Source of the DNA: Nitrospirota bacterium
GTDB lineage: Bacteria > Nitrospirota > Nitrospiria > Nitrospirales > Nitrospiraceae
Direction of reading: 5' to 3'
Length of the DNA stretch: 64,000 nucleotides
Assembly: GCA_040755395.1 (NCBI GenBank)
Contig: JBFMAX010000002.1
Location: 372,001 to 436,000 of the forward strand
The notes under the pieces are model-generated. The model saw nothing but the letters and a program-made list of their open reading frames with translations, searched no databases and had not been told where the DNA came from. The position numbers were made by a program, and so were the translations under genes. This document shows positions 1 through 64,000 of the stretch, piece by piece. Positions within the stretch are counted from its first letter, which is position 1. Each line of letters starts with the position of its first letter.

Positions 1-914
1 AACGATTCCCGGGTTGGGCGCTTGGTGATGTAGTTGAGCAATCCACCGGGGCTCCCCTGCCCATAGAGAAACGACGCCGGCCCGCGCAGCACTTCGATCC
101 GTTCGGCGCCGTAGGGCTCGAGGTTGTAACTGACGGCAAAGCCCGGGTTGCGAAGTTGCAATCCATCCCGGAACAGCCCGTTGGTGGTGGCATCGAACCC
201 GCGGAATCGCAGAAAGGTGAAGCGAGGCTCGAAGCCGAAGGGCTCCGCCTGCACGCCGGCGGTGTACCGCAGCGCTTCGGCGATGGTATTGACCTCCTGG
301 GCGGTCATCCGATCGCGCGTAATCACCGTGATCGACTGCGGTGTCTCGACCAGGGGCGTCGCGCTTTTTGTGGCCGAGGTCGCGTCCTCGGTCACATAGC
401 CTTTGTCTTGAACCTCCTTGACGACGATCTCCGGAACCTTCACCGGCTTTTGGCCGTCCTGTGCGTTGGGCGGCGTGCCCTCGGGCGTCGCCGGCGGTTT
501 TGGGATCTGCGCGGCCGGCGCCGGCGGTGTCGGCGGTGCGGCGCGCTCCAGCGTGACGGTTCCTTCGCTGGTGACGCGATAGGTCAAGCCGGTGCCGGCC
601 AGCAGCAGGCGCAACGCCTCCTCGCGCGTGTGGACCCCCGACACGCCGTGAGTCTGCACCCCGCGCGTCATGTCCGCGTCGTAGAACAACTCCAGTCCGG
701 CGACGTCGGAGAATTGAAGCAGCGCGGAGGACAAGGGCTGCGCCGGAATGTCGAATACCCTCTCCCCTCTTGCAGATGATTCCTGAGCGAGCAGCATCTC
801 GCTCGACAGTCCGAACCAGCCGATCAACGCGACGAGCATCGCTGCGACGAGGCCGCCGCGTCCTTGTCTAGACCGTGGCTCGGAAGCGTCTCCCCTCCCT
901 GATTCGCTCGACAT
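1..914 (-). CDS. TonB-dependent siderophore receptor, N-terminal part (cut by window edge)
   Basis: This is the first ~304 residues of an outer-membrane receptor for a ferric chelate; the rest lies left of the window. An ATG at 914 follows a GGGAGG ribosome site. A hydrophobic signal segment comes first, then an STN signalling domain (about residues 45-110), a Pro/Ala-rich linker, a TonB-box-like stretch (VKVPEIVVKEV), and the plug domain with RIEVLRGPASFLYG and GGLLNYITKRP. The STN domain marks it as a transducer receptor that signals to FecR, and fecR and fecI lie directly upstream in the same direction. The ligand cannot be read from the sequence. No Fur box was seen in front of it, so control probably comes through the adjacent FecI. 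Confidence 0.9.
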   Translation of the reverse strand, partial: MSSESGRGDASEPRSRQGRGGLVAAMLVALIGWFGLSSEMLLAQESSARGERVFDIPAQPLSSALLQFSDVAGLELFYDADMTRGVQTHGVSGVHTREEALRLLLAGTGLTYRVTSEGTVTLERAAPPTPPAPAAQIPKPPATPEGTPPNAQDGQKPVKVPEIVVKEVQDKGYVTEDATSATKSATPLVETPQSITVITRDRMTAQEVNTIAEALRYTAGVQAEPFGFEPRFTFLRFRGFDATTNGLFRDGLQLRNPGFAVSYNLEPYGAERIEVLRGPASFLYGQGSPGGLLNYITKRPTRES

Positions 915-978
915 ACGTGTGACCTCCCTTCCGGTGAAGAGCCGAAACCGGTCGCCTCGGGAACGCGCCGCTTCGGTC

Positions 979-2022
979 TCAGTGGGGAAGACGACTGTCG
1001 AGGGCGGGAGGTCTAGTGGAAAGGCGCTGCTGGTACAAAAGAACCAGTCGATCGGTCAGCCGGACCGCGCGGATCGGCAAGGTCTCTTCAATCGTGCGTA
1101 ACGCCCTGTCGGGGTGTGTCGTGTCGAAAACGCCGGTGACGGAAACCGACTGCAACGCCGGATCGGGAAGGAGAATATATCCCCTACTGTAGCGGCTCAA
1201 CTCATGCAGGACTTCCGCGAGCGGTTGATTGTCGAAGACGAGCCGGCCTCGGCGCCAGGCGACGACACGATCGGCGTCTACCTCGCGAACCGGGCCGATG
1301 GCGCCGTCAGGGCCGTAGGTCGTCTGCTGCCCGCTGGAGAGACGGGTCGGCGGGCTCTGCCCGGCGGAGATCAGCACCTGATGCTGAAGGACGGTCACGG
1401 TGACACGGTCGTCCTCGGCTCGCACATTGAAAGCCGTGCCCAGCGCCCGCGTGACGCCGGCCGCCGCCGCCACCTCGAACGGGCGGGACGAATCGGGAGC
1501 AACCGTAAACATCGCCTCGCCTTCGTGCAGCGTAATGCGGCGAGCCTCATCGGAGAACATCACGGAGACGGCGGTGCCGGTGTTCATCTCCATGACGGAC
1601 CCGTCGGCCAGCGGCACCGTCCGATGCTCGCCGACGGCGGTGCGATAATCCGCGGACCAATGCAGCGTCTCCGCCAGCCACCCTGCGCCGACCGTAGCCG
1701 CCGCCAGACTGGCGGCGAGCGCGGCGACACGGAGCTGACGACGGCGCCGTCGCGAGGAATGTCGGGCGTCTCCCGACGCGCCCGCTCGTTTCTCGATCGC
1801 CTGCTCGATCTCGCACACATCTTCGGGTGCGAGCGCGTCCAATCCGTTCCAGAATGCCGCCAGATTCGCATAGGCGGCGGCATGCGTCGGCGCGGCGGCC
1901 AGCCACGCTTCAAATCGCTCGCGGTCCGAAACAGGTGTCTCGTGGTCCTGCAGACGAACCACCCACTCGATGGCTTCAGTGGTCGCGTCACCGCGGCGAT
2001 CATGTTGCGCTCGTGCGTTCAT
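979..2022 (-). CDS. fecR: FecR-type anti-sigma regulator
   Basis: This 347-residue inner-membrane regulator relays occupancy of the TonB receptor to the ECF sigma factor. The cytoplasmic N-terminal part has the family start (EAIEWVVRLQD, then an FEAWL motif). A single membrane helix lies near residues 98-118, followed by the periplasmic FecR domain with HEGEAMFTVAPD and VTRALGTAFNVR. The C-terminal ~70 residues form an STN-like unit (LAEVLHELSRYSRGYI). The gene sits between fecI (61 bp upstream) and the receptor (64 bp downstream), the standard fecI-fecR-receptor order. Length and motifs are normal. The signalling role is inferred from the family. Confidence 0.9.
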   Translation of the reverse strand: MNARAQHDRRGDATTEAIEWVVRLQDHETPVSDRERFEAWLAAAPTHAAAYANLAAFWNGLDALAPEDVCEIEQAIEKRAGASGDARHSSRRRRRQLRVAALAASLAAATVGAGWLAETLHWSADYRTAVGEHRTVPLADGSVMEMNTGTAVSVMFSDEARRITLHEGEAMFTVAPDSSRPFEVAAAAGVTRALGTAFNVRAEDDRVTVTVLQHQVLISAGQSPPTRLSSGQQTTYGPDGAIGPVREVDADRVVAWRRGRLVFDNQPLAEVLHELSRYSRGYILLPDPALQSVSVTGVFDTTHPDRALRTIEETLPIRAVRLTDRLVLLYQQRLSTRPPALDSRLPH

Positions 2023-2083
2023 CAGGTCCCTGATCGTGTACGACGTTTCAACGTCGGTTCGCCTCCAGTCACACCCGCACGCC

Positions 2084-2626
2084 TCAGGTCGACGCCTCGT
2101 CGATCCGGCGCTTACAGTGTGCCAGGGCCTTGATCATGTGCTTGACCACCGTGCTTCGCGCGATGCCCAACCGCACCGAGACTTCGGCATAGCTCAGGTG
2201 CTTGAACTTGTGCAGGATGAAGACCTCGCGGCATTTGGGCGGCAGCTCGGCGATGGCCTGCTTCAAAATTTCCACTTGTTGCTTGGTGAAGATTTGCGTC
2301 TCAGCAGAGGGACGGGCGTCCGGGATGTCGTCCCGGATCTCCTCGTCGGAGAGATGGTCGCCACGGTGCTGCCGGCGGCGGAGATGATCGGTGGCCAGGT
2401 TCGCGGCGATTCGGAAGAGCCAGGCGCGAGGATTCTCAATGGCCACGGCCGGCGCGCTTTGCATCAGGCGCAGGAAGGTATCCTGCAGCACATCCGACGC
2501 CGTCTCGGGACATTTCAGCCGGCGGAGGAGGAACTGCCGAATGTCGTGCGCATGGGGTTGAAAACGCTCCGCCCACTCGCGTTGGGTCACGGCTAGCCCC
2601 GTCTTCTGGATTGAACTCGATCCCAT
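2084..2626 (-). CDS. fecI: ECF RNA polymerase sigma factor, FecI-like
   Basis: This 180-residue sigma factor has region 2 near residues 25-95 (DVLQDTFLRLMQ, PRAWLFRIAANLATDHLRR) and region 4 near residues 120-175, with an HTH in YAEVSVRLGIARSTVVKHM. This is the FecI subgroup used for iron-chelate uptake. It is upstream of fecR and of the edge-truncated receptor and probably directs transcription of that receptor when its ligand is bound. No Fur-like site could be made out in the 120 bp upstream, unlike the second system in this window. Confidence 0.92.
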   Translation of the reverse strand: MGSSSIQKTGLAVTQREWAERFQPHAHDIRQFLLRRLKCPETASDVLQDTFLRLMQSAPAVAIENPRAWLFRIAANLATDHLRRRQHRGDHLSDEEIRDDIPDARPSAETQIFTKQQVEILKQAIAELPPKCREVFILHKFKHLSYAEVSVRLGIARSTVVKHMIKALAHCKRRIDEAST

Positions 2627-2749
2627 CGGTCGCGCCGCCTATGCGCGTTCCGTAACCGCCACGGTACGCGCGCCGGCGCACGGAAGGGAATGTTCAAATT
2701 CCAGAGGGAGAAGAAGACCGAGTCGTCGAGGGATGAGCGGGCGGCGGGC

Positions 2750-3502
2750 TTATGTGCGAAGGCCTCCCGCCAGAGTCAGGAGCATCGCGGTGACATACAT
2801 GAGGGCGATGCCCGCGAAGACGCCGAGGGCCATCTGCACCCGGCGCGTGACGGTATAGGTGAGAGCGATGAGGGCCAGAATGACGTACAACAAGGAACCG
2901 GCGGCCAGCGTGTACCAGGCCACCGATAAATACGGGGAAGGATCGAGCCCACTGAGCACGGCGCCCACGCAGGTCGGCGCGCCGGCGAGCAGGCCCAGCA
3001 GCAGCACATCCTTCGCCGGGATCGAGTTCCGGCCGGCCGCGCCGACGATCCCGAACCCCTCGGTGCCGTTATGGAGCGCAAAGCCGGCGACCAACAGCGC
3101 GCTCAACGCCCACTCTCCGTTGGTGTAACTGGTTCCGATGGCCAGGCCTTCCCCGAGGTTGTGCAGACCCATGCCCAGCGCGATGAGGTACGGCAACGAG
3201 AGGACGCGCGTCAGGCGGCGGTGCTTGCCCAGTTGACTCTCTTCCAACACGACCAGGCCGACGAAGCTCACCAGCAAACAGCCGAGCAACACGATCCACG
3301 ACACGACGTCCCGGGCGCCGGTCAGCTCCACCGCTTCATGCATGAGATCGAAAAAGAGATAGACCAGCACGCCGGTCGCCAGACCGATCAGTCCGGCTTC
3401 CCACGCGCGGGACAGCATGCGGCTGGCGAGGAGCGCGAAACCGATGCCCAGATAGACGGGAAAGACGCCGGCTACGGCGCCCATGCCGATGAGTTCAATC
3501 AT
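2750..3502 (-). CDS. ZIP family divalent metal permease
   Basis: This 250-residue integral membrane protein has about eight hydrophobic segments. It carries both ZIP metal-binding signatures: HNLGEG at residues 114-119 in helix IV and HNGTEG at 144-149 in helix V. The family imports zinc, iron or manganese into the cytoplasm. A short charged loop near residues 88-98 takes the place of the His-rich loop of eukaryotic ZIPs. The gene lies between two iron-receptor systems on the same strand, which makes iron or zinc import plausible. It has its own ~200-bp upstream gap, so co-transcription with them is not certain. Confidence 0.88.
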   Translation of the reverse strand: MIELIGMGAVAGVFPVYLGIGFALLASRMLSRAWEAGLIGLATGVLVYLFFDLMHEAVELTGARDVVSWIVLLGCLLVSFVGLVVLEESQLGKHRRLTRVLSLPYLIALGMGLHNLGEGLAIGTSYTNGEWALSALLVAGFALHNGTEGFGIVGAAGRNSIPAKDVLLLGLLAGAPTCVGAVLSGLDPSPYLSVAWYTLAAGSLLYVILALIALTYTVTRRVQMALGVFAGIALMYVTAMLLTLAGGLRT

Positions 3503-3700
3503 CCTGCAACAGCGGTGATCCGATCAGGCCGTTGCGGCCGCGCGCGATCGTCCCGATCGGTCCCTCTACTGTAGACGTTTCTGCGGCGCAGTACCACACC
3601 TGATTTTGAGCCGGTGCGCGGCCGGGGCCGTGCGCCCTCTGCGCCCGCCTCGTTAGTCTCGCCGTTTCCGCATGCCTCGCTTGTCTTGCCCGTCTCGCTT

Positions 3701-6265
3701 CTAATTGAACTCCAGCTTGATCGAGGCGATGACGGTGAGCGGCGCACCGGGAATGATGGAGGTCCGGCTTTCCTGCGTGCCTTCGAAAAAGCGCTGGTCC
3801 AGCAGGTTCCGGAAATTGATCGAGGCAATCAGATTGGTCCGCCGCATCACCTCCGGTTTGCGGTAATACAGCGCCGCATCCAGGCGCACGAAGCCGGGGA
3901 TCTGGAACGTATTGTCGATATCCCCCTGGCGTTTGCCGGCCGCATAGATGCCACCGCCGATTCCAAACCCTTCGAGCAGGCCTGACTGGACGGTGTACAC
4001 GGTCCAGACGCTGCCGCTGTGAAGAGGCGCGTTGGGAAGCGTATGGCCTTCACGGACGACGGCATCACCTCTGGTGATCTCGGCATCAATGTAGGCGTAG
4101 GCGGCGATCACATCCCACCCGGGGAGAATTCGGCCGGTGACATCCAGCTCCACGCCCTGACTCCGCTCCTCCCCCGTCTGCACGATATCGCCAAAGGCGG
4201 GAGGCACACCGGTAAAGAGAAATCGCTGGACGTTCTTTTTCTCGATGCGGAAGACAGCCGTGTTCGCAAAGAGTCTCCCTTCGATCAGCTCCGTCTTGAT
4301 CCCGGCTTCATATTGCCGTGCCGTCTCGGGCTCCGGAAGCGTGCCTGCCGGGGTCATGGCCCTGAAGACGCTGAAATTGTCCAACTGCCTCGCCGATTTG
4401 CTGAAGTTCGCGTAGAGCGAGACCGGCTTGACCGGCTGGTACACCAATCCGACCATCGGGTTAAAGAAGGTATCCGTCTGCTTCGTCTCCGTGCCGGCCA
4501 GTCGGTCATCAAAGTGCTGGTCGAAGATATCGAAACGGCCGCCGAAGGTGAGCTTCAGGTTCTCCCTCAGCTCGATCAGGTCCGAGACGTAGGCGCCCAG
4601 GATATTGTTCGTCAACGTCCCGTCAAAGGTCGTGCTGAACGCGCCCACGTTGAAGGAGTAAACAGGATTGAAGATGTTCATCGTATTGGATACGCCGGCG
4701 AAGTCCACGCGGGTCCTGTGCGTTTCCCGTCCGAGTTCTACGCCGGCGAGCATGCGATGTCCGATCGGCCCGGTGTGGAATCGGCCCACCAGCTCATTCT
4801 GCAGATAATGGCTCTGGACTAGCTGAGGGATCTTGAATCCTGCCAGAAACAGCGTCTCATTGTCGGTGGCGAGGAAGCTCGGCTCGACGCTGTTGTAGTC
4901 CTCGCTGGCCACCGCCGCGCGGAAGGCGGAGCGCCAGGCCCATGCATCCGAGAACTCATGGAGGAGGATCAGGGTGGCTTTGCCTTGGTTGTAAGTATTC
5001 CGGCGAAAGGGATCTCCAAGGAAGCGACTGACCGGAATATTCGCGACGCCGGTCCCGACCGCGACCAAGCCTCGGTCGATGGGTCTCGTGTCATAGAGGA
5101 ACTCCCCTTCGAAGCGGAAGTTTGTCCGTGAGCCGAGCTGCCAGCCGATCGTCGGCGCGGCAAAGAATCGCTCACTGACCACGAGATCTCTGAAGCTATG
5201 GGCATGTTCGTAGACGCCGTTGAAGCGATGCAGCAGGGACTTGCCGGACATCAGAGGTCCGGAAACATCGATCGTCGGCCGATAGAGGTTATAGCTGCCG
5301 ACGATCATGTCCGCCGCATAGTAAGGACTCGACAACGGCTTCTTCGTGATCAGGTTGACGATTCCGCCCGGATCGGTTCGGCCGTAGAGAAACGAGCCGG
5401 GACCCTTCAGCACCTCGATCCGTTCGAGATTGGCGACTTCCCGCTGGGTCCGAGAGGAAAACGTGCTGTCGTCGCGGAAGCCGTTCTTGAAGATGTTCAC
5501 GTCCGTGGTGAACCCTCGGATGTTGAAACGCTCGGCCCGGCCGCCGGCGCCGTGCGGGATCGAAGTGCCGCTGATGTTCCGTATCACGTCTTCGATCCGT
5601 ACGGCCTTCCGGTCGTCCATCACTTGCCGGGTGATGACATCGACCGACAGCGGGAGGTCGCGCTGGGGTGCCGGCAACCGCGTGGCCGAGGACACCTCCT
5701 CGACCGCATAGTCCCCCTCCCGCACCTCCTTGACCACGACCTCCGGCACCTTGACCGGTTTCTGGCCGTCGCGCTCCGCCCTGTCCTCCGGCGTTTCGTG
5801 CTCGCCGGATTGGGAGTCCGAGGAAGCGGCGCTGCGGTCATCGGACCGACGATGGAACTCTTTGACGAGCGTGATGGTGTTGGGAGCGGTAATCCGATAG
5901 TCCAAGCCGGTGTCTTTGAGTACAATCCGCAACGCGTCGCCGGGACGATGGAATCCGATCACTCCATCGGTCGTGAGCCCCTCCGTCATCTCCGACGTAA
6001 ACAGCAGTCGCAGGTTCGCTTGATCGGCGAATTGTGTCAGGGCCGGTCCGAGTGGTTGAGGCTCGATATGGAATTCGACCGTTCGCACTTGCGGCGACTC
6101 CGGCGTGGCTTGCGCGACTCGCGCGTGAACCGGCCCATGTCGGCCAATGGGGTGCGGCTGGTCGTGTCGCAGGTCCGGCTGGGCTTGAGCATGGATCGGT
6201 TGCATCGCCAGCGCGGCAATGATGAATGCGCGGCACGTTGCGGTCGCTCTCGGAGCTGACGCCAT
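3701..6265 (-). CDS. TonB-dependent siderophore receptor with STN signalling domain
   Basis: This complete 854-residue outer-membrane receptor has a signal peptide (cleavage near HAQAQ), an STN domain (about residues 60-135), a low-complexity acidic linker and a TonB-box-like VKVPEVVVKEV. A plug domain follows with RIEVLKGPGSFLYG and GGIVNLITKKP, then a 22-strand-type barrel ending in KLEFN with a terminal aromatic region. It is the last gene of a minus-strand run tonB-fecI-fecR-receptor. Its linker is nearly identical to that of the receptor at the left edge (both have DGQKPVKVPE), which suggests duplication. Siderophore type is inferred from the family; the substrate is unknown. Confidence 0.93.
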   Translation of the reverse strand: MASAPRATATCRAFIIAALAMQPIHAQAQPDLRHDQPHPIGRHGPVHARVAQATPESPQVRTVEFHIEPQPLGPALTQFADQANLRLLFTSEMTEGLTTDGVIGFHRPGDALRIVLKDTGLDYRITAPNTITLVKEFHRRSDDRSAASSDSQSGEHETPEDRAERDGQKPVKVPEVVVKEVREGDYAVEEVSSATRLPAPQRDLPLSVDVITRQVMDDRKAVRIEDVIRNISGTSIPHGAGGRAERFNIRGFTTDVNIFKNGFRDDSTFSSRTQREVANLERIEVLKGPGSFLYGRTDPGGIVNLITKKPLSSPYYAADMIVGSYNLYRPTIDVSGPLMSGKSLLHRFNGVYEHAHSFRDLVVSERFFAAPTIGWQLGSRTNFRFEGEFLYDTRPIDRGLVAVGTGVANIPVSRFLGDPFRRNTYNQGKATLILLHEFSDAWAWRSAFRAAVASEDYNSVEPSFLATDNETLFLAGFKIPQLVQSHYLQNELVGRFHTGPIGHRMLAGVELGRETHRTRVDFAGVSNTMNIFNPVYSFNVGAFSTTFDGTLTNNILGAYVSDLIELRENLKLTFGGRFDIFDQHFDDRLAGTETKQTDTFFNPMVGLVYQPVKPVSLYANFSKSARQLDNFSVFRAMTPAGTLPEPETARQYEAGIKTELIEGRLFANTAVFRIEKKNVQRFLFTGVPPAFGDIVQTGEERSQGVELDVTGRILPGWDVIAAYAYIDAEITRGDAVVREGHTLPNAPLHSGSVWTVYTVQSGLLEGFGIGGGIYAAGKRQGDIDNTFQIPGFVRLDAALYYRKPEVMRRTNLIASINFRNLLDQRFFEGTQESRTSIIPGAPLTVIASIKLEFN

Positions 6266-6387
6266 GGATCCCCTCCTGGTTACGCGGTTCGAGGCTTTCG
6301 CGCAAAAGCGGCTCGGTGTCAGCTACTAAGACGAACGAGGCGGGGAAACTTGCAATGGGGTTTTTGCGGTTGATTCGGGAGGGAGGA

Positions 6388-7392
6388 CTATTGGCGGAGC
6401 AGAACCAGATAAGGCGTCAGGCTGATTGTGCGAACGCGGAGCACACGCTTGACGGCTTCCAGGGCGCCGTCCGGATCGGCGGTCTCGAACACCCCCGTCA
6501 CCCGAAGGTCGCGCAGACGGGAATCGGCGACGACGATGCGGCCTCGACGGTAGCGATTCAGTTCCTCGACCACGGCGGCCAGGGGCTGCGAGGCGAAGAT
6601 CAGCTTACCTCGCCGCCACGCGGCGGCCGACCGCAGATCGGCAAGTTCGATCCGACCGAGTCCCGTGTCGGGCGAATAGCCGACGCGTTCCCCTTCCAGG
6701 AGTGTGACGGCGTCCATGCCGTCGCCGGCCGGGCCGGACACGCGAACCGCGTGTTCGAGAACGGTCACCGTAACCGCGCCATCTTGTAGGCGGACTGCGA
6801 ACTCGGTCCCGAGAGCGCGGGTCGCCACCCCGGCGCTCGTTACGGTGAACGGCCGGGTCGGATCCGGCGCCACGACGAAGTCGGCTTCCCCGCGGAGCAG
6901 GCGCACCGAGCGGGCCTTGCCGGTGATGGTCACGTCGAGGGCGGTATCGGTATTGAGGAACAGGGTGCTGCCGTCGGCCAGCGTGACACGCCGTTGCTCG
7001 CCGGTCGCGGTCCGATAATCCGCCAAATCGGCCCGCATGATGTCGAGCATGCCGGCAGACCAGAGACCGCCGGCCACCAGGAGCACCGTCGCCGCGACGG
7101 CCCAGGTGCGCGCCGGTATCCTCGCCGTTCTCACCTCCGGGCGAAGCGATGCGGGTTGCGCAGGCGGCTCTGGGTTGATATGGAGGGGCGGATTGAGGGG
7201 AAGCCGTCCCAGACCTTTCCACAAGGCCTCGGCCTCCTGAAATGCCGCTTCATGCGCCGGGCTGTGAGCCCGCCAGTTCGCGCATCGGCGTTGCAGATCG
7301 TCCGTGGCCTGACCCGACTGCAACTGCACCAGCCAGTCGATGGCCTCGTCCACCAGCCGTTCGCTTGGATCTTGCGGATCGGAGAGGTTCAT
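6388..7392 (-). CDS. fecR: FecR-type anti-sigma regulator (second system)
   Basis: This 334-residue transmembrane regulator belongs to the second iron-signalling system. The ATG at 7392 is used because the protein then begins MNLSDPQDPSERLVDEAIDWL, the normal FecR start. The longer open frame upstream has no family similarity. A membrane helix lies near residues 105-125. The FecR domain contains LLRGEADFVVAPD and GVATRALGTEFAVR, and an STN-like C-terminus follows (LAAVVEELNRYRRGRIVV). It lies 130 bp after fecI and 122 bp before its receptor. It is clearly related to the FecR at 979-2022. Confidence 0.9.
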   Translation of the reverse strand: MNLSDPQDPSERLVDEAIDWLVQLQSGQATDDLQRRCANWRAHSPAHEAAFQEAEALWKGLGRLPLNPPLHINPEPPAQPASLRPEVRTARIPARTWAVAATVLLVAGGLWSAGMLDIMRADLADYRTATGEQRRVTLADGSTLFLNTDTALDVTITGKARSVRLLRGEADFVVAPDPTRPFTVTSAGVATRALGTEFAVRLQDGAVTVTVLEHAVRVSGPAGDGMDAVTLLEGERVGYSPDTGLGRIELADLRSAAAWRRGKLIFASQPLAAVVEELNRYRRGRIVVADSRLRDLRVTGVFETADPDGALEAVKRVLRVRTISLTPYLVLLRQ

Positions 7393-7522
7393 GGAGCGCT
7401 GTTCCCTCGGCGGCTTCCGAGCTCCTGCGCCGATCCGGATGTGCGCGGGAAACATGCCGAGAGGTCGTACTCTATAAGACGATCGGCCGGACAAGATCAA
7501 TACCATCTTCGTGCGCCGTGGC

Positions 7523-8038
7523 TCACGGCCAATTCGAGCGAAGGCGGCGGCGGCAATGTTTGAGGGCTTGCGCGATATACTTGGCCACCATGCTTTCTGA
7601 GACGCCGAGGTGTGCGGCGATCTCAGCATGGCTTTTCCCCTCCAGCCGGTTCAGGATGAGCGCCTGCCGGCATTTAGGAGAGAGTTCCGCCACGGCCGCC
7701 GAGAGGATCGCCACCGTCTGCTTGGCATGGAGGGCATCCTCGGCGGACGGCTCCCGGCTGGGCACCTCGACGGGAAGCGGGTCAGGGGAAAGGATCTCAA
7801 TCTGCCGTTGAGAACGCCGCAGGTGATCGATCGCCAGATTCGAGGCGATCCGAAACAGAAAGGCGCGGGGATGCTCGATGGTGAGCCTCGGTCCCAGACT
7901 CACCAGTCGAAGATACGTTTCCTGAACACAATCGGCGGCCAGATCGTGACAACCCAGCTTGCGTGTCAAAAAGGCCAGCAGGTCCCGGCGATACTGTTGG
8001 AACGAAGTCAGCCAATCGACTCTCTGAGTACCCGCCAT
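7523..8038 (-). CDS. fecI: ECF RNA polymerase sigma factor, FecI-like (second system)
   Basis: This 171-residue sigma factor starts at an ATG at 8038 (MAGTQRVDWLTSF). The upstream extension of the frame overlaps tonB and is not credible. Region 2 contains DCVQETYLRLVS and PRAFLFRIASNLAIDHLRR. Region 4 carries the HTH HAEIAAHLGVSESMVAKYI. It starts 10 bp after the tonB stop codon, so the two are very probably one transcript. It should direct transcription of the receptor at 3701-6265 on a FecR signal. Confidence 0.91.
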   Translation of the reverse strand: MAGTQRVDWLTSFQQYRRDLLAFLTRKLGCHDLAADCVQETYLRLVSLGPRLTIEHPRAFLFRIASNLAIDHLRRSQRQIEILSPDPLPVEVPSREPSAEDALHAKQTVAILSAAVAELSPKCRQALILNRLEGKSHAEIAAHLGVSESMVAKYIAQALKHCRRRLRSNWP

Positions 8039-8048
8039 TTGCAACTCT

Positions 8049-9029
8049 TCACTCCAGCCGGTAGCCGATCGGAATCTGAACGACGACCTGCGGTCGTCCC
8101 AGCGGATGGGCCAGCGACACGGGAGAGGCCCGGTGCAACAGTGCGACGGCATCCTGATCGAGCATGGTGTATCCGGAACTTTGAACGACCGTAATGTCGG
8201 AAATGGACCCGTCAGCCTGAATGACGGCTTCCAGGACGACGTTGCCTTGCCAACGATTGCTCTTGGCCAGATAGGGATATCGCTTGAGGCGCTCCACCTG
8301 GACATGCAGAGCGTCGGCGAGCCAGCCATAGTCCGCCCGCAGCGGCCTGGACACCGCCCCTGCCCGCTCCTGCGCGGGAGGGCGCGTCACCAGTTTGGCG
8401 ACGTCTTGGATCGCCGGCTCCTGCACGAGAGGCGAGTCTTGTTCAGGATCGACCTCCGGCGGAGGGAGGTCCGCCTGTCCTGCCGTTGAGAGCGGGACCG
8501 GATCGTCGACGGAGGTCTGCGGCTGGACGTTCGTGGGGTCGCGCGGAATCGGTGTGTGCCGGCGAGGCGCCGGAGATGACGCGGCCGGCTTCGGGACGGC
8601 GTCGCGCACTGTTTGCCGCGCCCGGTCTACCACGATCTCGGCCGTGTCGTGGTCGAGCGGGACGGAAGGATGGGAAACCTCCGAGATCGTCGCGGGATCG
8701 GCTGCTGTGTTGTCCGCGCTCGGAGAAGATTCAAGGGGCGGAGCGACGGGCCGAGTGGGTTCGCTTTCCGATGTGGCCGGCGGCGATTCCGGCGCCATGT
8801 CGAACGAGGACGGCACCTCGGCGGCGAACGGCGACGGATGGGTCTGGATGATTGTCACGTCCCACTGGAAGACCTTGCGACGGGGCAATGGATTCCAATC
8901 GGCGGCCACTACGAGGGCGGTTCCGACCAGCAGGCTGTGAAGTGTCAGCGATATCAGCCACCCACGGAGAATGCCGCCGGTGGTTGAAACCGGCAATCGA
9001 CGGGCGCGCGAGACATTGCGATGCATCAT
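8049..9029 (-). CDS. tonB: TonB family energy transducer
   Basis: This 326-residue periplasm-spanning protein couples the proton-motive force to outer-membrane receptors. One N-terminal membrane anchor lies near residues 22-44, followed by a long Pro/Glu/Ser-rich stretch that bridges the periplasm. The TonB C-terminal domain covers about residues 240-326 (KRYPYLAKSNRWQG, then ADGSISDITVVQSSGY). No exbB or exbD lies in the window, so these must be supplied elsewhere. It is first in the tonB-fecI-fecR-receptor run and has a Fur-like box just upstream. The start codon is uncertain by one codon because two ATGs are adjacent and no clear ribosome site is visible. Confidence 0.88.
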   Translation of the reverse strand: MMHRNVSRARRLPVSTTGGILRGWLISLTLHSLLVGTALVVAADWNPLPRRKVFQWDVTIIQTHPSPFAAEVPSSFDMAPESPPATSESEPTRPVAPPLESSPSADNTAADPATISEVSHPSVPLDHDTAEIVVDRARQTVRDAVPKPAASSPAPRRHTPIPRDPTNVQPQTSVDDPVPLSTAGQADLPPPEVDPEQDSPLVQEPAIQDVAKLVTRPPAQERAGAVSRPLRADYGWLADALHVQVERLKRYPYLAKSNRWQGNVVLEAVIQADGSISDITVVQSSGYTMLDQDAVALLHRASPVSLAHPLGRPQVVVQIPIGYRLE

Positions 9030-9057
9030 GAAGTCCGTGTTCGGTGCGAAAATCGGT

Positions 9058-9076
9058 GAAAATGAGAACTGTTATC
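9058..9076 (-). promoter_or_regulatory. Candidate Fur box ahead of the tonB operon
   Basis: The 19 bases at 9058-9076 match the classical Fur consensus (GATAATGATAATCATTATC) at 14 of 19 positions. They begin 29 bp upstream of the tonB start at 9029, inside an AT-rich patch that stands out from the GC-rich surroundings. Position and content fit iron-dependent repression of tonB-fecI-fecR-receptor. No clear -35/-10 pair could be chosen with confidence. Confidence 0.6.
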
Positions 9077-9310
9077 ATGTTAATATTACAACGATGACGG
9101 GGGCGACGGACATGTTCATTTTCCAGATCGTGAAAAGCGGCCCAGGCCGGTCCTTGGACTGTGCCGGAGCATGCCTGTCCCGTCTGCCGAACTGCTCTTG
9201 TCGTGCGTCGCGCCGAAGGAGGAATGGCGGAACGGCGGGAATGTTGCGAGGAACCGAGGCGGGTGAGTCGGCCGGGTCGCGCGGTATCTATGATAGGGTC
9301 CGCCGGTGTC

Positions 9311-9502
9311 TCATGGTTTCTTGGCCGCGAACACCGTCGCGTCGCAACTGATGTATTTGATCTGCTTCATGGGGATGATGATGACTTCTTTCGGAGAATC
9401 GACCTCCAGCACCTCCATGTCGTCGCTGATGGTGTGACGGATCGCGTCTTTGACGAGCAGCTCTTGATTGTCGGTGAAGATGACTTTGACCCAATATTGC
9501 AC
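9311..9502 (-). CDS. Small conserved-looking protein of unknown function (63 aa)
   Basis: The GTG at 9502 is chosen because an AGGAG ribosome site ends 7 bp upstream; the longer frame to 9532 has none. The protein begins with a beta-rich pattern (YWVKVIFTDNQELLVKDA) and continues with EVIIIPMKQIKYISC. The hydrophobic alternation suggests a compact, mostly beta, Sm-like or PilZ-sized fold, but I do not recognise a family. It is not obviously in an operon: proC ends 86 bp upstream of its start. The codon pattern and ribosome site support a real gene. Confidence 0.6.
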   Translation of the reverse strand: MQYWVKVIFTDNQELLVKDAIRHTISDDMEVLEVDSPKEVIIIPMKQIKYISCDATVFAAKKP

Positions 9503-9588
9503 GGGATGACTCCTGGATAGAGATTGCGTCACTGAATGGCCGGCGCCGGATTCGCGTATCCGCCTGGCCGCGCATCGCTTCCCCTCCC

Positions 9589-10416
9589 CTACACGGTGCC
9601 GTGCTCCTTGCCCAACTCGGTTGAACGTTTTGCCGCCGCCTCGACGGCCGATATCAGCGCCGCCCGCAGTCTCCCCTTTTCCAATTGATACAGACCGGCG
9701 ATGGTCGTCCCGCCCGGCGAGGCAACGCGGTCTTTCAAGCGCCCGGGAGGTTCGCCGCTCTCGATCATCATGCGGGCCGCTCCCAGGACGGTCTGCGCCG
9801 CCAGCAGTTCCGCCACGTGCCGCGGAAGCCCCATCTTCACGCCTCCGTCGGCCAACGCCTCGATCATGACGTACACGTAAGCCGGTCCGCTGCCGCTCAG
9901 GCCGGTGACGGCGTCCATCAGCCGTTCCTCGACGACCACCACCTTACCGACCGATTCGAACACGGTCCGCGCGGTGTTCTGATCGTCCTCCGAAAGTCCG
10001 TGGTTGAACGCCAATGCGGTGACGGCTTCCCGCACCGTGGAGGGTGTATTGGGCATGGCGCGGACGATCCGCGTGACGGCTTTGAGGTGCGAGGCCACTC
10101 GGGCGATCGGATAGCCGGCTGCGACCGAGAGGACGAGACTGTCCGCCGGTACGACCGGCTGAATGTCCTTCAGCACCTCGTCGAGCATTTGAGGTTCAAC
10201 CGACAAAATCATGATGTTCGCAAGTCCGGCTGCCTCTCTATTGTCGCCCGTCGTCTTGATGCGATATCGGTTTTTGAGGTGGTCGCGCCTGTCCGGAAGG
10301 ATATCGGTGGCGATGATCTGCTCCGGCCGGGCGGTGCCGGCCTGCAACAGTCCGGCGATCAATGCGTCCGACATGTTGCCGCCGCCCAGGAAGGCGAGCG
10401 TCTTTACCTTCAGCAT
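9589..10416 (-). CDS. proC: Pyrroline-5-carboxylate reductase
   Basis: This 275-residue cytoplasmic enzyme reduces 1-pyrroline-5-carboxylate to proline with NAD(P)H. The Rossmann motif FLGGGNM lies at residues 9-15. The C-terminal dimerisation domain has the family signature around SGSGPAYVYVMIEALADGG and then SPGGTTIAGL. The ATG at 10416 gives the normal ProC N-terminus (MLKVKTLAFLGGG). There is no ribosome site before it, and the -10 hexamer TATAAT ends only 7 bp upstream, so the mRNA may be leaderless. No other proline gene is in the window. Confidence 0.95.
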   Translation of the reverse strand: MLKVKTLAFLGGGNMSDALIAGLLQAGTARPEQIIATDILPDRRDHLKNRYRIKTTGDNREAAGLANIMILSVEPQMLDEVLKDIQPVVPADSLVLSVAAGYPIARVASHLKAVTRIVRAMPNTPSTVREAVTALAFNHGLSEDDQNTARTVFESVGKVVVVEERLMDAVTGLSGSGPAYVYVMIEALADGGVKMGLPRHVAELLAAQTVLGAARMMIESGEPPGRLKDRVASPGGTTIAGLYQLEKGRLRAALISAVEAAAKRSTELGKEHGTV

Positions 10417-10423
10417 GGGCGCG

Positions 10424-10452
10424 ATTATACTGGCGGCTTGCCGAAGCTTCAA
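10424..10452 (-). promoter_or_regulatory. Sigma-70-type promoter of proC
   Basis: On the minus strand, TTGAAG (10452-10447) is followed by a 17-bp spacer and a perfect TATAAT (10429-10424). The predicted start of transcription falls on or next to the proC ATG at 10416. Confidence 0.75.
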
Positions 10453-10460
10453 CTTGCGGC

Positions 10461-10490
10461 TTGCCGACGGGGCCGGCTCTTCGGTACAGT
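10461..10490 (+). promoter_or_regulatory. Possible sigma-70-type promoter for the HEAT-repeat gene
   Basis: TTGCCG (10461-10466), an 18-bp spacer and TACAGT (10485-10490) form a moderate promoter match 63 bp upstream of the start at 10553. It is divergent from, and adjacent to, the proC promoter. Each hexamer matches 4 of 6 consensus bases, so this is tentative. Confidence 0.4.
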
Positions 10491-10552
10491 GTCGGTATCA
10501 TTCTCGAATCAAATTCCACGGGAGAACCCCGCCGTCGTTGGGAGGGATACCA

Positions 10553-11632
10553 ATGAGAACGTGGGTGTGTTCCCTTTCTCTTCTTTTATTGTTCGGCATT
10601 TTCAGTGCCGACACGTGGGCGCGACGGGAGGCGTTGACGCCTGAACAAAAGGCCAAACTTGAAAAAGCCGAGCGCGTGTTGATCGAGGTGCTGTCTATCA
10701 CCGATAAGGGGGAAATTCCGCCGGGACATCTCGCGGACATCGTGGCCCAGCGCATGAAGGAGTTCGGCTATACGGTCGTCACCGATCCTGCCCAGTCCCA
10801 TGACGTGGTGTTCCGGGTGAAGTGCGAGCAGCGGAAGGTCTGGGAAGGGACGACGAGCATGGGAAGCGATGCCGACCTGCCCGATTCCCCGTCGCGGGTT
10901 TGGAAAGGACCTGCGTGCCAGTTGTTGTACCTGTTAGACGGGAAGAAGATGGGGTGGCGGAAAGAAGTCAGGACGGATTTTCCGGATGCGCAAAAAGCGG
11001 CCGCGGAGGCCAAGGTCGAGGACCCGGGCGCCCATGCGATGGCCAAACTCGGGGAACGCCTCCAGGCGTATGATTTTCCGGCGTTGATCGCCGCCGAATG
11101 GGGCCAGGAGGATCGGCTGCTGAAATTCCTCGACGATCCGACGACGACGCAGGAACGGAAAGTGAAAATCATCGGCTTGCTCGGGTACCTGTTTTCGACC
11201 AAGTCGGTGCCGCGTTTGCTCGAAGCACTGAAGGGGCCGGACGTAGAAATTGCCAAGGCAGCCGCCATCGCCCTGGGAAACATCGGCCGGAAGGAAACCA
11301 TCCCGGTCCTGATCGAAGTCTTGAAAACGGGGAAGCCTGAGCTGCGGGCCGCCGCGGCCAAGGGTCTGGGCATCGTGGGCGCGCTTCACGGCGACTTCGC
11401 GATCATCGATCCGTTGCTGGAGGCGCTGAAAACCGACGATCTGACGGTCAAAACCGAGGTCGCCTGGGCGCTGGGCAAACTGCCGGATCGCCGAGCCTAC
11501 GACCCGCTGTTCGCCATTCAAAAATCGCTCTTCAAGATCAACGATACCACTGCGGATCCCAAGGTCATCAAACTCAAAGAAGCGGTCAATTGGAGTTTGA
11601 AGCAAATCGATACCTGGGAGTATCTGCAATAA
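10553..11632 (+). CDS. Exported HEAT-repeat protein
   Basis: This 359-residue protein has an ATG at 10553 behind a GGGAGG ribosome site and a clear signal peptide (CSLSLLLLFGIFSADTWA). The middle part is a mixed domain of unknown type. About residues 210-335 are built of HEAT/PBS-lyase-like repeats (e.g. VEIAKAAAIALGNIGRKETI and LRAAAAKGLGIVGALHGD). Such repeats make a protein-binding solenoid, so a periplasmic scaffold role is likely but unproven. It is followed by a second exported protein after 35 bp, probably in the same transcript. Confidence 0.75.
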   Translation: MRTWVCSLSLLLLFGIFSADTWARREALTPEQKAKLEKAERVLIEVLSITDKGEIPPGHLADIVAQRMKEFGYTVVTDPAQSHDVVFRVKCEQRKVWEGTTSMGSDADLPDSPSRVWKGPACQLLYLLDGKKMGWRKEVRTDFPDAQKAAAEAKVEDPGAHAMAKLGERLQAYDFPALIAAEWGQEDRLLKFLDDPTTTQERKVKIIGLLGYLFSTKSVPRLLEALKGPDVEIAKAAAIALGNIGRKETIPVLIEVLKTGKPELRAAAAKGLGIVGALHGDFAIIDPLLEALKTDDLTVKTEVAWALGKLPDRRAYDPLFAIQKSLFKINDTTADPKVIKLKEAVNWSLKQIDTWEYLQ

Positions 11633-11667
11633 CCGCTCATCGCGACAACCCATCTCAGAGGCGGACC

Positions 11668-12189
11668 TTGCGCAGGGCGCTGATCGGCGTTGCAGTTCTT
11701 TTCATGATCACATGGGGTATTCCCGGCTGGACGTGCGCTCAAACCGTCGGGGAAGAGGCCGAGATGGAGCGGCTCCGCGTGAAAGCGGAGGAGGCCATCG
11801 CCAATGATGATCCCGACGGCGCGGCGATGAGCATCGGCAAAGCCGCACTGATGGCCTCGGAGTTGGCCAAGCGGGAGATCAGCGCCGTCAAGGGGCGGTT
11901 GTACCGCAGCGCCGAGGCGCTCTTCCGAGCACAAGAAGACGCCTACCGGGCGCTGGCGCTGTTCCGTCGGGCCGGCGGCCAGGCGCCGGCTTCGTCGGGC
12001 GTCTGTAGCACGTTGCGATTGGCGCAGAGCCATCTGCAACACGCGCTGAAACTGTTGGATGAAGACCGGTCTTCCGGCGAGACGGCGTCCGATGCCGCAA
12101 CGGGTGGACGGCTGAAGCAGCTTCGCGAGATGGCCGAAGATTGGAACACCGTGATCGCTTCCATGCACACGGACTTTCAATGCGCGTAA
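11668..12189 (+). CDS. Exported protein of unknown function
   Basis: The TTG at 11668, preceded by an AGAGG-like site, gives a 173-residue protein with a good signal peptide (ALIGVAVLFMITWGIPGW, cleavage near TCAQ). The mature part is helical and charged (EEAEMERLRVKAEEAIANDD) and resembles a TPR-like or coiled helical hairpin protein. A start at the ATG of 11590 would overlap the previous gene by 43 bp and spoil the signal peptide. It likely acts in the periplasm with the HEAT protein upstream. I do not recognise the family. Confidence 0.6.
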   Translation: MRRALIGVAVLFMITWGIPGWTCAQTVGEEAEMERLRVKAEEAIANDDPDGAAMSIGKAALMASELAKREISAVKGRLYRSAEALFRAQEDAYRALALFRRAGGQAPASSGVCSTLRLAQSHLQHALKLLDEDRSSGETASDAATGGRLKQLREMAEDWNTVIASMHTDFQCA

Positions 12190-12196
12190 GCCGGGC

Positions 12197-12238
12197 GAGG
12201 GGCGCGGGGCTAGCCTCCGGCCGCTGGCCCCTCGCCTA
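12197..12238. repeat. Heptamer-register inverted repeat
   Basis: Just after the exported-protein gene, GGCGAGGGGC (12194-12203) pairs with GCCCCTCGCC (12227-12236). Read in 7-bp steps the stretch gives related units (GAGGGGC, GCGGGGC, TAGCCTC, CGGCCGC, TGGCCCC). It may act as a weak terminator, but no T-run follows. Confidence 0.5.
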
Positions 12239-12319
12239 AATCTCAGGTTGTTGAACAACTATGTCGGCGCCATCGAACCGCAAGACGTCGGCAGATGACA
12301 AACAGGATCAGAATAGCCG

Positions 12320-12521
12320 GCAGGATGTTCAAAAAGGCCGTCGCACCCGCCAGGCGGGTACCCGGGCCGCAGCGAGCGAAGAGGCGAGGCGTACTCGGGG
12401 CACCCGTTGCTCTTCTTGGTGCAACGGGTCCAAGACGTTGAGCCTCTGAGCGTCAGACCCATTGCGCTACAAGAGCAATGGGTACCCCAACAAAGCTGGC
12501 GGACTTTTTCAACAATCCTGC
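12320..12521. repeat. Palindromic intergenic repeat element with two hairpins
   Basis: The ends are imperfect inverted copies: GCAGGATGTTCAAAAAGGCC at 12320 and the complement of GGACTTTTTCAACAATCCTGC ending at 12521. Inside are two 9-bp hairpins, ACCCGTTGC/GCAACGGGT (12402-12429) and ACCCATTGC/GCAATGGGT (12457-12483). They differ by a compensating pair change. There is no reading frame of note. It looks like a non-autonomous mobile or REP-like element. Its right end touches the stop codon of the PIN gene. No second copy was found in this window. Confidence 0.6.
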
Positions 12522-12964
12522 TAATCTTCCTCCGGATTGATCACGTGAAGCCCCAAGGGCCGGCAAGCTCCCAACAGGTGCTGGTCCGAGCTGACCACCG
12601 TCAATCGAAGCGGTTTCAATTCCAAGGCCAGGGCCAAATGGAGCGCTTGCGACGAGCGCAGGTGTGGAAAGTCGAGGATCAGTTCTTTCGTGGACAGAAA
12701 CGTCTCCATGGTGGGCGCGATAAAATGAAACAGGCCCTGCGAGGATTCGACCTCGAACCGGTAGATGACCGAATAGCAATCGTCCCGGGTCAACTCGCCC
12801 TGCTTGGCGCGGATCGAGAGCGTCGAATAGAGATCGGTGATAGCCCAGGTCGGCAGGATCGCCACCTTCCCGCGCTTGACCAGGAGCTTGTTGACGATGC
12901 GGCTTCCCCGCTCCGAGCTGTACCGCTTCACCAGCCCGGTCGAGTCGAAATAATAGTACGGCAT
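12521..12964 (-). CDS. PIN-domain ribonuclease-type toxin, active site partly altered
   Basis: This 147-residue protein has the PIN (VapC-like) layout. The first acidic residue is in YYYFDSTGLVKRY (Asp7). The second position is in TWAITDLYSTL, where Asp replaces the usual Glu. The third region is RSSQALHLALAL, where Gln stands where the family has Asp. The fourth is VVSSDQHLLGACRPLGLHVI. Such proteins cleave RNA and are held by an antitoxin. The gene follows a small basic protein after 3 bp, as in type II pairs. The missing third acid may reduce or abolish nuclease activity. Confidence 0.8.
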   Translation of the reverse strand: MPYYYFDSTGLVKRYSSERGSRIVNKLLVKRGKVAILPTWAITDLYSTLSIRAKQGELTRDDCYSVIYRFEVESSQGLFHFIAPTMETFLSTKELILDFPHLRSSQALHLALALELKPLRLTVVSSDQHLLGACRPLGLHVINPEED

Positions 12965-12967
12965 GGA

Positions 12968-13249
12968 TCACCCCCTCCCCTTCAGGATGAAGTCCGCCAG
13001 CGACGTCGGAAGCTTGGACAGACGATCCTGTAACTCGTCCAGCGGCACTTGGTCGTAGCCCTGCTTGCGCAGCAAGTCGACGAGGCTTCCGCTTCTGACC
13101 GCTTCGGTATCCTTGAGAATCCGTCTGACGAGTCGTCGCTTGACGAGGCGGCTGGGTATCCGCCGGCTGGTCCGGCCTGACTCCTTGTTCCGGGATGAAT
13201 TGGAGGTAGAAGACGTGCGCGCGGCGGAGGACTTTGACTTTGGGGCCAT
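12968..13249 (-). CDS. Putative antitoxin-like protein upstream of the PIN gene
   Basis: This 93-residue protein has a very basic Ser/Arg/Lys-rich N-terminal half (about residues 1-45) and a helical C-terminal part (SLVDLLRKQGYDQVPLDEL, then LPTSLADFILKGRG). It ends 3 bp before the PIN gene and is transcribed with it, so an antitoxin or toxin-binding role is inferred from position only. I do not see a standard AbrB, RHH or Phd DNA-binding motif. Confidence 0.55.
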   Translation of the reverse strand: MAPKSKSSAARTSSTSNSSRNKESGRTSRRIPSRLVKRRLVRRILKDTEAVRSGSLVDLLRKQGYDQVPLDELQDRLSKLPTSLADFILKGRG

Positions 13250-13266
13250 TCAGCCTCCTTTCTTCT

Positions 13267-14454
13267 TCACATGGATAGAGGGTTCGTTGCAGGGGGCGCC
13301 GACGTTTCATCGCCCCGCGGGCATCCGGCCGGAGGACCGGCGGCAGCCGGCAGTTCCGCGTCGCCGTAGATGTAGCCGGCGATGGCCTTCGCCAGGTCAG
13401 ACGCAAATTCCTGCTGCATGACACGCAACGCCTTGGCCGTCGCTTCCCTGGTCGTCAGGTGCCCTTCTTTTCCGCCTTTCGAGACGGCGCCGACGATCCG
13501 CTGCGTGGCCAGCTCCTGTATCACGAAGTCGCTGCACCAGCGGACGAATTGAAACTGCGGATCGCGCACGTCGATCGGCCACAACCGGACGGTACCCTTG
13601 ACGATCAGTTCGGGTGTTGGACCCCCCTCGCCTCCGAGAGACGAACTTTCTCCGGCCGGCGGACGTCCCGTCACCGAGAGCCCTTCCCGGATCAGTCCCT
13701 CCATCACCGCGCGTTGGATCGGTTCCGCCTGATCGCCGGTGACTTCCACCGCGACCGCCAGGTTGGCCGCCAGAAACTGTTCCAGTTCCGCCGTCAGTTC
13801 GGCGACCCGATAGGCGGGCGGATGGCCTTGGCCGCTGGCGCGAATCACCCGCAGGTCGGCGTTGTAGGCTTCCCGCACCACCAGGTTCCTGGCGGCCCGT
13901 TTCAGATTCCTGACACGCGCGAGCTTATCTTGGGTGCGGCGGGCCTCCGTCACTTCCGTGTCGATCGTCCGATCCAATTCGGCGATCCGTTCCAACAACG
14001 CCGACTCAGCCTGCGCACGGTTCATGCCTGCCAGCGCATAATGCTGGCCGCTTCGCCGGTCGAACCAGGTATCCAAAATCCGCACATTCTCGAGCACCTT
14101 GTCCGTCGAGACGCGGGTGACATTGTCGAGGGTCAGGCGACGCTCCGTCGTCGCCTTGCCTCGGTTTTCGATCAGGAGATACGATTCCCAGTCCTTCGCC
14201 TGCGCGTTGATTTCGGCTTTGAAAATCCTGGCCACCGCCGCATAGGCTTGTTCCGCGGCGATCGTCCGGGTTTCGGCTTGACCGATTCCAAGCAGGTATT
14301 GGCTTGGAGGAAACTCCGGGCTGGATCCATCGAGCCATCCCGGCTTGTTTTTGGACCAGGACCATGTGCAGGCTGGCAGCGCCGACGATGAAAGGATGAG
14401 CGCCATCGTGAGGACCGCAAGGCCCCGGTTTCTCCCCGGCGTGAGAGGCGTCAC
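13267..14454 (-). CDS. LPP20 family lipoprotein
   Basis: This 395-residue lipoprotein has a hydrophobic signal segment ending in the lipobox LPAC, so it is probably anchored in the outer membrane facing the periplasm. The LPP20 domain (about residues 35-150) includes PPSQYLLGIGQAETRTIA and a conserved ALAGMNR stretch. A long helical region follows (about 150-190), and the C-terminus is rich in Pro/Ala. The start is a GTG at 14454 overlapping the stop codon of the upstream gene (GTGA), which points to translational coupling. It is last in a four-gene lipoprotein operon and may act in cell-envelope assembly. Confidence 0.75.
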   Translation of the reverse strand: MTPLTPGRNRGLAVLTMALILSSSALPACTWSWSKNKPGWLDGSSPEFPPSQYLLGIGQAETRTIAAEQAYAAVARIFKAEINAQAKDWESYLLIENRGKATTERRLTLDNVTRVSTDKVLENVRILDTWFDRRSGQHYALAGMNRAQAESALLERIAELDRTIDTEVTEARRTQDKLARVRNLKRAARNLVVREAYNADLRVIRASGQGHPPAYRVAELTAELEQFLAANLAVAVEVTGDQAEPIQRAVMEGLIREGLSVTGRPPAGESSSLGGEGGPTPELIVKGTVRLWPIDVRDPQFQFVRWCSDFVIQELATQRIVGAVSKGGKEGHLTTREATAKALRVMQQEFASDLAKAIAGYIYGDAELPAAAGPPAGCPRGDETSAPPATNPLSM

Positions 14455-15941
14455 TGGATCACCCGTCGGATCAGGAACTTCGTTTCACCCGCCCGAAGCG
14501 TCATCGAGTGCGAAGCGTTCGGGTTCACCCCATCTCCTCGCCGGCCTCCGGGATCGATCCGGACTTCGTATTCGCCCGGGGGCACCCACAGGCGTGATAG
14601 ATGGATTTCATCCGGCAGGGTTCGCCAACTGCGTTTGTCCGCTTCTTCGGAGTACACGGCCAGCCCCTTGGTCAAGAGCCCGACCAAGAGGCCGATCCAC
14701 GGCCCCGCGTCTTTCCCGGCCGCCTGCTGGGCACCGCGAGTCGCGCCTTCGGCCATGGTGAACTTCGTAGCCGCCCGCGCGACCGCTTTCACGGCGATGG
14801 CGGGGAGCCGCTCCGACAACGCCTTTTCCGCCAGGGCCGTCAGATTGTGGGCCAGTTCCGTCCGCGCGGTGAACGAGCCGCCGGTTCCGCTGAGGGTGAT
14901 CTGCTCGTAGCTCACCTGTGTCTTTTGCGGCACCAGCCTCGGCAAGGCCACACGGACGACGCGGCCGCTCAGACCATAAAGAACGCTTTCCGCGGCGCGG
15001 TTTTCGTAGCGGTTTCCGGCGCCCAGGCCCTTCGTCAGCAACACCAGTTGAAGCGCGTCCAGGCTGACGGGAAGATCGACGAACAGATCTTCCTTGCGCG
15101 GAGCGCGGCCATTATAGCTGATCACGACGACTTGAGCGAGATGCTCTTGCTCGTGTTTGGACTGCCACACGGCATCGGGAAAAAGCCGGCGGTACTCCTC
15201 GAATTCTGCGGTCAAGTGCAAGGCGTCCGTCACCCGTAGAAGATCCGCGCGGAGGGTCGGCGGCACGGGTGTGTGGGACCAGGTCCGCATCCTCTCATAG
15301 GCCTCATAGGCTTTGCGGTAGGCGATGAACGCGTTGTTGAGGTCACCGGCGGCCTCATAGAGGATGCCGGTGAGATAGCGGGCGAATGCATCGTCCCGGT
15401 AGCCGTCCCTTTCCTTCGTCTTGTCGGCCAACACGTTTAGCCGGTTGTCGATCCGCCTCGCCTCCACCAATGCGTCGTCGAGTCGGCCCATGACCGCATA
15501 GTTCAAGGCTTTGACGACGTTGATCATCACCTGTTCGTAGGGATCGCCTTCATACGGCAATTCGGTGTCATTGATGAGGAAGGCTTTGGCTTCGGTGCGT
15601 ATCCTGCGGGTGTAGAGACGGTCGATCTCTTCCTCCGCCTGTTCGAGGACCGCGTTGCTTCGGTCGTACTGACCCGACAGGTGCAGCGTCATCCCGCGGT
15701 CCATGCCGTAGAGGACTCGGCTTTTGGACCCGTACTCCTTTTCCGCTTGTTCGACGATCTGGTCGGCTCGGTGCGGGTCGTGTGCTCGGAGGCTGTCTTC
15801 GATGAGGATGTATCGGTTGACCTTGGGACCGCAACCGGCGAGGAGCGTGAGGGCGACACCCGCGACCGCCAGGCATGCCCGCGGGGAGAAAGCGCGCGCC
15901 TTTGCACCCGAGGTTGAAGGGAGTAAGAAAGAAGGGCTCAA
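14451..15941 (-). CDS. COG3014-like lipoprotein with TPR-like N-terminal half
   Basis: This 496-residue protein begins with a signal segment and lipobox LAGC. Helical TPR-like repeats occupy about residues 45-240 (e.g. DDAFARYLTGILYEAAGDLN). A C-terminal beta-rich domain ends in WVPPGEYEVRIDPGG and LRAGETKFLIRR. The family occurs beside LpoB-type and LPP20-type lipoproteins, as here. The apparent start is a TTG at 15941 without a good ribosome site, so the exact start is uncertain. The role is unknown; peptidoglycan-synthase regulation is suggested by its neighbour. Confidence 0.75.
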   Translation of the reverse strand: MSPSFLLPSTSGAKARAFSPRACLAVAGVALTLLAGCGPKVNRYILIEDSLRAHDPHRADQIVEQAEKEYGSKSRVLYGMDRGMTLHLSGQYDRSNAVLEQAEEEIDRLYTRRIRTEAKAFLINDTELPYEGDPYEQVMINVVKALNYAVMGRLDDALVEARRIDNRLNVLADKTKERDGYRDDAFARYLTGILYEAAGDLNNAFIAYRKAYEAYERMRTWSHTPVPPTLRADLLRVTDALHLTAEFEEYRRLFPDAVWQSKHEQEHLAQVVVISYNGRAPRKEDLFVDLPVSLDALQLVLLTKGLGAGNRYENRAAESVLYGLSGRVVRVALPRLVPQKTQVSYEQITLSGTGGSFTARTELAHNLTALAEKALSERLPAIAVKAVARAATKFTMAEGATRGAQQAAGKDAGPWIGLLVGLLTKGLAVYSEEADKRSWRTLPDEIHLSRLWVPPGEYEVRIDPGGRRGDGVNPNASHSMTLRAGETKFLIRRVIQ

Positions 15942-15956
15942 CGGGGCACGTGGAGC

Positions 15957-16586
15957 CTAAAAAATCGTCCGTTTGCGTTCGATGACTTTCTTGATCTTTT
16001 TCTGCCCGAACCAGGACTTCACATTGCTTTCGAGGTCGATCATCTCGAGATCGACCTGATAGAACACGGCCTTGACGCCGTCCGTCTCGTCGAGGATGGT
16101 CGAGATGCTCCCTTTCATCATGTAGTCGGCGCCGAGTTCTTTTCCCGGAGCCTTCTGCGTATCCTCGCGGGCATGGACGGCCTGCTCGCGCCGCTCCTCG
16201 CGGATCTCCTCCCGTTCGCCCTTGCCGGCGACAAACGTGACCTTCTGCGAATTTGTCAATTCTCGGGCCAGATCCTGCACGAAAGTCTGTACATTGATAT
16301 GCTCGTGGCTGCGGTTCAGAATCGTCCCGACGATGACGACCGGTTGGCGGTTCTTCGATTTGACGAAATTGTCCAGCCACGGATAGCTGAGCGCCTGCTT
16401 GACCAACTCTTCGGCGACTTGGCGGGAATCGGTGTCGTTCCAGCGGCCGCTGAGATCCGTCACGACGCCGGGGTCCACGCGGGTCACCTTGGCTTCGGCG
16501 CCGCAGCCCGCCAGCCATAGTGACAGCGCGAGCAATGCCGGGGCCGTCGCGATCCTCCATCCTGGCGCCATCCACGTCTCCTGCAT
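15957..16586 (-). CDS. LpoB-like penicillin-binding protein activator lipoprotein
   Basis: This ~209-residue lipoprotein has lipobox LAGC. The ATG at 16586 has AGGGAGG 5 bp upstream; an ATG at 16571 with its own GGAG is also possible. The domain matches the LpoB/COG3417 type: DLSGRWNDTDSRQVAEELV near the mature N-terminus, then PVVIVGTILNRSHEHINVQ and GADYMMKGSISTILDE. LpoB proteins reach from the outer membrane to stimulate bifunctional peptidoglycan synthases. It lies 15 bp upstream of the COG3014-like gene. The function is inferred from the family. Confidence 0.8.
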   Translation of the reverse strand: MQETWMAPGWRIATAPALLALSLWLAGCGAEAKVTRVDPGVVTDLSGRWNDTDSRQVAEELVKQALSYPWLDNFVKSKNRQPVVIVGTILNRSHEHINVQTFVQDLARELTNSQKVTFVAGKGEREEIREERREQAVHAREDTQKAPGKELGADYMMKGSISTILDETDGVKAVFYQVDLEMIDLESNVKSWFGQKKIKKVIERKRTIF

Positions 16587-16645
16587 GCACACCTCCCTGC
16601 TACAGTCAGAGTCCGGAACAGTGGAACAAACGGGAGAGATGGAAA

Positions 16646-17212
16646 CTACCGGTTGGCCCGTTTCTCTTCTTCCTTTTCCAATCGCTCGAAGAGTCGGTCG
16701 GCGTTTTTTCGGACGAAGTCGCGCACCTGGGCGTTCAGCTCCTTCGCCTGCTCCAGGTTGCTTTTCATATCCTCCAAGCTGAGCTTCGCCAGTACGTAGT
16801 AGGTGCCGGTCTTTTCGTCCTTGTAACGGTCGACGGGACGGACGCCGCTGAGCGTGACGGTCGTGATGGTCTTAATAGCCCGCTCCACGTTCTGCTCTTC
16901 CGTGTTTCTGGTGAAATCGCCGGCTGTGGTGGATGCGGCGTAGTCCCGCATGAGGTAGCCGGTATAGGTCTCGAAGTTTTTCGCGATCTCGGCCCGCGCG
17001 CGATTCTCGGCCGTGTCCCACGCGAGCGGCTCATTCTTCACGCCGACCACCGATCCGACCCCGTAGAAGGCCTTCGAATCCTTGTCGTTATAGGCGCCCG
17101 ATCCCTTCTTGACCCAGGTCGGAGCGCCGCCGCAGGCGGTCAGTCCGATCAGAAGCGCAAGGGCGAGTCCGCTTCCTGTGAGTTTCGCAAGAAGCCCATT
17201 GGGTGTGCGCAT
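16646..17212 (-). CDS. LPP20-like lipoprotein, first gene of the lipoprotein operon
   Basis: This 188-residue lipoprotein starts at an ATG at 17212 with AGGAGG 7 bp upstream. Its signal segment ends in the lipobox LTAC. The mature part has the LPP20 pattern (FYGVGSVVGVKNEPLAWD, ENRARAEIAKNFETYTGYL, then YYVLAKLSLEDM). A charged helical tail follows (KNADRLFERLEKEEEKR). A strong sigma-70-type promoter lies upstream at 17356-17384, so this gene probably heads the run into the LpoB-like, COG3014-like and second LPP20 genes. The cellular role is unknown beyond the envelope. Confidence 0.78.
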   Translation of the reverse strand: MRTPNGLLAKLTGSGLALALLIGLTACGGAPTWVKKGSGAYNDKDSKAFYGVGSVVGVKNEPLAWDTAENRARAEIAKNFETYTGYLMRDYAASTTAGDFTRNTEEQNVERAIKTITTVTLSGVRPVDRYKDEKTGTYYVLAKLSLEDMKSNLEQAKELNAQVRDFVRKNADRLFERLEKEEEKRANR

Positions 17213-17315
17213 GGGAATTCCTCCTTCGTGCATGCTGCTGCCGTGGTCGGTGGACCGCAAGGCGCGGTTTATGTCTTATTGGTCATCAAACGGCACGGTC
17301 TGATGCGGGATAACC

Positions 17316-17337
17316 ATTCACGTACGATTCACGTACG
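17316..17337. repeat. Perfect 11-bp tandem repeat in the lipoprotein leader
   Basis: ATTCACGTACG occurs twice head to tail at 17316-17326 and 17327-17337. Each unit holds the palindrome CGTACG. With transcription starting near 17349 it would lie at the beginning of the leader of the lipoprotein operon. Confidence 0.7.
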
Positions 17338-17355
17338 ATCAAAAACACTCGAAAA

Positions 17356-17384
17356 GATGCTAACATGCACCCCTCATGCTGTCA
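17356..17384 (-). promoter_or_regulatory. Sigma-70-type promoter of the lipoprotein operon
   Basis: On the minus strand, a perfect TTGACA (17384-17379), a 17-bp spacer and TAGCAT (17361-17356) precede the gene at 17212. This gives a leader of about 137 nt. Confidence 0.7.
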
Positions 17385-17508
17385 ACGCAACTGAACGGGA
17401 AACGTTGACAGCAAGGTCGCCTGTTTCGGAACTCGCGAGCAGCAAATAGCATGCACCTCTCAGCTATTCGATGCTCGATGTCGGCTATTTTTTTCAAGGA
17501 GGAATGCC

Positions 17509-17679
17509 GTGGCCGAAGTACAGATTCAAGACGGTGTGATCAAGATCGTCGAGCTTGATGTGCAAGATCCGAAGGCGGCGGCCGTGCTGGCCGAATATCC
17601 TCAGGCTCGATGGACCGAAATCACCAGGCGAGCGATCAAGATCGGATTGGGGTATTTGAAGGGCGGCGCCAGAGACTGA
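17509..17679 (+). CDS. Small protein of unknown function (56 aa)
   Basis: A GTG at 17509 follows a very strong AAGGAGG ribosome site 6 bp upstream. It encodes 56 residues beginning VAEVQIQDGVIKIVELDVQD and ending in a helical part, WTEITRRAIKIGLGYLKG. The stop is at 17677-17679. A beta strand followed by an amphipathic helix is the apparent layout, loosely like a ribbon-helix-helix or small binding module. I do not recognise a family. It stands alone on the plus strand between two minus-strand genes. The ribosome site and protein-like composition support a real gene. Confidence 0.6.
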   Translation: MAEVQIQDGVIKIVELDVQDPKAAAVLAEYPQARWTEITRRAIKIGLGYLKGGARD

Positions 17680-17729
17680 CTCCGGTTGATGATGCGCGGG
17701 GATGCGTCGCCTTTCGCTCGTCGCGGTTC

Positions 17730-19118
17730 CTACTTTTCGGGCGGCTGCGTCTCGCTCTGCTCGACGATGAATTTGGCTCGTGAATCGGTCCCCCCGAGTT
17801 CGAGATAGCGGCGAAAGGCTTCTCTGGCTTTCTTCCGATCTTTCAAATCGTCCGCGTAGAGGGTGCCGAGAGAATAGTAGACGTCGACGTAATCCGGATT
17901 GACGGCCAAGGCTTGCCGCATGGCCTCCTCGGCTTCCGCGTACTGGCCGCGCTTCTGGAAGATCAATCCGAGCGTATAGTAGGAATCCGGATTCTTCGGC
18001 GCGTACTGAACCGCCAGACGAGCGGTCGAAAGCGCTTCGTCCAGATTGGGCAGGATTTCCAAGCGAACGTAACTCTTCAGCACATAGGCATCCCCGAAGG
18101 ACGGATTGTATTCGATCGCCTTGTTCAACCGATCCAACGCTTCCTCGGCGGATTTCTGCTGTTGGAGCAACAGAAAAGCCTGTTCGTACTGCGTCTTCGC
18201 CGCCGCCGCCCGTTCGGCTTCCGTCTTCGGCTCCGGCCCCAGCACGAAGGCCGCTTTTTTCCCCTCGATCAGGATCACGTCCCCGTCGCCGTCCAGTTGC
18301 GCGAATTGCGGGTGCTGAGCGCCGTTGGTCATTTGCTCGATCTGTTGTTTGACGTACGCGCCCAGTTCGCTCGCCATGAGCCAGCCGTTCTTGTTTTGGT
18401 CGGCGGCGCCCTTCAGCCCGGCCAGCAACGCCGTCATGAACGCGCCTTGGCCGTCTTTTCGGATCGGCACTTCGCCTTTGTCGCCGGCGGTCAAGACCTG
18501 CACGGCGCGCTTTTCGGTGTCTTCTTCCGGCGCCAGACGGCCTTCGAGCGACAGTTGCTGCGGCGCGGTGATTTCCCAGCCACGCACGCCCGTATCGAGC
18601 AGGAACAACGTATGCTTGGACATGACCCGCCGGCTGAAATCCTTCAGCAGATCGAAGGTGATGGCTTTTGCGGCGTTGTTCGGCTGCGCGTCCCAGGGAA
18701 CGAGATAGCCGAGATCCTTGCCGGTGTGGTCCTGGGTGACCCCCGCGTGTCCGGCGAAAAAAATGACGACACGGTCCATCCGACCGACTTTTCTGGGCAG
18801 ATAGTCCGTCAGAATGTGGCGAAGGCCGCGCGACGTCGCGTCCTTCTCGTAAATCTCCAGAATTTCTTCGAACCCGAGCTCGCGCAGCGCTGCGGCCGCG
18901 GCCTTCGCATCTTCAACGGCTCCGGGATATTTCGGAGCCACAAGATAGTTCTCGATGCCGATGACGACCGCCCACGATTTATAGTACAGACCTTCCGGCT
19001 TGCCCTTCTGCGCCAGGGCCGGCGCGACCAGGCAGACCACACAGACCGAGAGGGCGATGACACGCGAGCCGAGTTGCCGGGAGGCGCAGCGGGGCTGTCG
19101 AGATGAAGACCGGGTCAT
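17730..19118 (-). CDS. Caspase-fold (peptidase C14) TPR protein lacking the catalytic cysteine
   Basis: This is a 462-residue exported protein from the ATG at 19118; a TTG at 19145 is the alternative. A signal peptide precedes ALAQKGKPEG. A caspase-like domain covers about residues 45-265. The histidine motif is intact (VVIFFAGHAGV, His124). Where active members have LDxC, this one reads LLDTGVRG (Asp175-Thr176-Gly177), so the nucleophile is gone. The C-terminal ~140 residues hold four TPR units (e.g. PDSYYTLGLIFQKRGQYAEA). It is probably a periplasmic pseudo-enzyme used as a scaffold; that role is an inference. Confidence 0.8.
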   Translation of the reverse strand: MTRSSSRQPRCASRQLGSRVIALSVCVVCLVAPALAQKGKPEGLYYKSWAVVIGIENYLVAPKYPGAVEDAKAAAAALRELGFEEILEIYEKDATSRGLRHILTDYLPRKVGRMDRVVIFFAGHAGVTQDHTGKDLGYLVPWDAQPNNAAKAITFDLLKDFSRRVMSKHTLFLLDTGVRGWEITAPQQLSLEGRLAPEEDTEKRAVQVLTAGDKGEVPIRKDGQGAFMTALLAGLKGAADQNKNGWLMASELGAYVKQQIEQMTNGAQHPQFAQLDGDGDVILIEGKKAAFVLGPEPKTEAERAAAAKTQYEQAFLLLQQQKSAEEALDRLNKAIEYNPSFGDAYVLKSYVRLEILPNLDEALSTARLAVQYAPKNPDSYYTLGLIFQKRGQYAEAEEAMRQALAVNPDYVDVYYSLGTLYADDLKDRKKAREAFRRYLELGGTDSRAKFIVEQSETQPPEK

Positions 19119-19159
19119 CCTTAGGAGCAGTCTTGTGGATAGCAATTTGCCGATATACC

Positions 19160-19189
19160 AGCCTACTCTGGCCGTCTGCGCAGTGTCAA
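19160..19189 (-). promoter_or_regulatory. Sigma-70-type promoter of the caspase-fold gene
   Basis: On the minus strand, a perfect TTGACA (19189-19184), an 18-bp spacer and TAGGCT (19165-19160) lie upstream of the gene. Transcription would start near 19152. This favours translation from the ATG at 19118 over the TTG at 19145. Confidence 0.55.
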
Positions 19190-19343
19190 GAAACGCGATG
19201 GCGCAGGGGCGGAGGCCGACACGGTGGGTTTGTGCCCGGTCGTTCGAACCCTTGAAGAATACGCGGGGGCTTGCTCATAATGACGGCGCATTCCGGCGGC
19301 GTCCTGTCCGCCTTGCCACCCCTTCTGAGAAGGAGAGCGGACG

Positions 19344-21233
19344 ATGGAAGAAAAAATCGATACCTTGCTGAAAGTAGGGCGCGTCTTTCATCCGACGGCG
19401 CAGACCAAAGCCCGCGCGTACATTCAAGATTACGAGGCGGAGTATAGAAAGTCCGTCGCCGATCCCGAGGGGTTCTGGGATCGGGCGGCGAAGGAACTGG
19501 AATGGTTCACCCCCTGGAGTCGGGTGTTGGAGTGGAACTATCCCTGGGCCAAATGGTTCGTCGGCGCGACCTGCAACATCTCCTACAACTGCCTGGACCG
19601 GCACGTGAAAACCTGGCGCAAGAACAAGGTGGCCGTCATCTGGGTGGGAGAAGACGGCCGGGAGCGGGTCTTCACCTACGGCGAACTGTCTCGCCAGGTG
19701 AACCGCTGCGCCAACGCTCTCAAGGCGCTGGGGCTCCGCAGGGGTGATCGGGTCACGATCTACCTCCCGAAGATTCCCGAACAGATCATGGCGATGCTGG
19801 CTTGTGCGCGCATCGGCGTCGTGCACAGCGTCGTGTACTCGGGATTCAGCGCGCCGGCGCTGGCCAGCCGGATTCAGGATGCGGAGGCCCGCGTCGTGAT
19901 CACGGCGGACGTCGGGTACGATCGCGGGAAGAGCGTCAACCTCAAGGGCGTCGTGGATCAGGCCCTCGCGACCTGTCCCACGGTCGAAACGGTCGTCGTG
20001 GTCCGGCGCGAAACACCGGGCATCGCCCTGTCGGCGCCGAAGGAAATCGATTGGGCGGACTGGATGCAAGGCGAGAAGGCCGTGTGCGAGGCGGAGCGAC
20101 TGGACGCCGAGGCGCCCCTCTACATTCTGTACACGTCCGGCACGACCGGGAAGCCGAAGGGGGTCGTCCATGTGCACGGCGGCTACATGGTCGGGACGTA
20201 TCTGACCGCCAAATACGTGTTCGATCTCAAGGAGGAAGATGTGTATTTCTGCGTGGCCGATCCCGGATGGGTCACGGGCCACAGTTACATCGTCTACGGG
20301 CCCCTGCTGAACGGGGCGACCATCCTGACCGCCGAGGGCAAGCCCGACTATCCCAATCCCGGCCGTTGGTGGGAGTTGATTGAACGGTACGGCGTCTCGA
20401 TCTTCTACACGACGCCGACGGCGATTCGCCTGCTGATGAAATACGGCGAGGAATGGCCGAAGAAATACGACCTCTCCTCCCTGCGCATCCTCGGCAGCGT
20501 CGGCGAGCCGATCAATCCGGAGGCGTGGGAATGGTTCCATCGGGTGACGGGCGGCGATAAACCGATCATGGACACCTGGTGGCAGACGGAAACCGGCATG
20601 ATCCTCGTCACACCCCTCCCCTGCGTGCCGCTCAAGCCCGGATCTGCGACGCGGCCGTTCCTGGGCGTCGAGGCCGATGTGGTCGATCGCGAAGGCAGGA
20701 GCCTGCCGGCCAATGCGGGCGGCTTCGCGGTGATCAAGAAGCCCTGGCCGGCCATGATGCGCACCATTTATAAGGATCCGGACCGCTACAAGGTCTATTG
20801 GAACACGATTCCCAACTGCTACACGGCGGGCGATGTGTGTCGCAAAGACGAAGACGGTTACTTCTGGTTCATGGGCCGCGCCGATGACGTGATCAAGGTG
20901 GCGGGCAATCGGATCGGGACCGCGGAAGTCGAAAGCGCGCTCGTCAGCCATCCTGCCGTGGCCGAAGCGGCGGTGATCGGCAAACCGCACAAAACGGCGG
21001 GGGAGTCGATCAAAGCATTCGTGATCCTCAAGCAGGGCCGGCAGGAGAGCCGCGACTTGATCCAGTCGCTGAAGGATCACGTGCTGAAAGAATTGGGCAA
21101 GATCGCCGTCCCGCAGGAAGTCGAGATCGTCGCGTCGCTGCCGAAGACCAGGTCCGGCAAGATCATGCGGCGAGTCCTCAAAGCCAAGGAACTCGGACAG
21201 GACCCGGGCGATATTTCGACGATCGAGGAGTGA
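19344..21233 (+). CDS. acs: Acetyl-CoA synthetase (AMP-forming)
   Basis: This 629-residue cytoplasmic enzyme turns acetate, ATP and CoA into acetyl-CoA, AMP and PPi. It has the full adenylate-forming layout: the P-loop YTSGTTGKPKG near residues 263-273, DTWWQTETG near 410-418, YTAGDVCRKDEDGYFWFMGR, and the C-terminal PKTRSGKIMRR, whose lysine is essential and is the usual acetylation site. A GGAG ribosome site precedes the ATG. Length is normal for the family. No acetate permease or deacetylase is nearby. The gene appears to be monocistronic. Confidence 0.96.
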   Translation: MEEKIDTLLKVGRVFHPTAQTKARAYIQDYEAEYRKSVADPEGFWDRAAKELEWFTPWSRVLEWNYPWAKWFVGATCNISYNCLDRHVKTWRKNKVAVIWVGEDGRERVFTYGELSRQVNRCANALKALGLRRGDRVTIYLPKIPEQIMAMLACARIGVVHSVVYSGFSAPALASRIQDAEARVVITADVGYDRGKSVNLKGVVDQALATCPTVETVVVVRRETPGIALSAPKEIDWADWMQGEKAVCEAERLDAEAPLYILYTSGTTGKPKGVVHVHGGYMVGTYLTAKYVFDLKEEDVYFCVADPGWVTGHSYIVYGPLLNGATILTAEGKPDYPNPGRWWELIERYGVSIFYTTPTAIRLLMKYGEEWPKKYDLSSLRILGSVGEPINPEAWEWFHRVTGGDKPIMDTWWQTETGMILVTPLPCVPLKPGSATRPFLGVEADVVDREGRSLPANAGGFAVIKKPWPAMMRTIYKDPDRYKVYWNTIPNCYTAGDVCRKDEDGYFWFMGRADDVIKVAGNRIGTAEVESALVSHPAVAEAAVIGKPHKTAGESIKAFVILKQGRQESRDLIQSLKDHVLKELGKIAVPQEVEIVASLPKTRSGKIMRRVLKAKELGQDPGDISTIEE

Positions 21234-21239
21234 AAGCGG

Positions 21240-21271
21240 CTATCAGCTATCAGTCTTCAGCTATCAGCTAT
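21240..21271. repeat. Heptamer tandem array CTATCAG
   Basis: Four and a half 7-bp units follow the acs stop codon: CTATCAG, CTATCAG, TCTTCAG, CTATCAG, CTAT. The next ~45 bp contain an imperfect inverted repeat (CTGAAAGC with AGCTTTTCAG) that may end acs or ribE transcripts. Confidence 0.75.
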
Positions 21272-21314
21272 TTGGCCTGCCTCTTTGCGCTGAAAGCCGA
21301 CGGCCGACAGCTTT

Positions 21315-21971
21315 TCAGATCAGTCCACGCTTCTGCAGGTAGTCCTTGTCGATCACCGGGGCGGGCTTGGCAGGAAGATGGCCTCGCTCTTGAAGCAGCC
21401 GCTCGACGTACTTCCCGATCAGGTCTGATTCCAGATTCACGTGTTCTCCTTCCTGTTTGATGCCGAGCGTGGTGACCTTGGCCGTGTGCGGGATGACGGA
21501 CACGGTCAACGACCGGTCGGTGACGTCGTTGATCGTCAGGCTGATGCCGTCCACCGTGATCGAGCCCTTCGGCACGCAATACCGCAGCACCTCTTTCGGC
21601 GCCTCGATGACCAAGACGACGGCATTCCCGTCCTGGCGCCTGGTCCTGATCAGGCCGATCCCGTCCACGTGTCCCGAGACGAGGTGGCCGCCGATCCGTT
21701 CGTTCAGCTTCATCGCCCGTTCGAGGTTCACCGGCGAGCCGGCCGCCAGGCTGCCCAGCGTGGTGACCGAGAGCGTTTCCGGAGACACGTCCACGGAAAA
21801 TTCCCGCTCGGCCTTCGACGTCACGGTCAGGCAGGCGCCGTTCACGCTGATGCTTGCGCCGATCGACAGATCGGCCAGGACGGTCGACGCCAAAATGTTC
21901 AAACGCGTGCCGGTGATCCCTTTGACCAGGTTGGTCACCACGCCCATTTCCTCGACAATACCGGTGAACAT
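21315..21971 (-). CDS. ribE: Riboflavin synthase, alpha subunit
   Basis: This 218-residue enzyme dismutates two 6,7-dimethyl-8-ribityllumazines to riboflavin. It consists of two similar beta-barrel lumazine-binding halves. The first starts MFTGIVEEMG and has SISVNGACLTV. The second has GGHLVSGHVDGIG and then GSITVDGISLTINDV. The N-terminus MFTGIVE is diagnostic and fixes the start. A 38-residue membrane protein gene ends 9 bp upstream. ribD lies 3 kb upstream in the same direction. No FMN riboswitch was seen near either gene. Confidence 0.95.
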   Translation of the reverse strand: MFTGIVEEMGVVTNLVKGITGTRLNILASTVLADLSIGASISVNGACLTVTSKAEREFSVDVSPETLSVTTLGSLAAGSPVNLERAMKLNERIGGHLVSGHVDGIGLIRTRRQDGNAVVLVIEAPKEVLRYCVPKGSITVDGISLTINDVTDRSLTVSVIPHTAKVTTLGIKQEGEHVNLESDLIGKYVERLLQERGHLPAKPAPVIDKDYLQKRGLI

Positions 21972-21980
21972 ACGGCGGTC

Positions 21981-22097
21981 CTATTTTTTCAACATGACTT
22001 CGCGGAAGACCCAGACGAAGACCACGATCAACACGACCACGCCCAGCGCGGCCAGGACGCCGACGACGATGTCTTCGATGCCGTACTCCGGCCTCAC
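21981..22097 (-). CDS. 38-residue single-pass membrane protein
   Basis: A GTG at 22097 follows a perfect AGGAGG (22110-22105) with 7-bp spacing. The product begins MRPEYGIEDIVVG, has one membrane helix rich in Val/Leu/Ala (about residues 10-31), and ends in a short basic tail VMLKK. The stop codon lies 9 bp before the ribE start, so the two are probably co-transcribed. It is too short to place in a family. It could be a small subunit or regulator of a membrane complex; nothing more can be said from sequence. Confidence 0.6.
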   Translation of the reverse strand: MRPEYGIEDIVVGVLAALGVVVLIVVFVWVFREVMLKK

Positions 22098-22110
22098 GTC
22101 CGATCCTCCT

Positions 22111-22508
22111 GACTGGCGGCGGTATTATAACAACTCTTGTCCCTGTGTAGAAAATAGACGCGAGGCTAGCGGCCCGCGGCGAGAGGTCGGAGTCGCTTCC
22201 CCCTCACCTCTCACCCAGCCAAGATTTTCATCCTGCGGAGTGGCCCGAAGGGCCATGAAGACCACCTTGAAAACAAGTAGGCAACGTATCGCGGACAGCG
22301 TCACTCCCCACCCTGCCCTGTCCAATGGCGACGCGAGAAACGCGGGACAAGCGCGACCGGCGCGCAATGGAAGCAGGTAGATTACCCGCCCCGCTTGTCT
22401 CGCGTCGCGCATGACCGGGTTGTCTTGTCACGCATCACGTTTCATTGCAACGGGTCCCCCGGCGGCGGGTATCCGGTTGGTCGGCGACAGGTCACGCATG
22501 GTCTTCTC
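22111..22508. other. Non-coding gap with inverted-repeat fragments
   Basis: About 400 bp lie between the small membrane protein and the MFS gene. No convincing gene is present. It holds short near-repeats (CCCTCAC/CTCTCAC near 22200) and a gapped inverted repeat (GCGACGCGAG near 22328 with CTCGCGTCGC near 22398). The 95-codon frame at 22125-22412 has arginine/alanine-rich composition typical of chance frames in GC-rich DNA. Confidence 0.5.
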
Positions 22509-23684
22509 TTATTTCCTTATCGTGACCCAGAACACCGCCGCTGCGGCGAGCTGCAGGCCGGCGATGATCGTGAACGCGCCCTGGTAGCTCAGATTGGCGA
22601 TCAGAAATCCGGCTAGCAATGGGCCGCTGGCGTGACCGACGTCCATGATCGTCCCCTGCATGCCCATGCCTGCGCCCAGGGTTTTCAGTTCGGAGCTGTC
22701 CGCCACCAGTGCCGATGAGGATGACGAGACGACGGCTTCGCCGAAGCCGAACCAGGCCGACAACATCAGCAGAATCGGCCAGTTGACGATGTGAGGAATC
22801 AGCGCGAACGTCGTCGCGCAGATGAGGAGGCCGAGGAGAATCAGCGGTTGCCGGCCGACCCGGTCCGACACCCGTCCCATGATCGGTTTGGACAAGAACG
22901 AGGTGATCCCTTGCACGCCGAACAGCATCCCCACCTCCCCCGGGTTCAATCCGACCGCCACGCCGTAGATCGGGAGAAACGCCATCAAGGCTCCGTTGGC
23001 GACCATCTTGGCCGCGTCCGTCAAGCTCGTCACCAGCACCCGCGTATTACGGGCGACGACCGAGAAGCCTGTCCACATCTCGGCCAGCACGGGCCGGCGG
23101 CCCTTGTCGCGCGAGCTCGGCGGAGGCGGATTCAGCCTGAGGCTGTAAAAGACGAGCAGGCCGATGCAGCCGAAGACACCGGCGGTCACGAAGGTCGCGG
23201 AGAAGCCGGTCGCATAGACCAGCCAACCACCGATCATCGGCCCCAGCAACGCGCCGGCTTGCGTGCAGGCGGTATAGGTACCCAACGCGGCGCCGCGCCG
23301 CTCTCGGAACAAATCCGCCACAGTGGCCAGCGCGCTGGGCGCGAAAAGCGCCGTCGCCAGCCCGTGCACGAACCGCAAGCCGGTCAGTGCGTTCAGGTCG
23401 GACACAAACGGATAGACGAACGGCGGCAAGCCGAAGGCCAGGACGCCGACCCGCAGCAGCAGCCGCCGGCCATAAATGTCGGAGAGGGCGCCGGACGGCA
23501 GCTTGAGGAAAACGCCGGTCAAGGTCGAGACGGAGACGATGAGGCCGATGCGTTCGGGACCGGCTCCGAGCGATTCGGCGAACAGCGCGAGAACCGGCAT
23601 CCGCACGAGGTTGTAGCTCATGAAGCACAAGAGACCGGTCCCGCAGAGCAGAATGAAGCTGCGCGAACTCGTCATCGAATGCAA
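22509..23684 (-). CDS. Major facilitator superfamily transporter
   Basis: This ~391-residue inner-membrane protein has 12 predicted helices. The MFS loop signature between helices 2 and 3 is present (GALSDIYGRRLLL), and a related loop occurs in the second half (GRVSDRVGRQPLI). It resembles drug/metabolite exporters of the DHA1 type. The start may be the ATG at 23684 or the third codon. It lies ~150 bp downstream of the esterase gene in the same direction, so co-transcription is possible. The substrate cannot be inferred. Confidence 0.88.
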   Translation of the reverse strand: MHSMTSSRSFILLCGTGLLCFMSYNLVRMPVLALFAESLGAGPERIGLIVSVSTLTGVFLKLPSGALSDIYGRRLLLRVGVLAFGLPPFVYPFVSDLNALTGLRFVHGLATALFAPSALATVADLFRERRGAALGTYTACTQAGALLGPMIGGWLVYATGFSATFVTAGVFGCIGLLVFYSLRLNPPPPSSRDKGRRPVLAEMWTGFSVVARNTRVLVTSLTDAAKMVANGALMAFLPIYGVAVGLNPGEVGMLFGVQGITSFLSKPIMGRVSDRVGRQPLILLGLLICATTFALIPHIVNWPILLMLSAWFGFGEAVVSSSSSALVADSSELKTLGAGMGMQGTIMDVGHASGPLLAGFLIANLSYQGAFTIIAGLQLAAAAVFWVTIRK

Positions 23685-23832
23685 TCGGCCGGTTGAACGG
23701 AGGACGGGGACTTACGCATGGTCTCGGCGGCAATTCTGAAGGACGCTCATTGCCTTCGGCCGACAAGGACGTCGCACACCGTCGCTGTTCCGGCCGACAG
23801 GACAGTCGGACCGTTCTGCTGATCGGGAGGTG

Positions 23833-25137
23833 TCACGGCGCGCGCTCGACGGCGACGGTCACCTGCGTTGAAAACAGTTGCCCGGGATCTTGCCGAAGGC
23901 GTGCTTGTCGCAGCAGGGTCTCCACGTTGGGCGAGACCGGGCCCTCGTAAGACGTCCGGCCGTTCGTGACCACCGTGACCGGCCGGGAGAGATCCACCAA
24001 CCGCTCGTTCAGAAATAAGGTGTATTGCCGCACCCGCTCGCTGCGGACCTCGATGCGGTTGGGTCCGACGATCTCCGCCTCCAGCCTGGCGTAGAGACGC
24101 TGTCGGATCGCGTCGTCGCGGTCATCAAGCAGGTTCTCGCTGAACGCCGCGATGCGATCAGTGGCGTCGATCCGCACCCAGCCGAACGGCAGCAAATGCG
24201 ACGCGTCGCGCACAACGGTCACCCGTGTGGGCAGCGGAATGCGCCGTTGCGTGCCGAACCAGGCCACAAGATCGGGGAGCTCCTCCCGCGGGAAGTAGTG
24301 GCCGCCGGCTACGGGATGCGTCCGGTCATGCTCCCGATAGACGAAGGTATAGCCGAGTCTGGCCAGCTCCTTGGTGATCGACCGGCTGAGATCCACGGGC
24401 ATGACCTGGTCCTTCAATCCGTGAATGACGTATACCGGCGTCCAACGAAGATTGCTCAGGAACGGGAACAGGACGTCGTCCAGACCTCCCGCCATCGGCG
24501 CCAGACCCGCGAACCGTGCGGCGTGGTGGGCGCCGATGATCCAGGCGCCGATCCCGCCGTTGGACATGCCGGTGAGAAAGATCCGGTCGGGGTCGATGCG
24601 GTAACGGGACTGGACGGCAGCGATGGTCGCCAGGACGAGGTCCTCCGCGGTCCTCGTCCACCAGGCCCCTCGCGGGATGGTCGGACAAGCCAGGATGTAG
24701 TCGTCGCCCAGACGGACGCGCCAACGCTCCAGGTATTGATCGCCCGTGAAGCCGGCGCCGTGGAGACATACGACGAGCGCGTAGTCCTTCGTCGGTTCGT
24801 ACGAGGGAGGAACGTACAAGCCGAATCGATAGGTCTCGCCCCGGACGCCAAGGGGTTCGTTCGGCTGCATCCCGACTGGAGCCCGGGTATACGGACGCCC
24901 GGCTTGCAGCACCTGTCGGACGGTCGGCACCGTGGCGCCGGGGTGTCGGAGGATCGAGCCCAGCAACCGGTCGGCCTGGTCGGCATCGCCGACGGTCATG
25001 TAGTCCTGAACCAGGGAAGCGAGATCGGGCGGCGGCGTGAAGGAACCGTCGGCGGCGTGGACGAACGATCCGAACGCCGACAGGAGGCTCATGGCGGCAA
25101 ATCCGGCAAGGTCGACCCATGAACGGCGAAGAAACAT
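23833..25137 (-). CDS. Secreted alpha/beta-hydrolase (PHB depolymerase / esterase-like)
   Basis: This 434-residue protein has a signal peptide (about residues 1-28, ending FVHAAD). An alpha/beta-hydrolase core covers about residues 75-290: the oxyanion region VCLHGAGFTGDQYL, the nucleophile motif GMSNGG (Ser), and a C-terminal histidine in GGHYFPREELPDLVAWF. The fold resembles LpqC/feruloyl-esterase-type depolymerases. The last ~130 residues form an extra beta domain. It follows ribD after 9 bp, an unusual neighbour for a secreted esterase. The substrate is unknown. Confidence 0.78.
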   Translation of the reverse strand: MFLRRSWVDLAGFAAMSLLSAFGSFVHAADGSFTPPPDLASLVQDYMTVGDADQADRLLGSILRHPGATVPTVRQVLQAGRPYTRAPVGMQPNEPLGVRGETYRFGLYVPPSYEPTKDYALVVCLHGAGFTGDQYLERWRVRLGDDYILACPTIPRGAWWTRTAEDLVLATIAAVQSRYRIDPDRIFLTGMSNGGIGAWIIGAHHAARFAGLAPMAGGLDDVLFPFLSNLRWTPVYVIHGLKDQVMPVDLSRSITKELARLGYTFVYREHDRTHPVAGGHYFPREELPDLVAWFGTQRRIPLPTRVTVVRDASHLLPFGWVRIDATDRIAAFSENLLDDRDDAIRQRLYARLEAEIVGPNRIEVRSERVRQYTLFLNERLVDLSRPVTVVTNGRTSYEGPVSPNVETLLRQARLRQDPGQLFSTQVTVAVERAP

Positions 25138-25146
25138 CGCAGGTTC

Positions 25147-26267
25147 TCACATGTTTCGAACGTCGCCCTGAACCAGCATATCATCCCCGATCTTCCGGAT
25201 GCTAAGTCGTTCCAGGGCCACGGCCTCTCCCAGACGCGCCGGCGAAAGCCCGCCGATCAGGCCGATCGCGTTTCGGCCTCCCAGCAGGCGGGGAGCCACG
25301 TACAGCATCACACGATCGACCAGACCAGCCCGCAGCGCCGAGGCGTTCAACTCGCTGCCGCCTTCCAACAACAGGCTCGTGATCTGTCGTTTCGCAAGAG
25401 CGGACAGCAGCGCCGGCAAAGGAACTCGTCCGCCGCGGCCGGGGAAGGTCAGGACGTCGATGCCCCGCGCCTCAAGTTGTTTCCGCTTCGCGCGCGACGC
25501 CCGCCTCGTCGTCGCGACAAGCGTGGCACCGCCCCGGACCGAGGTCACGCGCGCGTGTAAGGGAAGGCGGAGTCGGCTGTCCACGACGACCCGTAACGGC
25601 TGACGAGCGGCCAAGCGATCCGAGCGCCCGTTGATTCGAGCGGTCAACTCCGGATCGTCGCGCAAGATCGTCCCGATTCCGACCATGATCGCATCGACCA
25701 GACTTCTCAGCCGGTGCACGTGGCGGCGCGCCGCGTCCCCCGTGATCCATTTCGCCTCGCCGGAGGCGGTGGCGATCTTGCCGTCGAGCGTCATGCCGGC
25801 CTTCAGGATGACGAACGGGCGGCCTGTGTCGATCCAATGACGATAGACCTCGTTCAACGTTTCGGCCTGCTCGCGACAGCAGCCGACGTCTACCCGGATC
25901 CCGGCTTGTCGGAGCCGGCGGATGCCTCTTCCCTTCACGAGCGGATTGGGATCGGTCATCGCGACCACAACACGCCGGACCTGGGAGGCGATGACCAGCG
26001 GAACGCAGGGCGGAGTGCGCTTGTCGGTGTGGCTGCAGGGTTCCAGCGTGACGTAGAGGGTGCCTTCGCGCGCGCGCCGGCCGGCTTGCCGGAGGGCGAG
26101 AACTTCGGCGTGCGGGCCGCCGGCTTTCCGGTGATACGCTTGACCGACGATGCGTCCCTTGGAGACCACCACCGCCCCGACCATCGGATTGGGACTGGTC
26201 CGTCCCCGCCCTCTCGAAGCCAACCGAAGGGCCAGGGTCATGTAGCGGAGATCGAGCGCCTGCCGTT

Positions 26268-26271
<4 letters not shown>
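25147..26271 (-). CDS. ribD: Bifunctional riboflavin deaminase/reductase
   Basis: This ~374-residue enzyme carries out the second and third steps of riboflavin synthesis. The N-terminal zinc deaminase domain has PNPMVGAVV, GGPHAEVLAL and LEPCSHTDKRTPPC. The C-terminal reductase domain has ILKAGMTLDGKIA, AKWITGDAARR and LLLEGGSELNASAL. I choose the GTG at 26271, which overlaps the ppdK stop codon (GTGA) and gives a normal N-terminus; an ATG at 26241 is the alternative. The longer frame lies inside ppdK and is not real. The overlap suggests translational coupling to ppdK. Confidence 0.93.
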
Positions 26272-29063
<2,792 letters not shown>

Positions 29064-29089
29064 GCTGCCGTCTCCTTCTCCTGAAGCCC

Positions 29090-29611
29090 TTACCGGGTGA
29101 GGGATGATTCCTCGGGATCGGCCGAGTCCAGCCGCAGTTTATAACGGGACACCAGATACCGTTTCAACAGGAGACCGCAGGCCACGATCCCGACGACGAA
29201 CAGGACGAACATGAACAGTCGATAATCCACGCGGGTCCCGTAGTCGAAATACAGCCGTCCGTCCGCTCCCTGTTTGACCTGCGTCTCCTTCTGAAACTGG
29301 TGCGTCTGACCGGAAGGGTCGGACAGATTGATCCATTCGGAACAGAGTTGAACCAGTTCGTCGGAGCCGATCACTTTCCGCCACGTCTGGCGCAGGCACA
29401 CGTCCTGTTTGGGGTTGAACACGTCCGGGATGCGGATCAGGCGGTCGAGATTTACGCCGCTCACCCAGATGCCGAGCAGAAAGACCGCGTTGCACAGCAC
29501 CATCATTGCGATGGTGACCCCGAGCGAGAATCGGCGCAATCGTCTGGCTCGGCGCTCCTCGGGGCTTTCGTGAAAGGGGCCGGACGTGATGAACGGATTG
29601 CCCATCGACAC
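29090..29611 (-). CDS. Membrane protein of unknown function
   Basis: This ~173-residue protein has two membrane helices, at about residues 28-52 (FSLGVTIAMMVLCNAVFLLG) and 128-148 (LFMFVLFVVGIVACGLLL). The ~75-residue loop between them contains two cysteines (DVCLRQTW and LVQLCSEW), which could form a disulfide if it faces the periplasm. It lies between glyS (9 bp upstream) and ppdK (26 bp downstream), so it is probably part of that transcript. I do not recognise a family. Confidence 0.7.
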   Translation of the reverse strand: MSMGNPFITSGPFHESPEERRARRLRRFSLGVTIAMMVLCNAVFLLGIWVSGVNLDRLIRIPDVFNPKQDVCLRQTWRKVIGSDELVQLCSEWINLSDPSGQTHQFQKETQVKQGADGRLYFDYGTRVDYRLFMFVLFVVGIVACGLLLKRYLVSRYKLRLDSADPEESSLTR

Positions 29612-29620
29612 GCGCTCCCA

Positions 29621-31813
29621 TCAGTGGCTCTGCACCATGATGAGGGAGAAGTCGGCGACGCTCGCGAAGAGACGGTCCACCTCCAGGAGCAACGACAGTC
29701 GATTGCCGCGAACGGCCGGGTCTTCCGCGTTGACCATGACGCCCGTGAAGAACTCGTCGATGGCCGGCTTCATTCGAACCAGAACGTCCAACGCCTCGGC
29801 GTATCGGCCGTCTTTCAGGAGCGACGGAAGGCGATGGGCCGCATCCCCGACGACCCCGTGCAGTTGCGATTCGGCGGGGTGCTGAAACAGCGTCGGATCG
29901 ACCGGCTTGCGGTCCCATCGTTCTTTTTCGACGAGGCGGTGTGCCCGCTTAAAGCCGATCATCAGGGGATCGAACTCCGGCCGGTCCGTGATGGCCTGCA
30001 AGGCCCGCATCTTGGCGAGCAAATCGAGCAGATCGAAGGATCCCGTCTCCGCCGGTTTTAAGGCCGCGTCAATCACGTCGTCCCGGAGCCCGTGGACCGT
30101 CCGGCCGTAATGCCGCAGACGCTCGAAGATGAACTCGATAATGCATTGCCGGACGTCGTGTTCGGAGCCGCCGGGAGTGAAACCGTCGGCCGCGACGATG
30201 GCCGTCGCCTGCGCGATCGCTTCCGTGAGGTTCAGGCGCAGATTGCCTTCGAGGAGGAGACGCACGATGGCGGCGGCGTGCCGCCTGAGCGCGAACGGAT
30301 CCTCCGATCCGGTCGGGACGATTCCGACCCAGAAGAAGGCGGCGATGGTATCGAGTCGATCCGTCAGGGACAGGATTTTGCCGACCTGCGTCTCCGGCAG
30401 TTCTCCTTCCATCGAGCGGGGCAGGTACTGCTCGCGGATGGCCCGGCTCACTTCCTCGGCTTCTCCATCGTGCCTCGCATATTCCCCTCCCATGACGCCC
30501 TGCAAGGTCGGAAACTCGCCGACGATGCCGGTCAACAGATCGGCCTTGCTCAGTTCCGCCGCGCGTCGGCACTCCTTGACCAGCCCGCTGTGTCCCAGCA
30601 ATTCGGCCAGCTTCGCGGCAAGCCGGATCATTCGCGCGGTCTTCTGATACAGCGTGCCGATCTTCTGGTGAAAGGTGACGGTCTTCAGCTTGTCCACCCG
30701 GTCGGCCAACCTGACCTTCCGGTCCTCCTCGAAGAAGAACTTGGCGTCGGCCAGTCGAGCCGCCAGCACCCGCTCGTTGCCCTCGCGAATCAGATCCATG
30801 TTCGGCAACTTCACGTTGGTGACGGCCAGGAACTTCGGGAGGAGCGCGCCCTTCTGATCCACCAGGGAAAAATAGCCTTGATGCTCCTTCATGGCGGTCA
30901 TCAGAATCTCTTTAGGCAGCGAGAGATACTGTGGTGTGAACCCGCCCAGGATCGTGTTGGGACACTCCACCGTGTAGACAGCCTGTTCCAGCAGTTCCTC
31001 GTCGCGATGCAACCGCCCTTTGGCGGCCTTCGCCAGTTCCGCCAATTGCTGCATAATCATCCGGCGGCGGCGATCCTGATCGACGATCACGCCGTGGCGC
31101 TCGGCGTCTTTCAAGTATTGGGAAAAGCCGGTGACGCGAAACCCTTGAGAAGGACGGCGGTTTCCTTTCGTCGCCACGCGATGGCCGAAGCTGCGATCGC
31201 CCGCCCTAATGCCGCCGACTTCGATAGGCAGGACACGGCCTCCATAGAGGGCGGCGAGCCACCGGATCGGGCGCGCGAACCTGATTCCCGTGGCGTTCCA
31301 GCGCATCGACTTCGGAAACGAGAGCCCGCTGATCAGATGTGGCAGATGCTCGGACAGAACGTGATGGACCGGCAGGCCCTGTTCCTGCTTCACTGCGAAG
31401 ACGTAGTCGCCTTTGGGAGTCTGCCGGATCTCCAGATCTTGGACCGAGACCCCTTGCGAGGCGGCGAAGCCCAGAGCGGCCTTCGTTGGCTGACCGGCGT
31501 GATCGAAGGCCACGGCCTTGGACGGCCCCATGGTTTCCTTGACCGCCGCGGATTGCCGAGCGGCCAGCGAGTCGACGACCAGGACCAGCCGCCTCGGCGT
31601 TCCGAGGATGCGGATGGCTCCGCACGCGAGGCGTTGTTCCTTGAGCAGGCGCTCGGTCGAATCTTTGAGGGCTTGAAGCGCCGGAGGAATGAACTGGTAC
31701 GGCAATTCTTCGGTCCCGATTTCAAGGAGCAGCTCGGCCGCAGTCCCTGCGGGAGGGATCTGTTTGCCGGACGAGCGTCCCGCTCCCGGTCGCTTGTTGG
31801 CAGATTTCTTCAT
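29621..31813 (-). CDS. glyS: Glycyl-tRNA synthetase, beta subunit
   Basis: This 730-residue tRNA-binding subunit belongs to the bacterial alpha2beta2 glycyl-tRNA synthetase. It has the family start ([20 protein letters not shown]), then SFGHRV, and the HD-like core [21 protein letters not shown]. The ATG at 31813 overlaps the glyQ stop codon as ATGA, which ensures coupled translation. The longer upstream frame lies within glyQ and is discarded. Length is close to the family norm (~690). Confidence 0.96.
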
Positions 31814-32751
31814 CGGCGTACAGGGGACAGGTTCGCGCCGGTCTTGCTCCGTCGCGCGGCCGGGGCGTTTCCGTCTGCGCCCGAACGCGTCAGCAGCGGA
31901 TGGCCCATGGCTTCCCGTTCGGCGATATACCGTTCGGCGCATTGCCGGGCGAGCCCGCGGACCCGCGCGATGTAGCCCGTCCGTTCCGCTACGCTGATCG
32001 CGCCCCGCGCATCGAGCAGGTTGAACAGGTGCGAGGTTTTGATGCAGTAGTCGTAGGCCGGGAGCGTCAGGTTGCACGCCAAGAGCTTCCGGCATTCCGC
32101 TTCGAACGCTTGAAAGGTGGACATCAGCATGCCCACGTCCGCCTGTTCAAAGTTATACCGGGAAAACTGGACTTCGGTTTCGTGGTGAATGTCGCCGTAG
32201 GAGACCGACTCCGTCCAGGCCAGATCGTAGACACTGTCGACCTGCTGCAGATACATCGCGATGCGTTCGGTCCCGTACGTGATTTCGACGGTGATCGGAT
32301 TCAGTTCGATGCCGCCGATCTCCTGGAAATACGTGAACTGCGTGATCTCCATGCCGTCAAGTCGCACCTCCCACCCCAATCCCCAGGCGCCCAGCGTCGG
32401 AGATTCCCAGTCATCCTGCACAAACCGGATGTCGTGCTTGGCCGGATTGATGCCGAGGCGGGTCAGGCTTTCGAGATAGAGCGCCTGGATGTCGTCGGGA
32501 GAGGGTTTCAGCACCACTTGATATTGGTAGTAGTGCTGCATCCGGTTGGGATTGTCTCCGTAGCGTCCGTCGGTCGGACGGCGACAAGGTTGAGCGTATG
32601 CCGACCGCCAGGGTTCCGGCCCCAACGCGCGGAGAAACGTCGCGGGGTGAAACGTGCCGGCTCCCATTTCGAGATCATACGGCTGATGGATCACACAACC
32701 CTGATCGGCCCAATAGCGGTGAAGGGAGAGAATCAGGTCCTGGAAGGTCAC
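31810..32751 (-). CDS. glyQ: Glycyl-tRNA synthetase, alpha subunit
   Basis: This 313-residue catalytic subunit activates glycine and charges tRNA-Gly. The start [18 protein letters not shown] and the stretches [36 protein letters not shown] and [19 protein letters not shown] are diagnostic. Translation begins at a GTG (32751). A sigma-70-type promoter lies 60 bp upstream. The next gene, glyS, overlaps by 4 bp. The C-terminal ~25 residues beyond the family core are low-complexity and basic. Confidence 0.97.
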
Positions 32752-32810
32752 AAACGGTCCATTCTTCGGGGACTGCCGGCGGCGGTGAACGATCGCTCAG
32801 GCGAATTGCC

Positions 32811-32839
32811 AAGCTAACAAGAAATGTAGGGAGAGTCAA
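32811..32839 (-). promoter_or_regulatory. Sigma-70-type promoter of glyQS
   Basis: On the minus strand, TTGACT (32839-32834), a 17-bp spacer and TAGCTT (32816-32811) precede glyQ. The predicted leader is about 50 nt. No T-box structure could be recognised in so short a leader. Confidence 0.6.
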
Positions 32840-32966
32840 GCCGGACAAGGTGCGTGGAACATACGTAAGGACGCGGTGGAGCGGACGGCGGGACGGCCGT
32901 TCGACGGTGCGGTTGCTCGACGAGATTCATCGCCGGTCGAACAGGAGAAGTTCATTGTATTGAAAC

Positions 32967-32995
32967 TTGATGAACTCACTTCACTTCGGTACACT
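32967..32995 (+). promoter_or_regulatory. Sigma-70-type promoter of the Rrf2-sulfate operon
   Basis: TTGATG (32967-32972), a 17-bp spacer and TACACT (32990-32995) end 8 bp before the ATG at 33004. The transcript would therefore have a leader of 0-2 nt. Confidence 0.6.
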
Positions 32996-33003
32996 CCGCG
33001 CTT

Positions 33004-33468
33004 ATGAGGTTCTCCAAGAAAAGCGAATACGGCTTTCGAGCCCTCCTGGAACTGGCCGCCCATCACAACCGTTCCGTCCTGCTGCGCCAGGAGATCGCCA
33101 AACGTCAAAACATCCCCCTGGAATTTCTCGAACAGATTCTTCTGGCTCTCAAACGGGCGGGACTCCTGGCGAGCCGCCGCGGCGTCAACGGCGGGTACAC
33201 GCTGATTAAATCCCCCGAGGAAATCACGCTGGGTCAGGTGATTCGGATTTTAGACGGACCGTTGGCGCCGCTCGGCTGCGTCAGCAAGACCGCCTACCAG
33301 AAGTGTCGCGACTGCCCCTATGCCGAAAAAACACGTTGCCCGATTCAGGACGTCATGCTGGAAGTGCGGAACGCCATCGCCGACATTTTGGACAACTACA
33401 CGCTGAGCGAATTCGCCGGGGGCAAGAGGCCCCAGGGGCCGCGGGACGGATATGAAGCGAAGTCCTAG
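33004..33468 (+). CDS. Rrf2 family transcriptional regulator
   Basis: This 154-residue DNA-binding protein starts MRFSKKSEYGFRALLELA, the standard Rrf2 start. A winged HTH follows (QEIAKRQNIPLEFLEQILLAL, then LLASRRGVNGGYTL). Four cysteines lie at 92, 101, 104 and 112, the region that binds an Fe-S cluster in IscR and NsrR or acts as a sulfur sensor in CymR-type proteins. The sulfate-transport genes follow directly with overlap, so control of sulfate uptake by sulfur status is likely. There is no ribosome site before the ATG. Confidence 0.9.
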   Translation: MRFSKKSEYGFRALLELAAHHNRSVLLRQEIAKRQNIPLEFLEQILLALKRAGLLASRRGVNGGYTLIKSPEEITLGQVIRILDGPLAPLGCVSKTAYQKCRDCPYAEKTRCPIQDVMLEVRNAIADILDNYTLSEFAGGKRPQGPRDGYEAKS

Positions 33469-34528
33469 CGCGAATATGAATCGGACGGCCGGTCGCATGC
33501 TGGCCGGTCTGTTGGGGATACTGCTCCTTCCGGCTGCCTCGATCTCGGCCGAAGACACGCGCGAACTCATTCTGGCCGCGTACAGCGTGCCGAAGGAAGC
33601 CTATGAACGGAAGATCATCCCCGCCTTCCAGCGGTATTGGAAACAGCGGACCGGTCAAACGGTCCGTGTGCGCGGCTCCTACGGGGCTTCGGGCGCGCAG
33701 GCGCGCGCGATCATCGGAGGGTTCGAGGCGGACGTGGCGGCGCTGTCCCTCGAAGGCGACCTCGATCAAATCGTCAAGGCCGGCGCGATCTCCCATGACT
33801 GGCGCAAAGGACCGCACGGCGGCATCATCACGACGTCGGTGGTCGCGTTCGGGACGAGAAAAGGGAATCCCAAAGAGATCAAGACCTGGGAAGATCTGGC
33901 TCGGCCCGGCGTCGAGGTGCTGTACCCCAATCCCAAAACATCGGGCGGCGCCATGTGGGATATCATCGCGATCTACGGAGCCGGGCTCAAGCTGGGAGCG
34001 CAGCGGACCGGCGCGGGTCGGCCGTCGGACAGAGCCGAGGCCGAAGCCTATGCGTCCGGACTGCTGAAGCGGATTCAGCGGAACGTGAAGGTGATGGACA
34101 AGAGCGGGCGCGAATCCGTGACGACGTTCGAGCGCGGCGTGGGCGATGTGATCGTGACATACGAGAACGAGCTCCTGCCCCGGGTCAGGAGCGGGCGCCC
34201 GTACGAGATCATCGTTCCCTCCGAGACGTTGCTGATCGAGAATCCGGTCGCGCTCGTCGATCGCCATGTCGATCGCCATAAGGTGCGCGACATGGCGGAA
34301 GCGTTCGTCGTGTTTTTGCACGGCGACGAAGCCCAAGCCGCGTTTGCGGAACTCGGCTTTCGACCCGTGAATCGGTCGGCGACGATTCCCGCAAGCGCAG
34401 CCTTGCCTCGTCCCGTCGATCTGTTTACCGTCGCCGATCTCGGAGGCTGGGACAAGATCAGCGCGCACCTCTTCGGTCCGCAAGGACTCTGGACCAAGGC
34501 CGTGGAAGAGTTGGCCAGAGGCGGATGA
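33452..34528 (+). CDS. sbp: Sulfate ABC transporter, periplasmic binding protein
   Basis: This 358-residue periplasmic protein has a signal peptide (MLAGLLGILLLPAASISA). The mature part matches sulfate/thiosulfate binders: LILAAYSVPKEAYE, VRGSYGASGAQARAI, DVAALSLEGDLDQIV and NPKTSGGAMWDI. The frame starts at 33452, overlapping the Rrf2 gene by 17 bp; the ATG at 33476 is an alternative. It is the first structural gene of an sbp-cysT-cysW-cysA operon. It captures sulfate (or thiosulfate) for the membrane permease. Confidence 0.92.
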   Translation: MKRSPSANMNRTAGRMLAGLLGILLLPAASISAEDTRELILAAYSVPKEAYERKIIPAFQRYWKQRTGQTVRVRGSYGASGAQARAIIGGFEADVAALSLEGDLDQIVKAGAISHDWRKGPHGGIITTSVVAFGTRKGNPKEIKTWEDLARPGVEVLYPNPKTSGGAMWDIIAIYGAGLKLGAQRTGAGRPSDRAEAEAYASGLLKRIQRNVKVMDKSGRESVTTFERGVGDVIVTYENELLPRVRSGRPYEIIVPSETLLIENPVALVDRHVDRHKVRDMAEAFVVFLHGDEAQAAFAELGFRPVNRSATIPASAALPRPVDLFTVADLGGWDKISAHLFGPQGLWTKAVEELARGG

Positions 34529-34532
34529 GCGC

Positions 34533-35399
34533 ATGACGTCACGCACGGTGATCCAGCTTGCGCTTCGCTCCGCCGCCGTCGGCTACGTGGTCTGTCTGAT
34601 TCTGCTGCCGCTGTCGGCTCTCGGTCGTGAGGCGTTGGTCGCAGGGCCCGGCAGGTTCGTCGAGGACGTGACGCAGCCGCAGGCGTTCGCGGCCCTGGCG
34701 CTGACCCTGGAGGCGGCGGTCGTCACCACGGCGATCCACGCGGTGTTCGGAACGGTCTCGGCGGTCGCGCTCGTCCGTTATGAGTTCCCCGGCAAGTGGT
34801 TTCTGAACGCCTTGGTCGATCTGCCGTTTGCCGTTCCGACCTTGGTCGCAGGCCTGATGATCGCGGCGATCTACGGCCCGACCGGCATTCTCGGCGCCTG
34901 GCTCCAGGACCGAGGGTTGGCCATTCTGTATGAGAAGCCGGGCATCGTCCTCGCCATGCTGTTCGTCACCATGCCGTTCACGATCCGCGCCCTGCAGCCC
35001 GTGCTCATGGAGCTGGAGCGGGAGCAGGAAGAAGCGGCGTTCACCCTGGGGGCGAGTTCCTGGACGACCTTCCGGAAGGTGACGGTGCCGTCGGTGTTGC
35101 CGGGCCTGCTGACCGGCGTCTTTCTGACGTTCGTGCGGGCCCTGGGCGAGTTCGGGGCGATCGTCATCGTGGCGGGCAATATTCCGATGAAGACCCAGGT
35201 CGCATCGGTCTATGTCTACGGCGAGATCGAAAGCTATAACCCGCAGGGAGCGACGTCGGTCTCCATCGTCATTCTGCTGATTTCCTTCCTGGCCCTCGTC
35301 TTGTTGGAGCGGTTGACCCGGCCGCCGGGTGAACGGATGCCCGCGTTCTTTCAGGGTAGGTTGAGGCTCAGGTCGAGGGTCAGGGAACTTCCGACATGA
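34533..35399 (+). CDS. cysT: Sulfate ABC transporter permease CysT
   Basis: This 288-residue inner-membrane permease has six predicted helices and the ABC-permease cytoplasmic loop (EQEEAAFTLGASSWTTFRKV, then GEFGAIVIVAG). FAVPTLVAGLMIAAIYGPTG is typical of CysT/CysU. The start lies 4 bp after the sbp stop codon. It pairs with CysW to form the sulfate channel. The C-terminus is slightly extended and basic. Confidence 0.93.
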   Translation: MTSRTVIQLALRSAAVGYVVCLILLPLSALGREALVAGPGRFVEDVTQPQAFAALALTLEAAVVTTAIHAVFGTVSAVALVRYEFPGKWFLNALVDLPFAVPTLVAGLMIAAIYGPTGILGAWLQDRGLAILYEKPGIVLAMLFVTMPFTIRALQPVLMELEREQEEAAFTLGASSWTTFRKVTVPSVLPGLLTGVFLTFVRALGEFGAIVIVAGNIPMKTQVASVYVYGEIESYNPQGATSVSIVILLISFLALVLLERLTRPPGERMPAFFQGRLRLRSRVRELPT

Positions 35400-35459
35400 T
35401 CATCCGGCCGGTTGGAATTGTAACCTTCCCCTCAACCGTAACCTGAACGGGGTGCGCCT

Positions 35460-36257
35460 ATGCGGCTTGTGCTCATTGCGACCGTCTGGCTCTACTTTGC
35501 GGTGCTGCTGATCGGCCCCATCGCGTATCTCTCGGCTCAGAGTTTCCGCGAGGGCGTCGCGGCGTTTTGGGAAGAGATCACCAGGCCGGAAGCCGTGCAC
35601 GGGTTCGCGCTCACGGCGGAAATCACGGCGATCGTTCTGGCGGTCAACGTAGTGCTCGGCACGATCACCGCCCTGGTATTGGCTCGCCAGCGGTTCATCG
35701 GCCGGACGCTACTCAGCGGCATCATCGACCTACCCTTCGCCGTGTCGCCCGTCATCGCCGGGTTCATGCTCATCCTGCTCTTCGGTCCGGAGACGATCCT
35801 TGGAACCCTGCTCGGCGCGGCGGGAATCAAAGTGCTCTTCGCCCTGCCGGCCATGGTGGTCGCCACGTTGTTCGTCACCTTTCCGTTCGTCGTCCGCGAA
35901 CTGACCCCCCTCCTGCAGACGATCGGCGCCGAGAGCGAAGAAGCCGCCAGGACCTTGGGAGCGAACGAATGGCAGGTCTTCCTGAGAGTCACCCTGCCGT
36001 CGCTGCGTTGGGGGTTGATCTACGGAGCGACCCTGACCGTCGCGCGGGCGATCGGGGAGTTCGGCGCGGTGTTGGTGGTCTCGGGCAACATCCTCATGCT
36101 GACTCAGACCGCGACGTTGCACATCTACCAGAGTTACGTCGATTTCAATTACGTCGCCGCCAACGCGGTGGCCTTCACGCTGCTGGCCGTGTCGTTCGGA
36201 ATCCTGACGGTGCTGGAAGTCGCCAAGGCCCGCGCCGCTGCGGCGCAGCAAGCGTGA
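35460..36257 (+). CDS. cysW: Sulfate ABC transporter permease CysW
   Basis: This 265-residue permease has six helices. The N-terminal stretch AQSFREGVAAFWEEITRPEA is characteristic of CysW. The coupling loop reads ESEEAARTLGANEWQVFLRV, followed by GEFGAVLVVSG. It lies 60 bp after cysT and 16 bp before cysA. Together with CysT it forms the transmembrane path for sulfate. Confidence 0.93.
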   Translation: MRLVLIATVWLYFAVLLIGPIAYLSAQSFREGVAAFWEEITRPEAVHGFALTAEITAIVLAVNVVLGTITALVLARQRFIGRTLLSGIIDLPFAVSPVIAGFMLILLFGPETILGTLLGAAGIKVLFALPAMVVATLFVTFPFVVRELTPLLQTIGAESEEAARTLGANEWQVFLRVTLPSLRWGLIYGATLTVARAIGEFGAVLVVSGNILMLTQTATLHIYQSYVDFNYVAANAVAFTLLAVSFGILTVLEVAKARAAAAQQA

Positions 36258-36273
36258 TCGATCGCGAGAGGCC

Positions 36274-37365
36274 ATGAAGATCGAGGTGCGGGGGCTTTCC
36301 AAACGGTTCGGGTCGGTGCAGGCGGTCTCCGACGTGTCGTTCGTCGTTCGGGAAGGCGAATTGCTCGGCCTGCTGGGGCCGAGCGGCAGCGGCAAGACGA
36401 CGGTGCTCCGGCTCATCGCCGGGCTGGAGACGCCCACCTCCGGCGAGATCTTCATCGACGGGAGGCGGGTGAACGACCTGTCGGTCCAGCAACGCAACAT
36501 CGGGTTCGTGTTTCAGCATTACGCGCTGTTCAAGCACCTCACCGTCTTCGACAACGTGGCGTTCGGGTTGAAGATCAAAAAGTGGCGGCGGTCGGACGTC
36601 GAGGCGCGCGTGGCGGAGCTGTTGCGATTGATGGGACTGGAAGGACTCGGACACCGTTATCCACACCAGTTATCCGGAGGCCAGCGGCAGCGCGTGGCCA
36701 TCGCCCGGGCGCTGGCGCCGCGACCCAGCGTCCTGCTCTTGGACGAACCGTTCGGCGCCGTCGATGCGAAGGTGCGACAGGAGCTGCGCGAGTGGCTGAT
36801 CCGCCTCCACGACGATCTCGACGTGACCAGTCTGTTCGTGACTCACGACCAGGAAGAGGCGATGGAGGTCTCCGATCGCATCATCGTGTTTTCCAAAGGC
36901 CGCCTCGAGCAGGTCGGGTCGCCCGCCGAGGTCTATGAGGAACCGGTTTCGGAATTCGTCGCCCGGTTCATCGGGTCCATGAACATCCTGGAAGGCGAAG
37001 TGAAGAACGGCCTGGTGCGAGTCGGCTCGTTGGAGTTTCCGGCCCCGGGTTTCCAAGACGGCCAACGTCTGCAGGTAGGATTCCGTCCCTATTACGTGAA
37101 GGTGTCGGAAGATCCCGCCCGCTTTCGCCAGCAGGCCAGACTGAGACACGTGTATTTTCTCGGGGTTGCGTATCGACTCGAAATCGAGACCAGCGACGGG
37201 TTGACCCTTCGCTCGCGCATGAACAAGGAAGAATTCCGGCAATGCCGGTTCGAGGTCGGCCAACCCGTCTCCTACGCCGTGACGCATTTTCGGTTTTTGC
37301 CCCAGGAAGGCGTGCCGATTCCGTGCCCTGAAGCTCCGCCGGTAAGCGGACCCTTGACTCCCTAA
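36274..37365 (+). CDS. cysA: Sulfate ABC transporter ATP-binding protein
   Basis: This 363-residue ATPase energises the CysTW permease. It has Walker A GPSGSGKT, the Q-loop region FVFQHYALFKHLTV, signature LSGGQRQRVAIARAL, Walker B LLLDEPFGAVD and the switch histidine in FVTHDQEEAMEVSD. The C-terminal ~120 residues form the TOBE-like domain of sulfate ATPases. It is the last gene of the operon; an inverted repeat follows 100 bp downstream. All catalytic motifs are intact. Confidence 0.95.
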   Translation: MKIEVRGLSKRFGSVQAVSDVSFVVREGELLGLLGPSGSGKTTVLRLIAGLETPTSGEIFIDGRRVNDLSVQQRNIGFVFQHYALFKHLTVFDNVAFGLKIKKWRRSDVEARVAELLRLMGLEGLGHRYPHQLSGGQRQRVAIARALAPRPSVLLLDEPFGAVDAKVRQELREWLIRLHDDLDVTSLFVTHDQEEAMEVSDRIIVFSKGRLEQVGSPAEVYEEPVSEFVARFIGSMNILEGEVKNGLVRVGSLEFPAPGFQDGQRLQVGFRPYYVKVSEDPARFRQQARLRHVYFLGVAYRLEIETSDGLTLRSRMNKEEFRQCRFEVGQPVSYAVTHFRFLPQEGVPIPCPEAPPVSGPLTP

Positions 37366-37463
37366 CCTGAACTTGCCAGCCTTTCGATCTTCTTCTTCCT
37401 GCTTCTTCCTGGAAATAGTCCTCATGAACCTTCGGCTCACCCACGCCTGTTGAACATCTGGCT

Positions 37464-37538
37464 GGGCGCGAGGCTCGGGGCGAGGGGCAAGGGGCAAGGG
37501 GGTTGCACTCTTAGCCTCTGGCCTCTAGCCTCGCGCCC
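37464..37538. repeat. 12-bp inverted repeat built of heptamer arrays
   Basis: GGGCGCGAGGCT (37464-37475) pairs perfectly with AGCCTCGCGCCC (37527-37538). Between them lie two 7-bp arrays: CGGGGCG-AGGGGCA-AGGGGCA-AGGGGGT (37476-37503) and TAGCCTC-TGGCCTC-TAGCCTC (37512-37532). The structure lies 99 bp after cysA and may act as a terminator, although no T-run follows. The region from here to 37782 holds no other recognisable feature. Confidence 0.65.
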
Positions 37539-37782
37539 AATACTGTTTCACATCCTCTGGTGTGTAGGGAGAATCATACGCATGTTCCTTGTTACAAGAT
37601 CAACGAGATAGCCTGCGACGCCATCGAGCGACTGCAGGGAACTTCCTGCAGCCATGCCTTCCGGTCCCTTCTATAGCGAAGAGCTTTTCCGCTACTGGAG
37701 GGAACTCTTGGATGATCACCGCTTCGGCACCGCCCTTGCTTGTGTCTCAATAACCTTAAGATGCATGGCCGGGGGATCGGCG

Positions 37783-37875
37783 ATGAAACTCTTCGTGGCG
37801 TTGATTGCGGCGGCCGTGATGTTGGCTCTCGCGTCGGGAAGCCGACCGTCGATGGAGTACCGATGGAAGGAATGA
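37783..37875 (+). CDS. Possible 30-residue secreted or leader peptide
   Basis: An ATG at 37783 follows a GGGGG stretch and opens a 30-residue frame that starts MKLFVALIAAAVMLALASGS, which looks like a bare signal peptide. The frame overlaps the start of the lipoprotein gene at 37863 by 13 bp. It may be a translated leader that couples to the lipoprotein, or a chance frame. The composition is more protein-like than other small frames around it. Confidence 0.35.
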   Translation: MKLFVALIAAAVMLALASGSRPSMEYRWKE

Positions 37876-38246
37876 GAGAGCGCGGGCGTCTGAGGCATAC
37901 TCTGCAGCCGCTGGTGATGGTCGGGGCGCTTCTGCTCTTCGGCGCGTCGCTCGCGGCATGCGGAGGCGGAGCGGAAGGGTCGAGCCCGGAAATCATGACG
38001 GGCACCGGACCGACCGGGGCGACCGCCACATTGGCGTGGGATCCGGTCAATGATCCGAGCGTCCAGGGCTATAACGTGTATTTCGGGACTTCCTCGCGGC
38101 AGTATCAGACCTACGCGAACGCCGGCCTGACCACCACCTACACAGTGGCCGATCTCCAACCGGGAACCACGTATTACTTCGCCGTCACCGCCTACAACAG
38201 CGCCGGCGAGAGCGGCTATTCGGACGAAGTGAGCGCGACGCCTTGA
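37863..38246 (+). CDS. Fibronectin type III domain lipoprotein
   Basis: This 127-residue protein starts at an ATG at 37863 with GGAG 5 bp upstream. The signal segment (PLVMVGALLLFGASLAAC) ends in a lipobox. The mature part is a single fibronectin type III domain: ATLAWDPVNDPSVQGYNVYF, then LQPGTTYYFAVTAYNSAGES and EVSATP. This makes it a small surface or periplasmic binding module. No partner gene is evident. The phosphatase gene downstream starts 167 bp away. Confidence 0.75.
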   Translation: MEGMRERGRLRHTLQPLVMVGALLLFGASLAACGGGAEGSSPEIMTGTGPTGATATLAWDPVNDPSVQGYNVYFGTSSRQYQTYANAGLTTTYTVADLQPGTTYYFAVTAYNSAGESGYSDEVSATP

Positions 38247-38413
38247 TCGTTCCCCGACAGACGCGATCGGTGTGTCGGCTTTCTACGTCGCCTGTTTCCC
38301 TCCCGGATTAGAAACCACCCTTCTCGCGCTTCCCCGCTCCTAGCCCGGGCGGTTGCGTAACCGCGAACGCTTCCAGTAAGGTGCTGGTCATCGGCTCGCA
38401 ACTCCGATGACCT

Positions 38414-39241
38414 ATGACCCGCCTGATAGTCTTCAGCGATCTGGACGGCAGCCTGCTCGATGCGCAGACCTACTCCTACGAGGCGGCGCATGAGGCCCTG
38501 CACACGCTGCGGATCCGGGACATTCCGCTGATTCCGGTATCGAGCAAGACCCGCGCGGAAATCGAGCCGCTCTGCTTTCGGTTGGACGTTCGCCACCCGT
38601 TCATTACCGAAAACGGAGGAGGCATTTTCGTTCCCAAGGGATATTTCGACTTTCCGCTCGAAGGGGCGGCGTTGCGCGGCAGCCACCAGGTCATCGAACT
38701 GGGTACCCCCTACGCGCAGTTGCGCGCCGCGCTGAAGGAGATCGCGCAGACGGTGGGACATCCCTTGCGGGGATTCGGCGACATGCCGGCGGAAGAAATC
38801 GCCGAACGGACCAAGCTTTCCTTGGCCGACGCCGTGCTGGCGAAACAACGGGACTACGATGAGCCGTTTCTCATCGACGGACCAGCGGAGCTGGTGAAAG
38901 AAGTCGCGCGTCAGGCTGAAAGCCGGGGCCTTCGCTGCGTCACAGGGGGGCGGTTCCACCATCTCATCGGCGATTCGGACAAAGGCAAGGCCTGTCGCAT
39001 CCTGATCGACTGCTACCGCCGCAGGAGCGGAGGACACGCCGGAGCGTTGGTCACGATCGGAGTGGGAGACAGCGAGAACGATCTTCCGCTGCTGGCCGCC
39101 GTGGACCGGCCCGTTCTGGTCCAGAAACCGGACGGCTCCTATGATCCGGCCGTGACGCTGCCCGATCTCGTCAAGGCTCCGGGCATCGGACCGTCGGGCT
39201 GGAACCGGGCGATCCTCGACTGCCTCGGCCGTGCCATCTGA
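38414..39241 (+). CDS. mpgP: Mannosyl-3-phosphoglycerate phosphatase
   Basis: This 275-residue HAD-superfamily (type IIB) phosphatase removes phosphate from mannosyl-3-phosphoglycerate to give mannosylglycerate, a compatible solute. It has the nucleophile motif FSDLDGSLLD, the second-site motif IPVSSKTRAEIE, ITENGGGIFVPKG, the substrate-cap stretch GRFHHLIGDSDKGKA, and the last motif GVGDSENDLPLL. The partner synthase MpgS is not in the window. The next gene is a mechanosensitive channel, which fits an osmotic role. Confidence 0.88.
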   Translation: MTRLIVFSDLDGSLLDAQTYSYEAAHEALHTLRIRDIPLIPVSSKTRAEIEPLCFRLDVRHPFITENGGGIFVPKGYFDFPLEGAALRGSHQVIELGTPYAQLRAALKEIAQTVGHPLRGFGDMPAEEIAERTKLSLADAVLAKQRDYDEPFLIDGPAELVKEVARQAESRGLRCVTGGRFHHLIGDSDKGKACRILIDCYRRRSGGHAGALVTIGVGDSENDLPLLAAVDRPVLVQKPDGSYDPAVTLPDLVKAPGIGPSGWNRAILDCLGRAI

Positions 39242-39303
39242 CGGCTGATGTCCTGCGGCTCGGTTCCAAACCCCTCTCGCGAACAACCAATGGAGGAGCA
39301 CGC

Positions 39304-40233
39304 ATGAACGCGATTTCCCTGCAGGACATTACTCCGTGGGTCATGACCGCCGCCGCGGCGGCCGCGCAAGCCGGCCTGCGCATTTTCGTCATCTTCTTGG
39401 CCGGGTATGTCTTGACGCGATTTCTCCGCGCCGGTATCCGCCATCTGGAAACGATTCTGATCAAAGCGGGGGAGGCGGCCGAGCCGGCTCCCGGAGCCGC
39501 CAGAAAGCGGGTGACGACGCTGACCAGCCTTCTCCATACGATGGCGTTGGCGCTGATCTGGGCCGTCGTGGTCGTCATGTCGTTGGCCCAGATCGGCTTG
39601 GACATTACGCCCATTTTGGCCGGCGCCGGCATCCTCGGCTTGGCCGTCGGCTTCGGCGCGCAAAATCTCGTCCGCGACTTGATCAGCGGATTCTTCATGG
39701 TGCTGGAAAACCAGGTGCGGGTCGGAGACGTGGCCATCATCAACGGAACCGGAGGATTGGTCGAGGCGATCACCTTCCGCACGATCGTGTTGCGGGATCT
39801 CGCGGGAGTGGTCCATGTGTTTCCCAACGGCACGATTACCACCCTGTCGAACATGACCAAGGAATGGTCGGCCTATGTGATTGACGTGGGCGTCGGCTAC
39901 AAGGAGGATACGGATCGCGTCGTCGAGGTGATGCGCCAAGTGGCGGAAGAAATGCGCCGGGACCCGGTGTTCGGCGAGAAGATCCTCGAGCCGATGGAGA
40001 TTTTCGGTGTGGACAATTTCGGCGAATCGGAGGTGACGATCAAGGCGCGGATCAAGACCAAACCCATCGAGCAGTGGAACGTGGGACGCGAATATCGACG
40101 CCGGTTGAAAAAGGCCTTCGACGCGCAGGGCATCGAGATCCCCTTCCCGCACCGGTCGCTCTACATGGGCGAAGCCAGCGCGCCGTTCAAGGTGCACGTG
40201 GTCAATGGTAAGGAAGTGATGGGTGATGGGTGA
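39304..40233 (+). CDS. mscS: MscS family mechanosensitive channel
   Basis: This 309-residue inner-membrane channel relieves osmotic pressure. Three membrane helices are predicted (about residues 12-38, 72-95 and 97-125). The pore helix contains AGAGILGLAVGFGAQNLVRDL, the MscS hallmark, followed by the beta domain (GTGGLVEAITFRTIVLRD) and an alpha/beta C-terminus. The last residues (MGDG and the stop codon) are written by a 7-bp tandem repeat. It lies 62 bp after mpgP and may be co-transcribed with it. Confidence 0.92.
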   Translation: MNAISLQDITPWVMTAAAAAAQAGLRIFVIFLAGYVLTRFLRAGIRHLETILIKAGEAAEPAPGAARKRVTTLTSLLHTMALALIWAVVVVMSLAQIGLDITPILAGAGILGLAVGFGAQNLVRDLISGFFMVLENQVRVGDVAIINGTGGLVEAITFRTIVLRDLAGVVHVFPNGTITTLSNMTKEWSAYVIDVGVGYKEDTDRVVEVMRQVAEEMRRDPVFGEKILEPMEIFGVDNFGESEVTIKARIKTKPIEQWNVGREYRRRLKKAFDAQGIEIPFPHRSLYMGEASAPFKVHVVNGKEVMGDG

Positions 40234-40327
40234 TGCGTTAAACGTGAACCGTTAAACGGACGACCCCAGCTTCACGATGAACGCATAAGGATTAACGAGT
40301 CTCAGTTGACGAATGACGGATGACGGT
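40217..40327. repeat. Three different heptamer tandem arrays in one gap
   Basis: TGATGGG-TGATGGG-TGATGCG (40217-40237) runs over the mscS stop codon. GTTAAAC-GTGAACC-GTTAAAC follows at 40237-40257, and TGACGAA-TGACGGA-TGACGGT lies at 40307-40327. All share a 7-bp period but not sequence. The gap contains no gene. Confidence 0.75.
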
Positions 40328-40347
40328 TCCTGTCCGAACAGATCGGG

Positions 40348-41580
<1,233 letters not shown>

Positions 41581-41683
41581 GGCGCGTCCTCCGCGCCGCT
41601 CCGGTCCCGTCCGGACGCGAAGAGCGCCGGGCGGCCGTCTCGGCAGGGCGGCGGGCTCGCTGCGTCGCGCGTCTCAGGCCGGA

Positions 41684-43024
41684 TCATAGAAAGAAGCGCA
41701 GCCACAGATAGATCATGCTGATGAGCACGGAACCGACCATGATCGGGAACCCGAACGCCATGAACCGCCAGAAACTGATGGTGTACCCGGCGCGCCTGGC
41801 CAGATCGACGATCACGACATTGGCCGTCGCCCCGATCATCGTGCCGTTCCCGCCCAGACAGGCGCCCAGCGCCAAGGCCCACCAAAGCGGCAGGATGTCC
41901 GGCTGATGGACCAGCACGGCGTGCTCCGTGATTTCAGGATGCATCGAACGGGCCAGGTCTATGATCAGCGGATTCATCGCCGCGACATACGGAATGTTGT
42001 CCACGATGGCGGAGAGCACGGCCGATCCCCACAGCACGGCGAACGTCGTGCCCGCCACGTTGCCCCGCGTGACATGAACCAATTGGTCAGCGAGATAGCG
42101 GATCGCGCCGACTTTGACCAAGCCGCCGACCAGAATGAACAGTCCGATAAAGAAGAAAATCGTCTTCCACTCGACTTCGGTCAGATAGTCGAGTTCGCCC
42201 GCGCCGGACACCGCCTCGTGACCGTGACCGACCAACATGAACAGGCTCGCGCCCAGCAGGGCCACCGTCGCCGGTTCCAGGTGAACCAGCCCGTGCACGC
42301 AGAATCCCAGCGTCGTGAGCCCCAACAGCCATAAGCACTTGATGAGCAGGGGCCGGTCGCGGATGGCGTCCCGTTCGTTCATGGCCAGGACGGCCTGTCG
42401 GCGCTCGGGCGAGACCTTCATGGTTCTGCCGCTGATCAGCCACAGCACGGCGATGAACACCGCCATGATGACGAGGACGATCGGCCCGAGCATGACCAGA
42501 AACTCCATGTAGCTCAGATCCGCTTTGCTGGCGATCATAATATTGGGTGGATCGCCGACCAGCGTGGCGGTGCCGCCGATGTTGGACGCCAGCGCCTCGG
42601 TCACCAGGAAGGAGATGGGATTCACATCCAGGCGCTTCGAAATTTCCAGCGTCACCGGCGCCATCAACAGGACGGTGGTCACGTTGTCCAGGAAGGCGGA
42701 GAGCACGGCCGTGATGACGGCGAGCAGCGCCATCATCCGGAACGGCCGGGCCTTCGCCCGTTTCGCCGCCCAGATGGCCAGCCACTCGAACAGTCCCGTT
42801 TTCCGCGTGATGTTGATGATCACCATCATCGCGATCAGCAGAAAGATCACGTTGTAGTCGATCCCGTATTCCTGCGAATGGAAGGCCTCTTCCTGGGTGA
42901 CGACGCCGAAACTGATCATCAGCGCGGCGCCGAACAGCGCCACGATGGTCTTGTGAATCCGTTCGGTGACGATCGCCAGGTACGCGGTGCCGAAAATGAT
43001 CAACGCCAGCGTCACATCGGACAT
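41684..43024 (-). CDS. NhaD/ArsB-type ion transporter
   Basis: This 446-residue permease of the ArsB/NhaD branch has about 12 helices. Typical stretches are VTAVLSAFLDNVTTVLLMAP-like in helix 4, EALASNIGGTATLVGDPPNI and the second-half repeat VLSAIVDNIPYVAAMNPL. The spacing of the two DN motifs fits NhaD Na+/H+ antiporters better than arsenite pumps, but sequence alone does not settle it. No ars genes are nearby. It neighbours a CPA1 antiporter and an osmotic group, which favours sodium export. Confidence 0.85.
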   Translation of the reverse strand: MSDVTLALIIFGTAYLAIVTERIHKTIVALFGAALMISFGVVTQEEAFHSQEYGIDYNVIFLLIAMMVIINITRKTGLFEWLAIWAAKRAKARPFRMMALLAVITAVLSAFLDNVTTVLLMAPVTLEISKRLDVNPISFLVTEALASNIGGTATLVGDPPNIMIASKADLSYMEFLVMLGPIVLVIMAVFIAVLWLISGRTMKVSPERRQAVLAMNERDAIRDRPLLIKCLWLLGLTTLGFCVHGLVHLEPATVALLGASLFMLVGHGHEAVSGAGELDYLTEVEWKTIFFFIGLFILVGGLVKVGAIRYLADQLVHVTRGNVAGTTFAVLWGSAVLSAIVDNIPYVAAMNPLIIDLARSMHPEITEHAVLVHQPDILPLWWALALGACLGGNGTMIGATANVVIVDLARRAGYTISFWRFMAFGFPIMVGSVLISMIYLWLRFFL

Positions 43025-43262
43025 GAGCGCTCCTTCATTTCACAAGAGGGCCGTCCGTCCAGATCACGCTCGATCGCGCAGAAACGAAGCCGTGAACCGC
43101 GGCGATCCCGCGTGCCCGGACGTTCTCATGAGGCGGGCGATACGACGGGGAGCTGTGCGGGGGAACGGAAGGTCCGTCTGCTTCTGTTCGACGCATTATG
43201 CAATGAACGACCGGCTTGCGCAATCCGTCGGACGGATGCGGCGGACGGCGCCCCAACGTTCG

Positions 43263-43292
43263 TTGACTCCGTCGGTTTCCTTCTGTTAGCCT
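43263..43292 (+). promoter_or_regulatory. Sigma-70-type promoter of transketolase
   Basis: TTGACT (43263-43268), an 18-bp spacer and TAGCCT (43287-43292) precede the transketolase gene, giving a leader of about 73 nt. The rest of the 43025-43371 gap shows no gene. Confidence 0.5.
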
Positions 43293-43371
43293 CAGCGGAG
43301 TCGACAGTTCCTGCCGCAACGGAATCATGCCGGACATCGTCACAGCCTGAGACGGCCCGAAAGGAGTAGCC

Positions 43372-45255
43372 ATGGCTTCACGTGCGACCGTGACTCCCGA
43401 GTTGGTCACGATGCTGCGAAACAAGGCCACCCATCTGAGGATCGACAGCGTACGCGCGACGACGGAGGCCGGCAGCGGCCACCCGACGAGCTGCTGTTCG
43501 GCGGCCGATATCGTCGCGACGTTGTTCTTCGCGGTCATGCGATACGACTCCAAAGATCCCCGGCGTTCCGGAAACGACCGGTTCGTCCTGTCGAAGGGCC
43601 ACGCCGCGCCGCTGCTGTACGCCGCCTGGGCCGAAGCCGGCCTGTTCGACAAGGCCGAATTGCTCAAGCTGCGCACGTTGACCTCCGATCTCGAAGGCCA
43701 TCCGACTCCACGGCTTCCGTTCGTGGACGTCGCGACCGGCTCGTTGGGCCAGGGTTTATCCGCCGGCGTGGGCATGGCGCTGAACGCCAAGTATCTCGAC
43801 AAAGCCGACTACCGGACCTACGTCCTCTTGGGCGACGGCGAGTCGGTGGAGGGTGCGGTGTGGGAAGCGGTGGAACTCGCCCGCCACTATGCGCTCGACA
43901 ACCTCTGTGCCATTGTAGACGTGAACCGCCTCGGCCAGAGCGATCCGACGATGTTGCAGCACGACATGGAAGGGTACCGGTCGCGCTGGGCCGGATTCGG
44001 CTGGCACGCCGTCGTCGCGGACGGGCACGATATTCCGGCGTTGCTCGACGCGTTCGACGAAGCCGCGCGGACCAAGGGCAAACCGACGGTCATCCTCGCC
44101 CGCACGTTCAAGGGCCGCGGGATCTCCTTCGTCGAGAACAAGCCGGACTGGCACGGCAAGGCGCTCAAGAAGGGCGACGAGGCGAACCGGGCGATCGAAG
44201 AGTTGACGCGCCAACTGAAACCGATGGCCGGCGAATTGACGATCGGCCGTTCTTCCCCTCCCCAACCTCGAACCGCGAACCGCGAACCTCGAACCTGGGC
44301 GCCTATGCCTCCGCCAGCCTACAGGCCGACCGATCAGGTCGCGACGCGCGAAGCGTTCGGGTCGGCGCTGCTCGCCCTCGGCGAGGTCCACCCCTTGGTC
44401 GTGGCGCTGGACGCCGACGTGAAAAACTCCACCTACACGGAAAAGTTCGGCAAGAAGTTTCCGGACCGGTTTTTCGAGCATTTCATCGCCGAGCAAAACA
44501 TGATCGGCGCCGCCGCCGGCCTCGCCGCCTGCGGCAAGATTCCCTTCGCGGCGACGTTCGCCTGTTTCCTGACCCGCGCCTATGATTTCATCCGCATGGC
44601 GGCGATCGGCCAAGCCAATATCAAGCTGGTCGGCACCCATGTCGGGGTGAGCATCGGCGAGGACGGCCCGTCGCAGATGGGCCTCGAAGACATCGCGATG
44701 ATGGCCGCGCAGCCCGGCGTGGTGGTCCTCTACCCGTCGGACGCCGTGTCCATGCATCGACTGGTCGAAGCCGCGGCGCGGCATCGGGGCATGGTCTACC
44801 TCCGCGCCGGCCGGCCCAAGTCGCCTGTCTTGTACGGGAACGACGAAACGTTTCAGATCGGCGGCTCCAAGGTCGTGCGGCAGAGTCCTTCGGATGCGCT
44901 GACGATCGTGGCGGCCGGGGTCACCCTCTTCGAAGCCCTGAAGGCGCATGACCAGCTCAAGGCGGCCGGCATTGCGGTGCGGATCATCGACCTCTACAGC
45001 GTGGCTCCCATCGATCGCGCCACCTTGCTGGACAGCGCCCGCGCCACACAGGGCCGCGTGCTGACGGTGGAGGACCACTACGAGCACGGCGGGATCGGCG
45101 ATGCGGTGCTGAACGCGCTCGGCTCGGAAGGCATCAGGGTTCACAAGCTGGCGGTCCGGGAGATTCCCCGCAGCGGGAAGCCCGAGGAGTTGATCGACCA
45201 TTTCGGGATCGGAGCGCGCTCGATCGTGGAGACAGCCAAGCGGATCGTCAAATAG
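43372..45255 (+). CDS. tkt: Transketolase
   Basis: This 627-residue thiamine-diphosphate enzyme of the pentose phosphate and Calvin pathways moves two-carbon units between sugar phosphates. The N-terminal half has STKGHAAPLLY-like FVLSKGHAAPLLYAAW, GSLGQGLSAGVGMAL and the ThDP motif LLGDGESVEGAVWEA. The C-terminal half has FIAEQNMIGAAAGLAACG and FLTRAYDFIRMAAIG. AAGG-type ribosome sequence precedes the ATG. The linker (about residues 288-318) is unusual: Pro/Arg-rich and partly encoded by a 7-bp tandem repeat. A Crp/Fnr gene follows after 9 bp. Confidence 0.94.
   Translation: MASRATVTPELVTMLRNKATHLRIDSVRATTEAGSGHPTSCCSAADIVATLFFAVMRYDSKDPRRSGNDRFVLSKGHAAPLLYAAWAEAGLFDKAELLKLRTLTSDLEGHPTPRLPFVDVATGSLGQGLSAGVGMALNAKYLDKADYRTYVLLGDGESVEGAVWEAVELARHYALDNLCAIVDVNRLGQSDPTMLQHDMEGYRSRWAGFGWHAVVADGHDIPALLDAFDEAARTKGKPTVILARTFKGRGISFVENKPDWHGKALKKGDEANRAIEELTRQLKPMAGELTIGRSSPPQPRTANREPRTWAPMPPPAYRPTDQVATREAFGSALLALGEVHPLVVALDADVKNSTYTEKFGKKFPDRFFEHFIAEQNMIGAAAGLAACGKIPFAATFACFLTRAYDFIRMAAIGQANIKLVGTHVGVSIGEDGPSQMGLEDIAMMAAQPGVVVLYPSDAVSMHRLVEAAARHRGMVYLRAGRPKSPVLYGNDETFQIGGSKVVRQSPSDALTIVAAGVTLFEALKAHDQLKAAGIAVRIIDLYSVAPIDRATLLDSARATQGRVLTVEDHYEHGGIGDAVLNALGSEGIRVHKLAVREIPRSGKPEELIDHFGIGARSIVETAKRIVK
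44264..44298 (+). repeat. Heptamer tandem array inside the transketolase gene
   Basis: Five head-to-tail 7-bp units: AACCTCG, AACCGCG, AACCGCG, AACCTCG, AACCTGG. They encode part of the Pro/Arg/Asn-rich linker between the two halves of transketolase. Because 7 is not a multiple of 3, gain or loss of one unit would shift the reading frame. Confidence 0.85.
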
Positions 45256-45264
45256 CGACCGGCG

Positions 45265-45969
45265 ATGACGGCAACGGACCCCCTGCGGCGCATCCCCCTC
45301 TTCGACCTGCTCAATGAGCGGGACCGCCGTCGCCTGGCCGGCGAAGTCGTCGAGGCCCGTTATCGGAAGGGCGAATATATTTTCCGCGAGGGCGATCCGG
45401 CCGAGTATTTCCACATTCTTAACGAAGGCGCGGTCAAGTGCGTCAAATCCTCCCCGTCGGGAAAGGAGTGCACGCTCAAGGTCCTCATGCCCGGCGACCT
45501 GTTCTGCTGCGAGGCCGCGGTGTTCGACGGAGCCCCTCATCCGGGCAGCGCGGAGCCTCTGTGCGACGTCAGCATCCTCCGCGTGAGCAAGAAATCCTAT
45601 TTCGCGATGCTGCGCCGCAATCCCGACGCGGCGTTGGAAGTGATTAAGTACCTGGGCAAGCGCCTGAACGAGGCGCAGGAAAACGCCAAGATCCTGGCGC
45701 TCGACCGCGCCGACCAGCGGCTGGCGTCGCTGCTGGTGAAGCTGGCCGAACGGGTGGGAGTCCGGGAACCGGGCGGACTCCGCCTAGCGGTGCGCCTGAC
45801 TCGCCAGGATCTGGCGAACATGGTCGGGATCACGGTCGAGACGGCCATCCGCATCATGAGCCGTTTCAAGCGCGCCAAGCTGGTGTCCGGCAGCGCCGAG
45901 CACATCGTGATCCGTGATCTGACCGGGTTGAAGCACCTGGCCGCCGATCCTCTCGCCGTCCGCCGCTGA
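45265..45969 (+). CDS. Crp/Fnr family transcriptional regulator
   Basis: This 234-residue regulator has an N-terminal cyclic-nucleotide-binding-type beta barrel (IFREGDPAEYFHILNEGAVK, then LMPGDLFCCEAAVFDGAPH). A long dimer helix and a C-terminal HTH follow (LTRQDLANMVGITVETAIRIM). It lacks the N-terminal cysteine cluster of FNR; two cysteines occur in LFCCEAA. It follows transketolase by 9 bp and precedes NirK, whose upstream region has a half-conserved FNR-type palindrome. A nitrogen-oxide or redox response is plausible, but the ligand is unknown. Confidence 0.9.
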   Translation: MTATDPLRRIPLFDLLNERDRRRLAGEVVEARYRKGEYIFREGDPAEYFHILNEGAVKCVKSSPSGKECTLKVLMPGDLFCCEAAVFDGAPHPGSAEPLCDVSILRVSKKSYFAMLRRNPDAALEVIKYLGKRLNEAQENAKILALDRADQRLASLLVKLAERVGVREPGGLRLAVRLTRQDLANMVGITVETAIRIMSRFKRAKLVSGSAEHIVIRDLTGLKHLAADPLAVRR

Positions 45970-45999
45970 CTGACATCCCATCCGGCCCGTCTTGAGAAT

Positions 46000-46013
46000 A
46001 TGACCTAGATCAT
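46000..46013. promoter_or_regulatory. FNR/DNR-type palindrome upstream of NirK
   Basis: ATGACCTAGATCAT matches 7 of 10 defined positions of the TTGATnnnnATCAA site and is part of a longer near-palindrome (TATGACCTAGATCATA). It lies 84 bp upstream of the nirK start and 31 bp after the Crp/Fnr gene. It is a natural target for that regulator. Confidence 0.5.
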
Positions 46014-46096
46014 AGAATGGGTCGCGAGAACCGTCTATCCTTCCCGCGCGTGGTCTTTTCATCACAGGCTTGCCATCACTCCAGGAGGCATTTCCA

Positions 46097-47095
46097 ATGT
46101 TGCTTTCAGATCTGAGGATCGATCGTCGCTTAGGGTATGCGACGGCGTGGCTATTCGCCGTGAGCGTGTGGGCGGCGGGCTTCCCGCTGCACGACGCGTT
46201 GGCCAAAACTCACGCAGTCGAGATGACCGCCGTCGAGACCGAGGTGGTTATCGACGGGGGCGGAGAGAAATATAAGGCTTGGACTTTCAACGGTCAGTTC
46301 CCCGGTCCGGTGGTGCGCGTCACCGAAGGCGACACCATCAAGTTCACGCTGACGAACCCGGCGACCAACAAGAATCCCCATGCCATGGATTTCCACGCCG
46401 CCGAGGTGGACATGTTGAAGAACTATCGGGCGATCAACGCCGGGGAATCCGTCAGCTTCACGTTCGTCGCCAAAAAACCCGGCGTATTTTTCTACCACTG
46501 CGGGGCGCCGCCGATGATCCAGCACGTCGCCCGCGGGATGTTCGGCGCGATCATCGTGGATCCGAAAAATCCGAAAGCTTTGCCCAAGGCGGACCGGGAG
46601 TACGTGCTCATCCAGTCGGAGCTGTTCAAGAATCCCGACGACGTGCAAAGCATGTTCGACCGGAAATTCGATCACATGATTTTCAACGGCGGGGTCTTCA
46701 AGTATCACCCGTTCGTCACCGGCGGGCATGCTCTGGAGGCCAAGCCGGGCGAGCGGGTCCGGATCTATTTCATCAACGCGGGCCCGAACGAGTTCTCGGC
46801 CTTCCATCCCATCGGCGAGATCTGGGACAACGTCTATGAGAGCGGCAATCCGGCCAACAAGTTGAGCGGCGTGCAGACCTACGTCGTCGGTCCCGGCAGC
46901 GCCGCGACGTTCGACGTGGTCGTCGAATCGGAAGGCGCCTACCCGCTCGTCACTCACTCGTTGACCGGCGCTCTGCGCGGGGCCATTGCCGTGCTCGTCG
47001 CCAAGCCGGACGCCAAGCCCGCGCCGCTGATGCCGCACACCCCGTGGAAGGTCGCGATGCCACAGACGGAGATCACCCCGCCGTCCGCACCATAG
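46097..47095 (+). CDS. nirK: Copper-containing nitrite reductase (NirK-type multicopper protein)
   Basis: This 332-residue periplasmic enzyme reduces nitrite to nitric oxide. The ATG at 46097 has AGGAGG 8 bp upstream, and a signal peptide comes first (ATAWLFAVSVWAAGFPLHDA). Two cupredoxin domains follow. Type 1 copper ligands: His95, Cys135, His143, Met148 (HCGAPPMIQHVARGM). Type 2 ligands: His100, His134 and His287 (VTHSL). Catalytic Asp98 (HAMDFH) and His237 (SAFHPIG) are also present. All copper and catalytic residues are therefore present. The short type-1 loop resembles NirK of nitrifiers. A strong terminator follows, so the gene is probably monocistronic under Crp/Fnr-type control. Confidence 0.9.
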   Translation: MLLSDLRIDRRLGYATAWLFAVSVWAAGFPLHDALAKTHAVEMTAVETEVVIDGGGEKYKAWTFNGQFPGPVVRVTEGDTIKFTLTNPATNKNPHAMDFHAAEVDMLKNYRAINAGESVSFTFVAKKPGVFFYHCGAPPMIQHVARGMFGAIIVDPKNPKALPKADREYVLIQSELFKNPDDVQSMFDRKFDHMIFNGGVFKYHPFVTGGHALEAKPGERVRIYFINAGPNEFSAFHPIGEIWDNVYESGNPANKLSGVQTYVVGPGSAATFDVVVESEGAYPLVTHSLTGALRGAIAVLVAKPDAKPAPLMPHTPWKVAMPQTEITPPSAP

Positions 47096-47121
47096 CCGAG
47101 AAGAAAGCGGCATCACTGTGA

Positions 47122-47164
47122 CCGGCGGGGTCGGCCTGTGTGGCCACCCCGCCGGGTTTGTTTC
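47122..47164 (+). terminator. Rho-independent terminator after nirK
   Basis: A GC-rich stem (CCGGCGGGGT with ACCCCGCCGG, extended by GGCC/GGCC) with a short loop is followed by GTTTGTTT. This is the clearest terminator in the window. Confidence 0.8.
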
Positions 47165-47227
47165 CGGCGGCCGTCAGGGACGCTGACGTCGCCGAGGACG
47201 GGCGACGACCGGGAAGCCGGGTGACGC

Positions 47228-47866
47228 ATGCTGAGTAAGGGATGCAGGGCAAACTCCGTGATTCCGGCGGAGAACTGCCGCCGTTGGGTCTTTGTCGCCG
47301 TCCTCGCGTTGATCAGTCCGTCCCCAGCCTTAGCCCAGGAAGCCTTCCTTGAAGTCCTCCCGCTCCGGCCGTTCAGCTTCGACGTGGCCTTTCGCCAGCA
47401 GACGTTTGCGCCCGATGACCGGGAAATCGGGATTCAGGCCGGTTTTACCGCGTTGCGGTATGGGAATCTCGAGGTGAGAACCATCTATCAATTCTTCAGC
47501 ATCCACGCGGAGGAGACGAAGACCGACCAGCATGCGCTGTTCGTCAATCCCCGGTGGAACAATTTCATCGATATCCTGGATTTCCCGAAAGGGAAGCCGA
47601 TCAGCCGGATCATCCGGCACGTGCTGTTCGGACCGTTGGAGGATCGGGCGGTGCCGTATGTCGGGCTGTTGGGAGGAGCGGTGATGCCGGGACCGGGCCA
47701 TGACACGCCGGGCCATCTCGTGGGCGGACAGGTCGGCGTGCGTTTTCCGGTGGCCGGCGGCTTGGCGGTGGACGTCACCCTGCAGTACGCACAATACGGG
47801 GTGGATTTCCGGGGCGAGGCGGGGCAGGCGCAACAATGGGTGTTTTTGACCGGCATTCGGTATTAG
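47228..47866 (+). CDS. Outer-membrane beta-barrel-like protein of unknown function
   Basis: This 212-residue exported protein has a signal peptide (VFVAVLALISPSPALAQ). The mature part alternates polar and apolar residues and ends in an aromatic residue (FLTGIRY), as small outer-membrane barrels do (DVAFRQQTFAPDDREIGIQ, QVGVRFPVAGGLAVDV). It overlaps the next gene, a solute-binding lipoprotein, by 31 bp, so the two are co-translated. I do not recognise a family. A pore or receptor for the downstream binding protein is a reasonable guess. Confidence 0.6.
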   Translation: MLSKGCRANSVIPAENCRRWVFVAVLALISPSPALAQEAFLEVLPLRPFSFDVAFRQQTFAPDDREIGIQAGFTALRYGNLEVRTIYQFFSIHAEETKTDQHALFVNPRWNNFIDILDFPKGKPISRIIRHVLFGPLEDRAVPYVGLLGGAVMPGPGHDTPGHLVGGQVGVRFPVAGGLAVDVTLQYAQYGVDFRGEAGQAQQWVFLTGIRY

Positions 47867-48879
47867 CGCTGAACGCGACGGGGTGGGCGTGCGCGCTTGG
47901 GCTGGGGTTCATCCTCCAAGGGTGCGGCCTGGTGTTCGACGCGATCCAATATATTCAGCCCGTCGCTACCAACGAGCTCGACGCGATCTGCGCCCGCAAG
48001 CGGTTGCAGGTGGGCATGGGGTTCGAACCCCGGCGGCCGTTCGTGTTTCCCGCGATTTTCACGGACGAAGGCCTCCGTGTGACCGGGCTGGATGTAGAGT
48101 TGGTGCGGGAAATCTCGGCGGCGCTGACCGCGCGGTGCGGAGGCGAGCCCGTCGTCCCGGTTCTTCATCTGGTTCCCTATCGCGCGCTCTTCGTGCTCTT
48201 GCACGAGGGCAAGCTGGATCTGTTCGTGTCCGCCACCACGGCGAACGTGCCCTCTCCGACGAGGGCCGGACTCGCCTACTCGGTGCCGTATTTCACGAAC
48301 GGCGGTCTCGGTATGATTACCCGTCGGAACGGGGTGGCCGAGCGTGTGCGCGAGATCCTGCAACGTGATCCTCACGCCGTGTACGAGCCGGCGAAGATTC
48401 GGACGGCGTTGGTGGGATTGACGGTGGCGGTGCAGGAAGGAACGACCGCCCACCTGTATGCAGAAGCCAATCTCGCCGGGGTCCGCCTGGTCCTGTGCGA
48501 TTCCCTTCCCGCAGCGTTCGAGTCGCAAGATCCGCCCATCGACGTGATCGTGGGCAAACAGCCGATCCTCCGGTTCACGGTGTCGCGGGTTCGGAAAGAT
48601 TGGCGGGTCCTCGAAGCGGAAGACGGGAAGCCGATCATCCTGACCAGGGAGGACTATGCCGTGGTGATGGCGGAAGAAAGTTATCGACTGCGGAGGTTTA
48701 TCAACGATCTCTTGTTCCGATTGGACGCCGGAGGCAGGTTGGCCGACATGCGGCGCCGCTGGTTGGAGGAACCCTATGCCTTTCCACGGCGAGCTGCGGC
48801 AGAAGGTCTCCCGTTTGCGGCGGAGAATATGCCGCGCCACTACGATCAAGGGCGGTGCCGGCGCGCGTCGGGCGGCTGA
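47836..48879 (+). CDS. Solute-binding-protein-like lipoprotein (SBP_bac_3 type)
   Basis: This 347-residue protein has a signal segment ending in lipobox LQGC. The body matches family-3 periplasmic binding proteins: LQVGMGFEPRRPFVFP, GLDVELVREISAAL, LDLFVSATTANVPSPTRA and AVVMAEESYRLRRFIND. The family binds amino acids and small anions, or serves as a sensor. No ABC permease or ATPase is adjacent, so it could be an orphan binder or signalling input. It overlaps the upstream barrel gene by 31 bp and is followed within 34 bp by a heme protein. Confidence 0.78.
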   Translation: MGVFDRHSVLALNATGWACALGLGFILQGCGLVFDAIQYIQPVATNELDAICARKRLQVGMGFEPRRPFVFPAIFTDEGLRVTGLDVELVREISAALTARCGGEPVVPVLHLVPYRALFVLLHEGKLDLFVSATTANVPSPTRAGLAYSVPYFTNGGLGMITRRNGVAERVREILQRDPHAVYEPAKIRTALVGLTVAVQEGTTAHLYAEANLAGVRLVLCDSLPAAFESQDPPIDVIVGKQPILRFTVSRVRKDWRVLEAEDGKPIILTREDYAVVMAEESYRLRRFINDLLFRLDAGGRLADMRRRWLEEPYAFPRRAAAEGLPFAAENMPRHYDQGRCRRASGG

Positions 48880-48912
48880 CACTGCTCGCCAAGCATGAGA
48901 AGGGACAGAGAT

Positions 48913-49662
48913 ATGAGGCGACGCCGAAAAAGACGATGGTGGGTTTTCGTAGCGGGACTGCTCGTGATGCTGCCGCCGCAGGGCTCCGCGGTTTCGAGGG
49001 AAGAAGCGCAGGAAACGGCTCATTTCCTGGCGAGCCTGCTTGATGCCGGGCGGGTCGTGATCGATCGAAACCAGTCCTTGATCGATGATCCCCACAAGGG
49101 GGACAAGGGATTCACGCCGGAGGTGTTCGAAGCGCAGGTCGTGGAAGAATTCAAGGCGCGGACCGGGATCGATCTTGGTCGGCCGGAATCGGCGCCGCTT
49201 CCTTCATCGGCGAGGGAGTTGCTGCTCGGGCTGCTCGACGCGAGCAAAGAGGTAGTGGCCGATGCCCAGTTGGTGATCAATCAACGGGGGGTCGGCTACA
49301 AGAACTTTATCCCGGCGACCTTCGGCAGTCAGGCGGCGATTCGGTTTTCGCGGCGATCCCCTGTCCGACTGAAGCAGACGGCGCTCCATCCGAGAAATCT
49401 GAAGAACGCGCCGGACGAGCACGAAACGGAGATCTTGCGGCGGCTGGCCGACCAGCCCGCCCCGGCATCGCCGGTCAGCGAGCTGGTCGAGGGCGGGACC
49501 GCACTACGGCTCATCGATCCGATCTACTACGAAAAGGACTGCCTCAAGTGTCACGGGGAACCGGCCGGCGAAGAGGATATTTCCGGTTATCCCAGAGAAG
49601 GCAAACATGAAGGCGACCTCGCCGGCGCGATCAGCGTGACGATTCCGTTCACAAAACAATAA
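48913..49662 (+). CDS. DUF3365/Tll0287-like c-type heme protein
   Basis: This ~249-residue exported protein starts at an ATG at 48913 behind AGGGA. A signal segment (WVFVAGLLVMLPPQGSA) precedes a Tll0287-like domain with NFIPATFGSQAAIRFSRRS. One c-type heme motif, CLKCH, lies at residues 210-214, and the C-terminus reads HEGDLAGAISVTIPF. Such proteins are periplasmic heme sensors or electron carriers. It follows the barrel and binding-protein genes and lies 1.8 kb after NirK. A decayed relative lies at 51399-51783. Confidence 0.82.
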   Translation: MRRRRKRRWWVFVAGLLVMLPPQGSAVSREEAQETAHFLASLLDAGRVVIDRNQSLIDDPHKGDKGFTPEVFEAQVVEEFKARTGIDLGRPESAPLPSSARELLLGLLDASKEVVADAQLVINQRGVGYKNFIPATFGSQAAIRFSRRSPVRLKQTALHPRNLKNAPDEHETEILRRLADQPAPASPVSELVEGGTALRLIDPIYYEKDCLKCHGEPAGEEDISGYPREGKHEGDLAGAISVTIPFTKQ

Positions 49663-49953
49663 CCTCAGCAGCTAGGACCCGGCTTCCCCAGACTAACAGC
49701 GCCACCAGCGCCAACAAGATCCAGAACAGTTCTCGGTCGCCCCATTGTTTCCAGTTTGGTGTGAGCCAAGTCCGCACGACTCTCTACTCCTTGGTTTTCT
49801 CAGTACTCATGATTTTGCGAAGCAAGCAATATGCATACCATCACAGAATAGTACAAATGACGGAAGCTTATTGGGGAAGTGGCCGTCCTTGCGAGCGGAT
49901 CCGCACATGACGCACTGTGCGGAGAAGTCTCGCGCCCATGTGCTGTAAGACGA
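49663..49953. other. Gene-free gap
   Basis: No gene, promoter or repeat could be supported here. The sequence separates convergent genes and is less GC-rich than its surroundings. Confidence 0.5.
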
Positions 49954-51048
49954 TCACCTCATCATGACCTTGCCCTTGCCCCAATAGTAATAGAGGGAAA
50001 TGTTCGGATAGATTGCATCGATGTTGTTCTGGCCGGCAATCGAGAAGAGCACACCGGCGGCGCCGACCAACGCCCCGTTCGAGTTGTGGAAGAACTTGTA
50101 CTGGACGGAGGGCTCGACGCCGATCAGACTGAAACTCGTCGGCTTGAGATTGACATCATGGCCGTCCAGGCGAAAGGGAAGACCGTGCAGCGTCACGAAC
50201 TCCAAATTGAATCCTAGGCCGCGTTGCTCGTTGGCGATGTATTCGATGATGAAGCGCGTATTCACAATGTCGCCGTTGTACGTGTTCATCCCGGCTGTGC
50301 TTCCCGGCGCCGTATACGAATAGTACACACCTGCGTTGAGACGAAAGGGATTCAGGTTCTTACGGAGCAGAATGCCTTCGGTGAACGAGAGGCCGCCGAA
50401 CTTGGTTCCCGGCAGGCGCCCGAGTGGTGAAAATCCGCCGGGGATCCCTTTGGTCCCGAACCACTGACTGCTCGGAAGCGTCACGCCGTTGTAGATCGTA
50501 ACGGAGGGGCGTGCCGTATCGGGGTCCTGCACGATCGGGCGAAACTTGAGATAAATCGTCGTATCACCGACGTCGTTTTCTTCCTGGATCGTTTTCCCGT
50601 CGGAGCCACCGGCTTGACGGGAGTTGAACCAGATCCACGAAGGCGCCACATTGAGTTCCAAATGGTCGGTGACACCGTAGGCGAAGATCACCGTCGGGGC
50701 GATGGCTCTTAAGTGGAAATGCGAATCTGTGGTGGCTGTGCCGAATTGATTCGCAAACCTGCTGTGGCCGATCTCGCCGAAGACGAACGGCTGGATCAGG
50801 AACTGGCCCTTCGGCTGGATATCGATGCCCGTGTTCAAGATAGGACCGTGGGTCATGGGATTCCAACTTCGTCGATACTTTCGAATCTCCTCTTCAGTCG
50901 GCATCCATTTCCAGGTTGTTGGATTCCACACACTCGGTTCCCTGGATTGAGCGTGTTCGGCTCTCTCCTCGGCTACCGCGTAAGAGTGAATGCCGCATAC
51001 CATGCTCAGCACAATCGTCAAGGCCCCCGCAACCATGCCCGTCGGCAT
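49954..51048 (-). CDS. Outer-membrane beta-barrel protein (porin- or transporter-like)
   Basis: This 364-residue protein starts at an ATG at 51048 with AGGAGG 4 bp upstream; the longer frame is not used. A signal peptide (MVAGALTIVLSMVCGIHSYAVA) is followed by a barrel with many aromatic girdle residues (GQFLIQPFVFGEIGHSRF, LELNVAPSWIWFN, FRLNAGVYYSYTAPG). The end is ISLYYYWGKGKVMMR. It resembles uncharacterised MetA-pathway/phenol-degradation-type outer-membrane proteins of environmental bacteria. The substrate is unknown. It appears to be monocistronic. Confidence 0.72.
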   Translation of the reverse strand: MPTGMVAGALTIVLSMVCGIHSYAVAEERAEHAQSREPSVWNPTTWKWMPTEEEIRKYRRSWNPMTHGPILNTGIDIQPKGQFLIQPFVFGEIGHSRFANQFGTATTDSHFHLRAIAPTVIFAYGVTDHLELNVAPSWIWFNSRQAGGSDGKTIQEENDVGDTTIYLKFRPIVQDPDTARPSVTIYNGVTLPSSQWFGTKGIPGGFSPLGRLPGTKFGGLSFTEGILLRKNLNPFRLNAGVYYSYTAPGSTAGMNTYNGDIVNTRFIIEYIANEQRGLGFNLEFVTLHGLPFRLDGHDVNLKPTSFSLIGVEPSVQYKFFHNSNGALVGAAGVLFSIAGQNNIDAIYPNISLYYYWGKGKVMMR

Positions 51049-51351
51049 AAGACCTCCTTCCCCACTTTTTGATCGCAACGTTGAGATGCGGTACCACTGC
51101 CGCGACCATCGCGGCATGCGGGTTTCCGGAGGTGCATTTCCGGAGCCGACACGGTAACGAGTTTGTAAATTGTGTGTTACATGCGGGTAAATTCCATTGG
51201 CCGGAGAAAACCCTTGCTTTGCTGGGGGCTTGCATGCGTGATGATGAGCGGGCGTGTGCTCCACATCGATTGCTGGCTGTGACAAAGGGCGTGGGCATAG
51301 GGCTTATGCCGGAACCATACAAAGAATCATGCACGTCATCTTGTGACAGCT

Positions 51352-51366
51352 TGGCACGGCGTGCCA
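51352..51366. promoter_or_regulatory. Perfect 15-bp palindrome upstream of a decayed gene
   Basis: TGGCACGGCGTGCCA is a 7-bp perfect inverted repeat with a one-base centre, 33 bp before the start of the pseudogene at 51399. It looks like an operator. No sigma-54 -12 element follows it. The rest of 51049-51398 shows no gene. Confidence 0.5.
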
Positions 51367-51398
51367 GATTGGCCCATTCCTCTGAGAAGGAAACGCAA

Positions 51399-51783
51399 TG
51401 AAGCGCCGAGTCGGCTGGAAGAAGGCATTGGCCATCCTGGGTGTGCCTGGGCGTGATCGTTTCAACCGCGGAGGCTGCCGATGTGTCAAGAGACCAGGTC
51501 GTGAGGTCTTTGCTCGCCGCCGTCCATGCCTTCCGCACCGCTTACGTTGAGCAGATCACGGAACAGGTCAGGAACGTCGGGATCGCGGCCAAAGAGGAAT
51601 GGTCCACGCACGACCACGCGATCATGCCGCCGTTGCAGTTCGTGAAGATGGGTGGCTCTGGAAACTCACGGCCGGCCCGCAACACAGCATCGCCACGTCT
51701 GCCGATGGGAAGCCATGCAAAGGACTCATGGCGGACTGTCGGGAGCGATCACTGTGCGGCTGAACAACCGTCGCAGACCGTGA
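51399..51783 (+). pseudogene. Decayed DUF3365-type heme-protein gene
   Basis: The ATG at 51399 follows a GAAGGAA ribosome site and begins MKRRVGWKKALAIL. A one-base shift is needed to reach the rest of the signal peptide (CLGVIVSTAEAADVSRDQ). The frame then gives an N-terminal domain of DUF3365 style (AVHAFRTAYVEQITEQVRN, then HAIMPPLQFVKMGG). After that the frame loses sense. A third frame resumes with GGLSGAITVRLNN, matching the C-terminal GDLAGAISVTI of the intact protein at 48913-49662. The heme-binding CxxCH is gone. At least two frameshifts and an internal deletion are therefore present. Confidence 0.65.
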
Positions 51784-51837
51784 GAGGAGAGACGGCCCCT
51801 CTCCCTCGGTATCGGACGAGGATTAGGCTGCAGTGGC

Positions 51838-52410
51838 TCACCGTGGAGGAAGCTCATTCCTGTACAAGGTCCGATCGTCTCTATGCTTCGACCATATCTC
51901 AAAGGCTCGAGTTTGCAACTGCCGGGCTTCCTCGTCTCGATGCTCCTTCTTGAGCACAAAGGCCAGAGCTTCAAGATTGGCAGCGATGTCTAAGTGGTCG
52001 GAGCCAAACACCTTTTCATTGATCTCCAGTGAGAGCCGGAGGTGACGCTCCGCTTCGGCATACCGGCGTTGCACGGCATAGAGACTCCCCAATTTAATCA
52101 GAAGAGCCGCTATCCGAGGATGGTCCATGCCGAGGGCCTGCGAAGTAATCTCTAACGATTGCTTTAAAAGGCGTTCGGCTTCGGAATAGTTACCGCGTTT
52201 CGCCAAGCTAGCTGCCTGCGCGGTAAGGTTCATGGCCAGGTCCGACGGGTTCTGTTCACGATCCATTCCGCTGATCGTCACAATGCGCCACGAACCGTAA
52301 ACCAGACCCTGTTCCCATCCGTTTCCCCAGATCCGCGGGTAAGCCGGCTCAGCGATCAGGCTCATGATCGCCGTAGCTGTCAGAGCAAGAACACCGTGGT
52401 ACATGCCCAT
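51838..52410 (-). CDS. Exported tetratricopeptide-repeat protein
   Basis: This 190-residue protein starts at an ATG at 52410, 8 bp after AGGAA, with a signal-like segment (GVLALTATAIMSLIAEPA). Three kinesin-light-chain-type TPR units cover about residues 60-185 (e.g. AASLAKRGNYSEAERLLKQS, LGSLYAVQRRYAEAERHLRL, LEALAFVLKKEHRDEEARQL). It is probably a periplasmic protein-binding helper. No partner is evident from position. The family is too broad for a specific role. Confidence 0.75.
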   Translation of the reverse strand: MGMYHGVLALTATAIMSLIAEPAYPRIWGNGWEQGLVYGSWRIVTISGMDREQNPSDLAMNLTAQAASLAKRGNYSEAERLLKQSLEITSQALGMDHPRIAALLIKLGSLYAVQRRYAEAERHLRLSLEINEKVFGSDHLDIAANLEALAFVLKKEHRDEEARQLQTRAFEIWSKHRDDRTLYRNELPPR

Positions 52411-52699
52411 GGAACACGTTCCTCAGCTACTATCCATCCAGCTCTCCTTTTTCATTCGTCGAGCAAGCTCCATCGCCCGGCGTGTGCCCATGCGATCCGA
52501 CTCCGTTTTACCGATGAATGCTGCACAGGATCTTCCCGGTCATCCTCTCAGCGGAAACGCTTCTTCCAGTCTGCCTCCCCATCGACGAGAGACGCACATC
52601 TTCGGTGTGTTAACGGCTCGACCTGTATCGACACACTGACGGGGAGCCTGGCCATCCGGTAGACGCAGTCAATACGCAACTGATGTTGTCTTCGCGAAA
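52411..52699. other. Gene-free gap
   Basis: No gene could be supported. The frames here are short and of chance composition. An AT-richer stretch and no clear promoter were seen. Confidence 0.45.
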
Positions 52700-53248
52700 T
52701 CATCGCTGGGAGACGATCCGTTGAACGGATCCGATGAGCGCTGCTTCGGAACCATCGAGCTGAAAATGTGTGTCCTGTTCGATCTGTGTCAAGCCTCGTC
52801 TGGCCTGAGTGGCATAGTAGGCGTACTTCGGTTTCGCATAGGTTGAAATCACGACGCGATACAGCTCGGCTGCGGTGCGGTACCGGCCGGACGCGTGGGC
52901 GGCCTCCGCAGCGTAGAGCGTGCAGGCCACGACCATCGCGTTCGGATCCACAGAGACGCGCGGCGGAAGCTCCTCAATCAGGCGTTTGAATGACTCCGAT
53001 AGCGGGACGGATGGCTTCTCGTCTTGCTTCATCGAGCGGGTGGCCAGGGCGAGTCGTTGCGCATCTTCGCGCTTTTCGTCCGGATTCATACTGGTCCGGC
53101 AATGGCCGTAGGTATGCCACAAGCTCATGAACGTTCGGTCGTCCAACCAAACGGTCCCGCCCCACGGTCCTGCGGTCTGACAGGCGCCGAGGGCCAGCAG
53201 CAAACCGATGTGCACAGCCGCGACGCGCTTCATGCGGCGAGCCACCAT
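52700..53248 (-). CDS. Lipoprotein of unknown function
   Basis: This ~182-residue lipoprotein has signal segment VAAVHIGLLLALGAC with lipobox LGAC. The mature protein is helical, with one TPR-like hairpin (LYAAEAAHASGRYRTAAELY, then YAYYATQARRGLTQIEQD). The ATG at 53248 overlaps the stop codon of the response regulator gene upstream (GTGATG context; a GTG at 53251 is also possible), so translation is coupled. Together with the regulator and the zinc-ribbon gene it may form a small operon behind a sigma-54-type promoter. Confidence 0.7.
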   Translation of the reverse strand: MVARRMKRVAAVHIGLLLALGACQTAGPWGGTVWLDDRTFMSLWHTYGHCRTSMNPDEKREDAQRLALATRSMKQDEKPSVPLSESFKRLIEELPPRVSVDPNAMVVACTLYAAEAAHASGRYRTAAELYRVVISTYAKPKYAYYATQARRGLTQIEQDTHFQLDGSEAALIGSVQRIVSQR

Positions 53249-53643
53249 CACGCGGTGTGTGTGCGGTCGTGCGTCGATCGCCGCGCCGCTTCGTTGACGA
53301 CGTCGAGGAGAAATGCGGTTTCGTAGGGTTTGCGAATCCAGGCGAAGGCGCCATGCTGCGCCGCCAGGTCGGCCATGTTGCCCTGGCTTCCCGAGACGAT
53401 CACCACAGGCAAATCCGGCCAGACCACCCGGCTCAGCATCAGAAGCTCGAACCCGTTCAACCGCGGCATATGGTAATCGGTCACGACGACGTCGAATCGC
53501 CGCCGTTTCATCTCGTTCATCGCTTCCAGACCGTCGGAGGCTTCGTGGACGCTATAGCCGGCTTGGACGAGCAACAGAGCGAGAACCTGCCTTGAATCCG
53601 CATCGTCATCCACCACCAACACTCTCTTGCCGTAACCATCCAT
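53248..53643 (-). CDS. Single-domain response regulator
   Basis: This 131-residue receiver protein has no output domain. The acidic pair is in VLVVDDDADSRQ (Asp12/Asp13). The phospho-acceptor is Asp56 in VVVTDYHMPRLNGFELL, and the conserved lysine is in WIRKPYE. The ATG at 53643 is preceded by AAGGAGG. Its last bases overlap the lipoprotein gene. It may exchange phosphate with the histidine kinase encoded at 55690-57300, or act in a phosphorelay; this is inferred from location. Confidence 0.85.
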   Translation of the reverse strand: MDGYGKRVLVVDDDADSRQVLALLLVQAGYSVHEASDGLEAMNEMKRRRFDVVVTDYHMPRLNGFELLMLSRVVWPDLPVVIVSGSQGNMADLAAQHGAFAWIRKPYETAFLLDVVNEAARRSTHDRTHTA

Positions 53644-53794
53644 ACGTAACCTCCTTCCGGTCTCCACGTTCGCGCCTGTTCAGGACCTCATGCACGGAAC
53701 GAGGCCTCTCCAGAAAGGCCGAGAGGCGCCGATGCGGCGGGGCGCAACCGTCGCCTGCCCTTCCGCTCATGAGGCCCTGCTTCCGGCACACGGG

Positions 53795-54010
53795 TCATGG
53801 CAGGAACAGGATTCGTCGGCCAGCGACCGAACCGCGCGCAGCCGGGCGCCCCAATGCCGGGGGCTGCGTGCGATTGGCGCGAATGACCGGGTCGTCGATG
53901 CAGCCGCAGTTCACGCATCGGGAGCCGCGGCAGTGCATACGACTCGCTTCTTCCTGCGGATCGTAGAGCAGCTCGACGACCATCAAGCCCCCGCACCGTC
54001 TGCACGCCAT
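53795..54010 (-). CDS. Small zinc-ribbon-like protein (71 aa)
   Basis: An ATG at 54010 with AAAGGAG upstream encodes 71 residues. Two cysteine pairs, CRRCG near the N-terminus and CVNCG at about residues 32-36, can bind one zinc ion. The C-terminus is basic and Pro/Arg-rich. The function is unknown; such ribbons bind nucleic acid or protein. A sigma-54-type promoter ends about 107 bp upstream, just after the NtrC-family gene. Confidence 0.65.
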   Translation of the reverse strand: MACRRCGGLMVVELLYDPQEEASRMHCRGSRCVNCGCIDDPVIRANRTQPPALGRPAARGSVAGRRILFLP

Positions 54011-54116
54011 AGCTCGTCTCCTTTATGCTCGGTTTCGGTTAGTTGCTTATCGATGACGGCTCCGCGTCCGGCGATCACGATCCGGCTCATGCCGCGCTTT
54101 CCGTGTGTGAAACACA

Positions 54117-54131
54117 GCAAGCGAGATGCCA
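54117..54131 (-). promoter_or_regulatory. Sigma-54-type promoter ahead of the zinc-ribbon gene
   Basis: On the minus strand, TGGCATCTCGCTTGC (54131-54117) has the GG-N10-GC spacing and both core elements (TGGC and TTGC). It points at the zinc-ribbon, response-regulator and lipoprotein genes. The upstream gene encodes a sigma-54 activator. The remaining gap 54011-54285 shows no gene. Confidence 0.6.
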
Positions 54132-54285
54132 CGCGACGTGGTGCATGTTCCAGACAACGAACCCGCTAGACATCGACGAATTCCATGGGAGCAACGAAAG
54201 GCGAGCCGATAAAGGGCCGGTGGTCCGATGTGCCAGGATGGCACGCAACGCTAGAACGACACACACGCGAAGCGAAGCCGAGGTT

Positions 54286-55689
54286 TCAAGTGAAAGCGGT
54301 GCCGGACGGTTCACTATCGAGCTTGGATTGGGTCTTGGTCAGGCCGTAGCGGTCGAGCAGTCGGTATAGCGTTCGCCGGCTGATGCCCAACAGTCGCGCC
54401 GCCTGCTCCTTGTTGCCGCGGGTGGTTTCGAGCGTGGACAGGAGGTGTTCACGGCGCAGCGCGTTCAGCGTGCCGGGCAAGCCGTCCGTCTGTTCCCCCG
54501 TGCCGTTGACTTTCCGGAGAATGTCCGGCGGCAAGTCTTCGACCGACAGGACCGAGTGGGTCGCCAGAGCCACCGCCCGCTCGATCACGTGCTCGAGCTC
54601 GCGCACGTTGCCGGGCCAGGGATACTTGACCAACGCCTGCATCGCGTCTGTGGAGAGCGAGATGCCGGCCATCCTCTCTTCTGCGCCGTGGCGGGCGAGA
54701 AAGAATTCCGCGAGCAAGGGAATGTCTTCCGGTCTCTCCCGGAGTGGCGGTAGGACAATCGTCACCGTGTTGAGGCGGTACAACAAGTCCTCGCGGAACC
54801 GTCCTGCGGACGCCAGTTGCTGAAGATTGCGCCGGGAGGCGGCGATGACGCGAAGATCGACGGAGATCGCCTCGTTGCTGCCCACACGCCTGATCTCCCC
54901 TTCCTGCAGCACCCGCAACAATTTCGCTTGGCCCGCGGGAGAGAGGTCCCCGATCTCATCCAGAAAGAACGTGCCGCCGTCGGTCTCCTCCAATAAGCCG
55001 CGCCGAAACGCGTGAGCGCCGGTGAACGAGCCTTTGACGTGACCGAACAGCTCGCTTTCGAGGAGGGAGTCCGGGATCGCGCTGCAGTTGACGGCGACGA
55101 ACGGGCGTGCGGCTCTGTCGCTGTGATCGTGGATCGCGCGGGCGATGAGTTCCTTCCCGGTGCCGCTCTCGCCCTGGATCAGCACGGCCGTCCTGCTGCG
55201 CGCCACCTTGCCGACCAGTTTGAACACTTCCACCATCTTTCGACTCCGGCCGATGATGGATGTTGCATGAGGTCGCTCGGTGAACACGCGCTGGAGCCGG
55301 CGATGCTCCCGCACCAGGCGACAATGGTCCACTGCCCGCCGCGCGACCAGCACCAACTCATCCAGGTTCACTGGCTTCGTAATGTAATCAAACGCCCCTG
55401 ACTTCATGGTTTGGATGGCGGTTTCCACCGATCCGAACGCCGTCAGCAGCACGACGGGCGTCTCCGGCGAGGTCCGGCGGAAGGTATTCAGCACATCCAT
55501 CCCCGTCACCGGCGCCATCTTAATGTCGCTGATCACCGCGTCGTAATCGTGGACGCCGCAGCGTTCGATCGCCTGGCGGCCGCCGTCGGCCAAATCCGTT
55601 TGAAAACCGGCGCCGCGGAGCGCCTCTCCCAGCATCTCCAGATTGCGCCGGTCGTCGTCGACGACGAGAATCCAACCATCGCCGCCCAT
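54286..55689 (-). CDS. Sigma-54-dependent response regulator, NtrC family
   Basis: This 467-residue activator has a receiver domain (DDD at 11-13, phospho-acceptor Asp55 in AVISDIKMAP, lysine in YITKPVNLDEL). The AAA+ domain has Walker A GESGTGKE (173-180), the sigma-54 contact loop GSFTGA (220-225; GAFTGA is usual, so this is a Ser variant), Walker B GGTFFLDEIGDL and PWPGNVRELEHVIERA. A Fis-type HTH is C-terminal (KEQAARLLGISRRTLYRLL). Its start abuts the kinase stop codon, so the two form a two-component pair. A sigma-54-type promoter lies just downstream. Confidence 0.95.
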   Translation of the reverse strand: MGGDGWILVVDDDRRNLEMLGEALRGAGFQTDLADGGRQAIERCGVHDYDAVISDIKMAPVTGMDVLNTFRRTSPETPVVLLTAFGSVETAIQTMKSGAFDYITKPVNLDELVLVARRAVDHCRLVREHRRLQRVFTERPHATSIIGRSRKMVEVFKLVGKVARSRTAVLIQGESGTGKELIARAIHDHSDRAARPFVAVNCSAIPDSLLESELFGHVKGSFTGAHAFRRGLLEETDGGTFFLDEIGDLSPAGQAKLLRVLQEGEIRRVGSNEAISVDLRVIAASRRNLQQLASAGRFREDLLYRLNTVTIVLPPLRERPEDIPLLAEFFLARHGAEERMAGISLSTDAMQALVKYPWPGNVRELEHVIERAVALATHSVLSVEDLPPDILRKVNGTGEQTDGLPGTLNALRREHLLSTLETTRGNKEQAARLLGISRRTLYRLLDRYGLTKTQSKLDSEPSGTAFT

Positions 55690-57300
55690 TCAGTTCTCCC
55701 GAACGGTAGATGTTTTCAAAACAGGGAGATCGACGACGACGGTCGTCCCCTGCCCGACCCCGCTCCGCACTATCAGCCTTCCGCCGAGGGAGGAGATGAC
55801 CCGCTGGCAGATGGCGAGCCCGAGCCCTGTCCCGCCCTCGCTCTGGCGCGTCGTGAAGAAGGGTTCGAAGATGCGCGCGAGATGCTCGGGCGCAATACCC
55901 TGCCCGGTGTCGCCCACGGACAGACGCACCGCGTCATCAGCCAGATCCGGCCTGCCGGCGAGGATGACATGCCCCTCGATCGCGCCCCGAAACACACGCT
56001 CCGTGTAGATACGCAATTCACCACCCAGCGGCATGGCCTGCACGGCATTGGTGGCCAGATTGAACATCACACCGTGGAGGGCTCGTCGGTCTCCGGCGAC
56101 TGGGGGGAGAACGGGGTCCAATTCGGCTTTCACCACGATCCGCCGCCCGGCCAGGCCTGGAGAGATCAAGGTGATGACCTCCTGAACGACCCGGTTCAGA
56201 TCGACCGGAGCGGCCGTCACCTGCACGCGGGTGGAATCCAGGATGTGCTGAATGGTCGCGATCATGCGCGCGATCTCGCACCGGATGAAAGCGAGATGAC
56301 GCTGCCGGGCAAGGGAGTCCGGCTCCTTCGCGAGCAATTGAAGATAACCGGAAATCGCATTGAGCGGATTGCCGAGTTCGTGCGCCACGACGGCGGACAG
56401 TTCGCCCAGCGCCGCCAGTTTTTCCGCCCGTTCCGTCTGCGCGCGCGCCTCGACCAGCGTCTGGTTGGCCCGCTGCAGCTCATCTTTCGCCTCAACGATC
56501 TTGGCCATCAGCGCGTCGTTGAAGCCCTGCACCTCAGCCAAAAGGTGCTCCTTCGCGGCGATGGCCTCACGAACCCGTTCCAGCATACGGTTGAACTGGT
56601 TTGCGACCTCCCGGAGATCGGATGGACCGGTCACCGGAGCGCGGATGGCCAACTCGCCGGCTTCGGCGCGCCGCATGGCGGTCAAAAGCTGGCGGATGGG
56701 GTCATGGACCTGCACGCGAATCAGGATCAGAAATGCCAGAGACGTGATCAGGACCGCTCCAACCCCAACATCTTTGGCCAGTTCGGTTTCTCGCCGGATG
56801 AGTTGGTCGTACTTCCCGATCGAGAACCGCCCGCGCAACGCTCCCACGACCTGCCCGTCCATCATGAGTGGTGCCGTAATCAGCCAAGCTCGGTCAAAAG
56901 GCGAGTTCACAAAGTGGGTGACCGTATGCCCGGCGAAGACGGCACGGTGCTCCTCGGGGTTGAGATGTTCCGGAACATTCTGGGGGTTGCTGCTGTAGAT
57001 CAACGCGCTGGAGGCTGGCGAAACCTCGAACACGGAAAGCCGGAGAATCCCAGGCCGCAGCTCGAAGATTTCCTCAAAGGCTTGCTTGATGGCACCGACG
57101 TTATGCACGTCTCCCGACTTGCTCACGATGCGGTTGACGGATTCAGCGATCCGCAAGAATGCATCATGACGATCCTGAGCCGCAGATCGCTCGATCACGA
57201 ACTGGTCCAGCAGGTTCAGCACGGCGACGGTGGCCACGACCACGAGGATACCGACGAGCAATACCCACCCGAGAACACCGTTCAACCGCAGCATTGCCAT
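55690..57300 (-). CDS. Membrane sensor histidine kinase
   Basis: This 536-residue kinase has membrane helices near residues 8-30 and 183-203 that flank a periplasmic sensor of ~150 residues (double-Cache-like size). A HAMP region follows (PIRQLLTAMRRAEAGELAIR), then a coiled coil, the H-box VVAHELGNPLNAISGYLQL, the N-box FNLATNAVQAMP, and G-boxes DTGQGIAPEHLARIFEPFF and GGTGLGLAI. It is the NtrB-like partner of the sigma-54 activator directly downstream (adjacent TGA and ATG). The signal is unknown. The ATG has an AGGAAGG ribosome site. Confidence 0.93.
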   Translation of the reverse strand: MAMLRLNGVLGWVLLVGILVVVATVAVLNLLDQFVIERSAAQDRHDAFLRIAESVNRIVSKSGDVHNVGAIKQAFEEIFELRPGILRLSVFEVSPASSALIYSSNPQNVPEHLNPEEHRAVFAGHTVTHFVNSPFDRAWLITAPLMMDGQVVGALRGRFSIGKYDQLIRRETELAKDVGVGAVLITSLAFLILIRVQVHDPIRQLLTAMRRAEAGELAIRAPVTGPSDLREVANQFNRMLERVREAIAAKEHLLAEVQGFNDALMAKIVEAKDELQRANQTLVEARAQTERAEKLAALGELSAVVAHELGNPLNAISGYLQLLAKEPDSLARQRHLAFIRCEIARMIATIQHILDSTRVQVTAAPVDLNRVVQEVITLISPGLAGRRIVVKAELDPVLPPVAGDRRALHGVMFNLATNAVQAMPLGGELRIYTERVFRGAIEGHVILAGRPDLADDAVRLSVGDTGQGIAPEHLARIFEPFFTTRQSEGGTGLGLAICQRVISSLGGRLIVRSGVGQGTTVVVDLPVLKTSTVREN

Positions 57301-57395
57301 GAATCACCTTCCTGACCCGTCTCAACCGAGCACCGTCCTAATTTGACCACGGAGTGCCCAATGTTACGAAGGGTCAAGCTTGCGCTTCACCTTCA

Positions 57396-58292
57396 TCAGC
57401 GCCCGGTCATAGACTCCTGCCCGACTTCTGCAGTTTTTCCGGGCAGTGGACCGGGATTGATGAGAATAGGAACATTCAAATTGTCCGGGAGTAGGACGAA
57501 CTTTGCATTTTGGCTGTCGTACAGCTTGAACCGGAGATACTCGGGCGTGAGCGTTTTGGCGATCGTCTCTTGCGCCTTCGCCTGTCCGATCGCGCGGATT
57601 CGCAAGCCTTCCGCTTCTCCTTCAGCGCGAATCCGGATCGCATCGCCCTCTCCTTTCGCCCGCGTGCGGGCGATCTCGGCGTTTTTAGCGGCGATCGTCA
57701 GCTCGAACTCCTTTTGTTCTTTTTCCTGTTCCTTGGCCTGCTTTTGTTCGATGGCGTTCAGGACGAGTTGAGGGAAATCGACATCCGCCAGGGCAATGCT
57801 TTGAATCTCGAGGTGCCGCCCTTTCAGCTTCTCAGTCACCACCGCTTGTACCTTGCTGGCGATCTCAGCACTCCGTTCCGGGACGGTCACCATGTTGTAT
57901 CCGGACACTACGCTTCGCACAGCGGCCAAAAACTCCGGCTTCACGATGCGGGTGTAGAAATCCGTTCCGACCTCATGGGCGAGAAAATAGACCTCTTCCG
58001 GAATAGGCCGAATGATGATCGCCGCCTTGATCAGGACCTGGAGGTCGTCGGCGCTCAGGGCATCGATGTGCTCCGTGTAGCTTTGCCATCGGATGTCGTA
58101 CAGGTAAATGCTGTTCCAGGGTGCACGCCAGTAGAAGCCGTCCTTCAACGGCTCGGGTGAGAGCCCTTCGGAAAACGGGCGCCACATCAACCCTCGGTAG
58201 CCGGGCTGAACACTGGTCCCCGCACAGGCGCTCAACGACAGGATGGCCACAATGACAATCAGCGGCAGGGTATGTGTTGTAGGGTGAGACAT
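57396..58292 (-). CDS. SPFH/band-7 domain lipoprotein
   Basis: This 298-residue protein starts at an ATG at 58292 with GGAGG upstream. A signal segment (LPLIVIVAILSLSAC) ends in a lipobox. The mature part is a prohibitin-like SPFH domain: PGYRGLMWRPFSEGL, DGFYWRAPWNSIYLYDIRWQ and KAAIIIRPIPEEVYFLAHEV. A long Lys/Glu/Ala coiled coil follows (about residues 185-255) and helps form rings. Most SPFH proteins use a membrane helix or hairpin, so a lipid anchor is uncommon. A role in envelope organisation is inferred. It lies upstream of the kinase gene, in the same direction. Confidence 0.82.
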   Translation of the reverse strand: MSHPTTHTLPLIVIVAILSLSACAGTSVQPGYRGLMWRPFSEGLSPEPLKDGFYWRAPWNSIYLYDIRWQSYTEHIDALSADDLQVLIKAAIIIRPIPEEVYFLAHEVGTDFYTRIVKPEFLAAVRSVVSGYNMVTVPERSAEIASKVQAVVTEKLKGRHLEIQSIALADVDFPQLVLNAIEQKQAKEQEKEQKEFELTIAAKNAEIARTRAKGEGDAIRIRAEGEAEGLRIRAIGQAKAQETIAKTLTPEYLRFKLYDSQNAKFVLLPDNLNVPILINPGPLPGKTAEVGQESMTGR

Positions 58293-58339
58293 GGCATCCT
58301 CCATAGACGTCAGGGAAAGGCAGGCGCAGCGACCCGGGA

Positions 58340-58681
58340 TCAGCGTCCGTTGGCGGCCAGTTCAAGATGCATGTCGGCGAGGCGCTCCCGTTCTTGAGCC
58401 GCGTTCCGATAGAACTCAACCAACAGTTTCGTCCCGCCCACCCATTCCGAGTCCGGCCCGAACAGCCGTTCGTACACCGCCACCCGTTCAGCCAACTCAT
58501 CGGCCTTGAGCCTCAGCAGAACAGCTTCGCGACTATAATAGCTCGCGATTTTCCATTGGTCTTGCGAGGGGTCAGGGGAAGACAGGTCGAGCGGCGCAGA
58601 GGTTCTTGCGCAGCCGAGCGCGACAAGCGACAGGAACAGAACGAAGACGCCGATGCGGTTACACGGGCATCCTTTGTTCAT
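58340..58681 (-). CDS. Small lipoprotein of unknown function
   Basis: A 113-residue lipoprotein from the ATG at 58681 has the signal segment IGVFVLFLSLVALGC with lipobox LGC. The mature part is helical and charged (IASYYSREAVLLRLKADELA, then AQERERLADMHLEL). It overlaps the upstream gene by 23 bp and lies 47 bp before the SPFH lipoprotein gene, so the three genes are probably one transcript. I do not recognise a family. Confidence 0.65.
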   Translation of the reverse strand: MNKGCPCNRIGVFVLFLSLVALGCARTSAPLDLSSPDPSQDQWKIASYYSREAVLLRLKADELAERVAVYERLFGPDSEWVGGTKLLVEFYRNAAQERERLADMHLELAANGR

Positions 58682-58958
58682 GCTCGCACCGCTCGCCGAT
58701 CTCTGGCGAGCCGGAAGGGGCTGGGTCGGAAGGGTCACCGGACAGGAAAAGCACTTCATAGTCCCACTGGTGCGCTACCAGTTCGATCCGTTCCTGCTTC
58801 CGCAGCCGCATGAGAACGTCGAGAAGCATCTGCCAGGTGCAGTCGGGCAGCCTACACGCGATGTCCAAGAACATGAGTCTCCGGTGGCGATGCAGAAGAG
58901 CCAAAATCCGATCCGCAAGTCCGGTGCGAGGCACAGGTCCGTCACGTGCATTCATCAT
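58659..58958 (-). CDS. Small winged-helix-like protein of unknown function
   Basis: A 99-residue protein from adjacent ATGs at 58958/58955 follows a GGGGGAA stretch. The core is helical with an HTH-like spacing (LADRILALLHRHRRLMFLDI, then TWQMLLDVLMRLRKQERIEL) and a wing-like end (HQWDYEVLFL). This suggests a small DNA-binding protein, but I cannot assign a family. The tail is acidic and disordered. It overlaps the lipoprotein gene by 23 bp and could regulate this small envelope operon. Confidence 0.55.
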   Translation of the reverse strand: MMNARDGPVPRTGLADRILALLHRHRRLMFLDIACRLPDCTWQMLLDVLMRLRKQERIELVAHQWDYEVLFLSGDPSDPAPSGSPEIGERCEHEQRMPV

Positions 58959-59055
58959 CGTGTGTTCCCCCGAAGGTGTCGGGGCCGGAGCCGTAATGTG
59001 CCGGAGGAATTCCTGAGAAAGCCGGCGTCGACAGTATTTCCTCCACGGCACCTGC

Positions 59056-59862
59056 TCAATTGCTCTGAAGTCCAGCCTCTAACTCATTCGATGATACGGC
59101 TTCAAATCCATACTGCAGGAGGAGTTTCTGTATGCGGGTGCTCATGATGAAAACGAGAAATTCCTGCGCGACAGGAAGAGCCGACTTCCGACAGGTCCAG
59201 ACCACCGCTGCACCGAACCGGACCATTGTTTCGCCTGGAACTACCTCCATGAGGCGTAACTCGCCGCCGTTGAGGGCGTCCGCGCGGTAGACGATGCCCA
59301 TGTCGGCCGCCCCGGTACGAACCAGATGCAAGATATCGCCTGTATGTTGGGCATAGCGAAGGTGGAGACGGCTCCTGTACGCCTGGTCGAGCTTGGCGAG
59401 CGCACGCGCCGTAATCTTTCCCAATGCGGAGGTCTTCGGGTCGGCGACGGCGATGCGGGTTGTTCCATTCGGCAGCACATCGTGAAAGGAGATCGGAGTT
59501 GCCGGCGAGGCCGCCGACATGACGAGGACGAGAGGGGCTTGCGCGTAGATCCGAGGTTCGCCGAGAGTCAGTCCTTTCTTGTGCAGGGTCTCGACTTCCT
59601 CAGCGGCCCCAGGAAGGAACACATCGATCGGTGCGCCCTGTTCAATTTGTCGGCGAAGCGCTGCCGACGGACCGTATACGACGTGTACCGTCGCGCCATA
59701 TTCTTGCTCGAACATCGGGATGATTTTTTGGAACGCCGCCTTCAAGCTCGGAGCCGCCCCGACCGTCAGGGGTTCAGCTTGAATCGGCTCCCCCGCTGCG
59801 GCGGCGCCTGCTAGTCCTCCCATGAACGCTATTGTCATGCCGAATGTCCGCAATCCCACCAT
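59056..59862 (-). CDS. modA: ModA-type molybdate-binding protein
   Basis: This 268-residue periplasmic binding protein has a signal peptide (MTIAFMGGLAGAAAAGEPI). The body matches ModA: VGAAPSLKAAFQKIIPMFEQ, a pocket-region motif ALRRQIEQGAPIDVFLPGAA, then PLVLVMSAASP and TGAADMGIVYRADAL. ModA delivers molybdate (or tungstate) to ModBC. No modB or modC is in the window, so either they are elsewhere or this is an orphan. A truncated copy of the gene start lies at 60876-61031, and the upstream regions of both are also related. Confidence 0.85.
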   Translation of the reverse strand: MVGLRTFGMTIAFMGGLAGAAAAGEPIQAEPLTVGAAPSLKAAFQKIIPMFEQEYGATVHVVYGPSAALRRQIEQGAPIDVFLPGAAEEVETLHKKGLTLGEPRIYAQAPLVLVMSAASPATPISFHDVLPNGTTRIAVADPKTSALGKITARALAKLDQAYRSRLHLRYAQHTGDILHLVRTGAADMGIVYRADALNGGELRLMEVVPGETMVRFGAAVVWTCRKSALPVAQEFLVFIMSTRIQKLLLQYGFEAVSSNELEAGLQSN

Positions 59863-60095
59863 AAAGAGCGTGTTCCTCTTCCTAAGAGGGGCTTACCAGT
59901 GATACATGACTTGAATCGATTCTCGTTGCCGGAAATGCGAGCGATCAGAACGAGTGATTCTCAATCGAGAAGGAATACAGCAAGATCGATACCAAACAGG
60001 TATCCGTTCGATAGGCTGTCAAAAGCACTCCAACCGACGCATTTCTCGTGGATTCACCAGTGGGGTCGGGCCAGACGCCCAACCCACGCCTCCTC

Positions 60096-60132
60096 GGAAT
60101 TGTGAAATTTCGCACAATGCGCTCTGAGCGCA
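60096..60132 (+). repeat. Enhancer-like palindromic repeat, copy A
   Basis: This 37-bp block contains the perfect palindrome TGCGCTC-T-GAGCGCA (60118-60132). It matches copy B (61277-61313) at 30 of 37 positions. A sigma-54-type promoter begins 117 bp downstream. Confidence 0.65.
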
Positions 60133-60248
60133 AAGTCATAATTCGCGATCTTCGGCATCGCGCTTCGAGACGAACCAGACAGCGTTCTCAACGCAATTGT
60201 ACGCGATAAGGTGCGCCTATCCTGCCCTTGCTTACCCCTGAATGACGA

Positions 60249-60265
60249 CTGGCAAGTACTTTGCT
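60249..60265 (+). promoter_or_regulatory. Sigma-54-type promoter (copy A)
   Basis: CTGGCAAGTACTTTGCT fits YTGGCACGRNNNTTGCW with two mismatches and has exact GG-N10-GC spacing. It reads toward the broken response-regulator gene at 60377. The same 21-bp block recurs with three changes at 61437-61457. Confidence 0.65.
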
Positions 60266-60376
60266 CCGTCCCAATCCAATCGAATGATCCTCCTAGGCCG
60301 CGATCGAAGTGAGGCACGCGGGATCTGCAGAGAAAAAGACCGATCACTGCTTCTATCACCTGAGGAACGGGACACG

Positions 60377-60632
60377 ATGCCGGGGACCGGCTTTATCACC
60401 GATGATCACCCCACCATCCGCGAGACGATCATCAAACGGGTGTCTCGGCGGCCGCACGTGGTCGTCGGCTTTGACTTCGTGAGGCGATGCTCACTGCGCT
60501 CGAACGCATAGTCCCTGATCTCATTCTCCTTTGACTTGGAGATGCCGGGACTGTCCCGCCTGGAGACATTGAAAGCGGTTCGTCATAAATCTCCCTGGTC
60601 GCCACATGGCTTATCCCGCCAGAGAAATATCT
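60377..60632 (+). pseudogene. Broken NarL-type response-regulator gene
   Basis: The ATG at 60377 follows GAGGAACGGG. The first frame gives ITDDHPTIRETIIKRV and HVVVGFDF, the start of a NarL-family receiver. A frame change then gives EAMLTALERIVPDLILL and a stop codon. A second change gives FDLEMPGLSRLETLKAVRHK, which contains the phospho-acceptor region. After that the receiver is lost, and no LuxR HTH follows. At least two frameshifts plus a truncation are present. Confidence 0.75.
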
Positions 60633-60810
60633 GAGGAAGGGATCGAAAGCGCGGAGACCAGCCAGGCGCTGAAGGAATTCATTTGGCGAGAGCGTCAATC
60701 CCGAGAAGACCGCGTCTCAATATGGTGGGTCAGCATCGAGATGGTCATGATCTTTCTCATTCTAGTCTTGCTCCTGATCCAAGTTGTATTTTCCGGGCCG
60801 AAAAACAGAC
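60606..60810 (+). other. Remnant or small membrane-protein frame
   Basis: A frame from the ATG at 60606 encodes an amphipathic, charged segment (SQALKEFIWRERQSREDRVS) followed by one strong membrane helix (MVMIFLILVLLLIQVVF). Beyond this the frame runs antisense through the modA remnant and is not meaningful. There is no ribosome site. It may be the remains of a small membrane protein. Confidence 0.3.
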
Positions 60811-60875
60811 ATCCACCTGAAAGCGCTTGGTACCACCACGCTTTGCCCCTTTTCAACATTCGATCTGCCGCACTG

Positions 60876-61031
60876 CCGTTGAATCAATTCATTCTTCACC
60901 GTACTGAAGAAGCTTTCCGCCGCCGCCCTCAGCGTCAGCGTTTCAGCCTGAACGGACTCCCCTGTCACAACGTCGCCTGCGAGTCCGCTCACGGCAGCCA
61001 TCGCCATGCTGAATTTGCGAATTCTCGCCGT
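60876..61031 (-). pseudogene. Truncated modA copy (N-terminal fragment)
   Basis: About 50 residues on the minus strand resemble the start of the intact ModA at 59862: RIRKFSMAMAAVSGLAGDVV and then GESVQAETLTLRAAAESFFS, against VGLRTFGMTIAFMGGLAGAA and GEPIQAEPLTVGAAPSLKAA. There is no start codon in the right place, and the similarity stops after ~50 residues. It is the counterpart of modA in a duplicated block that includes the upstream palindrome. Confidence 0.7.
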
Positions 61032-61276
61032 GGTACTCCTCGCTCCTGTTCTATCCGCACTGGCGTCAAGAGATTGGTCCTGATCGAAGCAAAGATGCCC
61101 ATCGGTCCTCCTTCTGACGAGTCCGATGGGCCGGAATGTCGGCGATCGAAATGGATCACGCAAGATCAATACCGATTGTCGTCTCCATTCGATTCGTGGA
61201 AGACACCCAGTCCAACCGCGGCATATCCAACGAGTTCAGTACCGCCTCAGGACCATCCGCATAGCCGCGCCAGGGT

Positions 61277-61313
61277 GGAATTGTGAGATGTCGCGCGATG
61301 CGCGCAGTGCGCA
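61277..61313 (+). repeat. Enhancer-like palindromic repeat, copy B
   Basis: This 37-bp block contains TGCGCGCAGTGCGCA (61299-61313), an inverted repeat with one mismatch pair. It lies 128 bp upstream of the second sigma-54-type element. It is a diverged copy of 60096-60132. Confidence 0.65.
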
Positions 61314-61440
61314 ACTGCGCGCCCTCGATTCCCCAGACTTAACTAGCCAGATGAGTACCAGAGAGCGATGAGCGCAATTACGCCAAGAAATCGCGGGCAT
61401 CCTGGTCCTCCCAACCCCGCACGTCGAATAAAGACGACGA

Positions 61441-61457
61441 CCGGTAAATACTTTGCT
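61441..61457 (+). promoter_or_regulatory. Weak sigma-54-type promoter (copy B)
   Basis: CCGGTAAATACTTTGCT keeps the GG-N10-GC spacing and the TTGCT -12 element, but the -24 element is degraded. It lies just upstream of the RND-type gene at 61471, which would have a very short leader without a ribosome site. Confidence 0.4.
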
Positions 61458-61470
61458 ACAGACTTGGCGT

Positions 61471-62988
61471 ATGAACCAGATTGTCCTCATCGCCCTACGC
61501 AGACCGTACACCTTTGTCGTTATGTCGATCCTGATTGTGCTGTTTGGAGGCATGACAGTGCTCCACATGCCGACCGATGTCTTTCCGAACATTTCGATTC
61601 CCATCACCTCCATAGTCTGGGACTACGCCGGCTTGCTGCCGGCGCAGGTAGAAGGGCGGATTACCTATATGTTCGAGCGCGCCGTGACCGCGACGGTGGA
61701 AGGCATCAAGTACATGCACAGTCACTCCTACTACGGCTTCAGCATCACCAATATCTTTCTGCAGGACGGCGTGGACGTGGGCCGGGCCGAAGCGGATATC
61801 ACGGCCATTGCCCAGCGGGTCGTCAAGTGGCTGCCGCCGGATATTTCGCCGCCCATGATCATGCGGCTGGCCCCCTCCGCGATTCCGGTGGCCATGCTCG
61901 AAGTGAGCGCGGACCACATGACTCCCGCGGAACTCTACAACCTCGCCTACATGCGCATCCGCCCTCTGCTGGTGACGGTGCCGGGGGCGATCCTGCCACA
62001 CCCTTACGGAGGGCAGGACATGCAGGTGATGGTCAATCTCGATCAGCAGAAGTTGCTCGCCCGCCACCTCTCGCCGGCGGATGTCCACGACATCCTCATG
62101 CGGCAATACCGCGTGCTGCCGTCCGGCGACATTAAGATCAAACAGACCGACTGGATCGTTCAGACGAACGCCTCCCCGTTGCGGATCGAGGATTTCGAAA
62201 ATATTCCGATCAAGCGGGACGGCAACAAGTTCATCTATCTGCGCGACGTCGCGACGGTACGTCTGATGGGCCGGGTGCAACAGAACGCGGTGCTGGTGAA
62301 GGGCAAGCAGATTGTCATCATCGTCGTGATGAAGAGCACGGAGGCCTCGACCCTGGCGGTGGTGGACGGGATCAAGAAGATGATTCCGCGCGCCGAGCAA
62401 GTCGTTCCGGAGGGAGTCAAGATCCGGCTCCTCGACGACGCCTCGACCTTCGTCAAAGACGCCATCTCGGACGTCGTGCACGAAATGCTGACCGCCGGGG
62501 TGCTGGTCGGGCTCATCGTGCTCTTGCTGCTCGGCTCCTGGAGGGCTACGGCCATCGTGTGGACCTCGATTCCGCTGTCCATCCTGACCGCCGTCATCGG
62601 CCTGCATTGGCTCGGAGAGACGATCAACGTCATGACCTTGGGTGGGCTGGCGCTGGCCGTCGGCATTCTGGTCGATGATGCGACCGTGATGATCGAGAAT
62701 ATCGACCGCCATCTCGACATGGGCAAGCCGCTGGAGACGGCGATCATCGACGCCGCCAATCAGATCGTCGTCCCGACGTTCGTCGCCACCCTGTGCATCG
62801 CGATTGCTTGGATCCCGCTTTTCGGGCTCACCGGCGCTTCCGGCTACCTGTTTAAGCCCATGGCGGAGGCGGTCATCATCGCGATGCTGGCTTCCTTCGT
62901 CCTGTCGCGCACGCTGGTGCCGACGATGGCGAAATACATGATGACGGGACACCACGACGGAGAATCGGCACATGCCGCCGGTGCATGA
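61471..62988 (+). CDS. N-terminal half of an RND efflux pump
   Basis: 505 residues match only the first half of an AcrB/CusA-type inner-membrane pump (full length ~1030). The start MNQIVLIALRRPYTFVVMSI is the usual first helix. The porter region follows (YGGQDMQVMVNLDQQKLLAR), then helices 2-6 with the proton-relay pair in GILVDDATVMIENIDRHL. The frame ends soon after helix 6. The second half, with helices 7-12 and its proton-relay lysine, is absent. No membrane-fusion or outer-membrane partner is adjacent. It is probably a non-functional remnant, or a half-pump that needs a partner. Confidence 0.8.
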   Translation: MNQIVLIALRRPYTFVVMSILIVLFGGMTVLHMPTDVFPNISIPITSIVWDYAGLLPAQVEGRITYMFERAVTATVEGIKYMHSHSYYGFSITNIFLQDGVDVGRAEADITAIAQRVVKWLPPDISPPMIMRLAPSAIPVAMLEVSADHMTPAELYNLAYMRIRPLLVTVPGAILPHPYGGQDMQVMVNLDQQKLLARHLSPADVHDILMRQYRVLPSGDIKIKQTDWIVQTNASPLRIEDFENIPIKRDGNKFIYLRDVATVRLMGRVQQNAVLVKGKQIVIIVVMKSTEASTLAVVDGIKKMIPRAEQVVPEGVKIRLLDDASTFVKDAISDVVHEMLTAGVLVGLIVLLLLGSWRATAIVWTSIPLSILTAVIGLHWLGETINVMTLGGLALAVGILVDDATVMIENIDRHLDMGKPLETAIIDAANQIVVPTFVATLCIAIAWIPLFGLTGASGYLFKPMAEAVIIAMLASFVLSRTLVPTMAKYMMTGHHDGESAHAAGA

Positions 62989-63239
62989 GCGCAATGGGGG
63001 CCGGATACACCTCCATCGCTGAATGTTGTCGTCCTTTTCGGAGGGGGGTGAGTGCTGTCCGATGGTCTTCCTGCGACGGCCCGAAAAACCGCAAGCTAAA
63101 CCGTCATCTGTTCAGTAGCTGGTTAGGTTGAACGGGACACACTGCTGAGACGTCCTCTTGTGATTTAAGAATGATGGGCAGAGAAAGCCTATCCTCTGCG
63201 AAGCTCAGAGCAAATAACTTAGAAGGAGGCGCGGGCACC

Positions 63240-63545
63240 ATGAAAATGCTGATCATCGTGGCTCGGGACTCCATGTTGGAGGAACTGGAGGCGCTGTTGC
63301 ACGATACCGGCGTCAAAACGTATACCGTGCTGAGCAATGTCAAGGGTGAAGGTTTAACCGGGAAAGTATACGGGACGTTCCTCCAGCCCGATATCAATTG
63401 CATTATCTTTTCGGCTCTCCCATCTGATCAAGCCAACAGTGCGGTCAAAGCGCTTCAAGCGCATTACGCGGCACGTGTAAAGGCCGCACGTGGGCAGCCT
63501 ATTCCGGTCAAAGTGTTTACTTTCCCTTGCGAGGAACACGTATGA
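63240..63545 (+). CDS. PII-like signalling protein associated with metal RND pumps
   Basis: This 101-residue protein starts at an ATG at 63240 behind AAGGAGG. It has a ferredoxin-like PII pattern: MKMLIIVARDSMLEELEALL, then GVKTYTVLSNVKGEGLTGKV and a C-terminal strand PIPVKVFTFPCEEHV. Compact proteins of this kind are often found next to heavy-metal RND systems, as here next to the half RND gene. It lacks the long T-loop with the uridylylated tyrosine of GlnB. Metal or nucleotide sensing is a guess. Confidence 0.7.
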   Translation: MKMLIIVARDSMLEELEALLHDTGVKTYTVLSNVKGEGLTGKVYGTFLQPDINCIIFSALPSDQANSAVKALQAHYAARVKAARGQPIPVKVFTFPCEEHV

Positions 63546-64000
63546 CGTTCCAGGTTAGGACCGCCCACTCTTCTCATGGCAGGAGTGTCTGATGAACATT
63601 CTGAGCGATCAATGTTGTTCCTCCTTGGGGCCAGAATCGCCATATACTGGCCGCTTGAATTCCCTCGCGTCATGGAATCTGCAACACGGGGCAAAAGTTG
63701 TGCCGGGCCGATGAACAGTTACCGACCAGCGTAAAAGCCTCGCGAGTTTTTCAGAGCAACAGGAGGACAAAGTAACGCAGGTGGGGATCACCGCAGATTC
63801 GAACCTAACGAGCACATTCGGAACCGTGTCAGCCCAATACCCACCATTTCTAAGGAGTCCTCTAGATTTCTTGCCAAGCTGGAATGGGCCAACGCCTCGA
63901 GCAAAGGCGTGCACTATCGCACGATGCGCGCAGTGCGTAGCTACACGGCTGCACGACATCATTTTGCGGACATGGCGATTCAAGTGTAAACCAAACAGTG
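63546..64000. other. Gene-free right edge with palindrome copy C
   Basis: No intact gene was found. At 63917-63939 the core of the duplicated palindromic block recurs (palindrome TGCGCGCAGTGCGTA at 63925-63939). Any sigma-54 promoter at the spacing seen in copies A and B would lie just past the window end. Confidence 0.5.

Follow-up and report, generated by a model that had tools for sequence, protein, structure and literature searches.

In the 64,000-nucleotide stretch of a Nitrospirota genome analysed here (the window), a Crp/Fnr regulator gene with nirK, and a downstream trio of genes for an outer-membrane barrel, a solute-binding protein (SBP) lipoprotein and a secreted c-heme protein, are separable units that occur mostly together in genomes without amoA. 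The trio is a conserved, nitrifier-lineage-specific envelope block, and we give an even chance to its being a nitrifier-specific periplasmic module that senses a ligand or redox state, possibly NO, a function that we infer. The features of the locus (window 43372-49662) are as follows.

43372..45255, + strand: transketolase, 9 bp 5' of the Crp gene and part of the conserved gene order on its upstream side
45265..45969, + strand: Crp/Fnr-family regulator, module 1 (PF00027, E=1.5e-20; HTH_Crp_2, E=4.8e-18)
46000..46013, no strand assigned: palindrome ATGACCTAGATCAT (ATGAYNNNNRTCAT), candidate Crp operator, with the nirK start 97 bp downstream
46097..47095, + strand: NirK, predicted copper nitrite reductase, module 1 (TIGR02376, 200.9 bits; 4kns, 355 bits)
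47122..47163, + strand: GC-rich hairpin and T-tract 3' of nirK, possible terminator
47228..47866, + strand: small 8-stranded outer-membrane barrel, module 2 (from an AlphaFold2 model and structural matches)
47836..48879, + strand: SBP_bac_3-fold lipoprotein, module 2 (PF00497, E=3.9e-9; lipobox Cys codon at 47923-47925)
48895..49662, + strand: Tll0287-like (sCache_heme) secreted c-heme protein, module 2 (PF11845, E=1.6e-25; alternative start at 48913)
49540..49554, + strand: CLKCH heme c attachment motif, read from the sequence and invariant in the heme-protein alignment

The sequence-only reading had placed five genes, from the Crp/Fnr gene to the heme gene, in one row and one direction, and the open reading frames bear this out, being consecutive on the same strand (window 45265-49662), each where that reading had put it. 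The overlap and close spacing that it described are also there: the barrel and SBP genes overlap by 31 bp, and between the SBP and heme genes lie 15 bp if the heme gene starts at its first ATG and 33 bp if it starts at 48913. Its SBP_bac_3-type lipoprotein without an ABC transporter was likewise recovered, with a PF00497 match and a lipobox, and ABC permease or ATPase genes were found in none of the examined loci around the trio, the window included. The transketolase gene, which that reading had left out, is part of the conserved block. It had also passed over the hairpin after nirK, the candidate operator before it and the small secreted-protein gene that most relatives, but not the window, have between nirK and the barrel gene.

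The SBP gene lay <=6 kb from NirK in 49 genomes, all 49 of which have the Crp ortholog beside NirK. Of the genomes having both SBP and NirK, 49 of the 57 that lack amoA show this linkage, against 0 of 18 amoA-positive ones (Fisher p = 2e-11, for related genomes that do not make the test independent). In the amoA-positive genomes, genes for DNA polymerase I, Adhesin_E and Lgt are found near the trio at some loci, and amino-acid permease and arginase genes adjoin it at others. At L142/L149 (the same contig), the trio directly follows transketolase, and Crp and NirK are missing. Because the trio thus lies elsewhere in amoA-positive genomes and persists in one lineage at a locus where NirK is missing, and because 14 genomes carry Crp-NirK without the trio, we treat the two as separable modules. 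The neighbours proposed by the sequence-only reading are nevertheless conserved together, so that the outcome which would have refuted that reading did not occur, and the five-gene arrangement, seen again in dozens of genomes from many genera, is far beyond chance.

Among 91 loci with enough flanking sequence, at least 83 have the barrel, SBP and heme genes side by side. Three of the eight other loci show no heme gene, and in the rest the best heme match is further off, although at L144 and L145 a better-scoring second heme copy may mask the first. At E <= 0.001, SBP was detected in 83 and the barrel in 79 of 118 Nitrospiraceae genomes, and NirK-like, Tll0287-like and Crp-family proteins in 112, 111 and 112 of them, respectively, in counts that include paralogs; all 118 genomes match the nitrite oxidoreductase model TIGR03479 below its cut-off, which makes this model uninformative on the presence of that enzyme. 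A profile of the SBP alignment matched 29 of the 32 Nitrospiraceae sampled and none of the 116 genomes sampled from other Nitrospirota. A scan with short patterns that would miss distant relatives, run on a single genome per species for 84,980 species, kept 80 loci, all labelled Nitrospira, Nitrospiraceae, Nitrospirae or Nitrospirota save two bins labelled Nitrosospira, which are named NOB2 and CMX. The contig scan with a single sequence gave no match, and the loci came from the alignment-based scan. The window comes from a genome of Nitrospira type, the named relatives being N. defluvii (L194), N. moscoviensis (L209) and many Nitrospira metagenome-assembled genomes (MAGs). Searches of open-access literature turned up no description of the trio.

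In module 1, the Crp ortholog adjoins NirK in 67 of the 71 genomes having it. The 14-bp palindrome ATGAYNNNNRTCAT, mostly 90-150 bp 5' of the nirK start, occurs upstream of nirK in 45/47 Crp-bearing loci and in 0/8 nirK loci without Crp. Among 40 nirK loci linked to the trio, 38 have an exact copy and the remaining two a near match, and the palindrome is also present in all seven (7/7) Crp-bearing nirK loci without an adjacent trio. In 1.56 Mb it was found 43 times, of which 38 are at nirK and none falls in the 260 bp 5' of barrel genes; a second match in the window, at 42816, lies within a coding region. These sequence distributions give strong support to the pairing of regulator and site, and binding is predicted from them. 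The Crp/Fnr protein would thus bind ATGAYNNNNRTCAT upstream of nirK, and NirK, with its predicted conversion of nitrite to NO, may in this way be adjusted to a cytoplasmic signal (redox, NO or metal). For an NnrR/DNR-type NO regulator, defined by DNA binding that depends on NO, what is seen here is the conserved palindrome. Its Cys 59, 81 and 82 are invariant and Cys 69 nearly so. An FNR-type Fe-S oxygen sensor was considered and rejected, the protein having no N-terminal Cys cluster for a 4Fe-4S centre.

NirK scored 200.9 bits against TIGR02376, under the model cut-off of 296.3, and its closest solved structure was PDB 4kns (355 bits), which we take to be the Nitrosomonas europaea NirK, the file title being multicopper oxidase type 1. 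By inspection of the alignments to 4kns and 3wi9, the type-1 (His, Cys, His, Met) and type-2 (His) copper ligands are all present, as are the catalytic Asp and His. The window NirK thus fits the ligand set of copper nitrite reductases, and it is predicted to reduce nitrite to NO.

The gap between nirK and the barrel gene is 132 bp in the window and about 420-650 bp in relatives. The longer gap is not plain spacing, a possibility ruled out by the conserved small ORF within it. In 35 loci, which take in the NirK-trio loci of the set with a long gap, this ORF encodes a small secreted protein, about 115-130 aa long, in which three Cys are invariant. Neither the window, with its 132-bp gap, nor N. 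moscoviensis, with one of 74 bp, has the gene there; the window's genome has only a weaker paralog, elsewhere. Strong matches occurred in 87 genomes, in 60 of which, including six amoA-positive ones, they adjoin NirK, and the protein is thus NirK-associated. HMA_2 was matched weakly by one of five members (E=0.0023, which misses the cut-off), and the protein possibly handles metal. The hairpin and T-tract at 47122-47163 had a region z-score of -2.5 and were not listed by the consensus terminator scan; they are not in all relatives, and their form is not conserved throughout.

The barrel protein gave no sequence match in Pfam, NCBIfam or PDB. Its AlphaFold2 model, built from 24 sequences (mean pLDDT 73), combines a signal helix with eight long strands, in agreement with the small outer-membrane barrel of the sequence-only reading. 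Its best structural match was NspA (Z 16.1, rmsd 2.6 A, 145 residues aligned), the Z scores against NspA, PagL, OprF, OmpA and OmpW ranging from 12.7 to 16.1. With a signal peptide and eight antiparallel membrane strands, the protein is, at moderate model confidence, an 8-stranded outer-membrane barrel. The SBP model (pLDDT 78) has the two-lobed SBP fold, and its structural matches are amino-acid-binding proteins. Invariant residues include the Gly-Cys of the lipobox and another four Cys. Of the Asp and Arg that, going by LAO/ArgBP-type proteins, presumably anchor the alpha-amine and the carboxylate, respectively, the Asp is replaced in 28/28 sequences, and the Arg is kept in 16/28 and replaced in 12/28.

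The heme protein, a stand-alone protein of 255 aa with a PF11845 domain and an invariant CxxCH, belongs to the sCache_heme family. The window protein has no Cys besides CxxCH, and 51 of 55 trio heme proteins have no further Cys in the mature part; the axial Cys of Tll0287 is therefore missing. The window heme protein thus has neither the axial Cys of Cluster 1 (stand-alone, redox type, Cys/His) nor the fusion to a signalling module of Cluster 2 (NO sensor, marked also by slow release of NO from ferrous heme). A signalling-fused family member without the axial Cys binds NO tightly, a stand-alone Cys/His member does not, and a Cys-to-Ala mutant gained no tight NO binding (PMC12889525). A missing Cys is thus not enough for tight NO binding. 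In the tree, trio heme proteins group with two paralogs from the window's genome and with alphaproteobacterial relatives (100/99 support), and other Nitrospirota members stand apart; several branches are long, and joins inside the group are unsure. The alphaproteobacterial relatives adjoin hybrid kinases, and in the window's genome a heme paralog adjoins an MCP gene followed by a CheA-like gene. The kinship of the heme protein points more strongly to signalling in trans than to a simple electron carrier.

Modules 1 and 2 are probably controlled separately, and the trio, though adjacent to NirK, is probably not co-regulated with it. Considering these results, we propose the following scenario for the trio. 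The barrel may pass a small solute across the outer membrane, the outer-membrane SBP lipoprotein would bind a ligand other than a standard alpha-amino acid, and the secreted c-heme Cache protein may report redox state or NO. The three proteins would interact, and their output partner would be encoded elsewhere, because neither an ABC transporter nor a kinase lies beside the trio. The finding that no mapped locus has a sensor kinase or chemoreceptor gene beside the trio counts against sensing. The trio also stays near NirK in most amoA-less genomes, which a fully independent sensing module would not need to do. The more specific form of this scenario, in which the barrel and the ligand-binding lipoprotein join with a c-heme Cache protein that is soluble and binds NO, making up a nitrifier-specific three-part envelope receptor that signals in trans to a kinase or chemoreceptor, is speculative, and we consider it improbable. 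The sequence-only reading had suggested a sensing or electron-transfer system for nitrogen oxides; the heme family does have an NO-binding branch (PMC12889525), although the role of the trio itself is one that we infer.

The alternative that the trio serves electron transfer, with the c-heme protein carrying periplasmic electrons, for example to NirK, on a scaffold of barrel and lipoprotein, is unlikely. The CxxCH heme c, the redox-like behaviour of stand-alone family members (PMC12889525, bioRxiv 2026) and the adjacency of the trio to a periplasmic reductase in 49 genomes are consistent with it. However, the trio persists without an adjacent NirK, no conduit is obvious in one small barrel and a single heme, the heme protein falls in the tree among relatives with signalling genes beside them, and the redox-type axial Cys is missing.

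Less probable again is a joint action of the trio and Crp-NirK on nitrite or NO, as the sequence-only reading had implied, with their linkage in canonical nitrite oxidizers reflecting it. The linkage persists over many genera at about 50-75% identity between proteins, whereas the genes upstream of transketolase vary, the commonest one there occurring in 12 of 27 loci. However, the commonest gene of the downstream flank occurs in 22 of 29 loci, so that some downstream genes are nearly as syntenic, and because this flank is also fairly conserved, part of the linkage between NirK and the trio may be inertia. The joint system also fits poorly with the trio in amoA-positive genomes, which lies elsewhere and without Crp, with L142/L149 and with the 14 genomes that have Crp-NirK only; in addition, the modules share no operator, the candidate marking nirK alone, and a terminator-like hairpin follows nirK in the window. 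A single operon under Crp control was rejected as the default, given a palindrome at nirK only and the hairpin after nirK, the latter being the weak point.

That the trio serves uptake or scavenging, with the barrel importing and the lipoprotein capturing a solute (metal, amine, peptide or heme) and the heme protein in a side role, is similarly doubtful: the SBP fold, the amino-acid permease and arginase genes adjoining the trio in some amoA-positive genomes and the invariant Cys, which suggest a rigid binding protein, argue for it, but the module has neither an ABC transporter nor a TonB-type receptor, and the amino-acid anchor residues are lost.

If the three-part receptor were real, Nitrospira would read its periplasmic NO or redox level with a kind of sensor undescribed so far. 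Why nitrite oxidizers retain an NO-forming nitrite reductase is an open question, and the dedicated regulator and candidate operator, both missing at the examined nirK of amoA-positive Nitrospira, make the control of NirK testable. The trio adds uncharacterized envelope proteins common to N. defluvii, N. moscoviensis and amoA-positive Nitrospira, and its heme protein breaks the simple rule that stand-alone members are of the Cys/His redox type.

Compared with known systems, the window NirK resembles the nitrifier-type NirK of 4kns in its bit score and aligned copper ligands and differs from it in that, in canonical Nitrospira, NirK has a Crp/Fnr gene and a palindromic site as partners. An NnrR-like regulator has been predicted in an N. 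defluvii-like MAG (PMC8510549); like ours, it is a Crp/Fnr regulator of Nitrospira, and its predicted signal is nitrogen oxides. The barrel has the same fold as NspA, PagL, OprF, OmpA and OmpW, but at 7-16% identity their functions are not transferable. The SBP shares its fold and profile similarity with the T. maritima ArgBP (6svf) and AncCDT-1 (5t0w), from which it differs by the lost Asp, the variable Arg and the extra invariant Cys; unlike SBP_bac_3 amino-acid-binding proteins, it is an outer-membrane-type lipoprotein without an ABC transporter. The heme protein shares with Tll0287 (PDB 5b82; DUF3365/PF11845) the PF11845 domain, the CxxCH and a stand-alone, secreted form, whereas it has no axial Cys, belongs to a subfamily with the motif GxG(F/Y)K(G/N)F(I/L/V)PA and is encoded with a barrel and an SBP lipoprotein. 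The stand-alone alphaproteobacterial DUF3365 proteins of Sinorhizobium meliloti (L267) and Aureimonas (L266) show about 36-41% identity to the heme protein of the window, have no axial Cys and fall in the same clade; their genes overlap a hybrid kinase gene, whereas the trio heme gene has no adjoining kinase.

Relatives carry a small secreted-protein gene in the interval between nirK and the barrel gene, as in N. defluvii:

L194, 7987-8337: small secreted-protein gene

The product, of approximately 117 aa, is conserved and retains three invariant Cys residues, and one member weakly resembles HMA_2. NirK is adjoined by this protein in 60 genomes, and no such gene lies between nirK and the barrel gene in the window (47096-47227). 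The small secreted protein may be a metal-handling partner of NirK. In an amoA+ genome (G041), NirK adjoins amoB (locus L282, 4771-9767), and its other flank holds a secreted bacterial globin gene.

In the sensor domain of the Crp protein (45265-45969, +), Cys 59, 81, and 82 are invariant and Cys 69 nearly so; these residues may form a metal, redox, or NO site.

The Tll0287-like family has 13 matches in the window's own genome as a whole, some stand-alone and others fused to signalling domains. Two loci of this genome hold paralogs:

L293 (G000:C2:156000-166000), 3839-9999: Tll0287-like paralog, MCP, and CheA-like genes
L294 (G000:C1:39000-48500), 373-5070: Tll0287-like paralog, trypsin/FGE-sulfatase fusion, and CHASE2-guanylate cyclase genes

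At L294, the paralog gene overlaps the fusion gene and is followed by the cyclase gene. At L293, the MCP and CheA-like genes lie downstream of a stand-alone paralog without the axial Cys that is the heme ligand of Tll0287.
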